Positions 1-64,000 of a stretch of DNA of 64,000 nt are shown here, piece after piece. The notes beneath the pieces were generated by a model. That model had not been told where the DNA came from. It saw only the letters and a list, made by a program, of their open reading frames with translations, and made no database searches. The DNA is from Flavivirga spongiicola (GTDB lineage Bacteria > Bacteroidota > Bacteroidia > Flavobacteriales > Flavobacteriaceae). Where the stretch lies: the NCBI RefSeq assembly GCF_030540825.1, contig NZ_JAUOEO010000001.1:841001-905000 (forward strand). The letters are read 5' to 3'. The stretch's first letter is position 1. Each line of letters starts with the position of its first letter. Both the position numbers and the translations under genes were made by a program.

Positions 1-655
1 CTAAATAAGCAGTGGCTGTATGGCTAGTAGCTCTTCCTAAATTATTATTATCCCAGCTGTTTGGCAACGCCGCTTTAGCCGCTTTAAAATCTTCTTCAAT
101 CTGAGTCCATACGACATCCGGTGATACTTGAGAAACAAAGAAATCATCAGGAGATTTTGGTGTTTCTGTAATTAAAGGAATATTCTCAAAGGCCACTACT
201 AAATGAAAATGATACAAACCTCTTAAAAACCTAGCTTCAGCAATAATTGCTGCTTTATCTGCATCTGACATCGCCGTTGTAGGAATGTTAGGTACATTTT
301 CAATGACTTGATTTGCATACGAAATACCTGCGTAATTTGATTTCCAAAAACTTGTAAAGGTCGCATCGTCTGTCCCATTAGTAAAATCTGCAATAGATTT
401 CCCATAATCGGTTGGGGCATTTAAAATATCATCAGCCTTCCACGTTACAGCAATATACATTTGCTCAAAAAAGGTCCATTTGGAACCATTATAAGCTTGT
501 AATGCAGAGTAAGAAGCTATAATTCCCTTTCTGGCATCATCTGCATTTTGCCAAAACGATTCTTGTGTTAAATCCTGTACATTCTTTTGATCTAAATGGT
601 TACTACACCCCGTAAAGACCAATATAAAACTAAATAAAAATATAAGTTTTTTCAT
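1..655 (-). CDS. susD: SusD-like nutrient-binding outer membrane lipoprotein, C-terminus cut by window edge
   Basis: Only the first 218 codons are present; the gene continues past the left edge. The start is the ATG at 655-653, followed by a lipoprotein signal (MKKLIFLFSFILVFTGC) whose Cys17 would be lipidated. The mature part shows SusD/RagB N-terminal features: an aromatic-rich segment (SFWQNADDARKG, then SALQAYNGSKWTF) and the helix EARFLRGLYHFHLV, typical of the TPR-like scaffold. SusD proteins sit on the outer membrane over the SusC transporter and bind oligosaccharides. The start lies 11 nt after the stop of the upstream susC, so the two form the usual susCD unit. Glycan specificity cannot be read from the sequence; the neighbouring GH-A enzyme is the only local hint. 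Confidence 0.93.
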   Translation of the reverse strand, partial: MKKLIFLFSFILVFTGCSNHLDQKNVQDLTQESFWQNADDARKGIIASYSALQAYNGSKWTFFEQMYIAVTWKADDILNAPTDYGKSIADFTNGTDDATFTSFWKSNYAGISYANQVIENVPNIPTTAMSDADKAAIIAEARFLRGLYHFHLVVAFENIPLITETPKSPDDFFVSQVSPDVVWTQIEEDFKAAKAALPNSWDNNNLGRATSHTATAYL

Positions 656-666
656 AATTATTTTTT

Positions 667-3600
667 TTAAAAATTAAGTTGTAATCCAAATATTATATTT
701 CTAGAAATTGGGTATAAACCTCTATCAACGCCTCTAGCAAAGGTCGTATAGTTAGAAACACCTGGATCAAACCCTGTATATTTTGTAAACGTTGCTAAAT
801 TTTCAGCACTTACATATACTCTAGCATTTGTAATTCCTAATTTTTCACCATCAAGCGTATAACCTACTTGAATATTTTTAATTCGCAAATAAGATCCATC
901 TTCTAAGAAATAGTTAGAAGGTCTAATATTTTGATTTGGATCTTGTGCTGTTACTCTTGGAACAGTAGTATTTGTATTAGATGGTGTCCATGCATTTAAA
1001 AAATCTGATGAGAAATTTTTTGCAGCGCCCATCCTTCTATATAAAAGTACTTTAGTTCCATTATATATATTATTTCCTTGAGAACCTTGTAAAAATAGCG
1101 TAAAATCAAAATCCTTATACGATGCATTAAATGTCATGCCGTATTCAAAATCCGGAAGCCCACTCCCGAAATAGTCTTTATCATCGTCATTTAAAGCACC
1201 ATCCCCATTGGTATCAACAAATCTTAAATCTCCAGGAGCCGCATTTGGTTGTATCCCATGAGCATCTATTTCTGCTTGACTCTGAAAAATACCATCTGTG
1301 TTGAATAAATAGAAACCTCCTATTTCATTCCATACTTCTGTTCTAGTTGTTGGGTGTGTATCAAAGATGGTAAAACCATCTGTAAAAGACTCATCTGCAA
1401 AACCTAATTTTGTGACTACGTTCTCAGTTGCCCCTATATTCGCCAATACGCTATACTTAAAATCACTCTCAGCGTTTTTATAACTTAGTGTTAACTCCCA
1501 CCCTTTATTTTCTAAAGTACCTCCATTTCTAGTTGGAGGAAAAACGATACCCGTTGTTGCAGGAATTGGAACCCCAACAAGCATACCCGTGGTTTCGGTT
1601 TTGAAATAATCAAATGTTACTCCTATCCTATTATTCAACAACCCTAAATCAAGCCCAAAATTTGTTGTTCTAGACTCTTCCCACTTAATATCCCTAGAAG
1701 CTAATGAACGGCTAATGGTTCCAACATTTACTAATTGTGATTCTCCACTACCTAGCGGATAATTTATGGCATTATTATTACTAGATAGTATTGGTAAGAA
1801 CAAGAAATTACCAATGTTTTGATTACCTAATGTACCTAAACTAAACCTTGGTTTAAGATCACTAATAAAAGAACTATCAAAAAAGTCTTCTTCGGTAATT
1901 CTCCATCCTAAAGAGAATGAAGCAAACAATGCATCCTGATTATCAGGTCCAAATCGAGAAGATCCATCATTACGCACACTTGCACTTACTAAATACTTCC
2001 CTTTATAATCATAATTAAGTTGACCAAAAACGGACTCTAAAGTACTTGTTACATTAGATCCAAAAGAGTTCGAATCACCTATTCCCGCACTTAATGCAAC
2101 TAAATTATTAGAAGGAAAGTTATTATTTGATCCGCCAGTTGATCTGAATAAACTTTTTTCATATGATAGTCCAGCAAGTAATGACAAGTTATGGGCCTCA
2201 TTAAATGTTTTTGAATACTCTAATATATTATTCCAAACAGTTTCTGTTAAACGGGATCTTGTTTCAGATAAATCAGCTTGGTCGTTCACCTCTTGTGGGC
2301 CAAATCGATACGTTGGAGTATGTGTAATAAAATAACTATTGGAAACATTAACTCCAAGTCGGGTACGGAATTTTAATCCCTCAATTAAATCTACTTCGAG
2401 AAATACATTTCCCTGAACCCTATCGTTCTCACTTTGGTCAGTAATTAATTTTGTTTGCCCAACAATATTTCCAGATTCAACTACAGGATTTGCAAAACCA
2501 TCAACTGTTGAAGCATCATATACAGCGTTATGAGGTAGCGATTGAAGAATACCTAAAATTGGTGAAAATCCTGAATTCCCTCTATTTCCGGATTCATCTT
2601 CACCTAACAGGCTACGCTCAGACCGGGCATAAGACATTGTTTGCCCAATTCTTACTCTTTCACCAAGATTAAAATCGGTATTTACTCTAAAATTATATCT
2701 TGTAAAATCCGATTCAATAATGGCTCCTTCACTATCAAAATACCCTAAAGACATATTGTACCTAGCTTTATCAGTTCCTCCAGAAATAGCTAAATCGTAT
2801 TTTTGTTCAAATCCGTTTTGAAACATTTCATCTTGCCAATCCGTATCAGCCACATCTGTTAAAGAGGTATAAGCTAAAGGTGATTGTGGCGGGTCATCAT
2901 TAGCATGTGCCGCATTACTAACTGCATTGTTCTGGGCCGTATTTAAAACGCCCATTTTTTCCCGAATACTTCTTACCCCAATATAGGAATTGAAAGATAC
3001 TTTTAAATCACCTACTTTACCTCTTTTAGTGGTTACTATAATAACTCCGTTAGAAGCTCTAGATCCATAAATAGTGGCCGCAGAAGCATCTTTAAGCACA
3101 TTTATAGATGCAATGTCAGCAGGGTTAATAGAACTTATATCACCAGGAATCCCATCAATTACAAAAAGTGGATTATTACTTCCAATAGTTCCTAAACCTC
3201 TAACTCTAATAACCGGTGCACTACCTGGTGCTCCAGATCCCGGAGTAGAAACCACCCCAGCAACTTGCCCTTGTAATAAATTAGCAACGTTACCTCCTGG
3301 TAATTTTTCAAGGTCAGATACATTAACCGAAGAAATAGCTCCAGTAATATCTTTCCTATTCTGGGTAGTATACCCAACTACAACAACTTGAGACAAAGAT
3401 TCTATGTCTTCAACAAGTACAACATTGATCTCTGTTTGACCACTTACAATAACTTCTTTAGTTTCATACCCTATGTAACGATATTCTATGGTACTTCCTT
3501 GATTTACCGATAGCGAGTATTTACCATCAAAATCAGTAACAGTTCCATTTGATGTTCCTTTTTCCAATACATTAACACCAATCATTAAACCGCCGTTAGC

Positions 3601-3708
3601 ATCTGTTACAACACCATTAACACTTATCTGTTGAGCAAGTAGACACCCAAATGAAAAGATAAAAAAAGTAAAGAACAGAAAACGACCTCTAAAGTCTCTT
3701 TGTTTCAT
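667..3708 (-). CDS. susC: SusC/RagA-family TonB-dependent glycan transporter
   Basis: This 1013-residue protein is an outer-membrane TonB-dependent transporter for oligosaccharide uptake. It has a signal peptide (1-26, cut near LLAQ-Q), a carboxypeptidase-regulatory-like domain (about 28-100; NGVVTDANGG, DGKYSLSV), a plug domain (about 108-230) ending in the SusC signature SRASNGVIIVTTKRG, and then a 22-strand-type barrel to the C-terminal Phe. Length is normal for SusC. It is first in a unit with the SusD gene 11 nt downstream. Upstream lie three ACCTTTACA direct repeats spaced 11 bp, a possible operator. The family is certain; the transported glycan is unknown. Confidence 0.96.
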   Translation of the reverse strand: MKQRDFRGRFLFFTFFIFSFGCLLAQQISVNGVVTDANGGLMIGVNVLEKGTSNGTVTDFDGKYSLSVNQGSTIEYRYIGYETKEVIVSGQTEINVVLVEDIESLSQVVVVGYTTQNRKDITGAISSVNVSDLEKLPGGNVANLLQGQVAGVVSTPGSGAPGSAPVIRVRGLGTIGSNNPLFVIDGIPGDISSINPADIASINVLKDASAATIYGSRASNGVIIVTTKRGKVGDLKVSFNSYIGVRSIREKMGVLNTAQNNAVSNAAHANDDPPQSPLAYTSLTDVADTDWQDEMFQNGFEQKYDLAISGGTDKARYNMSLGYFDSEGAIIESDFTRYNFRVNTDFNLGERVRIGQTMSYARSERSLLGEDESGNRGNSGFSPILGILQSLPHNAVYDASTVDGFANPVVESGNIVGQTKLITDQSENDRVQGNVFLEVDLIEGLKFRTRLGVNVSNSYFITHTPTYRFGPQEVNDQADLSETRSRLTETVWNNILEYSKTFNEAHNLSLLAGLSYEKSLFRSTGGSNNNFPSNNLVALSAGIGDSNSFGSNVTSTLESVFGQLNYDYKGKYLVSASVRNDGSSRFGPDNQDALFASFSLGWRITEEDFFDSSFISDLKPRFSLGTLGNQNIGNFLFLPILSSNNNAINYPLGSGESQLVNVGTISRSLASRDIKWEESRTTNFGLDLGLLNNRIGVTFDYFKTETTGMLVGVPIPATTGIVFPPTRNGGTLENKGWELTLSYKNAESDFKYSVLANIGATENVVTKLGFADESFTDGFTIFDTHPTTRTEVWNEIGGFYLFNTDGIFQSQAEIDAHGIQPNAAPGDLRFVDTNGDGALNDDDKDYFGSGLPDFEYGMTFNASYKDFDFTLFLQGSQGNNIYNGTKVLLYRRMGAAKNFSSDFLNAWTPSNTNTTVPRVTAQDPNQNIRPSNYFLEDGSYLRIKNIQVGYTLDGEKLGITNARVYVSAENLATFTKYTGFDPGVSNYTTFARGVDRGLYPISRNIIFGLQLNF

Positions 3709-4348
3709 AAATTTAGTTTTAATTAATAAAATTTGTTCAGTTTATATTAGTCAATACGAAAATAAATAAAACCTGTTATTATAAGCAAAAAACCACCTTT
3801 ACACAACCTTTACAACACCTTTACATCTACCTTATAGAACAGCTAGCCATCAATTCAAGCTTACGAGATATAAAACTTATTAACAACTATAAATCAATTA
3901 TATAAGCTTAAAAACACCGAACCACACCTATTCTTTTGTCTCACTCAAAATCATAGATTTGGGCTATATATTAACTTACATTGATGATTTAGACACCTTG
4001 ATTTGGCGACAAATATCACAAGCATAAGCAAAATCCTACTTAATTGTTTGATTTGATTATATTTTTAATTAGGTCACTTTAACAAAGGTTTGGAGAGATA
4101 AAGCTCATCCTTGAAGACTCCCTTTTGGCTAGACCATTTTCATAGCTTTGTGATTACCCATTTATACTATGAAAATATAATATTTAGAATTTCCGATTTC
4201 CATCAAATGATCATGAAAAGCTTTGATTTATAAAAACATATTTATTACCCAAAGAAAATATATCGAGTTTAGAGTGGTTAAATAATAGTACGAGACATAT
4301 CATAAATTGTTTCATATAATACTACTCCTTAACCCCTTAAAGCATTAC
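3709..4348. other. 640-bp gene-free region: susC promoter side and 3' flank of the GH-A gene
   Basis: No convincing gene is present. The susC-proximal part holds the 11-bp-spaced repeats and an A/T-rich promoter-like stretch (about 3750-3790). The rest is A/T-rich sequence with frequent stops in all frames. No clear T-tailed hairpin was found after the GH-A gene. Confidence 0.6.
3795..3825 (-). promoter_or_regulatory. Three ACCTTTACA direct repeats with 11-bp period upstream of susC
   Basis: ACCTTTACA occurs at 3795-3803, 3806-3814 and 3817-3825, exactly 11 bp apart, about one helical turn. The repeats lie about 90-120 bp upstream of the susC start and just upstream of a poor TTG / TATTTTCG-like promoter read on the minus strand. 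A two-copy version with the same spacing precedes the GH-A glycosidase gene at 5612-5630. The spacing and shared position suggest a direct-repeat activator site, for example for an AraC- or LytTR-type regulator. The regulator itself is not identified. Confidence 0.55.
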
Positions 4349-5524
4349 TTATCTATCAATAGTCTTCTTTATTCCTATTGTTTTTAAAATAAATTCAACT
4401 TCAGATTTTGAAAACGGTGTTCCATCTTGTCTCAAAATATCATGCTGCCATATCTTGGGACTGGACATTAAATATTCGTCCCAACTTGACCAAGGGTAAT
4501 TCGTATTTGTTTTTCCCGCTACAAGTCCCCAGTTTATTGCAGCTACATTTTCATGTTTTAATATTGGCAACATATTTTCAAACGTATTACCTTCCGTTCT
4601 AGCCATATACTCTGTACAAAGCAAAGGGCGTTTATATTTTTTTAATTCTGTTATTTTTTGCTTCACCACCTCCATATCCCCTTCATAAGTATGAAACGAA
4701 ATCACATCAGAATGTTCAATGACATATCTCGCTATTGGAGAAAGGTCTTCGGGGACATCTAAATGCTCAAAGCTATCATTTGATATTCCAACTGTTAGGG
4801 GTTGAGAAGGGTTAACAGATCTTGCCCATGCAAAAACCTTTTTTAACAAGGCCAACGAGTGTATAGACTTATTTTCAGCCTCTAGCTCTATTCTATCTTT
4901 CTGCCAAGACATGAAGTCTGGTTCCTGATATAAATCCCAACAAATGACTCTATCATCATTAGAAAAGTGACTAATAACACCTTTTACATACCCTTCTAAT
5001 TCGTCATGTCGATTACTATCACTTAAAATTTCAGCTCCAGGAGATTGCACCCATCTTGAATTGTGCTTATGGGGAATTGGATCTAATTGCTTACCTAACT
5101 TAGGAATTGGATACCATGTATTATCCAATAAAACAAACATCGTTTTTATATGATATTTATCTGATAACGTCAGATAATTTTCTATCCTATTTAAAAACCC
5201 AATGGAATCTTGTTTCCATAATAAATCATGCAAATACACATGATGCAAATTCATGCCTAACTCAGCTGACCATGCCAATTCTTTATCGAGTGTTTCTATG
5301 TCAAAAGTCTCTTCTTGCCAAAATTCTAATTGATTTACCGCGGTACTGGGAATAAAATTTGTACCAACTAACCAATCATATTTGTTATACCATTCCCATG
5401 CTTTTTCTTTTGACCATTTCTTGACCAACAGATTGTCACCTTGTTCAATACAATTACATACTAACAAGCAAATAAAAATAAGATGTATGGATAGCCTATA
5501 CTTTTTTAAATACGCCTTATCCAC
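4349..5524 (-). CDS. Clan GH-A (GH5-like) glycoside hydrolase, probable lipoprotein
   Basis: This 391-residue protein has an N-terminal hydrophobic segment with cysteines (LLVCNC, about residues 21-25), probably a lipoprotein signal. The rest looks like a (beta/alpha)8 glycosidase of the kind often labelled 1,4-beta-xylanase or cellulase family. The acid/base region is ICWDLYQEPD with Glu201, and the nucleophile region is LLCTEYMAR with Glu305. Canonical clan GH-A proteins have Asn before the acid/base Glu (NEP); here it is Gln200. The gene stands alone, downstream of susCD in the same orientation and with related upstream repeats, so it may act on the glycan taken up by that pair. An endo- or exo-beta-glycosidase role is inferred; the substrate is unknown. 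Confidence 0.72.
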   Translation of the reverse strand: MDKAYLKKYRLSIHLIFICLLVCNCIEQGDNLLVKKWSKEKAWEWYNKYDWLVGTNFIPSTAVNQLEFWQEETFDIETLDKELAWSAELGMNLHHVYLHDLLWKQDSIGFLNRIENYLTLSDKYHIKTMFVLLDNTWYPIPKLGKQLDPIPHKHNSRWVQSPGAEILSDSNRHDELEGYVKGVISHFSNDDRVICWDLYQEPDFMSWQKDRIELEAENKSIHSLALLKKVFAWARSVNPSQPLTVGISNDSFEHLDVPEDLSPIARYVIEHSDVISFHTYEGDMEVVKQKITELKKYKRPLLCTEYMARTEGNTFENMLPILKHENVAAINWGLVAGKTNTNYPWSSWDEYLMSSPKIWQHDILRQDGTPFSKSEVEFILKTIGIKKTIDR

Positions 5525-5611
5525 TTGTCGTTTTATTATCCATTAATGATCATTCTTTATTTTTTAGTCTATATAAAAATGATAAAATTTTGTCATAATC
5601 AATAAGAAAAT

Positions 5612-5630
5612 ACCTTTACTCAGCCTTTAC
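5612..5630 (-). promoter_or_regulatory. Two CCTTTAC direct repeats, 11-bp period, upstream of the GH-A gene
   Basis: ACCTTTAC (5612-5619) and GCCTTTAC (5623-5630) are 11 bp apart and lie about 90-105 bp upstream of the GH-A start. Motif, spacing and distance match the three-copy site before susC (3795-3825), so the two units are probably controlled by the same factor. Confidence 0.5.
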
Positions 5631-5775
5631 GTTGATTATTAAAAACACTTAAATTGCATGATTTAAAGTATATATAATTAAGGAAAAGCTTTATAGAAAT
5701 TGCGTTTTAAACCAATAAATGAAAGTTTTCTAAAATGTATTTATTGCTGTACCTAATACTATTACAAGCCAGAAT

Positions 5776-5976
5776 TCATTTTTTATAAAAATACTTTGCC
5801 TTGATTTTTTTGCAATCGTATATTAAAACATGATCTACCGTTTTCGAAGAATCTTGGGGCGTCACACTCACAATAGCTATAATGGCAATACTCACAACGA
5901 AGAGAAAAGTACTAATCCATTCCCGGTTTAGACACCAATAATCAATTGTCTTATAGTTCCATGTGTTTTCATCTAA
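5776..5976 (-). pseudogene. Remnant: C-terminal tail of an unidentified membrane protein
   Basis: On the minus strand 66 codons are open before a TGA at 5778-5776, with no ATG in frame and a stop just upstream (5979-5977). The translation contains TIDYWCLNREW, a clear transmembrane segment (FLFVVSIAIIAIVSV) and a polar, lysine-rich tail ending KAKYFYKK. A hydrophobic helix followed by a basic tail is what the end of a transporter, such as a sodium/solute symporter, can look like. It lies downstream of the uronate genes, which often have such a transporter. That identity is a guess; that it is a protein remnant rests only on composition and the open frame. Confidence 0.4.
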
Positions 5977-5978
5977 TC

Positions 5979-6013
5979 AAAAAAACACTAATAGTCAAAC
6001 GATTAATAGTGTT
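5979..6013 (-). terminator. Rho-independent terminator after uxaB
   Basis: Read on the minus strand, AACACTA (6013-6007) pairs with TAGTGTT (5990-5984) and is followed by seven T residues. It starts 18 nt after the uxaB stop codon. Confidence 0.65.
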
Positions 6014-6030
6014 ATGCAGTTATATAATTT

Positions 6031-7473
6031 TTATTGGTTTTTTTCAAGATTCACTAAAGCTGCTTTCATTCCTTTACTTACAATGGTTTGCAAATGGTTT
6101 GTTACTGCATTTTGAAATCCTTCAAACCGTGTCAAATCAATTTCCCAAAAATTAGTGTTTGAAAGCGTATTTTTTACAATATCTTCAATGGATTCTGTAG
6201 CCCACTGTTTCTCAAAGAAGTCTAAAACAGTTTGATCATCTTTCAATGCAATGGCTTCTCCATTTCTTTCCCCTTTATAGAAAAGAATCAAAGATGCCAG
6301 TGAAAACAAGAGGCCTTGGGGCAAGTTGTTTTTTCTCTTAATAAACTCTAAAACAGAAGGTAATACTCTTGTTTTATATTTTGATGTTGAGTTTAATGAA
6401 ATGCTCATCAAGGCATGTTCTAAGTAAGGATTTTTAAATCGATCTAACACATCGTTGCCAAATTGATTCAATTCGGATTCTGATAAATCCAAAGTCGGAC
6501 AAATTTCATTAAAAATTATATTCCTTAGATATGCTCCAACTATATCATTTTCTATAGACTCACGCACTGTATCAATACCATATAAATATCCTACTGGTAC
6601 TAATGTCGTATGTGCACCATTTAGTATACGTACTTTTCTCGTTCTGTACGGTTCCATATTGTTTGTAAAAACAACATTCAACCCACAAGTTTTTGCTGGA
6701 ATTTCCTCTTTTAAAGACTCTGGTCCTTCAATGACCCATAAATGAAACTGTTCGCCTTCTACCACCAAACTGTCTTTGTATCCTAATTCTTTTGTTATAG
6801 TATCCATTTTGTCTCTTGGATACCCGGGTACAATTCTATCGACTAAGGCATTACAAAAGATATTGTCTTTATGAACCCACTCAACAAAAGCTTCTCCTAA
6901 ATTCCAATCTGCAGCGTATTGCAAAATAATTCGTTTTAAATTGTCTCCATTTTTGTCGATGAGCTCACAAGGAATAATAATCAATCCTTTATCTGAAGCA
7001 CCAAAAAAAATTTGGAATCTTTTGTACAACAAAGCGGTTAATTTTCCTGGAAAACTTGTTTGGGGTGCGTCGTCTAATTTATCACTAGCATTGTATGAGA
7101 TTCCTGCTTCTGTGGTATTTGAAATTACAAAGCGTAAATCCGGATTTTCTGCGTTCGCCAAATAGTCCGCATAGTTTTCATAAGGATTGATTCCCCTTTG
7201 GATACAATCAATGATTTGATGTTCGCTAATCACTTTTCCATTTTTAATTCCGTTTAGGTATAAGGTATATAAGCCTTCTTGTTCGTTTAACATTTTTACT
7301 AGTCCATGATCTATAGGTTGGACTACGACAACTCCTGCATCAAAACCTGCATGCTTATTCATTTCATGAATTATCCAGTTTGCAAAAGCTCTTAAAAAAT
7401 TTCCTTCTCCAAATTGCAAAATTCTTTCAGTATAAACCGGAACGTTTGCTATATTTCTATTTAATGGATTCAT
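6031..7473 (-). CDS. uxaB: Tagaturonate reductase (altronate oxidoreductase)
   Basis: This 480-residue protein belongs to the polyol-specific long-chain (mannitol-type) dehydrogenases and is closest to UxaB, which interconverts D-tagaturonate and D-altronate with NAD(H) in hexuronate catabolism. Seen in the sequence: an N-terminal Rossmann-like start with ILQFGEGNFLRAF (about 18-30), and the family core KVRILNGAHTTLVPVG (about 302-317) containing the catalytic Lys/Asn/His region. Length matches UxaB. Directly upstream are only remnants of uxaA, the next enzyme of the pathway, and then an intact L-galactonate-type dehydrogenase. A terminator follows. Altronate made here would need a dehydratase elsewhere in the genome. 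Confidence 0.9.
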   Translation of the reverse strand: MNPLNRNIANVPVYTERILQFGEGNFLRAFANWIIHEMNKHAGFDAGVVVVQPIDHGLVKMLNEQEGLYTLYLNGIKNGKVISEHQIIDCIQRGINPYENYADYLANAENPDLRFVISNTTEAGISYNASDKLDDAPQTSFPGKLTALLYKRFQIFFGASDKGLIIIPCELIDKNGDNLKRIILQYAADWNLGEAFVEWVHKDNIFCNALVDRIVPGYPRDKMDTITKELGYKDSLVVEGEQFHLWVIEGPESLKEEIPAKTCGLNVVFTNNMEPYRTRKVRILNGAHTTLVPVGYLYGIDTVRESIENDIVGAYLRNIIFNEICPTLDLSESELNQFGNDVLDRFKNPYLEHALMSISLNSTSKYKTRVLPSVLEFIKRKNNLPQGLLFSLASLILFYKGERNGEAIALKDDQTVLDFFEKQWATESIEDIVKNTLSNTNFWEIDLTRFEGFQNAVTNHLQTIVSKGMKAALVNLEKNQ

Positions 7474-7500
7474 TTTTCTTCATACTTATTTTTTTTAACT

Positions 7501-7783
7501 TTATAATGACACTCCTCGTTTCCAAGGAATGAAATCATTCTGTCCGTGCAATACGGCCTTTGAAACTACTTCACCACTTGCTACTTTGATTATATGTTCT
7601 AAAATTTTATTCCCCATACTTTCAATGGTATCTTCTCCGCTAATAACAGTTCCTGCATTGATATCGATAATATCGTTCATTCTTTCAAACAAATCTGTGT
7701 TGCTCGACATTTTCAATAATTGTGTCCGCCTTTAAATCAGTAATAGCAACAATAATGTTATCCTGAGAACCTATCTTGGACAT
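7501..7783 (-). pseudogene. uxaA: Altronate dehydratase remnant (both ends kept, middle deleted)
   Basis: Full UxaA is about 500 residues. Here the ATG at 7783 opens MSKIGSQDNIIVAITDLKAD, which matches the N-terminal SAF-like start of UxaA (DN-VAVALADL type). About 24 codons on, the frame passes into a stop, while an overlapping frame continues with SSNTDLFERMNDIIDINAG and ends NDFIPWKRGVSL, the C-terminus of UxaA. Roughly 400 residues are missing at the join, so the gene cannot be functional. The bases before the ATG extend the UxaA match (LRV in the same frame), so the true N-terminus may also carry a frameshift. It lies 27 bp upstream of uxaB, where an intact operon would have uxaA. Confidence 0.8.
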
Positions 7784-7802
7784 AACTCTTAAACATATAT
7801 TT

Positions 7803-7877
7803 CTATTTTTTAACGGACTTAATAATTTCTATAGCCCTTCTTATATCTAGCTCTAATTTGGCATAATCTTTATTTAC
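7803..7877 (-). pseudogene. Short C-terminal remnant, possibly KDPG aldolase (eda)
   Basis: Directly after the dehydrogenase stop codon, 24 codons are open up to a TAG at 7805-7803, reading VNKDYAKLELDIRRAIEIIKSVKK. A KDY- start followed by an amphipathic helix at the very C-terminus resembles the last helix of 2-keto-3-deoxy-6-phosphogluconate aldolases. That enzyme would fit between a hexonate dehydrogenase and uxaA. The match is short and made from memory of the family, so the identity is tentative. That it is a coding scar is supported by its position between two uronate genes and beside the uxaA remnant. Confidence 0.4.
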
Positions 7878-8887
7878 TATTTAAAATCAACCGTTACTTT
7901 TAGAACACCTGTTTTAGCATCTAACCAACTATCAAAATCTTCGATCATTTCGGTAAATGGCACATTATGCGTAATAAAAGATTCCGTAGGAAATTGGTTC
8001 AACACACTAATTACATATTCAAAATCATCGGTAGTTGCATTACGACTACATAATAAAGTTGTTTCCTTGGCATGAATCTTTGAGTGTGTATAGGTCAATA
8101 CTCCTTTTGACAATCCTACTAAAACAAAACGCCCTCCATGTGACATATAATCCGGGCAGGCTTCTAAAGCATGTTTATTTCCTGAGGCATCAAATACTGC
8201 TGTACATAAATCGCCATTGGTGATTTCTAATATTTTGTTGGTAGCATCGGCTCCTGCTTTTACTATATATTCCACACCAATTTTTTCTTTAGCATAGGCT
8301 AAGCGTCGCTCATTCGTATCAATAGCAATTATTTTTGCTCCTGCAATCTGAGCTAATTTCATAATACCAATCCCTATAGGACCACAGCCTACAACTGCCA
8401 CTGTTTCTCCCTGTTTTATATTTGCTCTCCTTACCGCATGTGCACCAATTGCGAGTGGCTCTACGATTGTCATCTCATTATCAGAAAGGTTATTCGCAGG
8501 CAACAAAATATTTGATGGCACCACTATTTGCTCTTGCATTCCGCCATCTTCGTGAACCCCCAACACAGATATATTTGTACAGCAATTGCTCTTCCCGTTT
8601 CTACAGGCTATACATTCTCCACAACTAATATATGGCATGACCACTACTTTATCTCCTGTTTTAATACCTCTTGGGTTTTCTCCAATTTCCAAAACCTCTG
8701 AAGCCAACTCATGCCCTAAAATTCTTGGATATGTAAAAAATGCCTGATTTCCAGCATAAGCATGTAAATCCGTTCCACAAATACCAACTTTATTAATCTG
8801 TAATAAAGCTTCATTTTCTTTTCTCACTGGTGGTTCTTTTTCTTTTAGCAGAAACTGCCCTGGTTTTTCGCAAACAATATATTTCAT
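7877..8887 (-). CDS. Zinc-dependent L-galactonate-type dehydrogenase (LgoD-like)
   Basis: This is a 336-residue medium-chain dehydrogenase. It has the catalytic zinc ligands Cys37 (GICGTDLHAYAGN), His59 and Glu60 (ILGHE), the structural zinc set Cys89/92/95/103, and the NAD-binding loop GCGPIG (167-172). The whole pattern, including NQAFFTYPRILGHE, ISVLGVHEDGG and AHAVRRA, closely resembles E. coli L-galactonate oxidoreductase (LgoD/YjjN), which makes D-tagaturonate. That product is the substrate of uxaB downstream, so the context agrees. Other hexonate or polyol dehydrogenases share the fold, so the exact substrate is inferred. It is the first gene after the divergent AraC regulator. A TAATTTTG-like -7 element (8962-8969) lies about 75-80 nt upstream of the start. 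Confidence 0.78.
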   Translation of the reverse strand: MKYIVCEKPGQFLLKEKEPPVRKENEALLQINKVGICGTDLHAYAGNQAFFTYPRILGHELASEVLEIGENPRGIKTGDKVVVMPYISCGECIACRNGKSNCCTNISVLGVHEDGGMQEQIVVPSNILLPANNLSDNEMTIVEPLAIGAHAVRRANIKQGETVAVVGCGPIGIGIMKLAQIAGAKIIAIDTNERRLAYAKEKIGVEYIVKAGADATNKILEITNGDLCTAVFDASGNKHALEACPDYMSHGGRFVLVGLSKGVLTYTHSKIHAKETTLLCSRNATTDDFEYVISVLNQFPTESFITHNVPFTEMIEDFDSWLDAKTGVLKVTVDFK

Positions 8888-9022
8888 TACCGATATTTAT
8901 TTTTTATCATAGAACTCATCTAGTTTTTGCACTTATACAAGTTCACAAAAAACCTATAAGACAAAATTAGAGTCAACGACGGCTTTACACCATCAAATTA
9001 TTTGCTATTAATGATATTTTTT

Positions 9023-9051
9023 TTGCACCTACTGCGAATAAATTATCTTTG
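9023..9051 (+). promoter_or_regulatory. Bacteroidetes-type promoter of the AraC gene
   Basis: TTG at 9023-9025 and TATCTTTG (fits TAnnTTTG) at 9044-9051 are separated by 18 bp, which is the consensus layout. Transcription would begin near 9057, downstream of the ATG at 9049, so the real start must be the ATG at 9109. Confidence 0.7.
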
Positions 9052-9108
9052 ATGTTTATTTTTTGTATTTTTCGGTCCAATTTGTATTCTTTTCAACACT
9101 TATTTTCC

Positions 9109-9993
9109 ATGAAATTACATTTACTAAATAGAGATAGCTTAAAATACACTTCTTTTAGTACAGAAAAACATTCTTTCCCTTATTTTTTAAAAGTATGGCA
9201 CTACCACCCGGAATTGGAATTGGTGTTTTCTCAAAAAGGTAGTGGCACAAGGTTTGTTGGAGATAGTATCGAGCAATTCAATACAGGAGATATCGTACTA
9301 ATTGGGAAAAATTTACCACACATGTGGTTAAGTGACAAAGTCTATTTTGAAGCATCTCCCAAGCTTATTTCGGAATCTATTGTGTTTCATTTTAAAGAAG
9401 ATTTTTTGGGTGACGTTTTTTTTAAAACTCCTGAAATGGTTTCTATAGCTAAGCTTATTGAAAGATCAAAATACGGAATCAAATTTTTAAATACAGATAA
9501 GAAAATTGCACTTTTAATTGCTGAAACTTTAAATAAAAAGGGATTTGACAAAATGTGGAAATTCCTCAAGATTTTAGATTTATTATCTAAACATTCTGAT
9601 TATGAATTATTAGCTAGTAAAGGATACGTAGATACTAATGATTTACAGGACAATAAAAATTTCACCAAAGTATATGAGTATATTTTTAAAAACTTCAATT
9701 CTAAAATTAACCTAAATAGCGTTGCAAAAATTGCTCACATGAATGCTTCTGCGTTTAGCCGCTCTTTTAAAAGGTTAAATCATAAACCGTTTTCCAGATA
9801 CCTTAACGAAATTAGAATCGGATATGCTTGTAAACTATTGTTAGAAGAAAAATACAGTATTACTTTTATATGCTACGAATCCGGATATAACAACCTTTCC
9901 AATTTTAACAGACAATTCAAATTAATAACTGGTACAACTCCCAGTAACTATTTAACTCTAAGGAAAAATAGTATAGGCCTTTCTAAAGTATAA
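9109..9993 (+). CDS. AraC-family transcriptional regulator (cupin sensor + HTH)
   Basis: From the preferred start (MKLHLLNRDSLKYTSF) the protein has 294 residues. An in-frame ATG 60 nt earlier overlaps the promoter and would add an unlikely hydrophobic leader. The N-terminal half is a cupin ligand-binding domain (WHYHPELELVFSQKGSGTRFVGD; GDIVLIGKNLPHMW). The last 90-100 residues are a double helix-turn-helix of AraC type (LNSVAKIAHMNASAFSRSFK ... YESGYNNLSNFNRQFK, then GTTPSNY). It is divergent from the dehydrogenase/uxaB unit across a 220-bp gap and is the natural candidate to sense a hexonate or hexuronate and control that unit. Confidence 0.88.
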   Translation: MKLHLLNRDSLKYTSFSTEKHSFPYFLKVWHYHPELELVFSQKGSGTRFVGDSIEQFNTGDIVLIGKNLPHMWLSDKVYFEASPKLISESIVFHFKEDFLGDVFFKTPEMVSIAKLIERSKYGIKFLNTDKKIALLIAETLNKKGFDKMWKFLKILDLLSKHSDYELLASKGYVDTNDLQDNKNFTKVYEYIFKNFNSKINLNSVAKIAHMNASAFSRSFKRLNHKPFSRYLNEIRIGYACKLLLEEKYSITFICYESGYNNLSNFNRQFKLITGTTPSNYLTLRKNSIGLSKV

Positions 9994-10103
9994 TGAGTCT
10001 CATTTTTTTGAGATTTCTGATTTGAGGACTCTGTCACATTTTAACTGGGATAGACCACTAAACCTAATTATCTTAATTAAAATCGTATAGAGCCACTTGT
10101 ATC
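9994..10103. other. Convergent intergenic spacer after the AraC gene
   Basis: The AraC gene and the leftward phosphofructokinase unit converge here. A weak GTCTCA/TGAGAT hairpin (about 10003-10015) follows the AraC stop but lacks a proper T tail. Nothing else was recognised. Confidence 0.4.
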
Positions 10104-10226
10104 TTAAATTTTTAAACTCTTTAAATGGTTAAAAAGTTCTTCATATCTACAAAAAGTATCTTCTTTTAACTTTTGAGGGCTTTTAGTAATCATTTTACAT
10201 AGACATTCTACGTGGTTTTCCAGCAT
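10104..10226 (-). CDS. Small unidentified ORF downstream of the phosphofructokinase gene
   Basis: Forty codons run from the ATG at 10226 (MLENHVECLCKMITKSPQKL...). The frame stays open about 100 nt further upstream, to just inside the phosphofructokinase 3' end, with lysine-rich, well-formed codons (TTKFKNKKIKKQLALLIKGK). I do not recognise it. It may be a small helical protein, or the tail of a gene whose start was lost when it was joined to the phosphofructokinase gene. No start codon lies in the extended part. Confidence 0.3.
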   Translation of the reverse strand: MLENHVECLCKMITKSPQKLKEDTFCRYEELFNHLKSLKI

Positions 10227-10314
10227 GGGTTTATTGTAGCGTTCTTTTCCTTTAATAAGTAAAGCTAATTGTTTTTTAATCTTTTTATTTTTAAACTTTG
10301 TGGTTTCTAAATTC

Positions 10315-11535
10315 TTATCTAACCCAGTTCAATATTTTTTTGAAATCATATTCTTCTGGGTATTTTAAATATTTATTTACTTTTTTATAATCTGTTTCTT
10401 CTATATAGAAAAGATTTTTTATGAATAATTGTGTCATATCAGAATTGATTTCCACTAATCTTGGAGGTACTTTTCCTTGTTCGTCTTCAAAATCTTTTAA
10501 AAATAATGGGGTTATATCTCCATTTGAATTTGCACTAACGATGCATTCTGAATACCCTTGATCAAATAATTTCTTAACGCCAATGGCAAGTAGAGTACAC
10601 AATGTTAAATCAAAAGCAATTGGATTACAGCATCTTAATTCATATCCGATTTCAACAGGTCTTGATTTTACTTTTAATCCTAATTCCTTTAGTTTTATTT
10701 GCAATAAATAATTAAAAATGTGCGACTTGCTAACATTTCCAAGCTCTGGATGTCCATGATCATCATAGGTAAAATTAATCCCAGAATCTAGTATTTCCTC
10801 TTCTTCCATGAGATGAAAAACGCCTTCACTTATCATTACAACACCATATTCAACACCTTTTATTTTACTTTTAATAATTGACGAAATAATAAGATTAATT
10901 ATTTTATCAAATGTGATTTTTGTTTTGTTGAACATTTCCGGAATAATCATCATAGGAAAATGGCATGCTGAGGATATTCCAAATGCCAAATGACCAGCAG
11001 ACCTTCCCATTGCAGAAACAACAAACCAATTATCGCTTGTTCTAGCATCTTCATAAACAGTATTCCCAATGCGAACACCCTGGTCCTTCGCTGAATGAAA
11101 CCCAAACGTAGGATTCCTGTTTGGTAAAGGCAAATCATTATCTATAGTTTTAGGAACATGAATATGTGCCATTTTTAGTCCTTGTTTCAAAAGATATTTT
11201 GATAATCTATTTGCCGTAGAAGCTGTGTCATCTCCTCCAATAGTCACCAATAGTTTTACATTATATTTTAGAAAAAAATTGACTTTAAAATCATACTCTT
11301 TTGGTTTAAACCTACTCATAATTAACGTAGAACCTCCTTTGTTAAAAATACGATCTGCTTTATGAAAATCGAAAAATTCTAATAATGGATTATCAGATAA
11401 TAATCCTTGATAGCCATAATGCACACCAATAACCTCATAATCATCCTTAATAAAGGTTTTAGCCAAAGTACTTATCACAGTATTTATACCTGGAGCAGGT
11501 CCACCTCCACATATTATAACTACTGATTCTTTCAT
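10315..11535 (-). CDS. 6-phosphofructokinase, pyrophosphate-dependent type
   Basis: This 406-residue PfkA-superfamily enzyme phosphorylates fructose 6-phosphate, or runs the reverse reaction. The phosphoryl-donor loop reads GGDDT (100-104) and the catalytic loop PKTIDNDL (128-135). An Asp in the second position of GGDD, with PKTIDND, marks the PPi-using class rather than the ATP class (GGDG). MGRSAGHLA is the substrate-binding motif. It lies 91 nt behind the GH92 gene in the same direction and may be the last gene of the mannoside operon. A reversible PPi enzyme would suit a cell that moves carbon between glycolysis and gluconeogenesis. Donor preference is inferred from the motif. Confidence 0.82.
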   Translation of the reverse strand: MKESVVIICGGGPAPGINTVISTLAKTFIKDDYEVIGVHYGYQGLLSDNPLLEFFDFHKADRIFNKGGSTLIMSRFKPKEYDFKVNFFLKYNVKLLVTIGGDDTASTANRLSKYLLKQGLKMAHIHVPKTIDNDLPLPNRNPTFGFHSAKDQGVRIGNTVYEDARTSDNWFVVSAMGRSAGHLAFGISSACHFPMMIIPEMFNKTKITFDKIINLIISSIIKSKIKGVEYGVVMISEGVFHLMEEEEILDSGINFTYDDHGHPELGNVSKSHIFNYLLQIKLKELGLKVKSRPVEIGYELRCCNPIAFDLTLCTLLAIGVKKLFDQGYSECIVSANSNGDITPLFLKDFEDEQGKVPPRLVEINSDMTQLFIKNLFYIEETDYKKVNKYLKYPEEYDFKKILNWVR

Positions 11536-11626
11536 TTGTTTCTATTCGTTTTTTATTACAATTAATCTAAGTCTCAATATTATTCTATATTTTTTGTTAG
11601 CAATTAATGGCTTCTTTCAGAACTCC

Positions 11627-13930
11627 TCAATTTGAAGGAGTTGCTCCCATTTCAAAAGATAATACTCCTCCATTAATAACTTCTTTGTGCGTAATATAAT
11701 TTCTGTTCAACAAATTCCCATTCAGGGTAATAGATTGGACGATATAGTTCTCTTCACTTAAATTTTTAGCCTGAATTCTAAACTCCTTATCATTTGGAAG
11801 ATTAATAACGGCTTTTTTAAGTTGCGGAGCGCCTAAAATATATTTACCACCGCAAGGGTTTACTGGATAAAATCCTAATGAAGAAAACATATACCAAGAT
11901 GACATCTGGCCACAATCATCATTTCCCATTAACCCGTCTGGCTTATTGTGATAATAATCATCAACAAGAGTCTTTATTATTTTATCTGTTTTATATGGTT
12001 GATTGGTATATTTATATAGGTATGGAACATGATGACAAGGTTCGTTGCCATGCCAATACTGCCCCATAGTTCCATTAATTTTCCAAACCAATGTTTTAAC
12101 CTCTGGCTTAGAATTTGAATAAAACATCGAATCTAGTTTCTCAACAAAAACATCATTACCTCCCATTAGTTTCAACAAACCAGGAATATCATGTTGCACA
12201 TGAAATAGATAATGGTATGCATTTCCTTCCGTGAAATCTGAACCTTCCAACCATTCACCAACCACTTCAGAAACATCTACATCTTTTTTAAACTCTCCTT
12301 TCGAGTTTTTACCTCTCATAAAACCGCTTACCGGATCATAGACATTTTTATAATAGCTTGATCTATTTTTAAGAAAATCAGACTCTGCTTTCTTACCTAG
12401 TTTATCTGCAAATAATCCTGCACAATAATCATCATAAATATTCTCCAAAAGCCTCGAAACCGTTTCTCTACCATCATCTATGCTTGATAATTGAACATCG
12501 TACGGTATATAGCCAAAAGAATCGGTAAGTTCAACATGATTACGATAGTGAGGTAAAGTAACAGAACTCCAAATTGCATCAAAAGCTTGTTCATCGGTAT
12601 ATTGTGAGGGTTTTATCCCTTTTAGGTAGGCATCTACAAAGACAGGAACTGCATGGTTCCCAACCATAGTATGTGTTTCTTTACCCCATAATTGCCAACG
12701 TGGCAAATATTTATTTGCCTCTTTCGGGTTTTGAGGATCAATAGTCATATTGTTATAACTGTCTAACATTGAAGTAAGCATATCACTCACCAAATCAGGG
12801 CTTAAAATAGTGTACATTGGGTTTGCTGCCCTGTAGGTATCCCATAAAGATAATGTTGAATAATATTTTCCACAAGAAGCTTTTTCTACTTCATTTTCAG
12901 AATCCCGATATTTTCCGCCTACATCAGCAATATTATTCGGTTGAATATATAAATGATACAATGACGTATAAAATGCTGTTTTCTTACCCTCGTCTCCTTC
13001 AATCTCAATTTTTTTAAGAATATCATTCCATTTTTTATTGGTTTGTGTACGAATTTGATCAAAGCTATCCCATGAATTTATTTCAGATTCTAAGTTATCT
13101 TTAGCTTCCTTAATCCCAACTGTTGAAACTCCAATCTGAACCTCCAAAGTTTTGCTATCATCCATATCAAATTCAATGATGTAACGTGGCGCTTTCTCAT
13201 CCTTATTTCCAGGTGCTATTAGGCTTTGTTTTTTTACGATTCTCTTATTGAACTTTATCACATAAAATAAGTCTCTTTCCGCCCAAACACTTCCTTTTCT
13301 GTAGCCTACTAATGTGTAATCATCTCCAAATTGTTGAAATGCCTCAAGGACATTGCTAGCAATACTATTAATATCCCATGACACACCATATTGAAGATCA
13401 ACTAAGAGCCTAGCTGATTCTTGATTATCAAACAAATAGCGATGATAAGCAGTATGTTCAGTAGCAGTTAATTCTACATTTACCTGATTATCATCCAAAT
13501 AAACTTTATAATATCCAGGGGATGCTTTTTCGTTCTTTTTATTGTAAGTCGATCCAAAGTTAACACGAGATGATGGGTCTATATTTTTAATACAGTAAGG
13601 CATTAATAAAATATCTGACATTGACGGACATCCAACACCATTTAGGTGCGTTTGCGTGAATCCGATAATCTTTGGATCGTTGTATTGATAGCCCGTTACA
13701 TGATCCATTTCATATCCTTCATAATGCTCGGTATAAGACTCAGGGCTTACTTGTACCATACCCAATGGGGCTGTAGCTCCAGGAAAACAATGTCCTTCAT
13801 TCTGAGTTCCAATAAATGGATCAACAAATTGTGCATAATTAGTTTCTTTTTTTTCTGCCTGAGGCAAGCATGAAATGTTAAAACTTAGTATTGTAACAAA
13901 TCCAATTAAAATTATTTTCCTTCGTATCAT
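11627..13930 (-). CDS. GH92 alpha-mannosidase, lipoprotein
   Basis: This 767-residue protein belongs to glycoside hydrolase family 92, calcium-dependent exo-acting alpha-mannosidases that remove mannose from N-glycans and mannans. A lipoprotein signal ends at Cys21 (SFNISC). The mature protein opens with the family hallmark FVDPFIGTQNEGHCFPGATAP and carries the signature GNDDCGQMSSWYMFSSLGFY (669-688). Length is typical. It is the downstream partner of three GH38 genes, which makes alpha-mannoside the clear target of this operon. The linkage (1,2; 1,3; 1,6) cannot be told from sequence. Confidence 0.94.
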   Translation of the reverse strand: MIRRKIILIGFVTILSFNISCLPQAEKKETNYAQFVDPFIGTQNEGHCFPGATAPLGMVQVSPESYTEHYEGYEMDHVTGYQYNDPKIIGFTQTHLNGVGCPSMSDILLMPYCIKNIDPSSRVNFGSTYNKKNEKASPGYYKVYLDDNQVNVELTATEHTAYHRYLFDNQESARLLVDLQYGVSWDINSIASNVLEAFQQFGDDYTLVGYRKGSVWAERDLFYVIKFNKRIVKKQSLIAPGNKDEKAPRYIIEFDMDDSKTLEVQIGVSTVGIKEAKDNLESEINSWDSFDQIRTQTNKKWNDILKKIEIEGDEGKKTAFYTSLYHLYIQPNNIADVGGKYRDSENEVEKASCGKYYSTLSLWDTYRAANPMYTILSPDLVSDMLTSMLDSYNNMTIDPQNPKEANKYLPRWQLWGKETHTMVGNHAVPVFVDAYLKGIKPSQYTDEQAFDAIWSSVTLPHYRNHVELTDSFGYIPYDVQLSSIDDGRETVSRLLENIYDDYCAGLFADKLGKKAESDFLKNRSSYYKNVYDPVSGFMRGKNSKGEFKKDVDVSEVVGEWLEGSDFTEGNAYHYLFHVQHDIPGLLKLMGGNDVFVEKLDSMFYSNSKPEVKTLVWKINGTMGQYWHGNEPCHHVPYLYKYTNQPYKTDKIIKTLVDDYYHNKPDGLMGNDDCGQMSSWYMFSSLGFYPVNPCGGKYILGAPQLKKAVINLPNDKEFRIQAKNLSEENYIVQSITLNGNLLNRNYITHKEVINGGVLSFEMGATPSN

Positions 13931-14052
13931 TGTTTTTATGTTTCAGTATATATTAATTAGCGCAGGGGTCAGTAGACAATTTCATAAAGACTTACTACTA
14001 TGAGCTTTCTATTAAAAACGTTATATAACTACTTACTTCTATTACATAATAT

Positions 14053-17000
14053 TTACCAAACCACTTTTAAGGTTAAAAAATCCAATGCTGGTACAGTTAT
14101 TTTGCCCTTCAGATGTTCTCCTTGATTACCGTTTCTCATATTGTAACTGTACACACCTGATGGTTTTTTACTTTTCCAATCTAAGTCAACCAATTCATCT
14201 CTATCAGATAAAGAACGTAATCGTATTAATGCAGATTTACCATCTTCACTTGTTTTGAAAACAGTAGAAAACACTAAAGGATTACCTATAATTTCTAATA
14301 ATGATGTCTCATCTACCCCTTTTTCAATGGCTGATACAACTAGCGGTTGAAACTGCTCATTTCCAAAATGGTTAGCCAAAGCAATATTACTTTCAGTATT
14401 ATAAGGAAGGATAGCATATTTAAAACTATGTCTACCTTTTTGACTTAATTGAAAATTGGTATGCCAATGATTATTCATCGCCCAAGAATAGATTATACCA
14501 TTCGGCTCTAGTTTTGGCACCCACTCCTTAGATTCGGAAGCAGATCCAATAATATTAGCTCTAATGTCACCAACCTCAAATACAGGCACATCCAAGGAAG
14601 TCCAAGCCACACTTTTAGTTCCTTCAGAAATATCTACCCAACGCCTAACAGTAATCCAGTTTCTATTAGCTCCTAAAAGTTGTTCTTTATCTATTTCTAT
14701 TTTTCCCCATGGAATATCGGCTACCATTTTTGGGTTTTTCATATTGAAAGCAAAACCAAAATGAACACCTTCTTTATCCTTTATATCTATCTTATCAACA
14801 ATATTATTGATTTCAATATAGGGTTCATTCTTAATTACAGTAACCTCTCTAATTAATTTATTTGCTCCTTCTGCATCAGATTCTACAACTATTGTAGCCA
14901 CTAACGGTCCATTTTCTTTAATAGAGTATGCGCTATTACTTGTTCCAAAAGCTTTATCTGGACTATCGTTTCCTTTTAAGTATTTATAATTGTTAACCGA
15001 AAATCCGCTTCCTTGTTTTACAAACTCTTCACCATCTCTAACGATACTAGATATATCCCCTGTTTCATTATCAATAGTAACTTTTACTATACCATTATCT
15101 AAAACGTTCTCTTTCGCTAGGATTTCACTTGCTTTTTTATCTGTACGAGTCAAACGATACTTTTTTGTACCGTAAGCAGGAATATTTTTTACATAAAACA
15201 ATAGCTCTCCTGTTGAAAGTTTTTGTGATTCCACAAAAACACCTTTTTCGTTTAAAACACTATTATAATTTTTACTTTGTCCAGCAGGGACCTTTACGAC
15301 ACCAGAACGATTCCATGATAGTGTATTAAATACCCCAAAAACTTCACTATCTTTTTTTGCTACTGCATCTAAGGCCTCCAATAATAATTCTTGACTGAAT
15401 TTTTTAGACTTTTCAAAATGATCAAATTTCACATCTAAGATTTCACCTGAAAGTGGCTGCTGATCTGGTACCATATAACACCAGGTATGTTCTGTCCCTA
15501 GAATAACATTTCTCCATGCTTCATCAAATTTTTCTCTATTAACAGGGATTGTTGGTTTTAACATGGTCCACAAGGTTTCTGCCTGAAGCAAGCGTTCTTT
15601 TGTTTCTCTATTTATAGCGGTTTGCCTTGCAGCTGTTCCTAGACCGTCTGTCCAATGTTCTGTAAAATCCCCTTTTAATTCAGGTAGATCATCTCCATAC
15701 TTTCTTTCAAACGTTTTTAAAATATCCGTTGCTCCTGCAATCACTAATTTGGGGTATGCATATTCTTCATTCCAACTCTTAACTGCATCAGGTAAATCGG
15801 CATCTATAGGCGTGTTATCCGCCATGGCCCAAGACATTACAAAAATATCATATGGGTAATAATCAGATGCTTCTAATTGTGGAAGGATTTTATTTATATA
15901 TGGTTCTACAAAATTCTCCCGAGGATTTTCTGTTTTTACAATTTGCAATAGTTTTGATGGGTCTGTTTGACCTGCCATTTTAGGCCAGAATTTATGCCCT
16001 TTAATTAAGGCTCCGGGATTATAACTCCCAGCTTGTAAAAAGAGCATTTTATTTTTCCCTGTGACATCAGACCACCAAAAGGGTTTAAAACTATGTAATG
16101 TAGAACGTCCAACTCTATCATAACCATTATTAAACGAAAGACAGTATTTAATCCCCATTTTTGACGCCACGGGAACCACACCCCAAGTCATTCCGGGAAC
16201 ATCCACTTGTACCAACGTCTCAATAGGCTTTCCTGTTAGTTTTTCATATTTTTTGCCAAATTTTAGATATTCAATAAGCTCCTCTCCGTTAGTATCGCTT
16301 GTCATTATATTTGCATAGCCTGCATCTAAGCGGAGGTATCCTTTTTGAACACCTTCAATTATCATTTTCTTTTCTTCTTCTGAAGCTTTATTTAAATACC
16401 TTTCAACAGGCCAAAGACCTTCAGGGTTCCATAAATATTGTGATCCTTTAGGGTAGTTTGCTGTTTTTTCCCCTAACTTAATACCATTAACCAAATTACG
16501 AGTATGGATTATTTCACAATTCTTTTGAGTATTGGTATATCCAATATCTATATGTGAATGGGGATATAAATAAACCGTCCACAGCCTTTTTTTAGGGACT
16601 GTTATTTTTTTTGAAATTGATGTATCTCCTATTTTTATCGAAATATCAATAACATCATCTTGATTTACTGACAGCCCTTCTTCAAGTAATAATGAATATT
16701 CGTCAACCTCTTTTACTAAATCTAAAACATACCTCTTCTTATTTTTTTTCGATGTTAAGGCAACCTTCAATTTACCTGTATATGTGTTCTCCTTAAAAAC
16801 CAATTTTATTTCTCTACCTGCCTTACCATTTTCATGATATTTAAAATAAGGTTGTGTAACACAGGTAATACTATCGTTTATAATTGTTGTTAAACGCTTA
16901 TCTTCAGGCATGTTAAAAAAATCAGTAGACACATTACCTGTAAGGTTATTTGTAATCTTGTTTTCAAGTTCACCAGAATCATCAACCGCTACATTCGTTT

Positions 17001-17094
17001 CACCCTTTATTTTTTCGGTTTTATTAAAATTGCATGATATATTAAGCATCAAAGCACATATACCTAGAGTAAGTATTGATATTTTATTATTCAT
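14053..17094 (-). CDS. GH38-type alpha-mannosidase, lipoprotein (divergent subgroup)
   Basis: This 1013-residue protein has a lipoprotein signal ending at Cys21 (MLNISC). About 150 residues of beta-rich N-terminal extension precede the GH38 domain. Zinc ligands are seen in YPHSHIDIGY (His181, Asp183). The expected nucleophile is Asp298 in VQVDVPGMTW, and a further metal-site His is in TEHTWCYM. The C-terminal half is the beta-sandwich of GH38. It differs clearly from the other two GH38 proteins of this operon, so it probably has a different linkage preference. It stands between another GH38 gene (134 nt upstream, with a Tat-like mini-ORF in the gap) and GH92. Confidence 0.85.
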   Translation of the reverse strand: MNNKISILTLGICALMLNISCNFNKTEKIKGETNVAVDDSGELENKITNNLTGNVSTDFFNMPEDKRLTTIINDSITCVTQPYFKYHENGKAGREIKLVFKENTYTGKLKVALTSKKNKKRYVLDLVKEVDEYSLLLEEGLSVNQDDVIDISIKIGDTSISKKITVPKKRLWTVYLYPHSHIDIGYTNTQKNCEIIHTRNLVNGIKLGEKTANYPKGSQYLWNPEGLWPVERYLNKASEEEKKMIIEGVQKGYLRLDAGYANIMTSDTNGEELIEYLKFGKKYEKLTGKPIETLVQVDVPGMTWGVVPVASKMGIKYCLSFNNGYDRVGRSTLHSFKPFWWSDVTGKNKMLFLQAGSYNPGALIKGHKFWPKMAGQTDPSKLLQIVKTENPRENFVEPYINKILPQLEASDYYPYDIFVMSWAMADNTPIDADLPDAVKSWNEEYAYPKLVIAGATDILKTFERKYGDDLPELKGDFTEHWTDGLGTAARQTAINRETKERLLQAETLWTMLKPTIPVNREKFDEAWRNVILGTEHTWCYMVPDQQPLSGEILDVKFDHFEKSKKFSQELLLEALDAVAKKDSEVFGVFNTLSWNRSGVVKVPAGQSKNYNSVLNEKGVFVESQKLSTGELLFYVKNIPAYGTKKYRLTRTDKKASEILAKENVLDNGIVKVTIDNETGDISSIVRDGEEFVKQGSGFSVNNYKYLKGNDSPDKAFGTSNSAYSIKENGPLVATIVVESDAEGANKLIREVTVIKNEPYIEINNIVDKIDIKDKEGVHFGFAFNMKNPKMVADIPWGKIEIDKEQLLGANRNWITVRRWVDISEGTKSVAWTSLDVPVFEVGDIRANIIGSASESKEWVPKLEPNGIIYSWAMNNHWHTNFQLSQKGRHSFKYAILPYNTESNIALANHFGNEQFQPLVVSAIEKGVDETSLLEIIGNPLVFSTVFKTSEDGKSALIRLRSLSDRDELVDLDWKSKKPSGVYSYNMRNGNQGEHLKGKITVPALDFLTLKVVW

Positions 17095-17113
17095 TTTTTA
17101 TTATTTTTAATTT

Positions 17114-17206
17114 TTAGCCCACAGTCTGAGCATGACAATAATGGAACAATCCCATAAACGCAACTCCAGAAAGTCCAGTAGCTTTTATAAATTTTATTCT
17201 TTTCAT
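17114..17206 (-). pseudogene. Orphan 30-codon signal peptide (decayed Tat-type leader)
   Basis: The ATG at 17206 begins MKRIKFIKATGLSGVAFMGL, followed by FHYCHAQTVG and a stop. It closely resembles twin-arginine leaders of Bacteroidetes periplasmic enzymes (RRxFIK.TG), except that the second Arg is lost (RIKFIK). Nothing follows the cleavage site. It fills the gap between two GH38 genes. The simplest reading is the leftover start of a deleted secreted enzyme; a translated leader for the downstream GH38 is also possible. Confidence 0.5.
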
Positions 17207-17228
17207 ACTTGCATTTCAGTAACTCACA

Positions 17229-19928
17229 TTATTGAACTTTAAGAGTCTCAATAGCATTGTGACCTACTTTTAATTGTACTTGTTGTTTCTTTATTTTTAA
17301 ATCTTTGATTGGTTCTTCAATCAAAGTCGTTAATTGTGCTTTTCTTATAGGTTTAAATATTGAAATAGAAGCCGATGTATCAATGCCGTCGGTATCGTAT
17401 AATCTTATCATAGTACTATGATCGTCTTCTGCTTTTTTAACCGTTGAAATAATCAAATTATCTTTATCTGTTCCAAAAAAGCTAAGACTCTCAGGCAATA
17501 TAGTTTCACGATAAGATTGTGGATCTAGCACTACTTGTAATCTTTCATTTGCCTGTTTTCCGAAACGTTGTCCGTTTTTCCAACCAGCTTTATGAGATGT
17601 TAAACTAAATGAAAAATGATGGTCTCCAGTTTGTAAATACTCATTACCTTCATGATGACAACTTTTTCTTGAAGCTAACAATATAGGCTGCAAAATTATC
17701 TGATTATTTTTGTTATTTGTTGGATCAATCCAATCAGTAGTAACTACACTAGAACTTAATGTAACTCCATAATCATCGTTACTAGCAGATAGCCAGTTTT
17801 CCATAGCTCTTGGGTGAAGATCTTTTACAAGAGTGCTGTAATGCTTGCCTGCATTTCCTTTCAACTCATCTTTACCAACTGTCACAGCTCCAAACGGAAC
17901 CTCATAGGTCACGTCGCCGTTATTCATATTTAAAGGCATTGCCATCCTAAATTCTCTAAAAAGTACTCCTTCCCAGTTTAAAACATCAATATTAAAATCA
18001 ATTTTTTTAGTTGTGTTGTAAAATGTTATTTTCATTTCAATAACTGCTTCCTTCATTTTTTGCCTCATTTTGTATGAGGTGTAAACGGCTCCTTGCTCAT
18101 CAATTTCCCAATCTGAAATTCCTGTTGCTAGTCTATCAAAAAAACTTAAATCTGGTTGTTGCACCTCTGAAAATTCGCCAGCACCATTACCTTCCGAGTG
18201 CATCGCAAAAATTTCTCCGGCCTTAAAACTATTCGTGTTTATTAATTCTTTTCCTAATGCTTTATCAAAAATGCTTTCCAATCCTCCGTTACCCAGTTTC
18301 ACCTTATAAAACTTATTTTCGAAAGTATGATTGGTTACGACGTTTAAATCAACGCTTTTGGTAGAACCAGGTTTAAGGTAAAACGTTTTATACCCAATTG
18401 ACGGAACACTTTCAGCTATAAAATGGACCTTTGCAGATTTTAAAAAACCATTAGAATAATATTCTAAATTGGATAATTGTATTGGTAATAAAACTTCTTT
18501 CTCTGTATAAAGAGAAATACCTTTTGCTTCATTTGGATCAAAATTTATTTCAAAATTTACAGGATCTGTTCTTTCCCAACTTAAGCTATTGAAAACAACA
18601 ATGGGGGTTCCCTTTTTCTTTTTAAAATTAATCTTTCCTGCGATACCTTTTATTGATTGGTTTAAAATGGCAGTTCCCTTTTGATGTGCAAAAAGAAACT
18701 TTTGCAAGAATAGATCATCTGTTATTTGACCTCTTTTACCTCCCCATCCATGATCTGGATATATTTTAGCCTCCCATGCTTTTTTTAATTCACGTTCTGG
18801 GTACTTTGTAAAAGAGCCATCTACAAGAGCATTGGCTGTAGCAAATTTTTCAGCCTGAGTCATCAAGATATCACCTTCTCGACTTGCTTTTAACGCTTTT
18901 TGATGTGATGCTCCATGAATATATACCCATGTATTAGGACGCTCTCCTTTAATCGTCTTTTTTATAGCAGTGGTTGCTTTTGCTCTTTCAAAAAACTCAT
19001 CTGCAGTGGCATATCTAAATTTAGGTAAATCAACTTTGATGCGTTTTTTACCATCAACTTCTATATAGTTTATTTTATTCCATTTATTAATAAAAGGTCC
19101 ACAATTTTCTACTGGTTTTTGATCCCAAATAAATTCATAATTTAACATGGCAGGCATTACAGTATTATTCGTAGTTTTATTATTATATAATGTATACCAG
19201 TCTACAGCATCTGTTGCCATTTTTTTTACAGCTCCATTATCATTTTTAGCCAATAAATTGTAAAAGTCCATATAATGGTCACCAGGGCTGTAACAACTCA
19301 CTTTTGAGCCATCAGGAGCTTCCCAATAAAAAAAACCTTTTATATGTCTAGCAAAAATAAAATTGTCTATTCCAGCCTTAAAAGCTAATTGTGGCATTTG
19401 CATCGTTCTAGCAGGAACATCATTGTTAAAATATGCATTAGTCTTGTACCCTTCTAAATTATCTTTCATCCACTTTCTACCAAGATAAAACTGCCTAGCC
19501 AGTGACTCGCCCGAATACATACCTTCATAGGTTTGTACGTAGGCTCCTCCAATACAAATACGTCCTTCTTTAATAAAATTGATAAAATTCTCTTTTTCCT
19601 CGGGGTGTCGATGTAAATATTCCATCACAATAGATGATTGCTCAATATCCATTTTAAAATCAGGATCTGACTTTAATCTATCTATATAAGGTGTTAACCA
19701 TAATTTATCTCTATCTATCTTACAAAATTCAGGTGAATTAAGCCAGGCAATATCCTCATGAGTAGTTGTAAATAAAAGAATATTTCCTTTTGCTAATTTA
19801 GAGTCTGATAAATCTTTCAACAATTTATAAGTCTCGGCATCACAATTAAAAGTTTCTTGTGCTTTTAAATTAAACACAACCATTAAACACATAACAATCA
19901 GTATATTATACCTTAATCTCAGCATCAT
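17229..19928 (-). CDS. GH38 alpha-mannosidase, exported
   Basis: This 899-residue protein has a signal peptide (about 1-24, cut near LKAQ-E). GH38 catalytic features: zinc site FTTTHEDIAW (His57, Asp59), nucleophile Asp170 in FNNDVPARTMQMPQL, and the metal-site His in YPDHGWGGKRG. It is more similar to the first GH38 of the operon (26600-29512) than to the downstream lipoprotein one: both share the HGWGG and HHFSFS/HHFKFS blocks. It begins 25 nt after the mannonate dehydratase stop, so it is clearly in the same transcript. The likely role is removal of terminal alpha-mannose in the periplasm. Confidence 0.9.
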   Translation of the reverse strand: MMLRLRYNILIVMCLMVVFNLKAQETFNCDAETYKLLKDLSDSKLAKGNILLFTTTHEDIAWLNSPEFCKIDRDKLWLTPYIDRLKSDPDFKMDIEQSSIVMEYLHRHPEEKENFINFIKEGRICIGGAYVQTYEGMYSGESLARQFYLGRKWMKDNLEGYKTNAYFNNDVPARTMQMPQLAFKAGIDNFIFARHIKGFFYWEAPDGSKVSCYSPGDHYMDFYNLLAKNDNGAVKKMATDAVDWYTLYNNKTTNNTVMPAMLNYEFIWDQKPVENCGPFINKWNKINYIEVDGKKRIKVDLPKFRYATADEFFERAKATTAIKKTIKGERPNTWVYIHGASHQKALKASREGDILMTQAEKFATANALVDGSFTKYPERELKKAWEAKIYPDHGWGGKRGQITDDLFLQKFLFAHQKGTAILNQSIKGIAGKINFKKKKGTPIVVFNSLSWERTDPVNFEINFDPNEAKGISLYTEKEVLLPIQLSNLEYYSNGFLKSAKVHFIAESVPSIGYKTFYLKPGSTKSVDLNVVTNHTFENKFYKVKLGNGGLESIFDKALGKELINTNSFKAGEIFAMHSEGNGAGEFSEVQQPDLSFFDRLATGISDWEIDEQGAVYTSYKMRQKMKEAVIEMKITFYNTTKKIDFNIDVLNWEGVLFREFRMAMPLNMNNGDVTYEVPFGAVTVGKDELKGNAGKHYSTLVKDLHPRAMENWLSASNDDYGVTLSSSVVTTDWIDPTNNKNNQIILQPILLASRKSCHHEGNEYLQTGDHHFSFSLTSHKAGWKNGQRFGKQANERLQVVLDPQSYRETILPESLSFFGTDKDNLIISTVKKAEDDHSTMIRLYDTDGIDTSASISIFKPIRKAQLTTLIEEPIKDLKIKKQQVQLKVGHNAIETLKVQ

Positions 19929-19953
19929 TATCCTTTATTTATATTTCTATAAT

Positions 19954-21021
19954 TCACTCCTTTTCTACTAACATCATAGCCGATTTCATATAGCCCATAG
20001 CATAGGCCATCCCAGCATACCAAGGAGCATCACATGTCATTTGAGGCGTATGATCTGGGATTAATACCCCATCAAAATTATTCTTCTTTAAAATCCTTAA
20101 TATTTTAACCATATCTATATCACCTTCGTCTACAAAAACTTCTTTATAATCAGGTACTTTCCCAATCACATTTCTAAAATGGATATAAGAAATTTTATCT
20201 TGCTTACTATATGTATCAGTAGCTTCGTAAACATCTCCTTCTGTCATTTCTGCAATAGACCCTAAACAAAATTCAAGATTATTTGATGTGCTTGGTTTTA
20301 TATCAATCAATTTCTGATACAAGTTAGGCTGATATACCAATCGTGGCGTATCTCTCACATATGGCATTGGCGGATCGTCTGGATGTGCTGCCATTTTAAC
20401 GCCAGCTTCTTCTGCTACTGGAATAATTTCATTGAGGAAATACTGCAGTCGCTGCCATAGCTCTTCATGACTAATTCGAGGCAATGTCCCTTCTGGTGCA
20501 TTCTCATCATATATCATGTTCCATACCATTCCATTAGGTATTGGTCTATCATCTACACTTCCATTCATTCCTACAGATATAGCTCCTCCTCTTGCATATG
20601 GTTCTACATCCCTTGAAGATACACCTGCTAACGAAAAATTATATCCGAATGTTGGGATACCTGCTTTTCCTACATTACGAATTAATTGTTTTAGGTTTTT
20701 AATTTGAACTTTCTTTTTTGGGCCGTCAAGAAGAATATCGTGCCAATGTGCTGGATCAAAATTCTCTATGGCTTCTAATTCTAAACCATGATCGTTTATC
20801 TCTTTTTTTATAGCTTTTAATTCTTCTAAACTCCATATTTCATTTGCATTACCTGCTCTACCCCAACCATCAGCACCTCCAATTGGTTGATCTGCGTTAT
20901 CTTTGTTATGCCCAAAATAATCTACCAGATGAATAACCAAATGGGTAGCACCACATTGTTTGGCAAAATTGTAATGCTCGGTATTGAGCATATGTTTATA
21001 TAATCCAAATCCTAATTTCAT
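19954..21021 (-). CDS. uxuA: Mannonate dehydratase
   Basis: This 355-residue UxuA-family TIM-barrel enzyme converts D-mannonate to 2-keto-3-deoxy-D-gluconate. The metal ligands expected of the family are all visible: His213 (AAHPDDPP), Cys252 (EFCLGSIAEM), His281 (IHFRNV) and Asp323 (IPDHTPQM). It is shorter than E. coli UxuA (about 394), a common length in this phylum. The usual partner uxuB (fructuronate reductase) and glucuronate isomerase are absent from the window. Instead a lactonase and an SDR dehydrogenase lie directly upstream (51 and 12 nt gaps). This suggests that mannonate arises from mannose oxidation rather than from glucuronate. Confidence 0.93.
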   Translation of the reverse strand: MKLGFGLYKHMLNTEHYNFAKQCGATHLVIHLVDYFGHNKDNADQPIGGADGWGRAGNANEIWSLEELKAIKKEINDHGLELEAIENFDPAHWHDILLDGPKKKVQIKNLKQLIRNVGKAGIPTFGYNFSLAGVSSRDVEPYARGGAISVGMNGSVDDRPIPNGMVWNMIYDENAPEGTLPRISHEELWQRLQYFLNEIIPVAEEAGVKMAAHPDDPPMPYVRDTPRLVYQPNLYQKLIDIKPSTSNNLEFCLGSIAEMTEGDVYEATDTYSKQDKISYIHFRNVIGKVPDYKEVFVDEGDIDMVKILRILKKNNFDGVLIPDHTPQMTCDAPWYAGMAYAMGYMKSAMMLVEKE

Positions 21022-21072
21022 TTTATTTCATTTTATTTTCAACTATATCTTTATTGCATTTCACAAATTATC

Positions 21073-22125
21073 TTAGCAAAGCCAAGTTATATTGACAGGT
21101 GTTTCAACTGTTTTTTTATATTTTTTAGTTAACAGACCTGTTTCTTTATTCATTTTAAAAACCACTAACGTACCTGAATCTTGATTTGCGGCTATTAACC
21201 ATTCTCCTGTTGGATCTATATTAAAATCGCGAGGCGTCTTTCCTTCTGTAGCTTGATAAGCTACAAGCGAAAGCATTTTATTTTTTTCATTAATCTTAAA
21301 AATCGTAATGGTATTTGAACCACGAGCTGATGTATATAGAAATTGTCCAGAAGGATGAAGCCTTATTGCTGCTGCTCCAAAGTCTTCTTTACAGTTTTGA
21401 GGTACTGATAAAATCTTTTGTATTTGCTTAAATTTTTTTCCTTCATTTTTTAAAACAAAAACGGCTCCCGTTAATTCACTTAAAATAAATGCATAATTTT
21501 GAGTTTTGTCTAACACCATATGTCTAGCACCCGAACCAGGTTCAATATTTAGATCTAATCCAAGTGCCATTTTCCAACTTTTAGTATTAGCAATCAACTG
21601 ATAAACTTTGGCTTTGTCAAGACCTAAATCGACCAAAAACATATGGTCTTTTTTAAAAGGGTATACCATATGTACATGTGCTGATTCCTGCCGTTCCTTA
21701 TTAGGACCTGTGCCAACATGTTTAATAAACTGATTACATGGAGCCAAACTCCCATCTTCTAAAATTTGAAATGACAATGCGTTTCCTGACACATAATTAG
21801 CTACAACTAATTGATCTTGAATAATTGCTAAGTGACAAGCATAATCTCCTACCAATTCTTGTGAGTTGATAGGTTTAAGTAAGCCCTGATTCTCGATTTT
21901 ATAAGAAAAGATTCTAGGCTTTAAACTTTCAAGCATTTCTTCTACTGCATATAAATATTTCTTATCCTTAGAAATCACCAAATAGCTTGGGTTTCGCTGT
22001 TTAGTATAATGAAGTGATTTTATAACACCTGTTTCCTGATTTAGTTTAAAACAGCCAATTCCTTCTCCTTTAGGGATATTAGCCGGAGCTCCTTCTTGAG
22101 TATAACTTCCCGTATAAAATATCAT
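21073..22125 (-). CDS. Lactonase-family seven-bladed beta-propeller (Pgl/YbhE-like)
   Basis: This 350-residue cytoplasmic protein has no signal peptide. It starts FYTGSYTQEGAPANIPKGEG and carries repeated blades such as YLVISKDKKYLYAVEE, ARHMVLDKTQNYAFILSE, LHPSGQFLYTSARGSNTI and PRDFNIDPTGEWLIAANQDSG, as in the YbhE/6-phosphogluconolactonase propeller family. Family members open sugar 1,5-lactones; muconate-cycloisomerase relatives also exist. Because it sits between a sugar dehydrogenase and mannonate dehydratase, I infer that it hydrolyses a mannonolactone to mannonate. The phosphate requirement of the classical enzyme cannot be judged here. Confidence 0.8.
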   Translation of the reverse strand: MIFYTGSYTQEGAPANIPKGEGIGCFKLNQETGVIKSLHYTKQRNPSYLVISKDKKYLYAVEEMLESLKPRIFSYKIENQGLLKPINSQELVGDYACHLAIIQDQLVVANYVSGNALSFQILEDGSLAPCNQFIKHVGTGPNKERQESAHVHMVYPFKKDHMFLVDLGLDKAKVYQLIANTKSWKMALGLDLNIEPGSGARHMVLDKTQNYAFILSELTGAVFVLKNEGKKFKQIQKILSVPQNCKEDFGAAAIRLHPSGQFLYTSARGSNTITIFKINEKNKMLSLVAYQATEGKTPRDFNIDPTGEWLIAANQDSGTLVVFKMNKETGLLTKKYKKTVETPVNITWLC

Positions 22126-22137
22126 CCTATGTAGAGT

Positions 22138-22938
22138 TTACTTTTTAACTCTAGGTGGTCTCGGATCATACTGAATGGTATTGTTCATATAACCTCCATC
22201 AATATATAAATCTGCACCATGAATATAAGATGCCATATCACTAGCCAAAAACACAACTGCATTTGCAACATCTTCCACCTCTCCTATGTTTCCTGATGGA
22301 ATCCATTTTTCAAATTTTTCTATACCAAATTTTTTAATTTCTTCTCGATTCATTTCTGTATAAATAGCTCCTGGAGAAACAGACACTACTCTTATATTTT
22401 TGTCTACAAGTTCCAGAGACATACACTTTGAAAGCATTTTTAAACCTGCCTTAGACGAACAGTAATGAGCCAATCCTTTTCTTGGAACTACGTCATGAAT
22501 AGACGAAATATTAATAATAACACCGTTACCTGTTTTCTCCATTCTTAAACCAGCTTGTTGCGCACATAGCCATGGTCCTTTTAAGTTTATACTCAATACT
22601 CTATCCCATTCTTCTTCAGTCATCTCTAATACATGATTTATGGTTTCCATTCCTGCATTATTAACTAAAATATCGATACCTTCCCCTTTATCGTCTACAA
22701 AAGAAAACATAGCTGCTACATCTTTACTCTTAGCTATATTTGCATATACTGCCCAGGCATTTACGCCATATTTTTCCTTTATTTCAGAAACTAACAACTC
22801 TGCCTTTTCTTTATTACTATAATAATTAATAAAGACATCGGCCCCATTGGCTGCTAATTTTCTACAAATCCCTGCTCCAATACCTTGACTACCTCCTGTT
22901 ACTAAAGCCCTTTTTCCTGTTAAATCAATATTTTGCAT
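22138..22938 (-). CDS. SDR-family sugar dehydrogenase (candidate mannose 1-dehydrogenase)
   Basis: This 266-residue classical short-chain dehydrogenase has the NAD(P) loop TGGSQGIG (14-21), NNAG (93-96), catalytic Ser145/146, Tyr159 and Lys163 (YCSSK), and the SPGAIYTEM substrate-side loop. It resembles glucose 1-dehydrogenase-like and gluconate 5-dehydrogenase-like SDRs. The stop is 12 nt from the lactonase start, so the two are probably co-translated. An aldose 1-dehydrogenase beside a lactonase and mannonate dehydratase would give a complete oxidative route from mannose to KDG. A fructuronate- or KDG-type oxidoreductase role is the main alternative. Confidence 0.78.
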   Translation of the reverse strand: MQNIDLTGKRALVTGGSQGIGAGICRKLAANGADVFINYYSNKEKAELLVSEIKEKYGVNAWAVYANIAKSKDVAAMFSFVDDKGEGIDILVNNAGMETINHVLEMTEEEWDRVLSINLKGPWLCAQQAGLRMEKTGNGVIINISSIHDVVPRKGLAHYCSSKAGLKMLSKCMSLELVDKNIRVVSVSPGAIYTEMNREEIKKFGIEKFEKWIPSGNIGEVEDVANAVVFLASDMASYIHGADLYIDGGYMNNTIQYDPRPPRVKK

Positions 22939-22966
22939 CTCTATTTATAGTTTCGTTGTGAATGGA

Positions 22967-24412
22967 TTACTTATCTTTTATTCTCCAAAATTTTTCAATC
23001 TCTTCCAATGTCTTTCCTTTGGTTTCTGGAACAAATTTCCAAATAAACCAAATTGCCGGTAATGTTAATGCTGCATATATGAAGAATGTTCCTGACGGCA
23101 TTACTGTTTTTATTAAAATAGGGTTGGTAAGGGTTATTACAAAACCTGTTACCATTAGAGAAAAACTTCCTAACGATACAGCCAATCCACGAATACGAGT
23201 GGGGAAAATTTCGCTGATAATAACCCAAACAATAGGTCCAAATGAAAAAGCAAAACTTGCCACGTACATTAATAATGGTATAATAACAAATTTAGAACCT
23301 ATGGCAAATAAAACACCTACTCCGGACAAAGAGATAAATGCTCCTATAACACCTATTAATAACAGCTTTCTTCTACCAAATTTTTCAATATTCATAATAG
23401 CTACAAAAGTGAATGCACAGTTTATGACACCTACTAAAACGGCCCCTAAGAATGCGCTCTCTACACTTTGAACAGATTCATTGATAATGTTTGGAGCAAA
23501 ATACATTATGGCAGCTATACCACTTAAGTGGGCAAACATAGGCAGTAATATTCCTATCCAAAGCGGGATTCTTAAAAAGGGCTGTAACAATTCTTTTACA
23601 CCTCCTGATTCCGCTTCAACCATTTCTTTTATTTCTTCCATCTGTGATTCGGCATGCTCCTTTCCATCAATTTTTATCATAATTTCCATAGCTTCATCAT
23701 ATCTGCCTTTAGAAACTAACCATCTTGGAGTTTCTGGTACTATAAAAAGTAATAGTAGAAATAAAAGGGCAATAGGTATTTCTGTACCAAACATACCTCG
23801 CCACAATTCATCTACAAACAACCAATTAAAAAAACCTGAAGGCTCACTAGATATAACACCTGCTGCGCTGCCTGCTTGGTTTAATACAATCCAATCAATT
23901 AAAAAAGCTAAAAGAATCCCCAAGGTTATGGAAAATTGATATAGCGATACCATTTTTCCTCTATTTTGTGGTAATGATAATTCTGAAATATAAATAGGTG
24001 CTACCACCGAAGTAATCCCAACACCAATACCACCAATAATACGAACAACAATTAAAAAGCTAAATGCTGAACTTGTATCTGAAGTAAACCACATGGCTTT
24101 TTCTAAATCGCCTAAAAATTGAGGTGGTAACATAGAACCAATAGCTGAAATTGTTAAACAGATAGCTGCCAAAATCAGTGCTTTTTTTCTACCAAAACGA
24201 TCGGTAATCATACTGGAAACAATACATCCAAAAATGGTTCCCAGTAGTGCCGAAGAAACGACCCATCCTAGCATAGATGGTGTTAATTGAAATTGTTGTT
24301 CTAGAAAAGTATTGCACCCAGAAATAATGGCAGTATCATACCCAAAAAGAAAACCTCCAATGGTTGACACAAAACTTATTCCTAATAGGTATTTGGATGT
24401 TTTAGATTTCAT
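22967..24412 (-). CDS. MFS sugar porter (SP family, XylE/GLUT-like)
   Basis: This 481-residue inner-membrane protein has twelve predicted hydrophobic segments. Sugar-porter signatures are present: FLFGYDTAIISG in TM1, DRFGRKKA after TM2, VPETPRWLVSKGR before the central loop, FGRRK after TM8, and PETKGKTLEEIE at the C-terminus. SP-family proteins import monosaccharides, often with protons. Lying between the esterase and the SDR gene, it is the obvious importer for the free mannose, or related sugar, released by the GH38/GH92 enzymes. Confidence 0.9.
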   Translation of the reverse strand: MKSKTSKYLLGISFVSTIGGFLFGYDTAIISGCNTFLEQQFQLTPSMLGWVVSSALLGTIFGCIVSSMITDRFGRKKALILAAICLTISAIGSMLPPQFLGDLEKAMWFTSDTSSAFSFLIVVRIIGGIGVGITSVVAPIYISELSLPQNRGKMVSLYQFSITLGILLAFLIDWIVLNQAGSAAGVISSEPSGFFNWLFVDELWRGMFGTEIPIALLFLLLLFIVPETPRWLVSKGRYDEAMEIMIKIDGKEHAESQMEEIKEMVEAESGGVKELLQPFLRIPLWIGILLPMFAHLSGIAAIMYFAPNIINESVQSVESAFLGAVLVGVINCAFTFVAIMNIEKFGRRKLLLIGVIGAFISLSGVGVLFAIGSKFVIIPLLMYVASFAFSFGPIVWVIISEIFPTRIRGLAVSLGSFSLMVTGFVITLTNPILIKTVMPSGTFFIYAALTLPAIWFIWKFVPETKGKTLEEIEKFWRIKDK

Positions 24413-24467
24413 TTATTTTAGTTTTAATTAAATTTATTTGATAGCTACTGCACAATACAGCCTTTTC

Positions 24468-25391
24468 TTATTCTTTATTTAACTCATAAATAAGGTTAGC
24501 AAATGACTCTCCTAAACTTATATATCCTGAACTGTTGTAATGTGCTCCATCTGAATAACCATAATCTTTGGTATCTCTAACAATTGATGCTTTTCTATCT
24601 ATTCTTGCATATTTTTCTTGTGCATATTGAATTAACTCACCAAATTGCCACATTTTCCCCTCCTCATTCATTCCTGAATCCGATATTTTCCCAATAACAA
24701 CAGGTAAATCATCATTGTGTAATGCCGCACGAATAAGGTCCATTAACTGCTTAAGATTCTTATAATATTGCAATGCTATTTCATTAGTGTGAAGGGCATC
24801 GCTTTCTCCTTGCATCCAAACAATTCCCGAGGGAATTAACCGATCAGGATGGCCATCACCATCTATATCTGATATTGCATAAGCGTTTTGCATAGTTTTG
24901 AGGAAAAAATCATACTGATTGATTCCTAATTCGTCTTTATCACCATTATAATCAGGAGCCCAAGATGTAACTTTCTGAATACTGTCAATTGAAGTCCCTC
25001 CAAGTGAATACTTAATAATGGCTATTTTTTCATTTGGATAAAGAGCCTGCATCTTTTTTGCAAAAGAAAGTTCGACTCCAAACCAATTAGACATTATATT
25101 TTTATTTCCATCAAAAGAAAACATGACACCATGACCTGGTCTTAATTTTTCCCATTTTCCAAATCCTGCCAATGAATCATTAACCACACTAGGTTTGCCA
25201 TGAAAAATAAAAACATTTTCAAATTCTTGATCTAAAGACTTTGGTAAATCTTTATTGTTACCGTATCCATCCATATTTGACTGGCCTCCCAAATAGAAAA
25301 CTCTAATCCCATTTGCTTCTTTATGTTGACTGAACATAATTAAGGGAAAAACAATAAAAATCAATGCTACTCTTAACCTCTTTTTTTTCAT
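24468..25391 (-). CDS. SASA-domain carbohydrate acetylesterase, exported
   Basis: The start is taken at the ATG at 25391 (MKKKRLRVALIFIVFPLIMF), which begins a clean signal peptide. An ATG 18 nt upstream would put MCKNFI in front of it. The mature protein is an SGNH-type esterase: GGQSNM with nucleophile Ser38, the WMQGESDA block, and a C-terminal DGAHYNSSGY carrying the catalytic Asp-x-x-His. This is the CE6/sialate O-acetylesterase-like (SASA) group, which removes acetyl groups from sugars. In this operon it probably deacetylates the mannoside so that the glycosidases can act. Confidence 0.8.
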   Translation of the reverse strand: MKKKRLRVALIFIVFPLIMFSQHKEANGIRVFYLGGQSNMDGYGNNKDLPKSLDQEFENVFIFHGKPSVVNDSLAGFGKWEKLRPGHGVMFSFDGNKNIMSNWFGVELSFAKKMQALYPNEKIAIIKYSLGGTSIDSIQKVTSWAPDYNGDKDELGINQYDFFLKTMQNAYAISDIDGDGHPDRLIPSGIVWMQGESDALHTNEIALQYYKNLKQLMDLIRAALHNDDLPVVIGKISDSGMNEEGKMWQFGELIQYAQEKYARIDRKASIVRDTKDYGYSDGAHYNSSGYISLGESFANLIYELNKE

Positions 25392-25412
25392 AATAAAATT
25401 TTTACACAAAAA

Positions 25413-26105
25413 TCACATAATACCGAACTTATTAAAAGCATCTACAGTACTCATACCATTCTCTAATGCTTCTTTTACCTGTTGTTCTCCTCTTGCTTTT
25501 TCAATAGCGCCTGTAAAGGCTTCTTTAACAACCGCTTTTGGTACAACAAGAACACCGTCTCGGTCTCCATACATAATATCTCCTGGATGTATTCTTACAC
25601 CTTCAATTTCGATTGGGACACGATAATCGATAACTTTCCCTCTAGGACCTTGGTCTTGAGCATAACCTCCATAAGAAAATGTAGGAAAGTCGAGATTTAA
25701 TATTTCATTGGTATCTCTAGACCAACCATGTACAACGGCTCCTGCCGCTTTTAATTTCATAGCTCTGGTGCTCATCAATCCCCCCCAAAGGGCATACCTT
25801 GGCGATGAACCCGAACATACATAAACTTCATTTTCTTTAAGATCATCCAAAGCTTCAAACATAATCCCAAATGGCTTTTTCATCATTGGATTATTAGTGT
25901 CTTCTGAGATTTCTTCAAACACATCGACTTCCAGTACTGGCATAGCTCTACCTATAACCACAAAATCATCTTGAAGAGGTTTTATTTTTGGAGGTAAAAA
26001 TTGATGTTGAAAACCCATTTTATCCAGTATATCACCAACCAATGCTACAAAAAGCTCTTTTTTTGCTATCTCAAATAACTCATTATCATTATTCCAAAGT
26101 GTCAT
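25413..26105 (-). CDS. RraA/HMG-aldolase family protein
   Basis: This 230-residue protein is of the RraA-like fold that includes 4-hydroxy-4-methyl-2-oxoglutarate aldolases and oxaloacetate decarboxylases. The active-aldolase signature G-X20-R-D-X2-E/D is complete: Gly109, Arg130, Asp131, Glu134 (WSRDTNE). GDRDGVLVVPK follows at about 181-191. It is therefore likely to be an enzyme rather than the RNase E inhibitor type. Family members cleave 4-hydroxy-2-oxo acids to pyruvate. Because the operon makes KDG, itself such an acid, a KDG-cleaving role is a possible but unproven inference. Confidence 0.8.
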   Translation of the reverse strand: MTLWNNDNELFEIAKKELFVALVGDILDKMGFQHQFLPPKIKPLQDDFVVIGRAMPVLEVDVFEEISEDTNNPMMKKPFGIMFEALDDLKENEVYVCSGSSPRYALWGGLMSTRAMKLKAAGAVVHGWSRDTNEILNLDFPTFSYGGYAQDQGPRGKVIDYRVPIEIEGVRIHPGDIMYGDRDGVLVVPKAVVKEAFTGAIEKARGEQQVKEALENGMSTVDAFNKFGIM

Positions 26106-26127
26106 TACTATTATATTTTATTTTTTA

Positions 26128-26568
26128 TTATTTTAAAAGTTCTTCTACTTTATATTTCAGTTCCGATCTCTTCTCAGAGTCTAAATTAAAATAATCAAAA
26201 TCAGACAGGTGCGTATTAGATTTTTCCACTATTAAAACCTTACTTTCCTCTTCCATAGCAATATTATGCCACCTGTTTTTAGGAATGTTATAAATTGTAT
26301 TTTGCTTCATTAATTCAACTTCAAAAAAAGGTATATCATCTTTAAAAGTAGCTACTATTAAAACCGCTTTGCCATTTAATAATACAAAAACTTCATCTGT
26401 TTGATAATGAACATCTATTTTGCTTATGTTTTCAATATTTTGTTCTTCCACATAATTTAGTTGGGCCACTTGCCAACCATCTCTAATTAAAAAAGGGTGA
26501 AATCCATCTTCGATAATTTGATAAGATTCAATTAGTTCAATTAGGCTCTCTTTGTCACTTTTATTCAT
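26128..26568 (-). CDS. Small cupin-domain protein
   Basis: This 146-residue cytoplasmic protein has one cupin barrel. Candidate metal ligands are in KIDVHYQTDEVFVLLNGKAVL (His54, Glu60) and IYNIPKNRWHNIAM (His102). Similar proteins are usually annotated only as cupins; some are sugar isomerases or lyases. It lies between the first GH38 and the RraA gene with short gaps (31 and 22 nt), so it is in the operon and probably acts on a sugar or sugar acid. The exact reaction is unknown. Confidence 0.75.
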   Translation of the reverse strand: MNKSDKESLIELIESYQIIEDGFHPFLIRDGWQVAQLNYVEEQNIENISKIDVHYQTDEVFVLLNGKAVLIVATFKDDIPFFEVELMKQNTIYNIPKNRWHNIAMEEESKVLIVEKSNTHLSDFDYFNLDSEKRSELKYKVEELLK

Positions 26569-26599
26569 ACATTATTCTTATTCAAGAATTTAATTCTTT

Positions 26600-29512
26600 T
26601 TACTTATTATAAATTATTTTATAGGTTTCAATGGCATTTTTACCAATACTTATATCCATATTTTTCCCTGATTGATTTATATTGTTTTCTTCTTCTTCTA
26701 TTAAGTTTGTTTTTATTAATTCAGAAAATGGTTGTGATAGATTTACTGTGGTCTGTTTATCGCTTCCTCCCATTTCTACCAATCTCATAATGACATTATC
26801 GTCATCCTCACTCTTTTTTATAGTGCTTATACGCACCATAGAATCTGATACATTAAAAAAGCTCATGTCTGATGGAAGTTTTCCCTCTTTGTTCGTTTTT
26901 ATTTTTAAAACCGTTCTAAGTGGATGATTAGAAGATGTCCCAAATTGATACGATGTTTTATCACTCGGTTTGTGTGACTTAATAGAAAACTTAAAATGAT
27001 GATCTCCTGTTTGGTGATACCAATTTCCTTCTCCATGACAACTTTTATGAGATGCTAATAATAGACCTTGCAGTACTGGATAGTCAACCGCTTCTCGGGT
27101 TGGATCAATCCAATCTGCTAAGGCTACATCTGTTGCCATAGTTAAAGCAAATTCCTTGGTTTCAGAAGCTATATAATTTAAAACTTCTCTAGGATGAATC
27201 GTTGTAGGCTTACTATCATAGGTTCCTCCCCAAGCCCAGCCTTTTGGTGCTTCTTTCATTTCTGTTTTTCCAACTTCAGCGATTGCCAAAGGCACCTCAT
27301 ATTTTATTTTCGCATTGTCCATATTTAATGGTACAGCAAAACGAAATTCACGATTATGGGTTCCATCCCAGTTTATCATATCGATAGAAAAATCAATTTT
27401 CTTTTCATGATGAAACACTTTTATTTTTTGAACAATCTGTGTATGCTTAAATAGTGTTTTACTCTCATATTGAGTAAAAACATTTCCATCATTAATAACT
27501 CTCCACTGTGATGTATGTTTACTTGTTCTATCATAACCAGCATTATGAGACTTCCCATTGGGATCAAAAACACCTTTCATTTCTGGTTTGGTCATTTGAG
27601 TAAATTCACCCGCTCCATTTCCTGTATATTCTAAAGTAAGGACATCTCCTCCCGAAAATTTCGTGCTTTTAATAACGTCCTTGTTTAAAGAATGATCGAA
27701 CAAAGACCTAATGCCTCCATCTCCTAATTGGATGGTATAAAAATCATTTGTTAACGAATTAGGGGTTACCTCTTTATTTACTTTTAAATCTTTTTTTCCT
27801 TTGATTAAATAAAATGTACTATAACCTAAAGAGGGCACTTTATTTGCAACAAATTGTATTACTTTTTCATCATTCTTAGTTACTACTTGCGATGGTACAG
27901 CCTTTCCTTCTTTATTAACGACATAATAATTACTTGGGTTTTCTATTTTTACTGAAGCGACATCATTTCTCTCCCACGATAAATCATTATATACAATTAC
28001 TGCTCTCGATTTTCTTGTTTTAATTTTATTAGAAATAGAGCTTAACGAATTCTTAATTAATCTATCGGATTCGTTTGCAGCAAACTCAAGCTTGCTCCTG
28101 AATATACTATCAGTAATATGTCCATTTTTACCTCCCCATCCATGATCTGGATAAATAGACTCTTCAAAAGCATTTGAAAGTTCTTTACTAGGATAGTTCT
28201 TAAATGTATTATTGTGAACCAATGCATCTATGGTACTAAATATTTCTGCTGAAGGCAGCATTCTACCAGCTTTTCTTGATGCTGTTACTGCTTTATGGTG
28301 TCCAGGACCATGAATATAAGACCATATATTTGGTCTATCTCCTTCCAGTTTATCAAACTTAGCGCCTTCCTTGTTAATTTCAGCCATAAAACTTGATACT
28401 GTTGCATGCTTTAAAGTAGGTATTTTAATTCCAGTATTCCGAACAATGCCATTCCACTCCTTTACAACTTTCCCATAGTTGGTGGGTCCAGATGCATCAT
28501 TACTTATAACGATAGCAAAATGAGGAGGTAAATTTCTTTCGCCATAATAATCACTCCACATTTTCACCCTATTCTGTATTTTACGCATAGCTTCTAAAGC
28601 GTCTTCATCAAAAAGTCTATAGAATATTACAGCCCACCCATAGTTTCCTGGTGTATAAGTTAAAACAGAAGAACCATCGGGAGATGTCCAATCATAAAAT
28701 CCTTCTTTCATTCTCGAAACAAAAAGGTTTTTAACTCCTGATTTTGCTAAAATTTGCGGGAATTGTAGCGTTCTTCCAGGGACATCTGTATTAAAAGCTG
28801 TTTTAGCGTCACAACCCTTAAAATTATCCTTAATCCATTTTTTACCAAAATACATCTCTCTAATAAGTTGCTCTCCCATCTGCATGCCTTCGTATGGCTG
28901 ATTATAAGTAGCTCCCCATGTGAATCTCCCTTCTTTATTTCTTTCGATAACTTCGTCTTTTCTTTCTGGGTGCTCTTCTATAAATTCTTTTAAATTTAGA
29001 GCCTGTTCCATTCCAAAATGATAAGCTTTATCCGTTTTCATGACATCTAATGCAGGAACAATGATATCATTTATTCTCTCATGCCTGCAATGTTCTGGAG
29101 TATCCATCCAAGCTATATCCTGATGAGAAGAGGAAATAATATGAAATGTACCATCCTTAAAATAATCCCAATCTGATGTTACTAGAGGGGTAAAAAGCTG
29201 TTCTTGGGTTAAACCTGTGTTAGTAGCCACTATTTTCATAATCTCTGGTTGACCAAATACAGGTAGCCACGCCCATGCTTTATCATTTTCATACTTGATT
29301 TTAGATATATACCCATTATTTAATTCTATGCTATCAAAACCAGAAGCAATATTCAATTTCAAAAAGGCTTTGACCAATAAATTGTTTTCTGCTTGCACAT
29401 AATCATATGGACGTTCGTACTCAATTAAAATCGCAGAATGACTGCTTTTGTTTTGGGAAAACCCAAAATTAGTTACGAGTACAAAAAGGATAAGGTAAAT
29501 ACTATTTTTCAT
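26600..29512 (-). CDS. GH38 alpha-mannosidase, exported (first gene of the mannoside operon)
   Basis: This 970-residue protein has a signal peptide (about 1-20, cut near FGFSQ-N). GH38 features: zinc site SSSHQDIAWMD (His130, Asp132), nucleophile Asp243 in FNTDVPGRTLQFPQIL, and a further metal-site His457 in YPDHGWGG. The C-terminal half is the usual beta-sandwich. A perfect LacI-type palindrome lies 26-39 nt upstream of the start, between this gene and the lacI gene, so the operon is probably switched here. The eleven genes down to the phosphofructokinase follow with gaps mostly under 60 nt. Confidence 0.9.
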   Translation of the reverse strand: MKNSIYLILFVLVTNFGFSQNKSSHSAILIEYERPYDYVQAENNLLVKAFLKLNIASGFDSIELNNGYISKIKYENDKAWAWLPVFGQPEIMKIVATNTGLTQEQLFTPLVTSDWDYFKDGTFHIISSSHQDIAWMDTPEHCRHERINDIIVPALDVMKTDKAYHFGMEQALNLKEFIEEHPERKDEVIERNKEGRFTWGATYNQPYEGMQMGEQLIREMYFGKKWIKDNFKGCDAKTAFNTDVPGRTLQFPQILAKSGVKNLFVSRMKEGFYDWTSPDGSSVLTYTPGNYGWAVIFYRLFDEDALEAMRKIQNRVKMWSDYYGERNLPPHFAIVISNDASGPTNYGKVVKEWNGIVRNTGIKIPTLKHATVSSFMAEINKEGAKFDKLEGDRPNIWSYIHGPGHHKAVTASRKAGRMLPSAEIFSTIDALVHNNTFKNYPSKELSNAFEESIYPDHGWGGKNGHITDSIFRSKLEFAANESDRLIKNSLSSISNKIKTRKSRAVIVYNDLSWERNDVASVKIENPSNYYVVNKEGKAVPSQVVTKNDEKVIQFVANKVPSLGYSTFYLIKGKKDLKVNKEVTPNSLTNDFYTIQLGDGGIRSLFDHSLNKDVIKSTKFSGGDVLTLEYTGNGAGEFTQMTKPEMKGVFDPNGKSHNAGYDRTSKHTSQWRVINDGNVFTQYESKTLFKHTQIVQKIKVFHHEKKIDFSIDMINWDGTHNREFRFAVPLNMDNAKIKYEVPLAIAEVGKTEMKEAPKGWAWGGTYDSKPTTIHPREVLNYIASETKEFALTMATDVALADWIDPTREAVDYPVLQGLLLASHKSCHGEGNWYHQTGDHHFKFSIKSHKPSDKTSYQFGTSSNHPLRTVLKIKTNKEGKLPSDMSFFNVSDSMVRISTIKKSEDDDNVIMRLVEMGGSDKQTTVNLSQPFSELIKTNLIEEEENNINQSGKNMDISIGKNAIETYKIIYNK

Positions 29513-29537
29513 TTTTATTTTTATAAAATTATTTTCA

Positions 29538-29551
29538 CTAAAGCGCTTTAG
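29538..29551. promoter_or_regulatory. LacI-type operator before the mannoside operon
   Basis: CTAAAGCGCTTTAG is a perfect 14-bp palindrome with the central CG typical of LacI/GalR operators. It sits between the lacI stop (29580) and the first GH38 start (29512). The identical sequence recurs at 45324-45337, and close variants occur at 30626, 33709, 35765 and 45210. Confidence 0.75.
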
Positions 29552-29579
29552 TTTTTATTTAAAAATTTTGCTGTTTCAA

Positions 29580-30602
29580 TCATAATGCGCCACATGATTT
29601 CCTTATAATAAGAGAGGGTTTTAACATTCTTGTTTTGTTTATTCCACTTTCATTCCCTTGAATCTCATCCATAAGTATATCTACAGAAAAATCCCCTATA
29701 TCAGCTCCTGGTTGCTTAATCGATGTAATAGGCGGGTCAACCAAATCGAAAGCACCTAACTCATCAAAACTAACAATAGCCACCTCATGTGGTACTTTTA
29801 TATTTAACCTTCGAAGCTCCCTTAATCCTAAAGATGTTAAATAATGTGTAGAAAATATTATCGAATCCACACTATTAGGAAACCTAACCAGCTCTCCCAA
29901 AGCTTCTTTAATTTCATCCTTATAATCTACATTACTCAACTCTTTCACTAAAGCATCACTTGGGTCTATATTAAACTCTTTTAACGCCTCCTGATAACCT
30001 AGCAATCGTTGTCTCATAGCTTCTAAACCTGGCTTTAAAGTAACAAACCCTATTTTACGTCTACCTAAATTTAACAAATGCTTAGTTGCTTTTTGAACAC
30101 CTTCAAAATTATCAACAACAACATAGTTCGTATCTATTTCTGGATATAACCTATCAATTAAAACAAATGGAAGCTTATTATCCTTCAGCAACTCAATATC
30201 TTCTGAATTATGTTGCGTTGATGCTAAAATTAAACCATCTACCTGACGATTAATCATCGACTGAATTAACTTTGCCTCATTTTTAGGGTCTTTATTAGAA
30301 CTTGCATACATAACCACATAACCATATTCTTTTGCTTTTCTCTCAATATGTCCCGCTATTTTAGCATAATGATCATCTGAAATATTAGGGATTATTAACC
30401 CTATAGTTTCACTTTTACCTCTACTTAATCCTCGTGCGAGAGAATTAGCTACATAATTGTGCCTCTTAGCATACTCCAAAATTTTTTGCTGTGTATCCTG
30501 ACTAATCTTGTTCTCATCTCCCTTATTATTTAAAACAAGAGACACGGCTGTTGTAGAAACATTCAAGTTTTTAGCAATATCTTTTAAATATAATTTTTTC
30601 AA
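29580..30602 (-). CDS. LacI/GalR-family transcriptional regulator
   Basis: This 340-residue protein has an N-terminal LacI helix-turn-helix (YLKDIAKNLNVSTTAVSLVLNN, about 5-26; hinge NYVANSLARGLSRG), followed by a periplasmic-binding-protein-like ligand domain (ETIGLIIPNISDDHYAKIAG; DGLILASTQ; DRLYPEID). It would repress or activate in response to a sugar or sugar acid. Palindromes with TAAA-CG-TTTA symmetry lie in its own promoter and before the operon, supporting local and self control. The ligand is probably mannose, mannonate or KDG, by context only. Confidence 0.92.
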   Translation of the reverse strand: MKKLYLKDIAKNLNVSTTAVSLVLNNKGDENKISQDTQQKILEYAKRHNYVANSLARGLSRGKSETIGLIIPNISDDHYAKIAGHIERKAKEYGYVVMYASSNKDPKNEAKLIQSMINRQVDGLILASTQHNSEDIELLKDNKLPFVLIDRLYPEIDTNYVVVDNFEGVQKATKHLLNLGRRKIGFVTLKPGLEAMRQRLLGYQEALKEFNIDPSDALVKELSNVDYKDEIKEALGELVRFPNSVDSIIFSTHYLTSLGLRELRRLNIKVPHEVAIVSFDELGAFDLVDPPITSIKQPGADIGDFSVDILMDEIQGNESGINKTRMLKPSLIIRKSCGAL

Positions 30603-30625
30603 TTGAAAATATTTTAACCTTCTGG

Positions 30626-30639
30626 CTAAATCGGTTTAG
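30626..30639. promoter_or_regulatory. LacI-type operator at the lacI transcription start
   Basis: CTAAATCGGTTTAG lies 24-37 nt upstream of the lacI ATG. It falls right where transcription from the promoter at 30646-30674 would begin, as expected for autorepression. Confidence 0.65.
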
Positions 30640-30645
30640 TTAAGG

Positions 30646-30674
30646 CAAATATACATTAATTTTTTTTTTAACAA
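30646..30674 (-). promoter_or_regulatory. Promoter of the lacI gene
   Basis: On the minus strand TTG (30674-30672) and TATATTTG (30653-30646, a perfect TAnnTTTG) are 18 bp apart. The predicted start site falls at about 30640, at the edge of the operator. Confidence 0.72.
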
Positions 30675-30796
30675 AAATAAAATACTTGTTTTAAAATAAC
30701 ATTTTAAATTTAACATATCGATTCTTTAAACGTGAGTTCTACATAAGTAATTACGATTATTACTGTTAACCATCTTATATTTGGGCGTATGTCTCC

Positions 30797-30858
30797 TCGA
30801 GTGCAGTCGAGAGGTATTTAAATAACCTAAAATTTTAATAGGTCTCGACTGCGCTCGA
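30797..30858. repeat. Intergenic inverted repeat (GTCTCGACTGCGCTCGA family)
   Basis: CTCGAGTGCAGTCGAGA on the left pairs with TCTCGACTGCGCTCGA on the right with one mismatch, around a short spacer that itself holds AGGTATTTAAATAACCT. It is much more GC-rich than its surroundings. A related GAGCGGAGTCGA sequence lies at about 62533. These look like dispersed palindromic elements of the genome. Confidence 0.6.
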
Positions 30859-30943
30859 CCCGACAACAATTTAAGACATTAAAAATCAACATAATACAAA
30901 AATATTATATAGGGTTTTAAGTGTATAAATAAAAACTATTACT

Positions 30944-30986
30944 TAAAAAAAACCTGACTAAATTCTAATTCAATCAGGTTTTTTTA
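30944..30986 (-). terminator. Terminator after the first unknown T9SS gene (bidirectional shape)
   Basis: AACCTGA (30951-30957) and TCAGGTT (30974-30980) form a stem flanked by A-runs on one side and T-runs on the other. It could therefore work in both directions. It lies 100 nt after the minus-strand stop at 31086. Confidence 0.65.
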
Positions 30987-31085
30987 AGAAAATTACTTTT
31001 GATAAGTCTATTATGTAGATTTACATGTTTTATCTACTCAAAAAAAATCTCTGCATTCTATTATAAATGCATATTAAAACATCCT

Positions 31086-33686
31086 TTAATCTATTACAAC
31101 TTTTCCTGTAAAAGATTTACCATTAATTTTCACTTTATAAATATACACTCCTGAAGACAAACCTGAAACATCATATGAATATGTTGATCCATATTGGTCT
31201 GATGTATTTAATTTTACAGATTTGCCAAGTAATGTTATTAACTCAATTTCCTTATCAAAACTATTTACTTTTCCTAACTTAACATTTAAAACATCTTGAT
31301 TAGGTGGCTGAAATACTGTTAAAACTGGAGTGTTTATAATAACTTCCTTAGGGGTAGTTTGTACATTTTTTCCATTACCATTTTTTGCTACAGCAGGGTC
31401 AACAAATCCTGGTTTATTATAAAATGATACTTTATCTATATTGAGGTTAAGATTATCCCACCAATACACCCTAACCACTATATGATCATTTGATATATTT
31501 GTTTCATTGTATTCTTTTGCATTGTATATTACACTAAAATACTGATAGCTACTAGGCGACAAAGGAAACTCCCCTTGTTCTACATGCCTAGATGCAATTA
31601 AGGTATTGGTGGTTATATCATAAACCTCAATAGTTGCAACCACTGTATTTGAATTTTTTATGTAATTATCTATTTTCATTTGAACAGAAGCTACCGTCAG
31701 GGTATCATTTCCCAAATATGTTTGTGGTACAGGTCCATAAATAACATGTGCAGCATTATGGCTTGCTGTTGTTAACCGGATCCCTTCAGCAATAGCATCA
31801 TGCCCTGGTGCTTTAATTATGGTATCGTTCTCTGTTTCAAATTGTTTAAATTCAAAGCTTTTTGATGGTTTATTTACAATATCTTTCATAGAAGTCCCTT
31901 GTGGAAAACCTATCCGTTTAACCCCTTCAACACTATACTTCCCTCCTGCTATTGAACCAGTAATTCCGCCGCCTCCTTCTTGTCCTATGGTTCCAAAAGG
32001 TAACATGCCGCCACCAATTTCTAAACAACCTAATTGTGTACATACACAGTGACCGGTAGCACCATTAATATCTGGCAAAACCGTATGAAATAAATCACCA
32101 ATATGTGCCATATGTATAGATTTACCTACATCGAAAGAAGCATTGGAGCTCAAAGTATACGATTGTCTAGCCCAAGAAAACTCATCATCTCCAGATGTTG
32201 CTCCTGTTAAATCTAGATCGGGGTTAATATATCGCCATTTTTTAGGTAAATATATCTGATCTTTTATTCTATATTTTACATCCACATGCGAATCTCTGAC
32301 CTTTTCATAGAATGTTTCATTTGGATAAATATAATCAGCTAAATTTATTTTAGAAGTGAAGTCATTTGCATATTTCGTTATAGCAATTCCATGAATAATA
32401 GACCAACCACCCATTTGAGGAAATCCAAAATCAGGGTTTCCAACTTCATTATAATATTGATATGTCCTATCAAAATAAGGCTCATCGCCATAAAACTTAT
32501 ACCCCATTAACAAATAAACAGGCCTACGAATACCATCTAAAAAAAGCATATTTGTATTACACCAATCCTGATCATAGACCTCATCTGCATCCCCTAGTTT
32601 TTTCACCAAGGCCTTGCTCTTAACAGTAAATGTATCCCCTGAAACTAATGCTTCAATAGGAGCATTATATTGTCCCCAAGGTTGCCGGTTTACTGTTGCA
32701 CATTCACTCCACCACTTAAAATCAGGATCACTCCCCATATTAGCTTCATCAATACTATACCAGTTACACACTTCAGTAAGACATAAATCATTCCCTTCAT
32801 TTAAGGAAGAAGGAATTTCATAATGTTCCGCTCCAGCATATCCTATAGGCCAGTCACCATCTCCTTTTTCTCCTATAGCCAAGAAGTTATAAGGACGAGT
32901 CCCCTCCTTTTGAACAAAATCCAAACTATCTCCATCAAGCCCATTTAGCAACCACAATCCGTTTAATTTTCCATAAAAGCCTGTTTGATCTATCCATGCT
33001 ATATAATACTTACCTACAAATATTAAATCCCACATGTTTGGCTCGTCGTACCCCCCAGCAGAAAAACCCAATCCAGTTATAGCATTGTTAACTAAAGTAT
33101 CTACATGTGAGCTAGAACTTGAACTCTTATTGGTGATACGAGGTGTTCCTACTAAATGTTTATTTGTAGTAAACCTGAATTCTTTAATAGTAATTTTTTT
33201 TGTATCATTCCAATACAACCTTGGTTGAATAAGGTGATTAAGCTTACCCTCTAGAGAAAAATGGAGTTCAAATTCCTGGTACTCATCAGATTTAACAAAT
33301 TCATTTTGCCAAATAACTCTAGAACTTAACACTTTATTATCTGTATAATCTATGACCTCCATATTCAAAACTTGAGCTGCACCATGATTATCATCAATCT
33401 TTATTCTAAAAAAAGCTTTCCCGCTTCCTTCATGTAATTTATATGTACGAGGGCCATTCACTAGATACCCTGCATTATGCAAGTTTGGATCGGCATACCA
33501 ACTTTGGCTATCACCTGGATCTACGGCTCCAGTATCATCATGGCACAAACTAGCCCCAGAATAAGTTAAACTTACTTGATGATCATTCAGAGGTTCCCCA
33601 TAATCATCACAAGCTCTTTGACCAAATAACCATTGACCTGTTATAAGAACAAGAAAAACACTAAAAATACTTTTACTTATTTTCAT
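31086..33686 (-). CDS. Large secreted protein of unrecognised family, T9SS tail (copy 1)
   Basis: This 866-residue protein has a signal peptide (cut near WLFGQ-R). A beta-rich, carbohydrate-binding-like region (about 25-180) contains HEGSGKAFFRIKIDD and ends in KEFRFTTNKHLVGTP. A large core (about 190-620) is rich in Trp, Tyr and Gly, with blocks GKYYIAWIDQTGFYG, WWSECATVNRQPWGQY, HIGDLFHTVLPDINGATGHC and GTIGQEGGGGITGS. A second beta-sandwich-like region (about 630-770) follows, and then a T9SS type A sorting tail (SGLSSGVYIYKVKINGKSFTGKVV). I do not recognise the core as a known hydrolase or lyase family. A near-identical copy lies at 42598-45186, on the other side of a SusCD locus. LacI-like palindromes upstream suggest co-regulation with mannoside genes. 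A glycan-active or glycan-binding surface protein is the best guess. Confidence 0.8.
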   Translation of the reverse strand: MKISKSIFSVFLVLITGQWLFGQRACDDYGEPLNDHQVSLTYSGASLCHDDTGAVDPGDSQSWYADPNLHNAGYLVNGPRTYKLHEGSGKAFFRIKIDDNHGAAQVLNMEVIDYTDNKVLSSRVIWQNEFVKSDEYQEFELHFSLEGKLNHLIQPRLYWNDTKKITIKEFRFTTNKHLVGTPRITNKSSSSSSHVDTLVNNAITGLGFSAGGYDEPNMWDLIFVGKYYIAWIDQTGFYGKLNGLWLLNGLDGDSLDFVQKEGTRPYNFLAIGEKGDGDWPIGYAGAEHYEIPSSLNEGNDLCLTEVCNWYSIDEANMGSDPDFKWWSECATVNRQPWGQYNAPIEALVSGDTFTVKSKALVKKLGDADEVYDQDWCNTNMLFLDGIRRPVYLLMGYKFYGDEPYFDRTYQYYNEVGNPDFGFPQMGGWSIIHGIAITKYANDFTSKINLADYIYPNETFYEKVRDSHVDVKYRIKDQIYLPKKWRYINPDLDLTGATSGDDEFSWARQSYTLSSNASFDVGKSIHMAHIGDLFHTVLPDINGATGHCVCTQLGCLEIGGGMLPFGTIGQEGGGGITGSIAGGKYSVEGVKRIGFPQGTSMKDIVNKPSKSFEFKQFETENDTIIKAPGHDAIAEGIRLTTASHNAAHVIYGPVPQTYLGNDTLTVASVQMKIDNYIKNSNTVVATIEVYDITTNTLIASRHVEQGEFPLSPSSYQYFSVIYNAKEYNETNISNDHIVVRVYWWDNLNLNIDKVSFYNKPGFVDPAVAKNGNGKNVQTTPKEVIINTPVLTVFQPPNQDVLNVKLGKVNSFDKEIELITLLGKSVKLNTSDQYGSTYSYDVSGLSSGVYIYKVKINGKSFTGKVVID

Positions 33687-33708
33687 AATAAAATGTTTAA
33701 CTTAATAA

Positions 33709-33722
33709 CTACATCGGTTTAG
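33709..33722. promoter_or_regulatory. LacI-like half-degenerate operator before copy 1
   Basis: CTACATCGGTTTAG matches the operator set with one mismatch in the left half, 23-36 nt upstream of the copy-1 start. A second degenerate site (CCAAACCGATTTAA) lies at 33774-33787. Confidence 0.45.
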
Positions 33723-33835
33723 TTATTAGTGTTAATTAAAAAATCTTTTTAACTTTCAAAACTTAAGCAATAACCAAACCGATTTAATCATTGTTCAAAA
33801 AAATCTAATAGATTAATTACTTTTTATAAGGGTAA

Positions 33836-35662
33836 TTAATTTACTTCACTAGGGTAATGCAACTTTCGTATTCTCCAAATAAGTTCTTCTGGAGACACAA
33901 CATTTACATTACTGTCCAATTTATCAATGGTCCATTTTACTGGAGTAAGTCCACGTGCCTGTACACCATTCTCCTCAAAGGTTGACCATGCATGCACATT
34001 AGTCCAGCTCATGGCTGAAGCCCCTTGCTGAATAGCCTGATTACTTTCTGAATTAATGAGACCAGATATTTTAGTGGGATCACCAGATCGTTCAAAATTG
34101 GTGCCGTTCCATAATGAGTATTTCGATGAAATTATTGGTATGTGCTTTCCTTCTTTATTTGTAGCCCAATATATTTCTCCATTTCCACTTTCATAAGGTG
34201 AGAAATCATTAACAATCATACCTATTATATCTAATTCTTCAGCATAAACTTGGAAAGCCAGTTTAGCCTCAGCACTATGCAAGTCTCTAGTAATAAAGCC
34301 AAAAATATTGGCGCCCGTTTTTTTAAGATGAAGATTAATTTTCTTAGCAAATTTTCTTAACATAGGTTCACTACCTCCTCTTAATTTCCCAAACATATCT
34401 GGGTAATGATATCCACCTCCATATTCAATTACAGATGTTTGAGTTGGTTGTGTATCAGAAAGATAATCTATTGCATCTGGATACGTTTCTGATAAATTAG
34501 AAACGCAAGTGGTCCATCCCATTGGAAAATCACCGTGGTTTTCATTTGCCCAATAATCGGTATGATGGAAAAAGCTCCCTGAAAGCCATTGTATATTATC
34601 ACCATCAGACATAATAAAACTATGAAAACTACCTTCCTTATCAAAGTCAATATTTTCATGTGAAACAGTCTTTACCTTTTTAGGTTGATACTCATGAGCT
34701 CCAGCAGAGGTTACTGTCATATTCCAGCACCAGTTTGTGGCTGTTGTAAACAGTCCGTTTATAGAAGCCTCTTCGGTATAAGTATGTTCGCCTCCAAAAT
34801 TCCAACCTAAAACTGGAGATATTGGATTTAAGTCTGCTAAAAACACTTCCAGTGGTGTGCCTAATCCATAAAATGAACCTGCATTGTGTGCTATGGCCAT
34901 TCCTCTTTGATTCGGATAAGCCGGGTCACTCATTAAAATAAGGTTTTTATTTAAAGCTGGTTTCAGCCTCCTATAATGGGTTAAATAATTTTCCTTATTA
35001 GCATCATAAATCATTTTTATTCCTAGTTTCTCTGCTTTATCTTTCAGCTTTTTTTCAACAATTATTCCCTTTAAAACAGCAGCGGCTGAGGTTGCGAAAT
35101 TCGCTGACTCATTCCTTCCTGCTCTATCGTCATAAGAATTCCCAGTTGAATTATCAGCCTTATAACTAATATACCCAGGTATAAGTCCTTTATCATTAAA
35201 CCTTCTAACAATATCCCATAAGGTAAGCCTAATTACTTCTGTAAAACCTTGGCGTGCTTTCAATTTATCCAACCAAATTGGATAGGATCCATGAAATGCT
35301 TCAATCCATACCATTTCATCATTCAATCCTTCATTAACTGCCCAAGCCGCAATACCTGCAAGTGATTCTGCAAGAACCCTCTCATCATATGCCTCGGGAT
35401 AAAGATTGCATATAATTAACTTTTTGGCTTTATTTTGATTAGGCCACCAATATTCTTCATCTACTGTAAAAGTCTTAGGTGTAACCTCAATATCATCATT
35501 AATATTAACAACAGGTGGGTCTGGTTCTTGATTGTCATCTATAGGATTATCTTTACTACATCCCAAACCCACAAATAACATAAAAAGAATGCCTATTATA
35601 CTAAGGATAGGAATAGATACATAATCTTCCTTTTTTAAGGATTGACACTTTTTCTTTATCAT
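33836..35662 (-). CDS. GxGYxYP-family putative glycoside hydrolase, lipoprotein
   Basis: This 608-residue protein has a lipoprotein signal ending at Cys35 (FVGLGCSKDN) and a Pro/Asp-rich linker. The family-naming motif is present as GGGYHYP (415-421). Other blocks are NFGGEHTYTEEASINGLF, FIMSDGDNIQWLSGSF and AGAHEYQPKKV. GxGYxYP proteins (separate N- and C-terminal domains in domain databases) occur in Bacteroidetes glycan loci and are predicted, not proven, to be glycosidases. It lies between the T9SS binding-type protein and copy 1 of the unknown family. Its upstream region shares a leader element with the SusC and T9SS genes. Confidence 0.82.
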   Translation of the reverse strand: MIKKKCQSLKKEDYVSIPILSIIGILFMLFVGLGCSKDNPIDDNQEPDPPVVNINDDIEVTPKTFTVDEEYWWPNQNKAKKLIICNLYPEAYDERVLAESLAGIAAWAVNEGLNDEMVWIEAFHGSYPIWLDKLKARQGFTEVIRLTLWDIVRRFNDKGLIPGYISYKADNSTGNSYDDRAGRNESANFATSAAAVLKGIIVEKKLKDKAEKLGIKMIYDANKENYLTHYRRLKPALNKNLILMSDPAYPNQRGMAIAHNAGSFYGLGTPLEVFLADLNPISPVLGWNFGGEHTYTEEASINGLFTTATNWCWNMTVTSAGAHEYQPKKVKTVSHENIDFDKEGSFHSFIMSDGDNIQWLSGSFFHHTDYWANENHGDFPMGWTTCVSNLSETYPDAIDYLSDTQPTQTSVIEYGGGYHYPDMFGKLRGGSEPMLRKFAKKINLHLKKTGANIFGFITRDLHSAEAKLAFQVYAEELDIIGMIVNDFSPYESGNGEIYWATNKEGKHIPIISSKYSLWNGTNFERSGDPTKISGLINSESNQAIQQGASAMSWTNVHAWSTFEENGVQARGLTPVKWTIDKLDSNVNVVSPEELIWRIRKLHYPSEVN

Positions 35663-35714
35663 AATTTTTACTTTTACTTTTATTTTTAATTTTACTATTA
35701 GCTAATTAAAGCTA

Positions 35715-35742
35715 GCATCCAATTTCGACCAACTACAAATGA
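35715..35742 (-). promoter_or_regulatory. Shared leader element (site 1 of 3)
   Basis: GCATCCAATTTCGACCAACT and the following ACAAATGA on the plus strand recur, with few changes, upstream of 37112 and 42380. The element ends 53 nt before the GxGYxYP start. A LacI-like site (ATAAATCGTTTTAG, 35765-35778) lies just upstream of it. Confidence 0.45.
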
Positions 35743-35764
35743 ATAGCTTATAACCATCAGAGAA

Positions 35765-35778
35765 ATAAATCGTTTTAG
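35765..35778. promoter_or_regulatory. LacI-like operator before the GxGYxYP gene
   Basis: ATAAATCGTTTTAG matches the 14-bp palindrome set with the first base changed and an imperfect right half. It overlaps the stop codon of the upstream gene, about 100 nt before the GxGYxYP start. Confidence 0.4.
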
Positions 35779-37112
35779 TTATTTTTTATAAATCGAATGG
35801 TTTCCTTTCCATTTTTAACAAAGACCTCTATAAAATACATACCATTTGTTAAATTAGACACACCAAATTGGGTTTGTTTATTATTAATTGTTTGTATTAA
35901 ATTCCCTAATACATCATAAATTCGGGCAGATTCCACTTCTTTGTTTAAAACAAATGTGTCTTTAACTGGGTTAGGGTATAATTTTAATGTTGAAATCAAG
36001 GTCTTATCATTAACAGAAAGTGATCCAGCTCCTAAAGATGGCCCTTGTAAAGCATCAAAATAATACTTGTTGCCAGCTGTTCCCTTCTCAAAATAATCAA
36101 AAAAGATATGTACCTTTTTAATGTCACCACCCGATGCAAGGCTTAAATCTACCTCTATATCAGTCCACCTATTTGCATGAGCATAATAGCCTACTTCTTG
36201 ATTATTTTCCCCACTGTCAAAAACTATTGCATCGGCACTATTTAATAGCCTAACATTTACTGTGCCATGGTCTGATCCATTGGTACAATCTGCCAATACT
36301 TTAAACTTTAACATTCCTGAATTAGGAATTGCAGCATCTAAAACATAGGTAGTCCAAACATGATCTGTTCCATTGTTAACTACTCTATTTACTGTCGTGC
36401 TATTTAATCCTTCTGCATTGGGGTTCGTTGTGGTATCTAATGTAGAGGTTCCTCCTTGAATTGGGTTTAAACTTGTACTGGAGCCTCCAGGGTAATCATA
36501 CCATGTATTTCCAGATTCTAACGTTGCAGCAACAGATGCTGAGGCAGTCGGCTCGACCGTTATCTGAAAATCGTCAATATATAATGGTTCCACGCTTGTA
36601 GCGTTATATAAAGGATAAATCACTACGGTATCATAATCAAGACCTCCATTAGGTATTAGACTCCCAGTAATTTCGGTCCATGATGCATCCACCTTACTAG
36701 CTACAAACACTTGAGAATAATTATTATGTTGTCCTACGGAAGAATGAAAAAATCTAACATAAAACCCACCACTAGTAGTTGAAGCGGGGGCATAATATCT
36801 TAATTTAAATTGATAACCTTCAGTACTACTTATAGTTTCAGGCAACTTGAATGCAATATAGTGACCAACATGAGTTGCTAGTATTTTTTTTACATATGGG
36901 TTTTGAGTATCTGAAGCGTCTGGGTTTGCTACTTTGGTATACCTATTCTCTCCCATCCACCAATAAGCGCCATTTATTGGGTTACTATTAGCAATATCAA
37001 GTGTTAAAAGATCTTTACAACTATCATAATCCAGATAGTCGTAATATGTTTGAGCTGGCAAAACAAAAGAAGCAAGAAATAATCCTACACATAAAAGTAA
37101 ATTTTTATTCAT
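35775..37112 (-). CDS. Secreted two-domain carbohydrate-binding-like protein with T9SS tail
   Basis: This 445-residue protein has a signal peptide (about 1-20, cut near VLPAQ-T). Two beta-sandwich-like domains follow: about 45-190 (GHYIAFKLPETISSTEGYQF; EPLYIDDFQITVE) and about 200-360 (HVWTTYVLDAAIPNSGMLKF; KVHIFFDYFEKGTAGNKYYF). Each ends in a strand with the IDDF/FDALQ-type pattern common in carbohydrate-binding modules. The last 75 residues are a T9SS type A tail (LKLYPNPVKDTFVL ... GMYFIEVFVKNGKETIRFI). No catalytic motif was seen. Next to SusCD it is probably a surface glycan-binding protein. Confidence 0.75.
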   Translation of the reverse strand: MNKNLLLCVGLFLASFVLPAQTYYDYLDYDSCKDLLTLDIANSNPINGAYWWMGENRYTKVANPDASDTQNPYVKKILATHVGHYIAFKLPETISSTEGYQFKLRYYAPASTTSGGFYVRFFHSSVGQHNNYSQVFVASKVDASWTEITGSLIPNGGLDYDTVVIYPLYNATSVEPLYIDDFQITVEPTASASVAATLESGNTWYDYPGGSSTSLNPIQGGTSTLDTTTNPNAEGLNSTTVNRVVNNGTDHVWTTYVLDAAIPNSGMLKFKVLADCTNGSDHGTVNVRLLNSADAIVFDSGENNQEVGYYAHANRWTDIEVDLSLASGGDIKKVHIFFDYFEKGTAGNKYYFDALQGPSLGAGSLSVNDKTLISTLKLYPNPVKDTFVLNKEVESARIYDVLGNLIQTINNKQTQFGVSNLTNGMYFIEVFVKNGKETIRFIKNN

Positions 37113-37156
37113 AATATTTTATTTTATAAAAAGTTAATTATAGTTTAATTAAGGTT

Positions 37157-37185
37157 CCATCCCAATTTGATCAACAACAAATGAA
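37157..37185 (-). promoter_or_regulatory. Shared leader element (site 2 of 3)
   Basis: The plus strand reads CCATCCCAATTTGATCAACA then ACAAATGAA. It aligns with sites 35715-35742 and 42409-42445 and lies 45-73 nt upstream of the T9SS binding-type protein. Confidence 0.45.
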
Positions 37186-37306
37186 GTGAATACAATAATT
37201 AATTAAAGTTATTCATGTATTATATATTTTTAAAAAGAAAAACTATTTAGCATCATATACATTTTTGTTAGACTATGACAAAGTGCCAAACATTATTTTT
37301 TACTCT

Positions 37307-37358
37307 AAAAAAGCGATAAAGGATATAGTAAATATTATATTTTAAGCCTTTATCGCTT
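37307..37358 (-). terminator. Strong terminator after the second susD
   Basis: A perfect 12-bp stem, AAGCGATAAAGG (37311-37322) with CCTTTATCGCTT (37347-37358), is followed on the minus strand by a T-run. It lies 23 nt past the SusD stop, so the downstream T9SS gene needs its own promoter. Confidence 0.75.
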
Positions 37359-37380
37359 AATAGCTACTAATCAAATAGTT

Positions 37381-39084
37381 CTAATAACCTGTATTTTGAA
37401 ATAGTCCTTCTTTATCGGACACAATATCAATTTCTGTTTGAGGAATAGGCCAAAGCAGTCTATAGTCATTAAAATTAAATGCACCTGAATAATAACCTAC
37501 TCCTGGATTAGCAGGTAGTCTAGATTGGGTAGCTGCCTGAAGTCTATTGGTTCTAAGCAAATCGAATTTACGATGATGCTCATAACATAATTCAAACGCA
37601 CGCTCTAACATAATAGCATCCAAATCAAGACTTCCAGATGTGTAATTACTAAATTCTGGCGTACTAGATTCTGCTACGTTTGGAGAAAAACCTGTTGCGG
37701 TTTCATCGTTAAATTGTCTCGCTCTATTTCGTATATCATTCACCAAATCGACAGCAGTTTGTGAAGCTATTCCTCCATTTGCCTCTAAATCTGCCTCCGC
37801 ATACATTAATAATACATCTGCATAACGAAGTACAATACCATTATTTGGTGTGTTTACCCCATCATAAGGACTCCATTCATTCCATTTTTCAGTCCATCTA
37901 TATTTCGTAATTCCCATACCCCAATAAAAATGATTTATATATTGACCACCAACAACCAAATCTAAATCATCTTCCCAATCTATGAGTTGATCATATTCAG
38001 CCCCATTAATCATAGAAATTCTCCATGGTGGATTATTCCAATAAAAGCGTCTATCTCCTTTTTTGTAATAGGACATAAAAGACGGGGTTGGAGCAACATT
38101 TCCTGCTCCTCCCCAACCTGCTTCAGGCCATTTCCATGGAAACCAAGTTGCCATTCCCATCCATTTGGTAAATTGACTTGGATTTTCCTTAGAGAATTGC
38201 ACTTCCCAAATACTTTCAGAATTCATATTCTTATTGGCTATTGAGAAATTATCTTTGTATTTATCCAATAAAGCATAAGTTCCACTATTAATGACTTCAT
38301 TTAATACAGCCTTAGATTTATTGTATAATTCTGATGAAGATTCGGGAATAGAACTGTAACCATATTCTTCTTTACCTACCTGGCTAAGTAAATCATCAAC
38401 TTTGGCATACTTTTTTGTACTAGCCATTGTTAAATATACCTTTCCTAATAATGTTTTTGCTGCATGATGTGTAACTCTCCCAGGCTCGGTCGCATCCTTG
38501 GTTAGCGGCAAAGGCTCATTGGCAGTAGCCTCTATTAAATCCTTAACAATTTGAGCGTATATTTCACCTACCGAACTACGAGGTATTTCTTCATTACTTA
38601 CTTCAAGTGTTAATGGTACTGGTCCCCAAAGTTGAACCATTCTAAAATAAAACCAAGCACGAAGAAATTTCCCCTCAGCAATAACGCGTTGCTTAACGGC
38701 ATCATCAACTCCAGAATTCTCAGCTGATTTTATAATAATATTAGAACGACTTATCCCATTATAATATTGAATCCATGCATGATAAATTGCATTTTCATCA
38801 GATGTATAAGTGAAGTAATCAAATGTAGCAATATACTCACTAGCATATCGTGTTGCTGCAATATCGGTTCCTAACATTACAGGTACAGACATATAGTTAT
38901 CATACATTTTTTGTGTTTGAGCGTATACACCAAGAATTCCTGCTTTTAATCCTTCTTCAGTACTATAAAAATTCGAATCGGAATAACTCGTTGCCGGAAC
39001 CTCTTCCAAAATGTCGTTGCTACAGGATTGCCACACAAACAGTCCTATTAAACTAACTAATAAAATTATTTTATTTTTTTTCAT
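37381..39084 (-). CDS. susD: SusD/RagB-family outer membrane lipoprotein
   Basis: This 567-residue protein has a lipoprotein signal ending at Cys21 (FVWQSC). SusD features follow: SDSNFYSTEEGLKAGILGVYA in the N-terminal ligand region, the helix EGKFLRAWFYFRMVQLWGPVPL (about 138-160), then LLGKVYLTMAS, and the C-terminal block LERAFELCYEHHRKFDLLR and LLWPIPQTEID. It binds oligosaccharide above the SusC partner, whose stop lies 29 nt upstream. A strong terminator follows. The substrate is unknown; the LacI-like sites around the locus connect it loosely to mannosides. Confidence 0.96.
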   Translation of the reverse strand: MKKNKIILLVSLIGLFVWQSCSNDILEEVPATSYSDSNFYSTEEGLKAGILGVYAQTQKMYDNYMSVPVMLGTDIAATRYASEYIATFDYFTYTSDENAIYHAWIQYYNGISRSNIIIKSAENSGVDDAVKQRVIAEGKFLRAWFYFRMVQLWGPVPLTLEVSNEEIPRSSVGEIYAQIVKDLIEATANEPLPLTKDATEPGRVTHHAAKTLLGKVYLTMASTKKYAKVDDLLSQVGKEEYGYSSIPESSSELYNKSKAVLNEVINSGTYALLDKYKDNFSIANKNMNSESIWEVQFSKENPSQFTKWMGMATWFPWKWPEAGWGGAGNVAPTPSFMSYYKKGDRRFYWNNPPWRISMINGAEYDQLIDWEDDLDLVVGGQYINHFYWGMGITKYRWTEKWNEWSPYDGVNTPNNGIVLRYADVLLMYAEADLEANGGIASQTAVDLVNDIRNRARQFNDETATGFSPNVAESSTPEFSNYTSGSLDLDAIMLERAFELCYEHHRKFDLLRTNRLQAATQSRLPANPGVGYYSGAFNFNDYRLLWPIPQTEIDIVSDKEGLFQNTGY

Positions 39085-39113
39085 AATATATTTTTTAAAT
39101 TTAAAGACCTGTC

Positions 39114-42100
39114 TTATAATGATACATTAAGCCCTACTGCCAGTGTAGTTTCTCTTGGGTAAGCACCTCCGTCAAATCCTGAAAGCAATGATTTATATCT
39201 TCCTGTATTTACTTCTGGGTCATAACCTTTATATTTTGTCCATACTTTCAGGTTTTTTCCTGTAACAAATAATCTTAAACTACTAATTCCTAATTTAGAA
39301 ACGACCTCATTTGAAAGGTTATATGAGATTGAAACATCACTTAGTCGAATAAACGAGCCATCTTCTATAAAATGATCTGTTAATATATTCTCGTCTTGTC
39401 CTTTAACCCGTCTAATGTAATTCGTACCAGTTCCTTGATGTACTAATTCCTTATTGTCTGGATTTGCTGGATCGTAAGTATATAAAGTTGGATACCATCT
39501 ATTAGCAGTAGCAGCATTACTATTTGCAAACCCTCTTCCCGATTCTTGCCAAATTCTGTTATGATTAAATATTTTTGAACCTGAACTAAATTGTAACATG
39601 ACGTTTAAAGCAAAACCTTTATAAGTAAAATAATTACTAAATCCACCAGTAAAATCTGGACTTGACCTCCCTAGTGATACACGATCAAAAGAATCGATAA
39701 TACCATCATCGTTTTGATCTACAAACTTGGAGTCCCCTGGATAAAGTACACTTGCTGCAGTACCATTTTGAGAGATAAAACCATCTGCTATCGCAGCATC
39801 AATTTCTGCCTGAGTTTGCCATAATCCCTGAGTTTGATATCCGAACCATTCACCTATTTCCTCGCCTTCTTTCAATATTCCATAATCAAGATATAGTATA
39901 TTATCTTCCCCTATTTCAATAACCTTCGATTTGTTGAATGATATATTGAAATTTGAGTTCCATGTAAAATCCCCTCCTCTAAAAGGCGTTGCATCTAATT
40001 GTAATTCTAGCCCTTCGTTTTGAAGTTTGCCAAGATTAACTAATTGAGACGTAAACCCTGTATAACCTGGTGTAGAAACGGCTAACAATAAATCTTCGGT
40101 CGTTTTTCTGTATACATCGGCTGAAAAAATATATTTGTTTTTTGCGAATGCTAGATCAATACCTATGTCTGTTTCACTTACAGTTTCCCATTGAAGATTT
40201 GGATTTTCTGGTCTAGACGTTATACTTCCTAGTGCACGATCAACACCATTAATAGTTGTTTGAACTACATCTATAGCAGATATAGATTGATATGGACTAA
40301 GTGCTTGTTTTCCTGTTCTACCCCAACTAGCTCTGAACTTAGTATTTGGAAATCCTGAAATGTTTTTGGCAAATTTTTCATTTGATAATTTCCAAGCTAT
40401 AGCTGCTGATGGAAAATAGCCCCATTTTTTGTTTTTAGCAAATTTTGAAGACCCATCTGTACGTACGGTTGCTTTAAGCAAATATTTATCTTTATAATTA
40501 TAATTTAAACGTCCAAAAGAAGAAAGCAATTTAGATTCATCTGATAGAATAACTGGAACACCAGGTGTATCTCCTCCTGCAATACCATTATAACCCAATG
40601 ACTCAACTGCAAAACCATTAACTTTAGTTATAAACTGTTTTATTTTATTTGACTCTATTGAGCCTCCCAACATAAATGCAAAATTATGATTATCTCCAAT
40701 TTTATCATTAAAACTTAATATATTGGTATTCACCATTTGCTCTGATTTAAAAGCATGATAATTGGCTACACCTCTGGAATCCCTTCCATAAATAGTTGTT
40801 TTTGGATGGTATGAATTATTTTCGGCATGCTCTCCTCTATAGCTCCCTTGTACAGATAAACTTAACTTATCATTAAACTTAACGTTAGCTATTAAGTTTG
40901 TTTGAAATACAGAATTCCCCCATTTTTGTTCCATTAATTCCGTTAGTTTAACAGGGCTTGATATTACACCTTCTTGTCTATTTCCAGGAATATGCGACAC
41001 ATCGTAGGTTCCTTCTAAAGGCTTTATAGGTGGTTGCACTAAAGCATTTTGAACAACGCCTGTAAACCCTACGACTTTGGTTTTAGAATAATATGAATTC
41101 GTAGAGAGTTTAATGTAATCATTAATATCATTGGTTGTATTTATCGTACCATAAACCTTGTTTGTTTTATTGTTAGGCATAATCCCTTCTTGATCAAGGT
41201 AATTTAATGATACTCTTATAGTAGAATGCTCCTTACCACTTGAAAATGCTAAGTCATGATTTTGATATACTCCAGTTCTATACAAGGCATCTTGCCAATT
41301 TGTATTCACTGTATTTGGCCAGTTTTCATAATTTTTATAAGTATTTGGTTCACCATGAACATCTTTAGCATTAAAAGACCAAACATTACCCTCATCATCT
41401 TGGTAATAATCAAAATTTACAGGATCATAAGTTATCCCTCCTCTATTTGCAAATTTCACATAATTTGAATTTTGATAGTAAATCTGTTTTACCCATCCTC
41501 CGGCATCTAAAAGTTCAAGCTGCTTGGAGATATCTGAAAAGCCAGTTACAGATGTAACATCGAATTTACTAACTCCCTTTTTAGCTTTTTTAGTGGTTAC
41601 TAAAATAACACCATTGGCTCCTCTGGAACCATAAATTGCCGTTGATGCAGCATCTTTTAAAACATCTACGGATGCGACATTTGAGGCATTTAAATCAAAA
41701 TTATCCATAGGAACTCCATCAACAATATATAAGGGGTTATTCTCTCCTGTTAAAGATGTTGCACCACGAATTATTACAGTACTTCCAGAACTAGGACCTC
41801 CTTGGCTTTGGGTGATTTGCACACCACTTAATTTTCCTTTAAGCGCGTCTTGTATATCAACAACAACCCGGTCTTTTGAAAATTTATCCGATTTAATGGA
41901 AGCCGTAGCACCTGTATTATCTGCTTTTTTAACCGAACCATACCCAATAAGCACCACTTCATCAAGTTGAGATAAATCTTCTTGCATAACGACATTAATA
42001 GTCGCTTTACTACTCACTATTTTTTTAATGGTGCTAAAACCCAAATACGTGTAAACTAAAACAGCCTTTGAAGATTTAACTAAAACGGTGTAGTTTCCGT

Positions 42101-42380
42101 CAAAATCAGAAACAACGCCGTTCGAAGTACCAGCTTCAACAATATTAACACCTACAAGTGGCTTACCAGCTTCATCAGTAATAGTCCCTTTAATTTCATA
42201 TCCTTGAAAGTGAACATCTTTTTCTATCAATTTTATACTCTCCTTTTCTAAGCCTGCATATATGTGACTTATTTTATTAATAGGTTCTGCTGCTCTTGCC
42301 TGAAAGACAACACTTGCAAATGCTAAAGCAAAGCATACACAAACCCCTTTTTTTAAGGGCTGAAACATTTTTTTAATCAT
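39114..42380 (-). CDS. susC: SusC/RagA-family TonB-dependent glycan transporter (second locus)
   Basis: This 1088-residue protein has a signal peptide (about 1-31, ending QARA-A). About 30 residues of spacer lead to a carboxypeptidase-regulatory-like domain (about 62-135; IKGTITDEAGKPLVGVNI). The plug begins DEVVLIGYGSVKKAD, carries the signature IYGSRGANGVILVTTKKAKK near residue 250, and the barrel follows. It lacks an STN domain, so it is not expected to work with an anti-sigma/ECF pair. It has its own upstream region with the shared leader element and a LacI-like palindrome. It forms a unit with the SusD gene 29 nt downstream. Confidence 0.96.
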   Translation of the reverse strand: MIKKMFQPLKKGVCVCFALAFASVVFQARAAEPINKISHIYAGLEKESIKLIEKDVHFQGYEIKGTITDEAGKPLVGVNIVEAGTSNGVVSDFDGNYTVLVKSSKAVLVYTYLGFSTIKKIVSSKATINVVMQEDLSQLDEVVLIGYGSVKKADNTGATASIKSDKFSKDRVVVDIQDALKGKLSGVQITQSQGGPSSGSTVIIRGATSLTGENNPLYIVDGVPMDNFDLNASNVASVDVLKDAASTAIYGSRGANGVILVTTKKAKKGVSKFDVTSVTGFSDISKQLELLDAGGWVKQIYYQNSNYVKFANRGGITYDPVNFDYYQDDEGNVWSFNAKDVHGEPNTYKNYENWPNTVNTNWQDALYRTGVYQNHDLAFSSGKEHSTIRVSLNYLDQEGIMPNNKTNKVYGTINTTNDINDYIKLSTNSYYSKTKVVGFTGVVQNALVQPPIKPLEGTYDVSHIPGNRQEGVISSPVKLTELMEQKWGNSVFQTNLIANVKFNDKLSLSVQGSYRGEHAENNSYHPKTTIYGRDSRGVANYHAFKSEQMVNTNILSFNDKIGDNHNFAFMLGGSIESNKIKQFITKVNGFAVESLGYNGIAGGDTPGVPVILSDESKLLSSFGRLNYNYKDKYLLKATVRTDGSSKFAKNKKWGYFPSAAIAWKLSNEKFAKNISGFPNTKFRASWGRTGKQALSPYQSISAIDVVQTTINGVDRALGSITSRPENPNLQWETVSETDIGIDLAFAKNKYIFSADVYRKTTEDLLLAVSTPGYTGFTSQLVNLGKLQNEGLELQLDATPFRGGDFTWNSNFNISFNKSKVIEIGEDNILYLDYGILKEGEEIGEWFGYQTQGLWQTQAEIDAAIADGFISQNGTAASVLYPGDSKFVDQNDDGIIDSFDRVSLGRSSPDFTGGFSNYFTYKGFALNVMLQFSSGSKIFNHNRIWQESGRGFANSNAATANRWYPTLYTYDPANPDNKELVHQGTGTNYIRRVKGQDENILTDHFIEDGSFIRLSDVSISYNLSNEVVSKLGISSLRLFVTGKNLKVWTKYKGYDPEVNTGRYKSLLSGFDGGAYPRETTLAVGLNVSL

Positions 42381-42408
42381 TTTTAAATTTAAATTAAATT
42401 AGTTAGTA

Positions 42409-42445
42409 TAATCCCAATCGACCAACTACAAAAGAGACAAATACA
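42409..42445 (-). promoter_or_regulatory. Shared leader element (site 3 of 3)
   Basis: The plus strand reads TAATCCCAATCGACCAACTA and continues CAAAAGAGACAAATACA. It aligns with the elements before 35662 and 37112, including the downstream AATACAATAAT that site 2 also has. It lies 29-65 nt upstream of the SusC start. TGTATTTG, read on the minus strand within it, resembles a -7 box. Confidence 0.45.
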
Positions 42446-42559
42446 ATAATCATTCAAGACGTTGGTATTATTTTATATGTTATTCTATTAATGAATTGTT
42501 CTTTGATTATTATTCCAAATAACTTTTTTAATCCTCAGAGCTTTTTAATACCCTGAGAA

Positions 42560-42573
42560 TTAAACCAGTTTAA
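42560..42573. promoter_or_regulatory. Palindrome upstream of the second susC
   Basis: TTAAACCAGTTTAA is symmetric and resembles the LacI-type sites, but the centre is CA instead of CG and the outer bases differ. It is therefore a weak member of the set. It lies about 180 nt upstream of the SusC start. Confidence 0.35.
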
Positions 42574-42597
42574 ACACTTCTTATTTAAAGAACATTC

Positions 42598-45186
42598 TTA
42601 TTTACTAATAACAACTTTTCCTACAATAAATTTCTCATTAATTTTTACCCTGTATACATACAGACCTGAGGACAAACTTGAAATATTATATGTATAAGTT
42701 GATCCTAATTGGCTTGAAGTATTTAATTTAATACTTTTTCCAAGCATGGTTGTTAACTCCAATTCCTTATTAAACTTGCTCCCTTCACCCAGCTTTAGAT
42801 TTAAAATATTCTGATTGTATGGCTGAAATATCATTAAAGCAGGATTTTCTAAAGCAATTTCTCTTGCTGTACTTAAAGATGACGAGCTAAAACCTGTTTT
42901 ATTATAAACTGACACTTTATCTATATTGAGATTAACATTATCCCACCAATACACCCTAACCACTATATAATCATTTGATATATTTGTTTCATTGTATTTT
43001 AGTGCATTGTATTTTACACTGAAATATTCATATTTAGCATCATCTGACAATGGAAATTCTCCTAATTCGACATCTCTAGAAGATATGACGGTACTAGTGT
43101 CTATATTATATACTTCTATGGTTGCAACCTTGGTAGCAGATTGTTTTATATAAGCATTAACATCAACTTTCATCTCTACTGTAGCCACGGAAATACTATC
43201 GTTGCCTAAGTATGTTTGTGGTACAGGTCCATAAATAACATGTGCAGCATTATGGCTTGCTGTTGTTAACCGGATCCCTTCAGCAATAGCATCATGTCCA
43301 GATGCTTTAATTATGGTATCGTTCTCTGTTTCAAATTGTTTAAACTCAAAGCTTTTTGATGGTTTATTTACAATATCTTTCATAGAAGTCCCTTGTGGAA
43401 AACCTATCCGTTTAACCCCTTCAACACTATACTTCCCTCCTGCTATTGAACCAGTAATTCCTCCTCCTCCTTCTTGTCCTATGGTTCCAAAAGGTAACAT
43501 GCCGCCACCAATTTCTAAACAACCTAATTGTGTACATATACAGTGACCGGTAGCACCATTAATATCTGGCAAAACCGTATGAAATAAATCACCAATATGT
43601 GACATATGTATAGATTTACCCACATCGAAAGAAGCATTGGAGCTCAAAGTATACGATTGTCTAGCCCAAGCAAACTCATCATCTCCAGATGTTGCTCCTG
43701 TTAAATCTAGATCGGGATTAATATATCGCCATTTTTTAGGTAAATATATCTGATCTTTTATTCTATATTTTACATCCACATGCTCATCTCTACCCTTTTC
43801 ATAGAATGTTTCATTTGGATAAATATAATCAGCTAAATTTATTTTAGAAGTGAAGTCATTTGCATATTTTGTTATAGCAATTCCATGAATAATAGACCAA
43901 TGGCCCATTTGAGGAAATCCAAAATCAGGGTTTCCAACTTCATTATAATATTGATATGTCCTATCAAAATAAGGCTTATCGCTATAAAATTTATACCCCA
44001 TTAACAAATAAACTGGCCTACGAATACCATCTAAAAAAAGCATATTTGTATTACACCAATCCTGATCATAGACCCCATCTGGATCCCCTAGTTTTTTTAC
44101 CAAGGCCTTACTCTTAACAGTCATCAATGTATCCCCTGAAACTAATTCTTCAATAGGAGCATTATATTGTCCCCAAGGTTGCCGGTTTACTGTTGCACAT
44201 TCACTCCACCACTCAAAATCAGGATCACTCCCCGCATTAGCTTCATCAATACTATACCAGTTACACGCATCTTTAAGACATATATCATTCCCTTCATTTA
44301 AGGAAGAAGGAATTTCATAATGTTCCGCTCCAGCATATCCTATAGGCCAATCACCATCTCCTTTTTCTCCTATAGCCAAGAAGTTATAAGGACGAGTCCC
44401 CTCCTTTTGAACAAAATCCAAACTATCTCCATCAAGCCCATTTAGCAACCACAGTCCGTTTAACTTTCCATAAAACCCTGTTTGATCTATCCATGCTATA
44501 TAATATTTACCTACAAATATTAAATCTCTCTTGTTTGGCTCGTCGTACTCATGCCCGTTGTCATTATCAAACCCTAACCCATTAATAGCTTCTGTTATCA
44601 AACTTGTTACATGACCTATTGAGCTCTCACTTTGATTTGTAATAGGAGGTGTTCCTACTAAATGTTTATTTGTAGTAAACTTAATTTCACTTATTGTTAT
44701 TTTTCTTTCATCATACCATGTAAATTTTGGCTGTATGACATGGTCTAACCTTCCATGTAAAGAAAAATGAAGTTCAAATTCTTGAAAAGTATCTGAATTT
44801 GAAAATTCATTTTGCCAAACAGTTTTAGAAGTTAAAACTTCACTCGCTGTAACATCATACACTTCCATTTTTCCTATTTCATTTACTCCTGAATTATTAT
44901 CAATTTTCATAGTAAAATACACTTTTCCACTACCCTCATGCAATTTTTTAGTACGTGGCCCGTCTATCATGACACCAGCACTATGCGAACTAGGGTCTGT
45001 CACCCACCAATCAGCATTAGAAACATCTGCATTTCCAACACCATGGCATAAACTAGAAATATCACTATAGGTGAATGAAATTTCAGCATCATTTAAGGCT
45101 GTACCATAATCATCGCAAGGTCTTTGCCCAAACAACGATTGACCAGACACAAAAACAACAAATAGGCAAAAAATATTTCTTTTCAT
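42598..45186 (-). CDS. Large secreted protein of unrecognised family, T9SS tail (copy 2)
   Basis: This 862-residue paralogue of the protein at 31086-33686 has the same architecture: signal peptide (SLFGQ-R), beta-rich N-terminal region, large core, second beta-sandwich region and T9SS tail (SSLSSGLYVYRVKINEKFIVGKVV). The core, roughly residues 215-640, is nearly identical to copy 1 at protein and DNA level, while the first 200 and last 220 residues have drifted. One small insertion (SGDTLMTVKS versus SGDTFTVKS) and substitutions such as FGFPQMGHW/FGFPQMGGW were noted. Function is unknown. Two LacI-type palindromes lie upstream, one of them perfect. Confidence 0.8.
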   Translation of the reverse strand: MKRNIFCLFVVFVSGQSLFGQRPCDDYGTALNDAEISFTYSDISSLCHGVGNADVSNADWWVTDPSSHSAGVMIDGPRTKKLHEGSGKVYFTMKIDNNSGVNEIGKMEVYDVTASEVLTSKTVWQNEFSNSDTFQEFELHFSLHGRLDHVIQPKFTWYDERKITISEIKFTTNKHLVGTPPITNQSESSIGHVTSLITEAINGLGFDNDNGHEYDEPNKRDLIFVGKYYIAWIDQTGFYGKLNGLWLLNGLDGDSLDFVQKEGTRPYNFLAIGEKGDGDWPIGYAGAEHYEIPSSLNEGNDICLKDACNWYSIDEANAGSDPDFEWWSECATVNRQPWGQYNAPIEELVSGDTLMTVKSKALVKKLGDPDGVYDQDWCNTNMLFLDGIRRPVYLLMGYKFYSDKPYFDRTYQYYNEVGNPDFGFPQMGHWSIIHGIAITKYANDFTSKINLADYIYPNETFYEKGRDEHVDVKYRIKDQIYLPKKWRYINPDLDLTGATSGDDEFAWARQSYTLSSNASFDVGKSIHMSHIGDLFHTVLPDINGATGHCICTQLGCLEIGGGMLPFGTIGQEGGGGITGSIAGGKYSVEGVKRIGFPQGTSMKDIVNKPSKSFEFKQFETENDTIIKASGHDAIAEGIRLTTASHNAAHVIYGPVPQTYLGNDSISVATVEMKVDVNAYIKQSATKVATIEVYNIDTSTVISSRDVELGEFPLSDDAKYEYFSVKYNALKYNETNISNDYIVVRVYWWDNVNLNIDKVSVYNKTGFSSSSLSTAREIALENPALMIFQPYNQNILNLKLGEGSKFNKELELTTMLGKSIKLNTSSQLGSTYTYNISSLSSGLYVYRVKINEKFIVGKVVISK

Positions 45187-45209
45187 AATACATTTGTTTT
45201 ATCACCAAA

Positions 45210-45223
45210 CTAAACCGCTTTAG
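45210..45223. promoter_or_regulatory. LacI-type operator, proximal to copy 2
   Basis: CTAAACCGCTTTAG (one asymmetric base) lies 24-37 nt upstream of the copy-2 start, the same distance as the operators before lacI and copy 1. TATATTTTG, a -7-like element, lies immediately upstream at 45232-45240. Confidence 0.65.
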
Positions 45224-45323
45224 TTTTCTTACAAAATATAAATTATTTTTACTGAAATAAGTTCTATGTAATAAAAAAACTAAACTTTTTAAGTTATCTT
45301 ATAACATAAATATAGTTTTACAA

Positions 45324-45337
45324 CTAAAGCGCTTTAG
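45324..45337. promoter_or_regulatory. LacI-type operator, distal to copy 2
   Basis: CTAAAGCGCTTTAG is identical to the operator before the mannoside operon (29538-29551). It lies 101 bp beyond the proximal site, a spacing that could permit looping. Confidence 0.7.
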
Positions 45338-45860
45338 TTTAATAGTGTAAATAAAAATCAATTATTTGAGATATCCAAATAAAAATTATAAATTCTTTAT
45401 TTTTAAAGAATTTCATCACTATTTTACGGCATTTGCTCGAGGAAAAAATAAAATATTTACATAACAATACAGACCCAAAAAAGATTCTGTTCAAATAGTT
45501 CAGATGAACCATTGATAACGGAAATCCGTTCTATTAAAAATAATACAACCGTTTACTATAATTCTAGCATAGATGGTGACCGTTTTTTCTCTTCCCTTTT
45601 ACCTGTCGAAAAAAAATCTTAAATGTGGAAGTCTTCATTTTTCCTTCGTTTTTAAGTTAATAAATCCTTGAAACGAAAGTTAAATCACATAGAGAGCGTT
45701 GCTCTCTCTAATAAATATGTCTAGTCCTAAATAACCGATGGGTAGTGAATAGGTCTCTTTTTAGTTGCTATCAACAACCAACCAAATGAATTTTACAAAA
45801 ATTAAACTTCTTAAAATCATTTAATTAGATGTTTTTTGATATCAAATGATATCAGTGTTG

Positions 45861-45935
45861 TCGGGATGACAGGATTTGAACCTGCGACCACACGGCCCCC
45901 AGCCGTGTACGCTAACCGGACTGCGCCACATCCCG
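45861..45935 (-). tRNA. tRNA-Pro (anticodon GGG)
   Basis: The minus strand folds as a 75-nt tRNA: acceptor CGGGATG / CATCCCG, D-arm with GGTTAG, anticodon arm CACGG-CTGGGGG-CCGTG giving anticodon GGG (decodes CCC/CCU), and T-arm with GGTTCAAATCC. CCA is not encoded. The gene stands alone. Confidence 0.95.
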
Positions 45936-46155
45936 TTTTAATTTGGCAAAAATAAAACCTTATTAAAATATATACAATTTTATGGGCTCATTATTATAAA
46001 AACTTATAACGCTAAATCACATATATTGTATCTTCTAAACTAAACACATTTTATACTTATATGAAGATCTTCATGTTAAATATAATTTTAGCCTACAAAT
46101 AGTTTATACGTGTTTTTTTGTAACTTGTAGTAATTTCATTTAAATCCTATATATT

Positions 46156-46623
46156 ATGAAAGCACTTCTTCTTCTTTTTATATCGACATCTCTTTTTATT
46201 TCTTGTAAAAACAACGCTGAAACTGTCCCAAAAAAAAACAATATTGAAGTTACAGATAAATCTCCCTCTCTTGAAGGAACATGGGAAATTGTTAGCTATT
46301 TAAATTACAAAGAAGATAGCTCGGTAGACACCATAAAATCCTCAGCTAATACAAAACAAATTAAAATGTACTCTGCCACTAAAGTCATGTGGAACAGGTT
46401 GCGAACTTCAGATTCCGTTGAATGGTTTGGTTATGGCGATTATAAGATTGAAGATGGTCAGTTAATTGAAGTTCTTGAATATGGCTCTAAATCAATGAAC
46501 ATTACAGAAGATTCAAATGAATTTATATTTGATATCATTTTGGAAGAAAACACCTTTACTCAAATTCAAATGGATAGTGAAGGGCATCCTATTTTTGCAG
46601 AAAACTATAGACGCTTAGAATAA
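46156..46623 (+). CDS. Lipocalin-like lipoprotein of unknown function
   Basis: This 155-residue protein has a lipoprotein signal ending at Cys17 (SLFISC) and a short Lys/Asn linker. The rest is a beta-rich domain starting LEGTWEIVSYLNYKED and ending GHPIFAENYRRLE. The opening LxGTWxxxS pattern and the alternating polar strands are seen in small lipocalin-like proteins of Bacteroidetes. It is monocistronic; the inverted-repeat element starts just after its stop. Ligand and role are unknown. Confidence 0.75.
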   Translation: MKALLLLFISTSLFISCKNNAETVPKKNNIEVTDKSPSLEGTWEIVSYLNYKEDSSVDTIKSSANTKQIKMYSATKVMWNRLRTSDSVEWFGYGDYKIEDGQLIEVLEYGSKSMNITEDSNEFIFDIILEENTFTQIQMDSEGHPIFAENYRRLE

Positions 46624-46632
46624 AAAAAGCCT

Positions 46633-46796
46633 AGTGTCATGTCAAGTCTAATATTCCGGTTAAGTCGCCGTTGTTTTTTGAATTTTGTAAAAGGAGAAAA
46701 AATGAGCATAGCCGTAGCTACGTGCACTTTTTATCCTAAAGCAAAAACGAAAAAGAACAAGACTTGGGCTGGACATAGTAGGGTTGACATGACACT
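46633..46796. mobile_element. 164-bp MITE-like inverted-repeat element
   Basis: The ends AGTGTCATGTCAA (46633-46645) and TTGACATGACACT (46784-46796) are perfect 13-bp inverted repeats. The interior is also imperfectly palindromic around GCATAGCCGTAGCTACGTGC, so the whole forms one long hairpin. No coding sequence and no clear target duplication were seen. It could be a miniature transposable element or a dispersed palindromic repeat. It lies between the lipocalin-like gene and trxB, which converge, and could also end both transcripts. Confidence 0.6.
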
Positions 46797-46837
46797 TGTT
46801 ATAAAAAAATAACTAGGCTATATAAAAACAGTATTTA

Positions 46838-47788
46838 TTAATGCTCCTTAGCTGCTAAATAACGCTCAGCGTCAAGAGCCGCCATACAACCAGTTCCTGC
46901 TGCTGTAACTGCCTGTCTGTAAACATGATCGGCAGCATCACCAGAAACAAAAACACCATCAACATTAGTTTTAGATGTTCCAGGCACATTAATAATATAA
47001 CCCGTTTCGTCCAAATCTAAAAACTCCTTAAAAATATCTGTATTTGGCTTATGACCTATTGCTGCGAAAAATCCAGTTGCAGGAATGTCATGTTTTTCAT
47101 TAGTTTTATTATGAAAAACTCGAACTCCTGTTACGACTTGTCCATCACCCAAAACTTCTTCTGTTTCCGTATTATATAAAATCTCAATATTTTTCGTATT
47201 CTTCACTCTTGCAGCCATAATTTTAGATGCTCTAAACTCATCGCGTCTAACTAACATAGTGACTTTAGTACATAATTTTGATAAGTAATGTGCTTCTTCA
47301 CACGCCGAATCACCAGCCCCAACAATCACCACTTCTTGGTTTTTATAAAAGAAGCCATCACAAACAGCACAAGCAGAAACACCGCCACCTAGTTTTAAAT
47401 ATTTCTGCTCAGATTCTAAACCTAAATATTTTGCTGCAGCTCCAGTAGATATTATTACAGTATCACAATGAATTTCTTTAATGTCATTAACCCATACTTT
47501 ATGAACATCACCAGAAAAATCTACTTTAGTTACCCAACCATCACGTACATCTGTTTCAAAACGTTCTGCCTGTTTTTGTAATTCAATCATCATTTCTGGT
47601 CCAGTCACACCCTCTGGGTAGCCTGGAAAGTTCTCAACTTCATTAGTTGTCGTTAATTGTCCTCCAGGTTGTGTTCCTTGATATAACACGGGAGACATAT
47701 TTGCCCTAGCCGCATAAATAGCTGCTGTATAGCCAGCTGGCCCAGAACCTATAATTAAGCACTTTATTTTTTCTATTGTATCAGACAT
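46838..47788 (-). CDS. trxB: Thioredoxin-disulfide reductase
   Basis: This 316-residue FAD/NADPH enzyme reduces thioredoxin. FAD-binding GSGPAGYTAAIYAARA (15-30) and the redox-active pair Cys140-Cys143 (SACAVCDGFF) are present. NADPH-binding GAGDSACEEA and the C-terminal VFVSGDAAD and QAVTAAGTGCMAALDAE complete the family pattern. Length is normal. TACTTTTG, a -7-like box on the minus strand, lies 25-32 nt upstream. It is a housekeeping gene, transcribed alone. Confidence 0.96.
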   Translation of the reverse strand: MSDTIEKIKCLIIGSGPAGYTAAIYAARANMSPVLYQGTQPGGQLTTTNEVENFPGYPEGVTGPEMMIELQKQAERFETDVRDGWVTKVDFSGDVHKVWVNDIKEIHCDTVIISTGAAAKYLGLESEQKYLKLGGGVSACAVCDGFFYKNQEVVIVGAGDSACEEAHYLSKLCTKVTMLVRRDEFRASKIMAARVKNTKNIEILYNTETEEVLGDGQVVTGVRVFHNKTNEKHDIPATGFFAAIGHKPNTDIFKEFLDLDETGYIINVPGTSKTNVDGVFVSGDAADHVYRQAVTAAGTGCMAALDAERYLAAKEH

Positions 47789-48111
47789 AATATTTATAAA
47801 ATTTAATTAAAACAAAAGTAGAATTTTTGACTTAAAACTTGCATAGAAGTTATTAACAGTTGTTATAACTCTATATGCAAAATCTATAATGATTTTATAC
47901 CTCGCTATCAAGCTCAATATATCTAAAAAAAGAACCCCTCAAAACACTGAAGTTGTAGAGAATAAGAATGTTTTAATATTACGCAAACGCATCTTCTTTA
48001 CCAGGTACTATATAAAAAATACTTTTAACTGTACGTTTTTAATTTTTCATATCAAGATTATTAAACAGTTTAGCCTAATATATATTTTGTACTTAACATC
48101 TGCTTTAATAA
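47789..48111. other. 323-bp region between trxB and the IS remnant
   Basis: A/T-rich sequence with the divergent trxB promoter at its left end. A 78-codon plus-strand frame (47889-48125) is lysine/isoleucine-rich and low in complexity, and I do not treat it as a gene. Confidence 0.5.
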
Positions 48112-48231
48112 GGAAAATACATTGAAGCTCAAGAAATAGGTAACGGAATTTGGAAGGTATTTTATAGAAACGTATTTTTAGGTTTCTTTAGTGAAAAGTA
48201 CATAAAAAATAAACAGGTATCAATAGGCTAA
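48112..48231 (+). pseudogene. C-terminal remnant of an IS transposase
   Basis: About 39 codons are open from just after a stop codon to TAA at 48229-48231, reading YIEAQEIGNGIWKVFYRNVF then LGFFSEKYIKNKQVSIG. The block (G-WKV-YRNVFLG-F-EK) is typical of the very end of integrase-type transposases in Bacteroidetes, where it usually reads VYYRNVFLGYFDEK. No other part of the IS was found. It lies 79 nt upstream of the sulfatase gene. Confidence 0.55.
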
Positions 48232-48309
48232 GTCAAAATATGGTGCAAACTATGTCTCTTTAACTTTGTAAACTATCTGCCTTAACGAACATTTAAAATC
48301 TAAATAGGG

Positions 48310-49848
48310 ATGAAGTATAGATTTCTGTTATACCTTTTTGTTATTTTTAATATTGCGGCATGTAAAACTGAAAATACTGATAATTTCGGACCTAATATAA
48401 TCTTGATTTCGGCAGATGATTTAGGTTGGTCTGATTTGGGTTGTTATGGTAGTGAAATAAATACTCCGAATCTGGATAAGTTAGCAGAAGAAGGTATGCG
48501 ATTCACGCAATTTCATAATACCTCTAAATGTTTTCCGTCACGAGCAAGTTTAATAACCGGAGTATATGCACATGATTGTGGGTATGATACAACATTTAAT
48601 AACCCTATTAAAAATGCAGTGACCATAGGTGAAGTATTGCGCGAAAAGGGGTATTTAACTTACTGGAGTGGGAAACACCACGGAAAAGAGAACCCAATAA
48701 CCAGAGGATTTGACCGTTATTATGGACTTAAAGATGGTGCTTGTAATTTTTTTAATCCGGGAGCGCAAAGAGAAGGTGAAGCAAAACCAGCACAAAAAAA
48801 CCCAACAAGAACTTGGTGTATTGATAGCATGATGCATTACGGTTACACACCTAAGGAAAAAGATTTTTATACTACCGACTACTTCACCCATTATGCTATC
48901 GATTACATGAAAGATGCGGCAGAAAAGAAAAAGCCGTTTTTTCTTTATTTAGCTTATACAGCACCTCATGATCCACTAATGGCATGGCCTGAAGACATAG
49001 CAAAATATAAAGGCAAGTATGATTTAGGGTATGGACGTATTAGGAATGCCCGTTATAACAAACAACTAAAAATGGGGTTGATCGATAAAGGCTATGCACT
49101 TTCGAAACCTACTTTTAAGCCTTGGGATACACTTACTTTAGATCAAAAAGAGTTTGAAGCAAAAAAAATGGAAGTATATGCAGCTATGATCGATCGTATG
49201 GATCAAAATATCGGTCGGGTGTTGGATGAATTAGAATCTTTAGGGCAATTAGATAATAGTATTATTCTTTTCGTATCGGACAATGGCGCTTCGTCACAGG
49301 TGGTTAATTTAAAAAATGATAACGACGATGGAAAAATTGGTGGTATTGACCGTTGGATTTCCTTAGGGCTAGATTGGGCAAATGTTAGTAATACGCCATA
49401 TCGATTTTATAAAAACTATAGTTATGAAGGTGGTATCAATACGCCATTAATTGCTTGGTGGCCCAACAAAATTAAATCTAATTCATTTTCGAGCTTCTCC
49501 GGTCATTTTATCGATATAATGCCAACTATTATAGAGATAACTGGAGCAACATATCCAGATTATTTTAACAAACAAGACATTACACCGATGCGAGGCATAA
49601 GTTTATTGCCTATACTGGAAGGAAAAGAGGCTAAAAGAGATAAACCAATATTTTGGCAATGGAAAGAAGGCAGGGCTCTACTGCAAAATAATTGGAAGAT
49701 TGTTAAACATGGCATCGATAAGCCATGGGATTTATATAACATTGAGGAAGACCCTACAGAAACAAACAACCTTAATAACATGTATCCTGATAAAATAATA
49801 GAATTAGATAGTATGTTTATAAACTGGATTTCAAAATATAACAACTAA
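48310..49848 (+). CDS. Family S1 sulfatase, lipoprotein
   Basis: This 512-residue arylsulfatase-type enzyme has a lipoprotein signal ending at Cys18 (IAAC). The active site is intact: metal-binding Asp36/Asp37 (ISADDLGWSD), and Cys74 in CFPSRASLITG, which would be converted to formylglycine. LFVSDNGASS is the distal metal-binding block. The C-terminus has WDLYNIEEDPTETNNL, as in glycan sulfatases. A -7-like TAACTTTG lies at 48261-48268 with no clear -33. It stands alone with an IS tail upstream, and no sulfatase maturase is in the window. The substrate is probably a sulfated polysaccharide or oligosaccharide. Confidence 0.92.
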   Translation: MKYRFLLYLFVIFNIAACKTENTDNFGPNIILISADDLGWSDLGCYGSEINTPNLDKLAEEGMRFTQFHNTSKCFPSRASLITGVYAHDCGYDTTFNNPIKNAVTIGEVLREKGYLTYWSGKHHGKENPITRGFDRYYGLKDGACNFFNPGAQREGEAKPAQKNPTRTWCIDSMMHYGYTPKEKDFYTTDYFTHYAIDYMKDAAEKKKPFFLYLAYTAPHDPLMAWPEDIAKYKGKYDLGYGRIRNARYNKQLKMGLIDKGYALSKPTFKPWDTLTLDQKEFEAKKMEVYAAMIDRMDQNIGRVLDELESLGQLDNSIILFVSDNGASSQVVNLKNDNDDGKIGGIDRWISLGLDWANVSNTPYRFYKNYSYEGGINTPLIAWWPNKIKSNSFSSFSGHFIDIMPTIIEITGATYPDYFNKQDITPMRGISLLPILEGKEAKRDKPIFWQWKEGRALLQNNWKIVKHGIDKPWDLYNIEEDPTETNNLNNMYPDKIIELDSMFINWISKYNN

Positions 49849-50002
49849 TATTTGTCAACAATTTGTATAAGTAATGTAAAAAAGCACTAAATATCAAAGC
49901 TCGTAGTACACTAAATCTTCTTGACGACTTGAACGAATATTAATGTACAGTCTAGCTATACTCATAAAATTTACGATTGACCCCAATTAAAAAAACTACA
50001 AA

Positions 50003-50788
50003 ATGACATTAAACTATTACCAAATAGATGCCTTTACCGATAAAATATTTGGTGGAAACCCAGCTAAAGTTGTGCAATTAAATACGTGGCTGGAAGATAG
50101 ATTACTCCAGAATATTGCAAGAGAAAACTCGGTTGATGCGACTGCATTTTTTGTCAATAGTGGAGACGTTATTGAATTAAGGTGGTTTACACCAGATTTA
50201 GAACTTGATTTATGCGGTCATGCCACGCTTGCAACGGCTCATGTTTTAAAAACAATTTTAGGTTATGATAATACCAAAATAACTTTCTATACTAAAAGTG
50301 GCCCACTGTATGTGCACGTTGAAAAAAACATGTATGTCATGGATTTACCTCAAAGGAATCCTCTCAAAACTGAATTACCCGATTTTATAAAAGCATCGCT
50401 TAACAAACAACCAAAAGAAATTTTAAAGTCAAGAGATTACATTTTAGTATATGAAAACGAAAATGACGTAAGGAATATTAAGATTGATAAAAACAAATTT
50501 GATCAAGGAAATATTGATCCTGGAGGTGTAGCGGTTACCGCCAGAGGAAATGATTCCGATTTTGTATCAAGATTTTTCATTCCGCAAGCAACAATCTTTG
50601 AAGACCCTGTAACGGGTTCTGCTCATGCCTCATTAATTCCCTATTGGAGTCATGTTTTAAATAAAAAAGAGATGACAGCAATTCAGCTATCGGCTCGAAA
50701 AGGAAAGTTATTTTGCACAAGTAAAAAAGATAGGGTTTTAATAGCAGGAAAAGCAAAAACCTATTCAGAGGGAACCCTAAGAATATGA
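50003..50788 (+). CDS. PhzF-family isomerase-like protein (altered active site)
   Basis: This 261-residue protein has the PhzF fold pattern: YYQIDAFTDKIFGGNPAKVV at the start, ELRWFTPDLELDLCGHATLA (family core), FEDPVTGSAHASLIPYW in the second half. PhzF enzymes rely on the Glu of a conserved SETAF segment. Here that segment reads VDATAF, so the Glu position is Ala46, preceded by Asp45. It may use Asp45 or have a different activity. It is monocistronic, and its biological substrate is unknown, as for most PhzF relatives outside phenazine producers. Confidence 0.83.
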   Translation: MTLNYYQIDAFTDKIFGGNPAKVVQLNTWLEDRLLQNIARENSVDATAFFVNSGDVIELRWFTPDLELDLCGHATLATAHVLKTILGYDNTKITFYTKSGPLYVHVEKNMYVMDLPQRNPLKTELPDFIKASLNKQPKEILKSRDYILVYENENDVRNIKIDKNKFDQGNIDPGGVAVTARGNDSDFVSRFFIPQATIFEDPVTGSAHASLIPYWSHVLNKKEMTAIQLSARKGKLFCTSKKDRVLIAGKAKTYSEGTLRI

Positions 50789-50915
50789 AATGATTTATTG
50801 AAAAACCATATCTGACTTTTTAGATTTAGATCTCGTTAGTAATCTTAAGAAGATTACATGTCATTTCATAAAACTTCAAATATCCATCAAAAAATTAAAA
50901 AGTTTTAATATATTA

Positions 50916-50927
50916 GTAACCAGTTAC
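50916..50927. promoter_or_regulatory. Palindrome before the MarR-GNAT gene
   Basis: GTAACCAGTTAC is a 12-bp inverted repeat 22-33 nt upstream of the start, where an autoregulating MarR protein would bind. No other copy was noticed in the window. Confidence 0.45.
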
Positions 50928-50948
50928 GTATTTAAATACATATTTTTA

Positions 50949-51902
50949 ATGAACTTTGATAAAATTGGTGAAATGGCATTGGGTAGTAGATTAAGAACCT
51001 TAAGTGAAAAGGTTACAAAAGATGCCGAATTAATTTATGCACTTTATAATGTAGAGTTAAAACCCAAGTGGTTTCCTGTATTCTATTTTTTATCCAATCA
51101 GGAAAAAGGAAAACCTATTACTTCAATAGCTAATGAAATTGGACATTCTCATCCTTCAGTTATTAAAATAGTTCGTGAGATGTCAAATAATGGATTGGTT
51201 TTAGAGCAAAAAGATAAAATGGACGGTCGTATAAATAATATTCTTCTGACCAAAAAAGGAATCGATATATCAACAAAAATTGAAGCACAATATACCGACG
51301 TTGAAAATGCAGTAAAAGACACACTAAAACAGACAAAACATAATCTTTGGCAAGCAATTCAAGAATTTGAATACTTATTGAGCGAAAAATCACTTTTCAC
51401 CAGAGTTATAGAACAAAAAAAAATTAGAGAATCATCTAACATTGACATTTTAAATTATTTACCAGAACACCATACTGACTTTAAAAAACTGAATGAAGAA
51501 TGGATTAACTCATATTTTAAGATGGAAGATGCTGATAGAAAGGCTCTCGAGAATCCAAAAGACTACATATTGGACCGAGGAGGTGAAATATTAGTGGCTG
51601 TTCAAGGTAAAACTGTTTTAGGTGTCTGTGCTTTACTTAAAATGCAAGACGACGACTATGACTATGAACTAGCCAAAATGGCTGTTTCTCCAAAAGCGCA
51701 AGGTAAAGGTATTGGGTATTTATTGGGAAAAGCTATTATAGAAAAAGCTAAATCATTAGGAGCTTCTAACTTATATCTTGAAAGTAACACGATTTTAAAA
51801 CCTGCCATATCATTGTATGAAAAGCTTGGTTTTCGAAAAGTTGCGAGTCATTATACACCTTATGAACGGTGTAATATTCAAATGGAACTTAAGTTAAAAT
51901 GA
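50949..51902 (+). CDS. MarR-type regulator fused to a GNAT acetyltransferase
   Basis: This 317-residue protein has two domains. Residues 1-145 form a MarR-like winged helix (PITSIANEIGHSHPSVIKIVREM as recognition region; KDKMDGRINNILLTKKG as wing). Residues about 160-317 form a GNAT acetyltransferase (YELAKMAVSPKAQGKGIGYL as acetyl-CoA loop, then ASNLYLESNTILKPAISLYE). Such fusions are common and sense or modify an unknown small molecule. The palindrome 22 nt upstream may be its own operator. Confidence 0.88.
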   Translation: MNFDKIGEMALGSRLRTLSEKVTKDAELIYALYNVELKPKWFPVFYFLSNQEKGKPITSIANEIGHSHPSVIKIVREMSNNGLVLEQKDKMDGRINNILLTKKGIDISTKIEAQYTDVENAVKDTLKQTKHNLWQAIQEFEYLLSEKSLFTRVIEQKKIRESSNIDILNYLPEHHTDFKKLNEEWINSYFKMEDADRKALENPKDYILDRGGEILVAVQGKTVLGVCALLKMQDDDYDYELAKMAVSPKAQGKGIGYLLGKAIIEKAKSLGASNLYLESNTILKPAISLYEKLGFRKVASHYTPYERCNIQMELKLK

Positions 51903-52013
51903 ACAAGGTCTTAAGCGGACTTAAATTCTATTCCTAAAACCACATACAATGGCATATTTAGTTCATTCCTATATTCATTTGTACTTAGAATACCCTTAAG
52001 GTTTTTCCAATAT

Positions 52014-52736
52014 TCAAAAATCAGTCAAAAGTTTTTCAACTTCGAATATAGTTCCTCTATAAATGCGTTTATTAACCTTTGTCATATGCTGGGATTCTGT
52101 ATGCACATCTTCTAATACCTCTTTAGCTTGGTCTTTTTTACCTCTACTTAATAAAAACTTCGCGTATATCAAACGTTCATCATAAAAGGAATAGCGAATA
52201 TCTATTTGTTTTAAGTTTTCTTCAGCTTCCTCTAATTTACCAACCCTTTCTAAAGCCAATCCATATAAAAATTGCGCTCTCGATTTTTTATATTCTGAAT
52301 GATCTTTTATTTTCTCAGCATATAAAATAACAGTTTCGCAATCTTCAATATTAAAATACGCTTCTATTAATTGCTTAATGACATAAAAGTCATTTTGCGA
52401 GCTATCATCCAAAGCTTCTAAATAATGGGGAATGGCATTATTATAATCCTTTATTTCTAAATAAGCATCTGCTAAATTCACTCTATTTTGATACGATTCT
52501 GAGAATTGAAGCTGCTTTTCTAAACCCCTTACCTTTTTTGTTGGGTTTATGATATGCGTGATTTCGTTTGTTATTTTCTCAGCATCACGTTTGTTATAAA
52601 CCTGAGTGATTAAATAAATAATACAGCCAATAACCGGAATAAAAAATATTAAAAAAGCCCAATAGTAGGGGTTTCTATTTTTATAAAGATGATATAGGCA
52701 AAAGGCCTGAAGTGCAATGCTTAAGTAAAACGCCAT
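52014..52736 (-). CDS. Membrane-anchored TPR protein with PLDc_N-like N-terminus
   Basis: This 240-residue protein begins with two transmembrane segments (about 3-19 and 26-46), with YWAFLIFFIPVIGCIIYLI resembling the short PLDc_N/cardiolipin-synthase N-terminal helix pair. The rest is TPR-like: NRVNLADAYLEIKDYNNAIP, FLYGLALERVGKLEEAEENL and YAKFLLSRGKKDQAKEVLED. It starts 1 nt after the yaaA stop, so the two are probably co-translated. Its function is not known; TPRs suggest a protein-interaction role at the inner membrane. Confidence 0.75.
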   Translation of the reverse strand: MAFYLSIALQAFCLYHLYKNRNPYYWAFLIFFIPVIGCIIYLITQVYNKRDAEKITNEITHIINPTKKVRGLEKQLQFSESYQNRVNLADAYLEIKDYNNAIPHYLEALDDSSQNDFYVIKQLIEAYFNIEDCETVILYAEKIKDHSEYKKSRAQFLYGLALERVGKLEEAEENLKQIDIRYSFYDERLIYAKFLLSRGKKDQAKEVLEDVHTESQHMTKVNKRIYRGTIFEVEKLLTDF

Positions 52737-52737
52737 A

Positions 52738-53496
52738 TTATCTAATAAAAACTAAGTCGGTTTCTGAAGACATAGGTTCGCTAAAGTTATAGCCCTCGTA
52801 ATTAAAGCCTTTTACATCATCTAAAGTATTGGCATTAGTATCAATGATATAACGCGTCATATAACCACGTGCCAGCTTAGCAAAGGTCATAATAGTTTTA
52901 TATTCACCATTTTTAAAATCTTTAAAACTTGCTGTAATCACAGGTACTTTTAATGCTTTGGTATCTATAGCTTTAAAATATTCATTGCTGGCAAGGTTTA
53001 AAAATAATTCGTCAGCTTCTAATTCCTCATTTAAAGCCTTTGTAATTTGCTTTTTCCAAAACTCATAGAGGTTTTTATTTTTTCCAACAGGGAATTTAGT
53101 TCCCATTTCTAAACGGTATGGTTGAATTAAATCCATTGGTTTTAGTATCCCGTATAAACCAGAAATAATACGAACGGTATTTTGTAGCGTAGTTATTTTT
53201 TCTTCTGGAATATTGTAAGCATCTATGCCCCTATACACATCACCACTAAAAGCATAAACTGCCTGGCGTGCATTATCTGCTGTAAAAGGCAGTTGCCAAT
53301 CTTGATTACGTTGATAATTTAATTGGCCTAAAGCATCAGAAATACGCATGAGTTTTGATAAACTTTTAGCTGACTTCTTTTTAAGTAATTTATTTAAACG
53401 TTCTGACTGAGCCAGAAACTGCGCCTCGGTATGTATCGTTGTTGGTAATTGACTTTCAAAATCAAGAGATTTTGCTGGTGACAGGACTAATTTCAT
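52738..53496 (-). CDS. yaaA: Peroxide stress protein YaaA (UPF0246)
   Basis: This 252-residue cytoplasmic protein matches the YaaA/DUF328 family from end to end: LVLSPAKSLDFESQLPTT at the N-terminus, AVYAFSGDVYRGIDAYN, LYGILKPMDLIQPYRLEMGT and FAKLARGYMTRYIID. In E. coli YaaA limits damage from hydrogen peroxide by lowering free iron. It is followed at once by the TPR membrane protein gene. Confidence 0.93.
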   Translation of the reverse strand: MKLVLSPAKSLDFESQLPTTIHTEAQFLAQSERLNKLLKKKSAKSLSKLMRISDALGQLNYQRNQDWQLPFTADNARQAVYAFSGDVYRGIDAYNIPEEKITTLQNTVRIISGLYGILKPMDLIQPYRLEMGTKFPVGKNKNLYEFWKKQITKALNEELEADELFLNLASNEYFKAIDTKALKVPVITASFKDFKNGEYKTIMTFAKLARGYMTRYIIDTNANTLDDVKGFNYEGYNFSEPMSSETDLVFIR

Positions 53497-53524
53497 TAAA
53501 GCTATTTTTTTTTAGATAACTAAA

Positions 53525-54181
53525 TTACAATAATTCTTTTATTTCTCCATTTTCAAAACTAAAGTTATAATCTCCTCTAACAATAAAATTTGAAGTAAAC
53601 GCTTCCTCTTGGGTAGGATACCATTTTTTTAGAGTCTTATTTATTAAAATAAATAAGCCTTCATCATTTCCCAAAGCACAAAAACGCATCAGATTACCAC
53701 TAAAAACAGGAATGTTTTTCATGTTATTTATTGAATTATAAACCGTTTCAATATTTGTAGTAACAATACCTATTTCACTTATTGATAAAATACTTTTAGA
53801 AGCAAAGGATGTATGACTATTAATCTCTAAATTTTTTCTCGCAATAAATTCTACAATGTTATTATCTGAGTCATAAAAATAGACAGCTTTAGCATTCCAG
53901 CTTGTGAAATTTGATATCAAGTCATGCCCGTAGGGTAATATTTGCACACGTTTTTGCAACCATAATAAAGCGTCTTGTTCTTGATTTGATGGTATATTAA
54001 ATGCAAAATGGGAAGCATTAACCGCCTTTTTATCATGCTGAAAAGACAATATACTTGCTCCTGTTTTAAATGAGATCTTTTCTTTTAAGTCTAATATCAG
54101 TTCAAATTCTAAAACATTTTGATAAAATTGCTTTTGCTTCTGAATATTCGCTGTAAAAAGAATGATTTCTTTAATCTTCAT
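53525..54181 (-). CDS. VOC-family (glyoxalase-like) protein
   Basis: This 218-residue protein starts IKEIILFTANIQKQKQFYQN, the usual first strand-helix of a vicinal-oxygen-chelate domain. It continues with AKAVYFYDSDNNIVEFIARK, typical of the metal-site strand. A second, more degenerate half follows (ISEIGIVTTNIETVYNSI). It could be a lyase, dioxygenase or resistance-type protein; the reaction cannot be told. It lies 28 nt upstream of yaaA in the same direction. Confidence 0.78.
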   Translation of the reverse strand: MKIKEIILFTANIQKQKQFYQNVLEFELILDLKEKISFKTGASILSFQHDKKAVNASHFAFNIPSNQEQDALLWLQKRVQILPYGHDLISNFTSWNAKAVYFYDSDNNIVEFIARKNLEINSHTSFASKSILSISEIGIVTTNIETVYNSINNMKNIPVFSGNLMRFCALGNDEGLFILINKTLKKWYPTQEEAFTSNFIVRGDYNFSFENGEIKELL

Positions 54182-54352
54182 ACTTCAAATATAAGCTAGA
54201 AACCCCTATTTTTTGTAATTGATAATGATATAATTTATATGTGAATAGGGTGTATTTATGTGTTTACGAAAGGTTAAATTGGTATAATATTATTTATTAT
54301 CAGTATTCGAAGAAAAAGGAATACATGTGTTCCCTGGATTTAAAGAAAACCA

Positions 54353-55390
54353 CTACTCCAATTCCTGATTCTTAGTATATGCTTTCCATTTTTCAATACA
54401 CTGCTGCATATCATCTGGAATAGGCGTATCAAATTGCATAAATTCGCCTGTTTTTGGGTGTACAAAACCCAAAGTTTTGGCATGAAGCGCTTGTCGTGGC
54501 AATACTTTAAAGCAGTTATCTACAAACTGTTTGTATTTAGTAAAGGTGGTTCCTTTTAATATCCTTTCGCCTCCATAACGAGCATCATTAAAAAGCGTAT
54601 GCCCAATATGTTTCATATGCACACGTATTTGATGCGTACGCCCAGTTTCGAGTTTGCAAGATACCAAAGTGACATACCCCAAACGCTCTAAAACTTTGTA
54701 ATGGGTTACTGCAGGTTTCCCTTTGTCAGCTTCATCATCTAGAAAAACCGTGTTTTGTAATCTGTTTTTCGGGTGACGACCTATATGGCCTTCAACAGCA
54801 CCTTCGTCTTCCTCTATATGCCCCCATACAATAGCCACATACTCACGTTCACTGGTTTTTTTAGCAAACTGCAATGACAAATGTGCCATCGCTTTTTCGG
54901 TTTTGGCAACGACTAAAAGCCCGCTAGTATCTTTATCTATTCTGTGTACCAATCCCGGGCGTTCACTGGAATTATTTGGTAAATTATCAAACCGATGGAT
55001 TAAAGCATTTATAAGCGTCCCCGAATAATTGCCATGCCCTGGATGCACCACCATACCTGCTGGTTTGTTAACTACCAGAAGTTCGTCATCTTCATAGATC
55101 ACATCAATTGGAATATCCTCACCTACTAATAAATTTTCGTGTGGTGGGTGTGTAAACAACACACGAATACGATCTAAAGGTTTTACTTTATAACTTGATT
55201 TTACAATTTCGTCATTAACAAAAATACTACCGTTTTTTGCTGCTGCTTGAATTTTGTTTCTAGTAGCATTTTCAACAAAATTCATTAAATATTTATCTAT
55301 ACGTAAAGGTGCTTGCCCCTTATCAACCGCAAAAGCATAATGCTCGTAAAGGTTATCTTCATCAGGTAATTGCGGTGTATAATCGTCCAT
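54353..55390 (-). CDS. rluD: 23S rRNA pseudouridine synthase, RluD-type
   Basis: This 345-residue protein has an S4 RNA-binding domain (about 27-85; LRIDKYLMNFV) and a RluA-family catalytic domain. The catalytic Asp152 is in the motif VHRIDKDTSGLLVVAKT. Other family blocks: LLVVNKPAGMVVHPGHG and LETGRTHQIRVHMKHIGH. It modifies uridines in 23S rRNA. The PASTA protein lies 52 nt upstream and may be co-transcribed. Confidence 0.92.
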   Translation of the reverse strand: MDDYTPQLPDEDNLYEHYAFAVDKGQAPLRIDKYLMNFVENATRNKIQAAAKNGSIFVNDEIVKSSYKVKPLDRIRVLFTHPPHENLLVGEDIPIDVIYEDDELLVVNKPAGMVVHPGHGNYSGTLINALIHRFDNLPNNSSERPGLVHRIDKDTSGLLVVAKTEKAMAHLSLQFAKKTSEREYVAIVWGHIEEDEGAVEGHIGRHPKNRLQNTVFLDDEADKGKPAVTHYKVLERLGYVTLVSCKLETGRTHQIRVHMKHIGHTLFNDARYGGERILKGTTFTKYKQFVDNCFKVLPRQALHAKTLGFVHPKTGEFMQFDTPIPDDMQQCIEKWKAYTKNQELE

Positions 55391-55442
55391 TTACAGTAAC
55401 ATTAGATATAATAATAAGTAGTAATAAAGTAATCCTCTAATT

Positions 55443-55997
55443 TTAAGGCCTTTTACCATTACCTAAAACCAAATCTATTTTTGAAGTTTTTGCTAGCTTG
55501 TCTCCTTTATTAATAGCTTTCCTTTTATAACGCATTTTTAATACGAGGTCTTTACCTATATTGTTTTCGTAGGTTATTTTACCAACTCGAAATCCTAAGG
55601 CTTCCAACATTGGTTTAGCTTGCCTAAAGGTACGTTCTTTTAAGTCTGGAACTTGTATTTTTCTGTATCCTGATGGGTTGAGTGTTAAATATATTTTTCT
55701 ATTCTCCTTAACTTTTGCTCCAGCGGGTGGTTCCTGTTCGATAACTGAAAACTTAGGATAATCTGGATTAAAATTTGCTGAATCTTGAATTTGCATCACC
55801 AAATTATTTTCTTTTAATTCAATATCTGCAACACTTATGGATTTACCAGTTAAATTGGGAACCGTCTCAAATTCGCCATGATTTGTTGAAGATTTCAACC
55901 ATTTAAGCATAATAAAACATAATACAAATACAGCAACTAGTGCTAATAAAACTTGTTTTAAAAATGTTTTACTGGTAAGAAATTTAAATAGGCTCAT
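55443..55997 (-). CDS. Membrane-anchored PASTA-domain protein
   Basis: The start is taken at the ATG at 55997 (MSLFKFLTSKTFLKQVLL), 184 residues. An ATG 57 nt upstream would add an unusual Phe/Lys-rich leader. One transmembrane helix (about 17-36) is followed by two PASTA domains: about 48-112 (VPNLTGKSISVADIELKENN ... SVIEQEPPAGAKV) and about 113-182 (VPDLKERTFRQAKPMLEALG). PASTA modules bind peptidoglycan stem peptides. There is no kinase or transpeptidase domain. It lies upstream of rluD and divergent from ddl, a peptidoglycan precursor gene. Confidence 0.88.
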   Translation of the reverse strand: MSLFKFLTSKTFLKQVLLALVAVFVLCFIMLKWLKSSTNHGEFETVPNLTGKSISVADIELKENNLVMQIQDSANFNPDYPKFSVIEQEPPAGAKVKENRKIYLTLNPSGYRKIQVPDLKERTFRQAKPMLEALGFRVGKITYENNIGKDLVLKMRYKRKAINKGDKLAKTSKIDLVLGNGKRP

Positions 55998-56232
55998 TTG
56001 TAAATTTTTCGATAAGGCAAATATATAAAAACAGAACTGTTTTTTCTTTTGCAATATATATGATATTTTAGCCTATACCTATTTAGACATAAAATATCAT
56101 TTTAAAATCAATGTTATTTTTATGCTTAGACTGGTACAAACTTATAATAAATACGTTTTATTATAAGTTTTTAGACTTGTAAAGTTAAAATAATAAGATT
56201 CTCTTCTTCAAGGGAATGACAAAATAATATTA

Positions 56233-57207
56233 ATGAAAAAAAATATTGCCATCATTATGGGAGGTTTTTCAAGTGAATATGAAATCTCTTTAAAAAGCGG
56301 AAATGTTGTTTATGAAATGCTAGATACCACAAAATATAATGGGTATCGCATTCATATATTTAAAGACAAGTGGGTATATGTTGATGCTAATAATGTTGAA
56401 TTCCCTGTTAATAGAGATGATTTTTCTGTTCGAGTAGCTAATCGCGTTATTACTTTCGATTGTGTGTTCAACGCTATTCATGGTTCCCCTGGCGAAGATG
56501 GATTTATGCAAGGGTATTTTGAATTACTTAATATACCCCATACCAGTTGTGGTATGTATCAAGCCGCTTTAACGTTTAATAAACGTGACTGTCTTAGTGT
56601 TTTAAAACCTTATGGTATTAAAACTGCAGTGTCTTTTTATATAAATCTGGGTGATTCTATTAATGAAGATCAAATCATAGATAAAGTAGGCTTGCCTTGT
56701 TTTGTTAAAGCTAATAAAGCAGGAAGTAGTTTTGGAGTCACTAAAGTACACAAAAAGGAAGACTTACAAAGTGCTATAGCTATTGGTTTTAAAGAAGATG
56801 ATGAAATTATAATTGAGTCGTTTTTAGATGGCACTGAAGTTTCTGTTGGGGTGATTACTTACAAAGGCGAAACCAAAGTATTACCCATCACTGAAATTGT
56901 AAGTGAAAATGATTTTTTCGATTACGAAGCCAAATATTTAGGAAAATCTCAAGAGATAACACCAGCTCGGTTAAGTAAGGAAGAAGAAAACAAAGTAAAT
57001 AGGCTTGCTAAAAAAGTATATGAAGTTTTAAAAATGAAAGGTTTCTCACGTTCTGAATTTATTTTTAAAGATGGTGAACCACATATACTGGAAATAAATA
57101 CAATTCCTGGGTTAACTAAAGAAAGTATTTTACCACAACAAGCCGCTGCTGACGGTATTTCGTTAGTGGCATTATTCGATAATGCTATTGAAGAAGCCTT
57201 AAAATGA
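56233..57207 (+). CDS. ddl: D-alanine--D-alanine ligase
   Basis: This 324-residue ATP-grasp ligase joins two D-Ala for peptidoglycan synthesis. Present: the N-terminal IAIIMGGFSSEYEISLKSG, the ATP-grasp lysine block PCFVKANKAGSSFGVTKV, the metal-site ILEINTIPGLTKESILPQQA, and FSRSEFIFKDGE. All regions are at the expected places and length is normal. It is an essential housekeeping gene, with coaD 91 nt downstream. Confidence 0.95.
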   Translation: MKKNIAIIMGGFSSEYEISLKSGNVVYEMLDTTKYNGYRIHIFKDKWVYVDANNVEFPVNRDDFSVRVANRVITFDCVFNAIHGSPGEDGFMQGYFELLNIPHTSCGMYQAALTFNKRDCLSVLKPYGIKTAVSFYINLGDSINEDQIIDKVGLPCFVKANKAGSSFGVTKVHKKEDLQSAIAIGFKEDDEIIIESFLDGTEVSVGVITYKGETKVLPITEIVSENDFFDYEAKYLGKSQEITPARLSKEEENKVNRLAKKVYEVLKMKGFSRSEFIFKDGEPHILEINTIPGLTKESILPQQAAADGISLVALFDNAIEEALK

Positions 57208-57298
57208 GTATAATTAATACTAAATCAAACATTTACGCGTGGTTAATTAAAAAACAAAAAGACTATGCAAATTAAATAAAATTTGTAACTTTAAGAAC

Positions 57299-57754
57299 AT
57301 GAAACGAGCCATATTCCCTGGATCTTTTGATCCAATCACATTGGGGCATTATGATATTATAAAACGTGGTGTTACTCTTTTTGATGAAGTAATTGTGGCT
57401 ATAGGCGTAAATGCCGATAAAAAATACATGTTCTCATTAGAAGAACGAAAACAATTTATTGAAGAAGCTTTTGCTGATGAACCAAAAATCAAGGTTGTTA
57501 TCTATAAAGGATTGACAGTAGATTTTTGTAAAGAAATTGGGGTAGAATTTATACTACGTGGACTTCGCAATCCGGCAGATTTTGAATTCGAAAAGGCTAT
57601 TGCTCATACTAACCGTGACCTGGCGCCTATTGAAACTGTGTTCCTTTTAACATCGGCGGACACATCCTATATAGCATCATCTATTGTAAGAGATGTTATA
57701 AGACATCATGGAGATTATACGAAACTTGTACCTAAAAGCGTGAAAATCAAATGA
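57299..57754 (+). CDS. coaD: Phosphopantetheine adenylyltransferase
   Basis: This 151-residue enzyme catalyses the penultimate step of coenzyme A synthesis, transferring AMP from ATP to 4'-phosphopantetheine. Seen: the T/HxGH nucleotidyl site in FPGSFDPITLGHYDIIKRG, the FILRGLRNPADFEFE substrate region and the SSIVRD motif near the C-terminus. Its stop overlaps the start of the next gene (ATGA). Confidence 0.96.
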   Translation: MKRAIFPGSFDPITLGHYDIIKRGVTLFDEVIVAIGVNADKKYMFSLEERKQFIEEAFADEPKIKVVIYKGLTVDFCKEIGVEFILRGLRNPADFEFEKAIAHTNRDLAPIETVFLLTSADTSYIASSIVRDVIRHHGDYTKLVPKSVKIK

Positions 57755-58224
57755 AACTAATCTGGACAACTAGTTTACTTTTTTTAGTCATTTTTAATAG
57801 TTATGGCCAAAAGACCTTAAACAACAAAGACAAAGAAACTATTACATTTGAAATTAAGCAAATGTTTGACAATTACCATAATGATATCACAAAAAGTGGC
57901 TTAGTAAGTGAGTTTAAATATTTAGATGATTCTTCAGATTTTTTTTGGGTACCACCAGGTTACAAAGAAACATTAAGCTATGATACTATAAAAAGTATAT
58001 TAACTGAGAATTCTAAAATCATTGACTTTATCGAGTTTTCTTGGGAAAGTATTAAAATTTACCCTCTAACAAAAGAAATAGCAAACTATTCGGGCATTGT
58101 AAAATGTGTACAAGTTGACGCCGATCATAACCCAGTAACGTTTAAAATAATTGAATCTGGAACATTGATTAAACGTAAAGATGGCTGGAAATTCTTAAGC
58201 GGCCAATCAAGAAGTCTGAACTAA
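57751..58224 (+). CDS. Exported NTF2-like (DUF4440-type) protein
   Basis: This 157-residue protein has a signal peptide (about 1-19, cut near NSYGQ-K) and a small domain that fits the NTF2/SnoaL cone fold: EIKQMFDNYHNDITKSGLVS, then DDSSDFFWVPPG, VKCVQVDADHNPVTFKIIES and the end block KDGWKFLSGQSRS. The start codon overlaps the coaD stop, so it is translated from the coaD transcript. No catalytic role can be assigned. Confidence 0.75.
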   Translation: MKLIWTTSLLFLVIFNSYGQKTLNNKDKETITFEIKQMFDNYHNDITKSGLVSEFKYLDDSSDFFWVPPGYKETLSYDTIKSILTENSKIIDFIEFSWESIKIYPLTKEIANYSGIVKCVQVDADHNPVTFKIIESGTLIKRKDGWKFLSGQSRSLN

Positions 58225-58241
58225 AACAAGACTAAAAGTAG

Positions 58242-58262
58242 TTGTTGGTTGTTGGTTGTTGG
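58242..58262. repeat. TTGTTGG x3 tandem repeat
   Basis: Three perfect copies of the 7-mer TTGTTGG lie just after the NTF2-like gene. Confidence 0.85.
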
Positions 58263-58358
58263 TAAAAATAAATTTTTAACTTTTTAACTTTAAGTGCCTA
58301 AAGTTTCTGAACATTTCCACTTTTAATAAAAACAATAACTTTAAGTTCACTTTAAGTA

Positions 58359-58407
58359 CTTTTAACTTTTAACTTTTAACTTTTAACTTTTAACTTTTAA
58401 CTTTTAA
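58359..58407. repeat. CTTTTAA x7 tandem repeat
   Basis: Seven perfect copies of the 7-mer CTTTTAA (49 bp) lie directly before the 3' end of the SulP gene. Degenerate TTTAAG/TTTAAC variants extend upstream to about 58270. Copy number may vary by replication slippage. Confidence 0.9.
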
Positions 58408-58412
58408 CAAGG

Positions 58413-60035
58413 CTACAACTTATATTCTGAAAGCCCTTTGGTAAATGCCTCAGGGTTTTCTGCTAAATGGTAACGTGGATCGTCTATATCTTCAATAATA
58501 ACTTCTCTAAATTTTGGACTAGATTTGTATAATAAGATTTTACAATCTTCACTTAAATGCTTTAGCCTTATTGTTTTCCCTTCAGCTTCATATTTATGAA
58601 CTAAATTAAAAATAGCTTCGATGGCAGAATGATCACTTATTCTCGATTCTACAAAGTCTACCTCTACGCGTTGAGGATCATTTTTAATATCAAATTTTTC
58701 ATTAAAAGCTATTATAGATCCAAAGAATAAAGGACCCCAAATTTCATATACTTTAGTACCATCTTCACGCATACGTTTTCTAGCTCTAATACGTTTTGCA
58801 TTTTCCCAAGAAAACACCAAAGCACTTATAATAACACCCGCAATTACTGCAATTGCTAAATCGAAAATAACAGTAAGTGCAGATACCGCTATCAAAACGA
58901 TAACATCTGTTACCGGAATTTTATTTAAAATTCTAAAACTACTCCAGGCAAATGTGCCTATAACCACCATAAACATAACGCCTACTAAAGCAGCAATTGG
59001 TACTTGTTCAATAAGCCCAGATGCGAATAAAACAAAAATTAATAACATTAATGCTGCAACAATACCAGACAATCTACCACGTCCACCGCCTTTAATATTA
59101 ATAAGCGATTGCCCGATCATAGCACAACCTCCCATACCACCAAATAGTCCGGTAACAATATTAGCTCCACCTTGTGCCATACATTCTCTATTAGTGTTTC
59201 CTCTAGTGTCTGTAAGTTCGTCAACAAGATTTAATGTCATTAAAGATTCAATTAATCCAATGGCTGCTAATATCAAAGCATAAGGACCAATAAACTTTAT
59301 AGTTTGCCAATTAAATGGTACTTTACTGAATATATCTGTTTGAAATTGTGGCAGGCCTCCTTTTAAACCTTGAGATTCACCTCCACTTCCGTCTACAATA
59401 AAAGATTTAACTGTTGCCACATCCAAATCACCAAAAATAGCGATAGCGGAAACCACTAAAATAGCAATTAAAGCTTCTGGTAATTTTTTAGTTAGTTTAG
59501 GTAAACCAAACATAATTGCCATAGTTAAAACTACAAGGCCTAACATAATCCACATTTGGGATCCGCTAAACCAATCGCCATTAACATCCTTAAACATTTT
59601 TAATTGTGCCAAAAAGATCACAATAGCCAAACCATTTACAAACCCCATCATAACCGGATGCGGAATCAATCTTACAAATTTTCCAAGTTTTAAAATACCC
59701 GCGAGCATTTGTATAACTCCCATTAAAATAACCGTGGCAAATAAATAATAAAGACCAAGGTTTTCTCCTTCTGCTCCAAAAGCATTTCCTTCTGCAACTA
59801 AACTTACCATAACAACAGCTAAAGCACCAGTTGCACCACTAATCATACCTGGACGACCACCAAAGATAGCCGTAATTAAACCAATCATAAAAGCAGCGTA
59901 TAACCCCACTAAAGGATCTACACCTGCAACAAAAGCAAAAGCTACAGCTTCAGGCACTAAAGCCAATGCTACTGTTATTCCACTTAAAATATCATTCTTG
60001 GCATTTGCTGCACGCTTTCTAATAAATTCAGTCAT
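58413..60035 (-). CDS. SulP-family anion transporter with STAS domain
   Basis: This 540-residue inner-membrane protein opens RAANAKNDILSGITVALALV, the SulP entry block. It continues with about ten to twelve hydrophobic segments, including MISGATGALAVVMVSLVAEG and GGMGGCAMIGQSLINIKGGG. It ends in a short STAS-like cytoplasmic domain (RVEVDFVESRISDHSAIEAI, about 463-525). SulP proteins move sulfate, bicarbonate or dicarboxylates. Sulfate import is plausible but bicarbonate is as likely in marine bacteria. A consensus promoter lies directly upstream. Confidence 0.9.
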   Translation of the reverse strand: MTEFIRKRAANAKNDILSGITVALALVPEAVAFAFVAGVDPLVGLYAAFMIGLITAIFGGRPGMISGATGALAVVMVSLVAEGNAFGAEGENLGLYYLFATVILMGVIQMLAGILKLGKFVRLIPHPVMMGFVNGLAIVIFLAQLKMFKDVNGDWFSGSQMWIMLGLVVLTMAIMFGLPKLTKKLPEALIAILVVSAIAIFGDLDVATVKSFIVDGSGGESQGLKGGLPQFQTDIFSKVPFNWQTIKFIGPYALILAAIGLIESLMTLNLVDELTDTRGNTNRECMAQGGANIVTGLFGGMGGCAMIGQSLINIKGGGRGRLSGIVAALMLLIFVLFASGLIEQVPIAALVGVMFMVVIGTFAWSSFRILNKIPVTDVIVLIAVSALTVIFDLAIAVIAGVIISALVFSWENAKRIRARKRMREDGTKVYEIWGPLFFGSIIAFNEKFDIKNDPQRVEVDFVESRISDHSAIEAIFNLVHKYEAEGKTIRLKHLSEDCKILLYKSSPKFREVIIEDIDDPRYHLAENPEAFTKGLSEYKL

Positions 60036-60054
60036 GGTTTGTTTTTTGAAGGTG

Positions 60055-60084
60055 CAAATTTACACTTAAAATACAGAGAAGCAA
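60055..60084 (-). promoter_or_regulatory. Promoter of the SulP gene
   Basis: On the minus strand TTG (60084-60082) and TAAATTTG (60062-60055) are 19 bp apart, a consensus Bacteroidetes promoter. The leader before the ATG at 60035 would be only about 13 nt. Confidence 0.68.
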
Positions 60085-60151
60085 CAAGTAATCTTTATTT
60101 TGATTAGGAATAGCACTAAAACGATTGATTAATATTTTGAAAGTAAAACAT

Positions 60152-60517
60152 TCACCCTACACCCAACCACACTAAAGCTTCTTCTCTTTTTTGAAACATT
60201 TCAATGTTTTTATAAGTATTCCCATTAATAGCTAACAATGTCTTGATGGACATTAGTGCACCACTAGAACCAATAATAATAGCAATATTTTTAATTTCTT
60301 CTAAACTAACAATTTTTCTTTGAGCCTGAAAAGTATAACTATAAGCATGTTTTTTATTTACTAATAATGAGAATGGCGCTTCTAAATTATCCAACAAAAA
60401 ATCATGATATTCATCAACCATTGCTTCATCCATTTCAACACCTTCATCAACAATCACCTCAGCCAGTTTATTATTAATTATATTAATTGTACCGAACGAC
60501 AGTCTATAGTTTTTCAT
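60152..60517 (-). CDS. Hypothetical protein (STAS/SpoIIAA-like shape)
   Basis: The start is taken at the ATG at 60517 (MKNYRLSFGTINIINNKLAE), giving 121 residues. The frame is open 60 nt further up, but that leader (ISQKRFF) is implausible. The pattern of alternating strands and helices with IAIIIGSSGALMSIKTLLAI near the middle-to-end resembles small STAS-like proteins found widely in Flavobacteriia. No enzyme motif was seen. It lies between the SulP gene and the divergent peptidase gene. Confidence 0.7.
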   Translation of the reverse strand: MKNYRLSFGTINIINNKLAEVIVDEGVEMDEAMVDEYHDFLLDNLEAPFSLLVNKKHAYSYTFQAQRKIVSLEEIKNIAIIIGSSGALMSIKTLLAINGNTYKNIEMFQKREEALVWLGVG

Positions 60518-60681
60518 AAAAAATCTTTTTTGAGAGATTAATAAAATCACAAACAACTTCAAAAAACCATTCTTCATTATTTACAATGAAAGATATCACT
60601 TACAAGAACAAGTTAGTTATTTTTTTCTAATTTTAGGCTTTTTAAAAATATCTTTACAAAATAATTCCAGATTTATTAATC

Positions 60682-62421
60682 ATGAGACTAGCACTTATCT
60701 TCTTATTTTTTTGCATTTCCTGTACCAATTCAAATAAAAAACCAACGTATAATTTTGAAACTCATTTCGAAAAATCGAAAGGGTTAGAGACTGCGACGTA
60801 TCAACAAACCATTCAGTTTTATACACATTTAGCTGAAATTTATTCGGGAATTTCTATACAAACTATTGGAGAAACAGACTCGGGTAAACCTCTACATATA
60901 GTAACCCTTAACCCTAATAGGGAGTTTGATTTTTCGAAAGTTCGTAAAAATAAAAAAAGCATTTTACTCATAAATAATGGTATTCACCCTGGGGAAAGTG
61001 ATGGTATTGATGCTACTATGATGCTTTTCAGGGATATTGCTCAAGGCAAAATCGAAACTCCAAAAGAAACAGTATTAGTAACCATTCCTATTTATAATGT
61101 TGGTGGTAGTTTTAACAGAAACTCTACCTCACGTACTAACCAAAATGGACCAAAAGACTATGGTTTTAGAGGGAATGCAAGAAACTACGATTTAAATCGT
61201 GATTTTATAAAATGTGACACTAAAAATGCAAAGACTTTTACTCAAATTTTTCATTTGGTAAAACCAGATGTTTTTATTGATAATCACGTAAGCAATGGTG
61301 CAGACTATCAATATACGCTCACCCATTTATTCACACAGCACAATAAATTAGGTGGTGACTTAGGTAAATATCTTCATAATGATATGACACCAAAATTAGA
61401 AGAAAAACTAGCTTTGAAAAATTGGGATATTACGCCTTACGTGAATGTTTTTAATGAAGTCCCTGATAAAGGATTCTCACAATTTATGGATTACCCAAGG
61501 TATTCAACAGGTTACACGGCTTTGTTTAATACACTTGGCATGATGGTGGAAACACACATGCTAAAACCTTATAAACAACGTGTCGAAGCCACTTACGAAC
61601 TTATGAAAAGTATGATTGAAATAATCGAAGAAGATCATATGACAATACAGCAAAAAAGAATGCATTCAAAAGAAAGTCTTCATAATTATACAAAAGACTA
61701 TGTTCTTAGCTGGGAAATTGATACAACAAAAACCACTGTTTTAAATTTTAAAGGTTTTGAAGGCGAATTAATTACAAGTGAAATAACTGGAACTAAGCGT
61801 TTGAAATATGATAGGAAAAAGCCTTTTACAAAAAAAGTCAACTATCGAAATCATTTTAAACCCAATGTAGAAATTAAAGTACCTAATGCCTATATAATCC
61901 CACAAAGCTGGCATAACATCATTGAATTATTAAAATTGAATCGAGTGGAGATGACGTCATTAAAAAAGGATTCAATAATCAAGGTAGAATCTTATAAAAT
62001 TAGTAGTTATGACACCCGAAAAACACCTTACGAAGGCCATTATCAACATTATAATACTAAGATTATTAATACTGAAGAAGAAGTTAACTTTATAAAAGGT
62101 GATTATATTATTTATACACATCAGGATGCCTTTAGATATTTATTAGAAACTTTAGAGCCACATGCACCTGATTCCTTTTTCAATTGGAACTTCTTTGACA
62201 CCGTTTTACAGCAAAAAGAAGGATTCTCTCCTTATGTTTGGGAAGACAAAGCTTTAGAGTTATTAAACAATAACCCGAAGCTAAAAAAAGCATTTGAACA
62301 TCGCAAAAAAAACTCAACAACATTCAATAATAATTGGTACGAGCAATTAGATTGGATCCACAAGCAAAGTGAATATTACGAAGATGCCCATATGCAGTAT
62401 CCTATATACAGAGTGAAATAA
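60682..62421 (+). CDS. M14-family zinc carboxypeptidase-like lipoprotein
   Basis: This 579-residue protein has a lipoprotein signal ending at Cys14 (FCISC). M14 zinc ligands are His102 and Glu105 (INNGIHPGESDG) and His202 (FIDNHVSNGADYQY). The substrate-carboxylate Arg/Asn block is ARNYDLNRDF (about 166-175), and the likely catalytic Glu lies in GMMVETHMLKPY. It is longer than classical M14 enzymes because of a roughly 270-residue C-terminal extension of unknown role. It probably trims peptides or peptidoglycan fragments in the periplasm. Confidence 0.85.
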   Translation: MRLALIFLFFCISCTNSNKKPTYNFETHFEKSKGLETATYQQTIQFYTHLAEIYSGISIQTIGETDSGKPLHIVTLNPNREFDFSKVRKNKKSILLINNGIHPGESDGIDATMMLFRDIAQGKIETPKETVLVTIPIYNVGGSFNRNSTSRTNQNGPKDYGFRGNARNYDLNRDFIKCDTKNAKTFTQIFHLVKPDVFIDNHVSNGADYQYTLTHLFTQHNKLGGDLGKYLHNDMTPKLEEKLALKNWDITPYVNVFNEVPDKGFSQFMDYPRYSTGYTALFNTLGMMVETHMLKPYKQRVEATYELMKSMIEIIEEDHMTIQQKRMHSKESLHNYTKDYVLSWEIDTTKTTVLNFKGFEGELITSEITGTKRLKYDRKKPFTKKVNYRNHFKPNVEIKVPNAYIIPQSWHNIIELLKLNRVEMTSLKKDSIIKVESYKISSYDTRKTPYEGHYQHYNTKIINTEEEVNFIKGDYIIYTHQDAFRYLLETLEPHAPDSFFNWNFFDTVLQQKEGFSPYVWEDKALELLNNNPKLKKAFEHRKKNSTTFNNNWYEQLDWIHKQSEYYEDAHMQYPIYRVK

Positions 62422-62723
62422 GCCACTATAGATTTAAAACCCATAGTTTTTAACAAAAAAAGAAATTCTTTTTTACAGAATAAAGCTATAATCGCTACTT
62501 GTCATTCCTGCCTTTCGTCCTAGCCTGTCTTGAGCGGAGTCGAAAGGCTTAAGATAAACTACAACAGGAATCCACATATAAAATGGATTCCACATCAAGC
62601 GAGGAATGACAAAATTGAGATGGAAATTTTATAGAAACTAAAGTAACAACAATGAAATTGCAGGATTTTAACCTTTTGCTTGAAAATAAAATTCATAAAC
62701 CCGAATTAAACATTTGAGACTCA
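62422..62723. other. 302-bp convergent intergenic region
   Basis: The peptidase and sulfatase genes converge here. Apart from the inverted repeat at 62501-62610 no gene or RNA was recognised. Confidence 0.5.
62501..62610. repeat. Intergenic inverted repeat ending GTCATTCCTG / GAGGAATGAC
   Basis: GTCATTCCTG (62501-62510) is mirrored by GAGGAATGAC (62601-62610) with a mismatch. Inside are a CCTTTCG...CGAAAGG stem and a TGGATTCC/GGAATCCA pair. It carries GAGCGGAGTCGA, related to the repeat at 30797-30858. It looks like a dispersed palindromic element that may double as a terminator for both converging genes. Confidence 0.55.
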
Positions 62724-64000
62724 TCAATGATTTACTTTTTCAACATTAATATAGAAAGCATTACTTTGCTCTCCGTTTTCCATATCGAAATAGGCAAATA
62801 GCTTTGTTTTTCCTTGTGGAACTTCCACTTCGAGTATTGCCGATTCAGAATTATTATCCACTTTAATTGTCTTTTTTTGATTCGCTACCTCTAAATGGGC
62901 TTTTACAAATTTCATAGCCTTTCCATTTATTCTGGCATTTGCAAAAGAAGTCGAAGGGATAGAATCCTTCACTTCGGCTCCCAAAGCAAGTTTACTTTCA
63001 ACAGGCCATCTCCTCAAATGAAAACGATAGGTCCCGGATTTCACAAAATTCACTAAAAAGGGTGCTGGCTTCATGGTCTTTCCCTTTCGAATTTGAGTTT
63101 GATTCCAAGGCGGATATTGATCTGTGGTATGGGCATCATGACAAGTAATAACATCAACAGCATCCGTTGTTCCCAGATTGATTATTGAATGTTTGGTTTC
63201 CTTAATTACCTGACTCCACCAATTTTGATAAAAAGTATTCATTTCCATGACTCTTTTTGGGTATTGCTCAGCTACGTTTGTCTTTTGACCCGGATCTTCA
63301 GAAATATTGTAAAGTTCTGTTCCATGAATCAAACGCCAGTCTCCGTTCATAACACAACTTTGTTTTCCTTTGATTGGCCAGGGTACTCTTTGAGTATCAG
63401 TAACCAAATATCTATTGCCAATCTCCTCTTTGTTCAAAAGATAAGAACTAACATCTTTACCGTCCATGGTTTTTGTTGCTTTGAAGCTCTGCCCTGTAAG
63501 CGAGGTAAGCGTGGGTAACACATCTACGTGCGCTGTTAATTCATTCAACTTTTCACCTCCAATAAGATTTCCTTTGGGCCATCTTATAATAAAAGGAACA
63601 CGGTGTCCGCCATCATATTCACTGCCCTTAGTTCCTCGCATACCAGCATTATACCCCCTTGAAGCGGTACCATTATCCGTTGTAAAGATCATGATTGTAT
63701 TTTCTACAATACCAAGGCTTTCCATACGGTTGATCAGCTTTGAAAAATTGTCATCAATATTGGTAATCATCCCATAAAACCGTTTTTGATTTTCAGAAAG
63801 TTGCTCCTCATCCTTGTATAAATTATAATACTCCTGAGGTACATTATAAGGACTATGAGGTGCATTCAAACTTAGATAACATAAAAAAGGATTATCTTTT
63901 TTATCTTCAATAAATTTTATCGCCTCATCAAACCAAATATCAGTGCAGTAACCTGTTTTCTTTTCTGGAACTCCATTCCTAAAGTAGGTGTCATCAAAAT
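62724..64000 (-). CDS. Family S1 sulfatase, N-terminal part beyond the window edge
   Basis: The frame is open from the stop at 62724 through the right edge, so the visible ATG at 63869 (MNAPHSPYNV) is internal: the preceding codons (GYCTDIWFDEAIKFIEDKKD, then FLCYLSL) are also sulfatase-like. The active-site CxPSR segment lies outside. Visible features: APHSPYNVP, the metal-binding block IMIFTTDNGTASRGYN, RVPFIIRWPKG and ELYNISEDPGQKTNVAEQYP. A C-terminal beta-sandwich extension (about the last 130 residues, PFLVNFVKSGTYRFHLRRWP...) may bind carbohydrate. It resembles arylsulfatases of marine glycan loci. Confidence 0.9.
   Translation of the reverse strand, partial: FDDTYFRNGVPEKKTGYCTDIWFDEAIKFIEDKKDNPFLCYLSLNAPHSPYNVPQEYYNLYKDEEQLSENQKRFYGMITNIDDNFSKLINRMESLGIVENTIMIFTTDNGTASRGYNAGMRGTKGSEYDGGHRVPFIIRWPKGNLIGGEKLNELTAHVDVLPTLTSLTGQSFKATKTMDGKDVSSYLLNKEEIGNRYLVTDTQRVPWPIKGKQSCVMNGDWRLIHGTELYNISEDPGQKTNVAEQYPKRVMEMNTFYQNWWSQVIKETKHSIINLGTTDAVDVITCHDAHTTDQYPPWNQTQIRKGKTMKPAPFLVNFVKSGTYRFHLRRWPVESKLALGAEVKDSIPSTSFANARINGKAMKFVKAHLEVANQKKTIKVDNNSESAILEVEVPQGKTKLFAYFDMENGEQSNAFYINVEKVNH

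Follow-up and report, generated by a model that had tools for sequence, protein, structure and literature searches.

Paired T9SS-tailed proteins with a predicted galactose-mutarotase-like core beside SusCD in Flavivirga spongiicola: candidates for an endo-acting step on alpha-mannan-type glycans

What do two long, presumably secreted and partly near-identical proteins do on either side of a SusCD pair? The question is raised by a locus of the flavobacterium Flavivirga spongiicola lying in the 64,000-nt stretch of contig NZ_JAUOEO010000001.1 analysed here as a whole (positions 841,001 to 905,000, hereafter the window). Both ORFs are present on the minus strand where the original prediction had placed them, and their products, P0001 (copy A) and P0002 (copy B), share one layout (Table 1). 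Their starts look signal-like by eye, in line with the signal peptides claimed for them, and the claimed T9SS tails are type A sorting domains that exceed the cut-off of 27 bits in both proteins (38.3 bits in P0001, 27.4 bits in P0002), from which we infer secretion to the outside via T9SS. Tentatively, and at somewhat less than even chances, we read this family as enzymes that cut within the chains of an alpha-mannan-type glycan, probably providing its missing endo step.

Table 1. Features of the locus, in window coordinates
Feature	Position	Strand	Remark
Copy A gene (P0001, 866 aa)	31086..33686	-	signal-like start, N module, core, C module, T9SS tail
Copy A N module	33156..33602	-	residues 29-177
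Copy A core	31860..33137	-	residues 184-609; galactose-mutarotase-like supersandwich by model
Copy A C module	31413..31850	-	residues 613-758; homologous to N module
Copy A T9SS sorting domain	31092..31304	-	residues 795-865
Copy B gene (P0002, 862 aa)	42598..45186	-	layout as in copy A
Copy B N module	44662..45111	-	residues 26-175
Copy B core	43354..44643	-	about residues 182-611; aligned to copy A
Copy B C module	42898..43344	-	residues 615-763
Copy B T9SS sorting domain	42607..42813	-	residues 792-860
Putative gene-conversion tract, copy A	31716..33029	-	codons 220-657
Matching tract, copy B	43210..44526	-	by alignment
SusC	39114..42380	-	
SusD	37381..39084	-	
T9SS-sorted protein	35775..37112	-	otherwise unclassified
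GxGYxYP protein (PF14323)	33836..35662	-	lipoprotein-like start; only GxGYxYP found in genome
LacI-family regulator	29580..30602	-	
GH38	26600..29512	-	
Mannonate dehydratase-like, lactonase, SDR genes	19954..22938	-	possible mannose oxidation
GH38	17229..19928	-	
GH38	14053..17094	-	
GH92	11627..13930	-	
LacI-type palindrome upstream of copy B	45208..45225		seed
Second palindrome upstream of copy B	45322..45339		seed
Palindrome upstream of copy A	33707..33724		seed; 1 mismatch
Palindrome upstream of GH38 gene	29536..29553		1 mismatch
Palindrome upstream of GxGYxYP gene	35763..35780		1 mismatch
Palindrome within 5' part of susC	42078..42095		1 mismatch
Palindrome upstream of lacI	30624..30641		2 mismatches

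The SusC, the SusD, the T9SS protein and the GxGYxYP protein with a lipoprotein-like start that had been described between the copies were all found there. In the order of transcription the row runs copy B, SusC, SusD, T9SS protein, GxGYxYP, copy A, lacI and GH38, continuing in the same direction with cupin-like, RraA-like, SASA esterase-type, sugar transporter, SDR and lactonase genes, and then with a mannonate dehydratase-like gene, two GH38, the GH92 and a phosphofructokinase-type protein. The GH38 and GH92 proteins of the locus start signal-like. Judging from family names, the SDR, lactonase, mannonate dehydratase-like, RraA-like and cupin-like genes that stand between the GH38 genes (19954-26568) may form a non-phosphorylating route of mannose oxidation inside the PUL. 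Near the locus are a sulfate permease (58413-60035) and two sulfatase genes, at 48310-49848 and at 62724-63869, the latter still open where the window stops; we are unsure whether they are tied to the PUL, with unrelated-looking genes in between.

The palindrome AACTAAANCGNTTTAGTT, a pattern seeded with the sites at 45208, 45322 and 33707, occurs at six window sites with at most 1 mismatch and at none in 100 shuffles. Genome-wide it has seven places, six of them in the window, and the reversed pattern gives one; a poorer first operator pattern had given 1 match. The neighbouring LacI protein presumably binds these palindromes and regulates the locus.

The description of the two copies as near-identical stands for the core and fails for the whole proteins, since BLASTP aligns P0001 and P0002 with 668 of 871 columns identical (77%) and the flanks are at 66-73% DNA identity. 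Compared in 25-codon bins, the 17 bins of codons 222-645 show 91-100% DNA identity against 50-79% in 17 of the 18 bins outside. The maximal similar segment comprises codons 220-657 (about 97% DNA identity, with a score that shuffling the differences 2000 times never reached), so the core limits proposed earlier, about 215-640, were correct to within about 20 residues. Codons 222-648 of copy A have 96.7% nucleotide identity to copy B, with dN 0.023 and dS 0.077, which points to purifying selection on the core; identity is 66.2% in codons 1-221 (dS 1.24), 70.5% in codons 649-717 and 72.8% in codons 743-866. A second short near-identical tract, absent from the original prediction, covers copy-A codons 718-742 (window 31461-31535, 93.3% at nucleotide level).

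Along residues 1-221, copy A has 42 informative sites in common with the homologue P0007 and 13 with copy B, whereas along residues 222-648 the counts are 6 and 80; residues 649-866 give no clear signal (25 vs 28). A recent whole-gene duplication is disfavoured by this switch of sides, and the core tract together with the P0007 pattern argues for gene conversion following an older duplication. In the simplest reading of these sequences, copies A and B would already have existed when the P0007 lineage split off, and only later would one copy have had its core overwritten by the other. A duplication unit including the flanks was considered and rejected, the intergenic DNA giving short matches only (best E 1.4e-4 over 36 bases). 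The pair amounts to a natural experiment, one core beneath two diverged module sets.

The first search for homologues returned 37 proteins including P0001 and P0002 (set A1) and a profile search 56, together 70 different ones, to which a search with the flanking module added P0080, making at least 71 family proteins; the counts are lower bounds, the profile search having scored the 7999 candidates that share most words. Alignment A2 holds 28 of the 37 proteins and alignment A3 61 of the 70, with 9 fragments or near-duplicates left out. That the core has no recognised family was borne out: Pfam and NCBIfam match only the T9SS tail in P0001 and P0002, and across the 37 members of A1 the same tail is the sole confident Pfam family, three others appearing at E 0.04-0.08 in one member each. 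Sequence searches of the PDB gave no match with P0001 and none up to E 1 with the family profile A3. The literature, searched by context words since the family is nameless, yielded, among the listings and passages covered, no description of what is apparently a small, undescribed protein family.

A scan of named genomes found 14 outside loci (15 with the window), from Corallococcus, Myxococcus (3), a Paludibacter MAG, a Lutibacter flavus MAG, a Myxococcales MAG, Candidatus Hydrogenedens, a Deltaproteobacteria MAG, a Comamonas-labelled record, Marinibactrum, an unassigned MAG, an Actinomycetes MAG and Teredinibacter. The record labelled Comamonas sp. (L012, BNCN01000010.1, 9 Mb) has antisense ORFs over its core gene that are common to four myxobacterial loci, and its label may be wrong. 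Closer to home, 1 of 99 related genomes has the core, as does 1 of 395 from across the phylum, each time the own genome (with, among the matches listed, at most 9 and at most 2 candidates scored per genome, respectively), a pattern that suggests horizontal gain. A wide spread in relatives, as 18 matching genomes of the 99 might have indicated, was rejected: all except the own genome match only within query residues 689-866.

Whether this is a new family, as originally proposed, depends on the level considered: the sequence family has no match, and the fold is already known. Structure models compared by Foldseek and VIA place the core among the galactose-mutarotase-like supersandwiches, with the similarity extending over the domain. 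Among the 50 Foldseek matches listed, TM-scores by query length are 0.25-0.38; for the VIA matches listed, identity is 4-12% and rmsd 3.6-5.3. Non-enzymes (YidC) are found among the matches. A Foldseek comparison with viral proteins yielded two matches at E <= 0.001, neither exceeding 0.37 in TM by query length, and no characterised family. The supersandwich fold spans epimerases, lyases, hydrolases (GH186 is another catalytic supersandwich) and accessory domains, and therefore does not decide function. The low TM-scores, the low identity and the non-enzymes count against our main reading.

Conservation points the other way. Over 15 full-length rows, 86 of 426 core positions are invariant and only 7 of 149 and 7 of 146 in the two modules, a difference that favours an active site. 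The 61 rows drawn from the 70 proteins have 27 invariant columns, 13 of them charged; those that are charged, Asn, Cys or Trp are W231, D233, N242, R264, E273, E287, H288, E290, W326, K363, D366, R387, R407, N413, K446, D500, C547, C549 and E556. On predicted strands lie D233, E287/H288/E290, K363/D366, R407/N413 and E556, and these conserved strands would probably carry the active site. Within residues 547-556 of P0001, the invariant C547-x-C549 precedes E556; in many relatives C549 is followed, three residues on, by a His that P0001 and P0002 lack, and the C547/C549 region is a possible disulfide or metal site.

The arms on both sides of the core are, by profile comparison of their sequences, one module present twice: hhalign aligns the profile of the N module (30 rows) to that of the C module (20 rows) with a probability of 100% and E 4e-48. 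No Pfam family matched the module in A1. A single search started from the N module of P0009 and confined to a length range of 0.55-1.75 times that protein (other bearers may exist) picked 13 proteins out of 342 candidates: 4 from the core family and, as the only non-family bearers, nine GxGYxYP proteins (P0075-P0079, P0081-P0084). These nine hold one to three copies of the module each, some also having F5/8-type, CBM6 or T9SS domains, and a PDB search with one bearer matched only 3sgg, over the GxGYxYP part. The module may represent a new family of carbohydrate-binding modules, and probably binds glycan.

The shared module ties the core family to GxGYxYP, so that the substrate of one would suggest the other's. 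In 2014, PMC4071793 put GxGYxYP proteins forward as a class of hydrolases whose specificity was unknown; two of them belong to an alpha-mannan-responsive PUL, and a personal communication cited there reports no activity for the GxGYxYP proteins of mannan PULs. GxGYxYP was found in 4 of 15 core-bearing genomes and, within the window's phylum, in 3 of 197 others, a difference that is only suggestive as the two genome sets differ in phyla. The low count of 4 in 15 and the reported lack of activity, along with the finding that the window's own GxGYxYP protein is without the shared module, weigh against our main reading; PF14323 itself was not found in P0001 or P0002.

Fold and modules together bring up the account that we rank second to the endo-acting enzyme, and consider distinctly less probable, in which the proteins are non-catalytic surface glycan-binding proteins whose supersandwich and both modules hold glycan for SusCD. 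The position of the gene next to susCD and the two copies of the module would suit it, as would the occurrence of supersandwiches as extra domains of multi-domain enzymes (in the structural matches to GH38, the similarity lay away from the N-terminal, catalytic part), but it leaves strongly invariant charged residues in the core, and not in the modules, to be accounted for. The invariant residues are moreover kept in the Corallococcus and Teredinibacter proteins, whose 8 scanned neighbours include neither SusC nor SusD.

For the endo-acting enzyme, the substrate has to be sought in the neighbourhood. The glycan-degradation setting of the original prediction was borne out, and its mannan guess fits the GH92 and GH38. 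Four of the 15 loci include GH92, which adjoins the core gene in L007 and L008 and lies about 5 kb off in L011; in the window, 17 kb separate it from copy A. The L008 genome (3.2 Mb) and the L011 genome (6.5 Mb) have a single GH92 each, and the chance of finding it within 10 kb, treating the genomes as unbroken, is roughly 0.6% and 0.3%, respectively. In the own genome, the locus contains 3 of 3 GH38 and 1 of 7 GH92. A GH38 C-terminal domain lies upstream in L007. A row of SusD-like (by eye), MGH1-like glycosidase, unassigned 588-aa protein, GH92 and core gene makes L008 1968-10937 (Lutibacter MAG) a candidate compact PUL.

In the remaining 11 of the 15 loci (one contig, L004, being only 6 kb), BLAST linked no GH92-like ORF, which weighs against our main reading; the genomes of L009, L013 and L014 have GH92 outside the retrieved loci. 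Pfam covered chosen neighbours in 8 of the 14 outside loci (L003, L007-L011, L014, L016). Those scanned in Corallococcus L003 (3) and Teredinibacter L016 (5) were regulators or unrelated genes, those of L010 and L014 gave no PUL, L009 has a GH31, and those of L011 held no glycan-degradation genes besides GH92. The neighbours in L003, L010, L014 and L016, with no glycan-degradation locus among them, speak against the alpha-mannan reading. Beyond GH92 and GH38, BLAST of ORFs of at least 120 aa gave no convincing conserved neighbour.

GH76 and GH99 had no match inside the window; the own genome has no GH99 and one borderline GH76 match elsewhere, and GH99 is matched once elsewhere in the L008 genome and once, below cut-off, in that of L007. 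Of 17 isolates that have mannose-type PULs, 2 have GH76 according to PMC6298971, which also suggests N-glycoproteins as targets of GH92-rich PULs; such targets need no endo-mannanase, which counts against the endo reading. A sulfated alpha-mannan of diatoms is cut by a GH195 endo enzyme, as PMC13063451 describes.

Under the endo-acting reading, the lone supersandwich core (184-609) would be the catalytic part, held between two copies of the probably glycan-binding module and exported via T9SS. It would cut chains of an alpha-mannose-rich glycan at the surface into fragments for SusCD, from which the GH38 and GH92 enzymes would release mannose, to be oxidised by the SDR/lactonase/mannonate-dehydratase route. 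Catalysis, endo action and alpha-mannan as the substrate are all putative.

The same context evidence, and the presence of two copies, would also serve a glycosidase that attacks this glycan in exo or debranching fashion, or an esterase or sulfatase that assists on it, as would the sulfatase gene 3 kb from copy B; we hold this to be unlikely, the locus being already rich in exo-mannosidase-type enzymes (1 GH92, 3 GH38). Slightly more doubtful still is a polysaccharide lyase on a uronate-containing mannan (glucuronomannan) with the Lys/His/Arg catalysis that supersandwich lyases use: the window has no GH88-type (PF07470) match though five occur elsewhere in the genome, the scanned glycosidase neighbours in L007 and L008 are GH38, GH92 and MGH1-like, and the SDR-lactonase-dehydratase set is equally compatible with mannose oxidation. 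Least probable of all is a small-sugar enzyme such as a secreted aldose 1-epimerase (mutarotase), given that none of the 37 A1 members matches a Pfam mutarotase family at E 0.1, that a single His is invariant where the L. lactis GalM entry titles name H96 and H170 mutants, and that secretion between two modules would be odd for a mutarotase.

Set against known systems, the core has by model a common fold with galactose mutarotase-like structures (GalM 4bze, the YidC periplasmic domain, GH38 and GH36 rows), from which it differs by low identity (4-12% in the matches listed), by having no sequence family match and by an invariant residue set of its own. GalM has two catalytic His, an Asp and a Glu in its cleft, and the sequence columns of the core family offer one invariant His (H288) and several Glu/Asp; no aldose 1-epimerase match was found by Pfam or NCBIfam in either protein, nor by Pfam in the 37 members. 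The GH174 endo-1,3-fucanase (9k1g) has a similar fold over the domain, but only 8% identity in the structural alignment, and it is mannose, not fucose, to which the present locus points. PL26 exo-rhamnogalacturonan lyase is at 4-6% identity, is a longer protein and has a uronate substrate. The GxGYxYP family (PF14323, 3sgg) resembles ours in the nine members with the flanking module, the one member in the locus and the alpha-mannan PUL link, and differs in that the core profile matches only the module part of the nine bearers. With the endo-alpha-mannanases of GH76, GH99 and GH195 the likeness is one of proposed role only, namely surface chain cutting in an alpha-mannan PUL, which PMC13063451 sets out for GH195; GH76 (PF03663) and GH99 (PF16317) had no Pfam match in either protein at E up to 1. 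Many mannose-type loci of marine Flavobacteriia are without a known endo enzyme, as PMC6298971 states, and for the missing endo step of such loci the core family is a concrete candidate.
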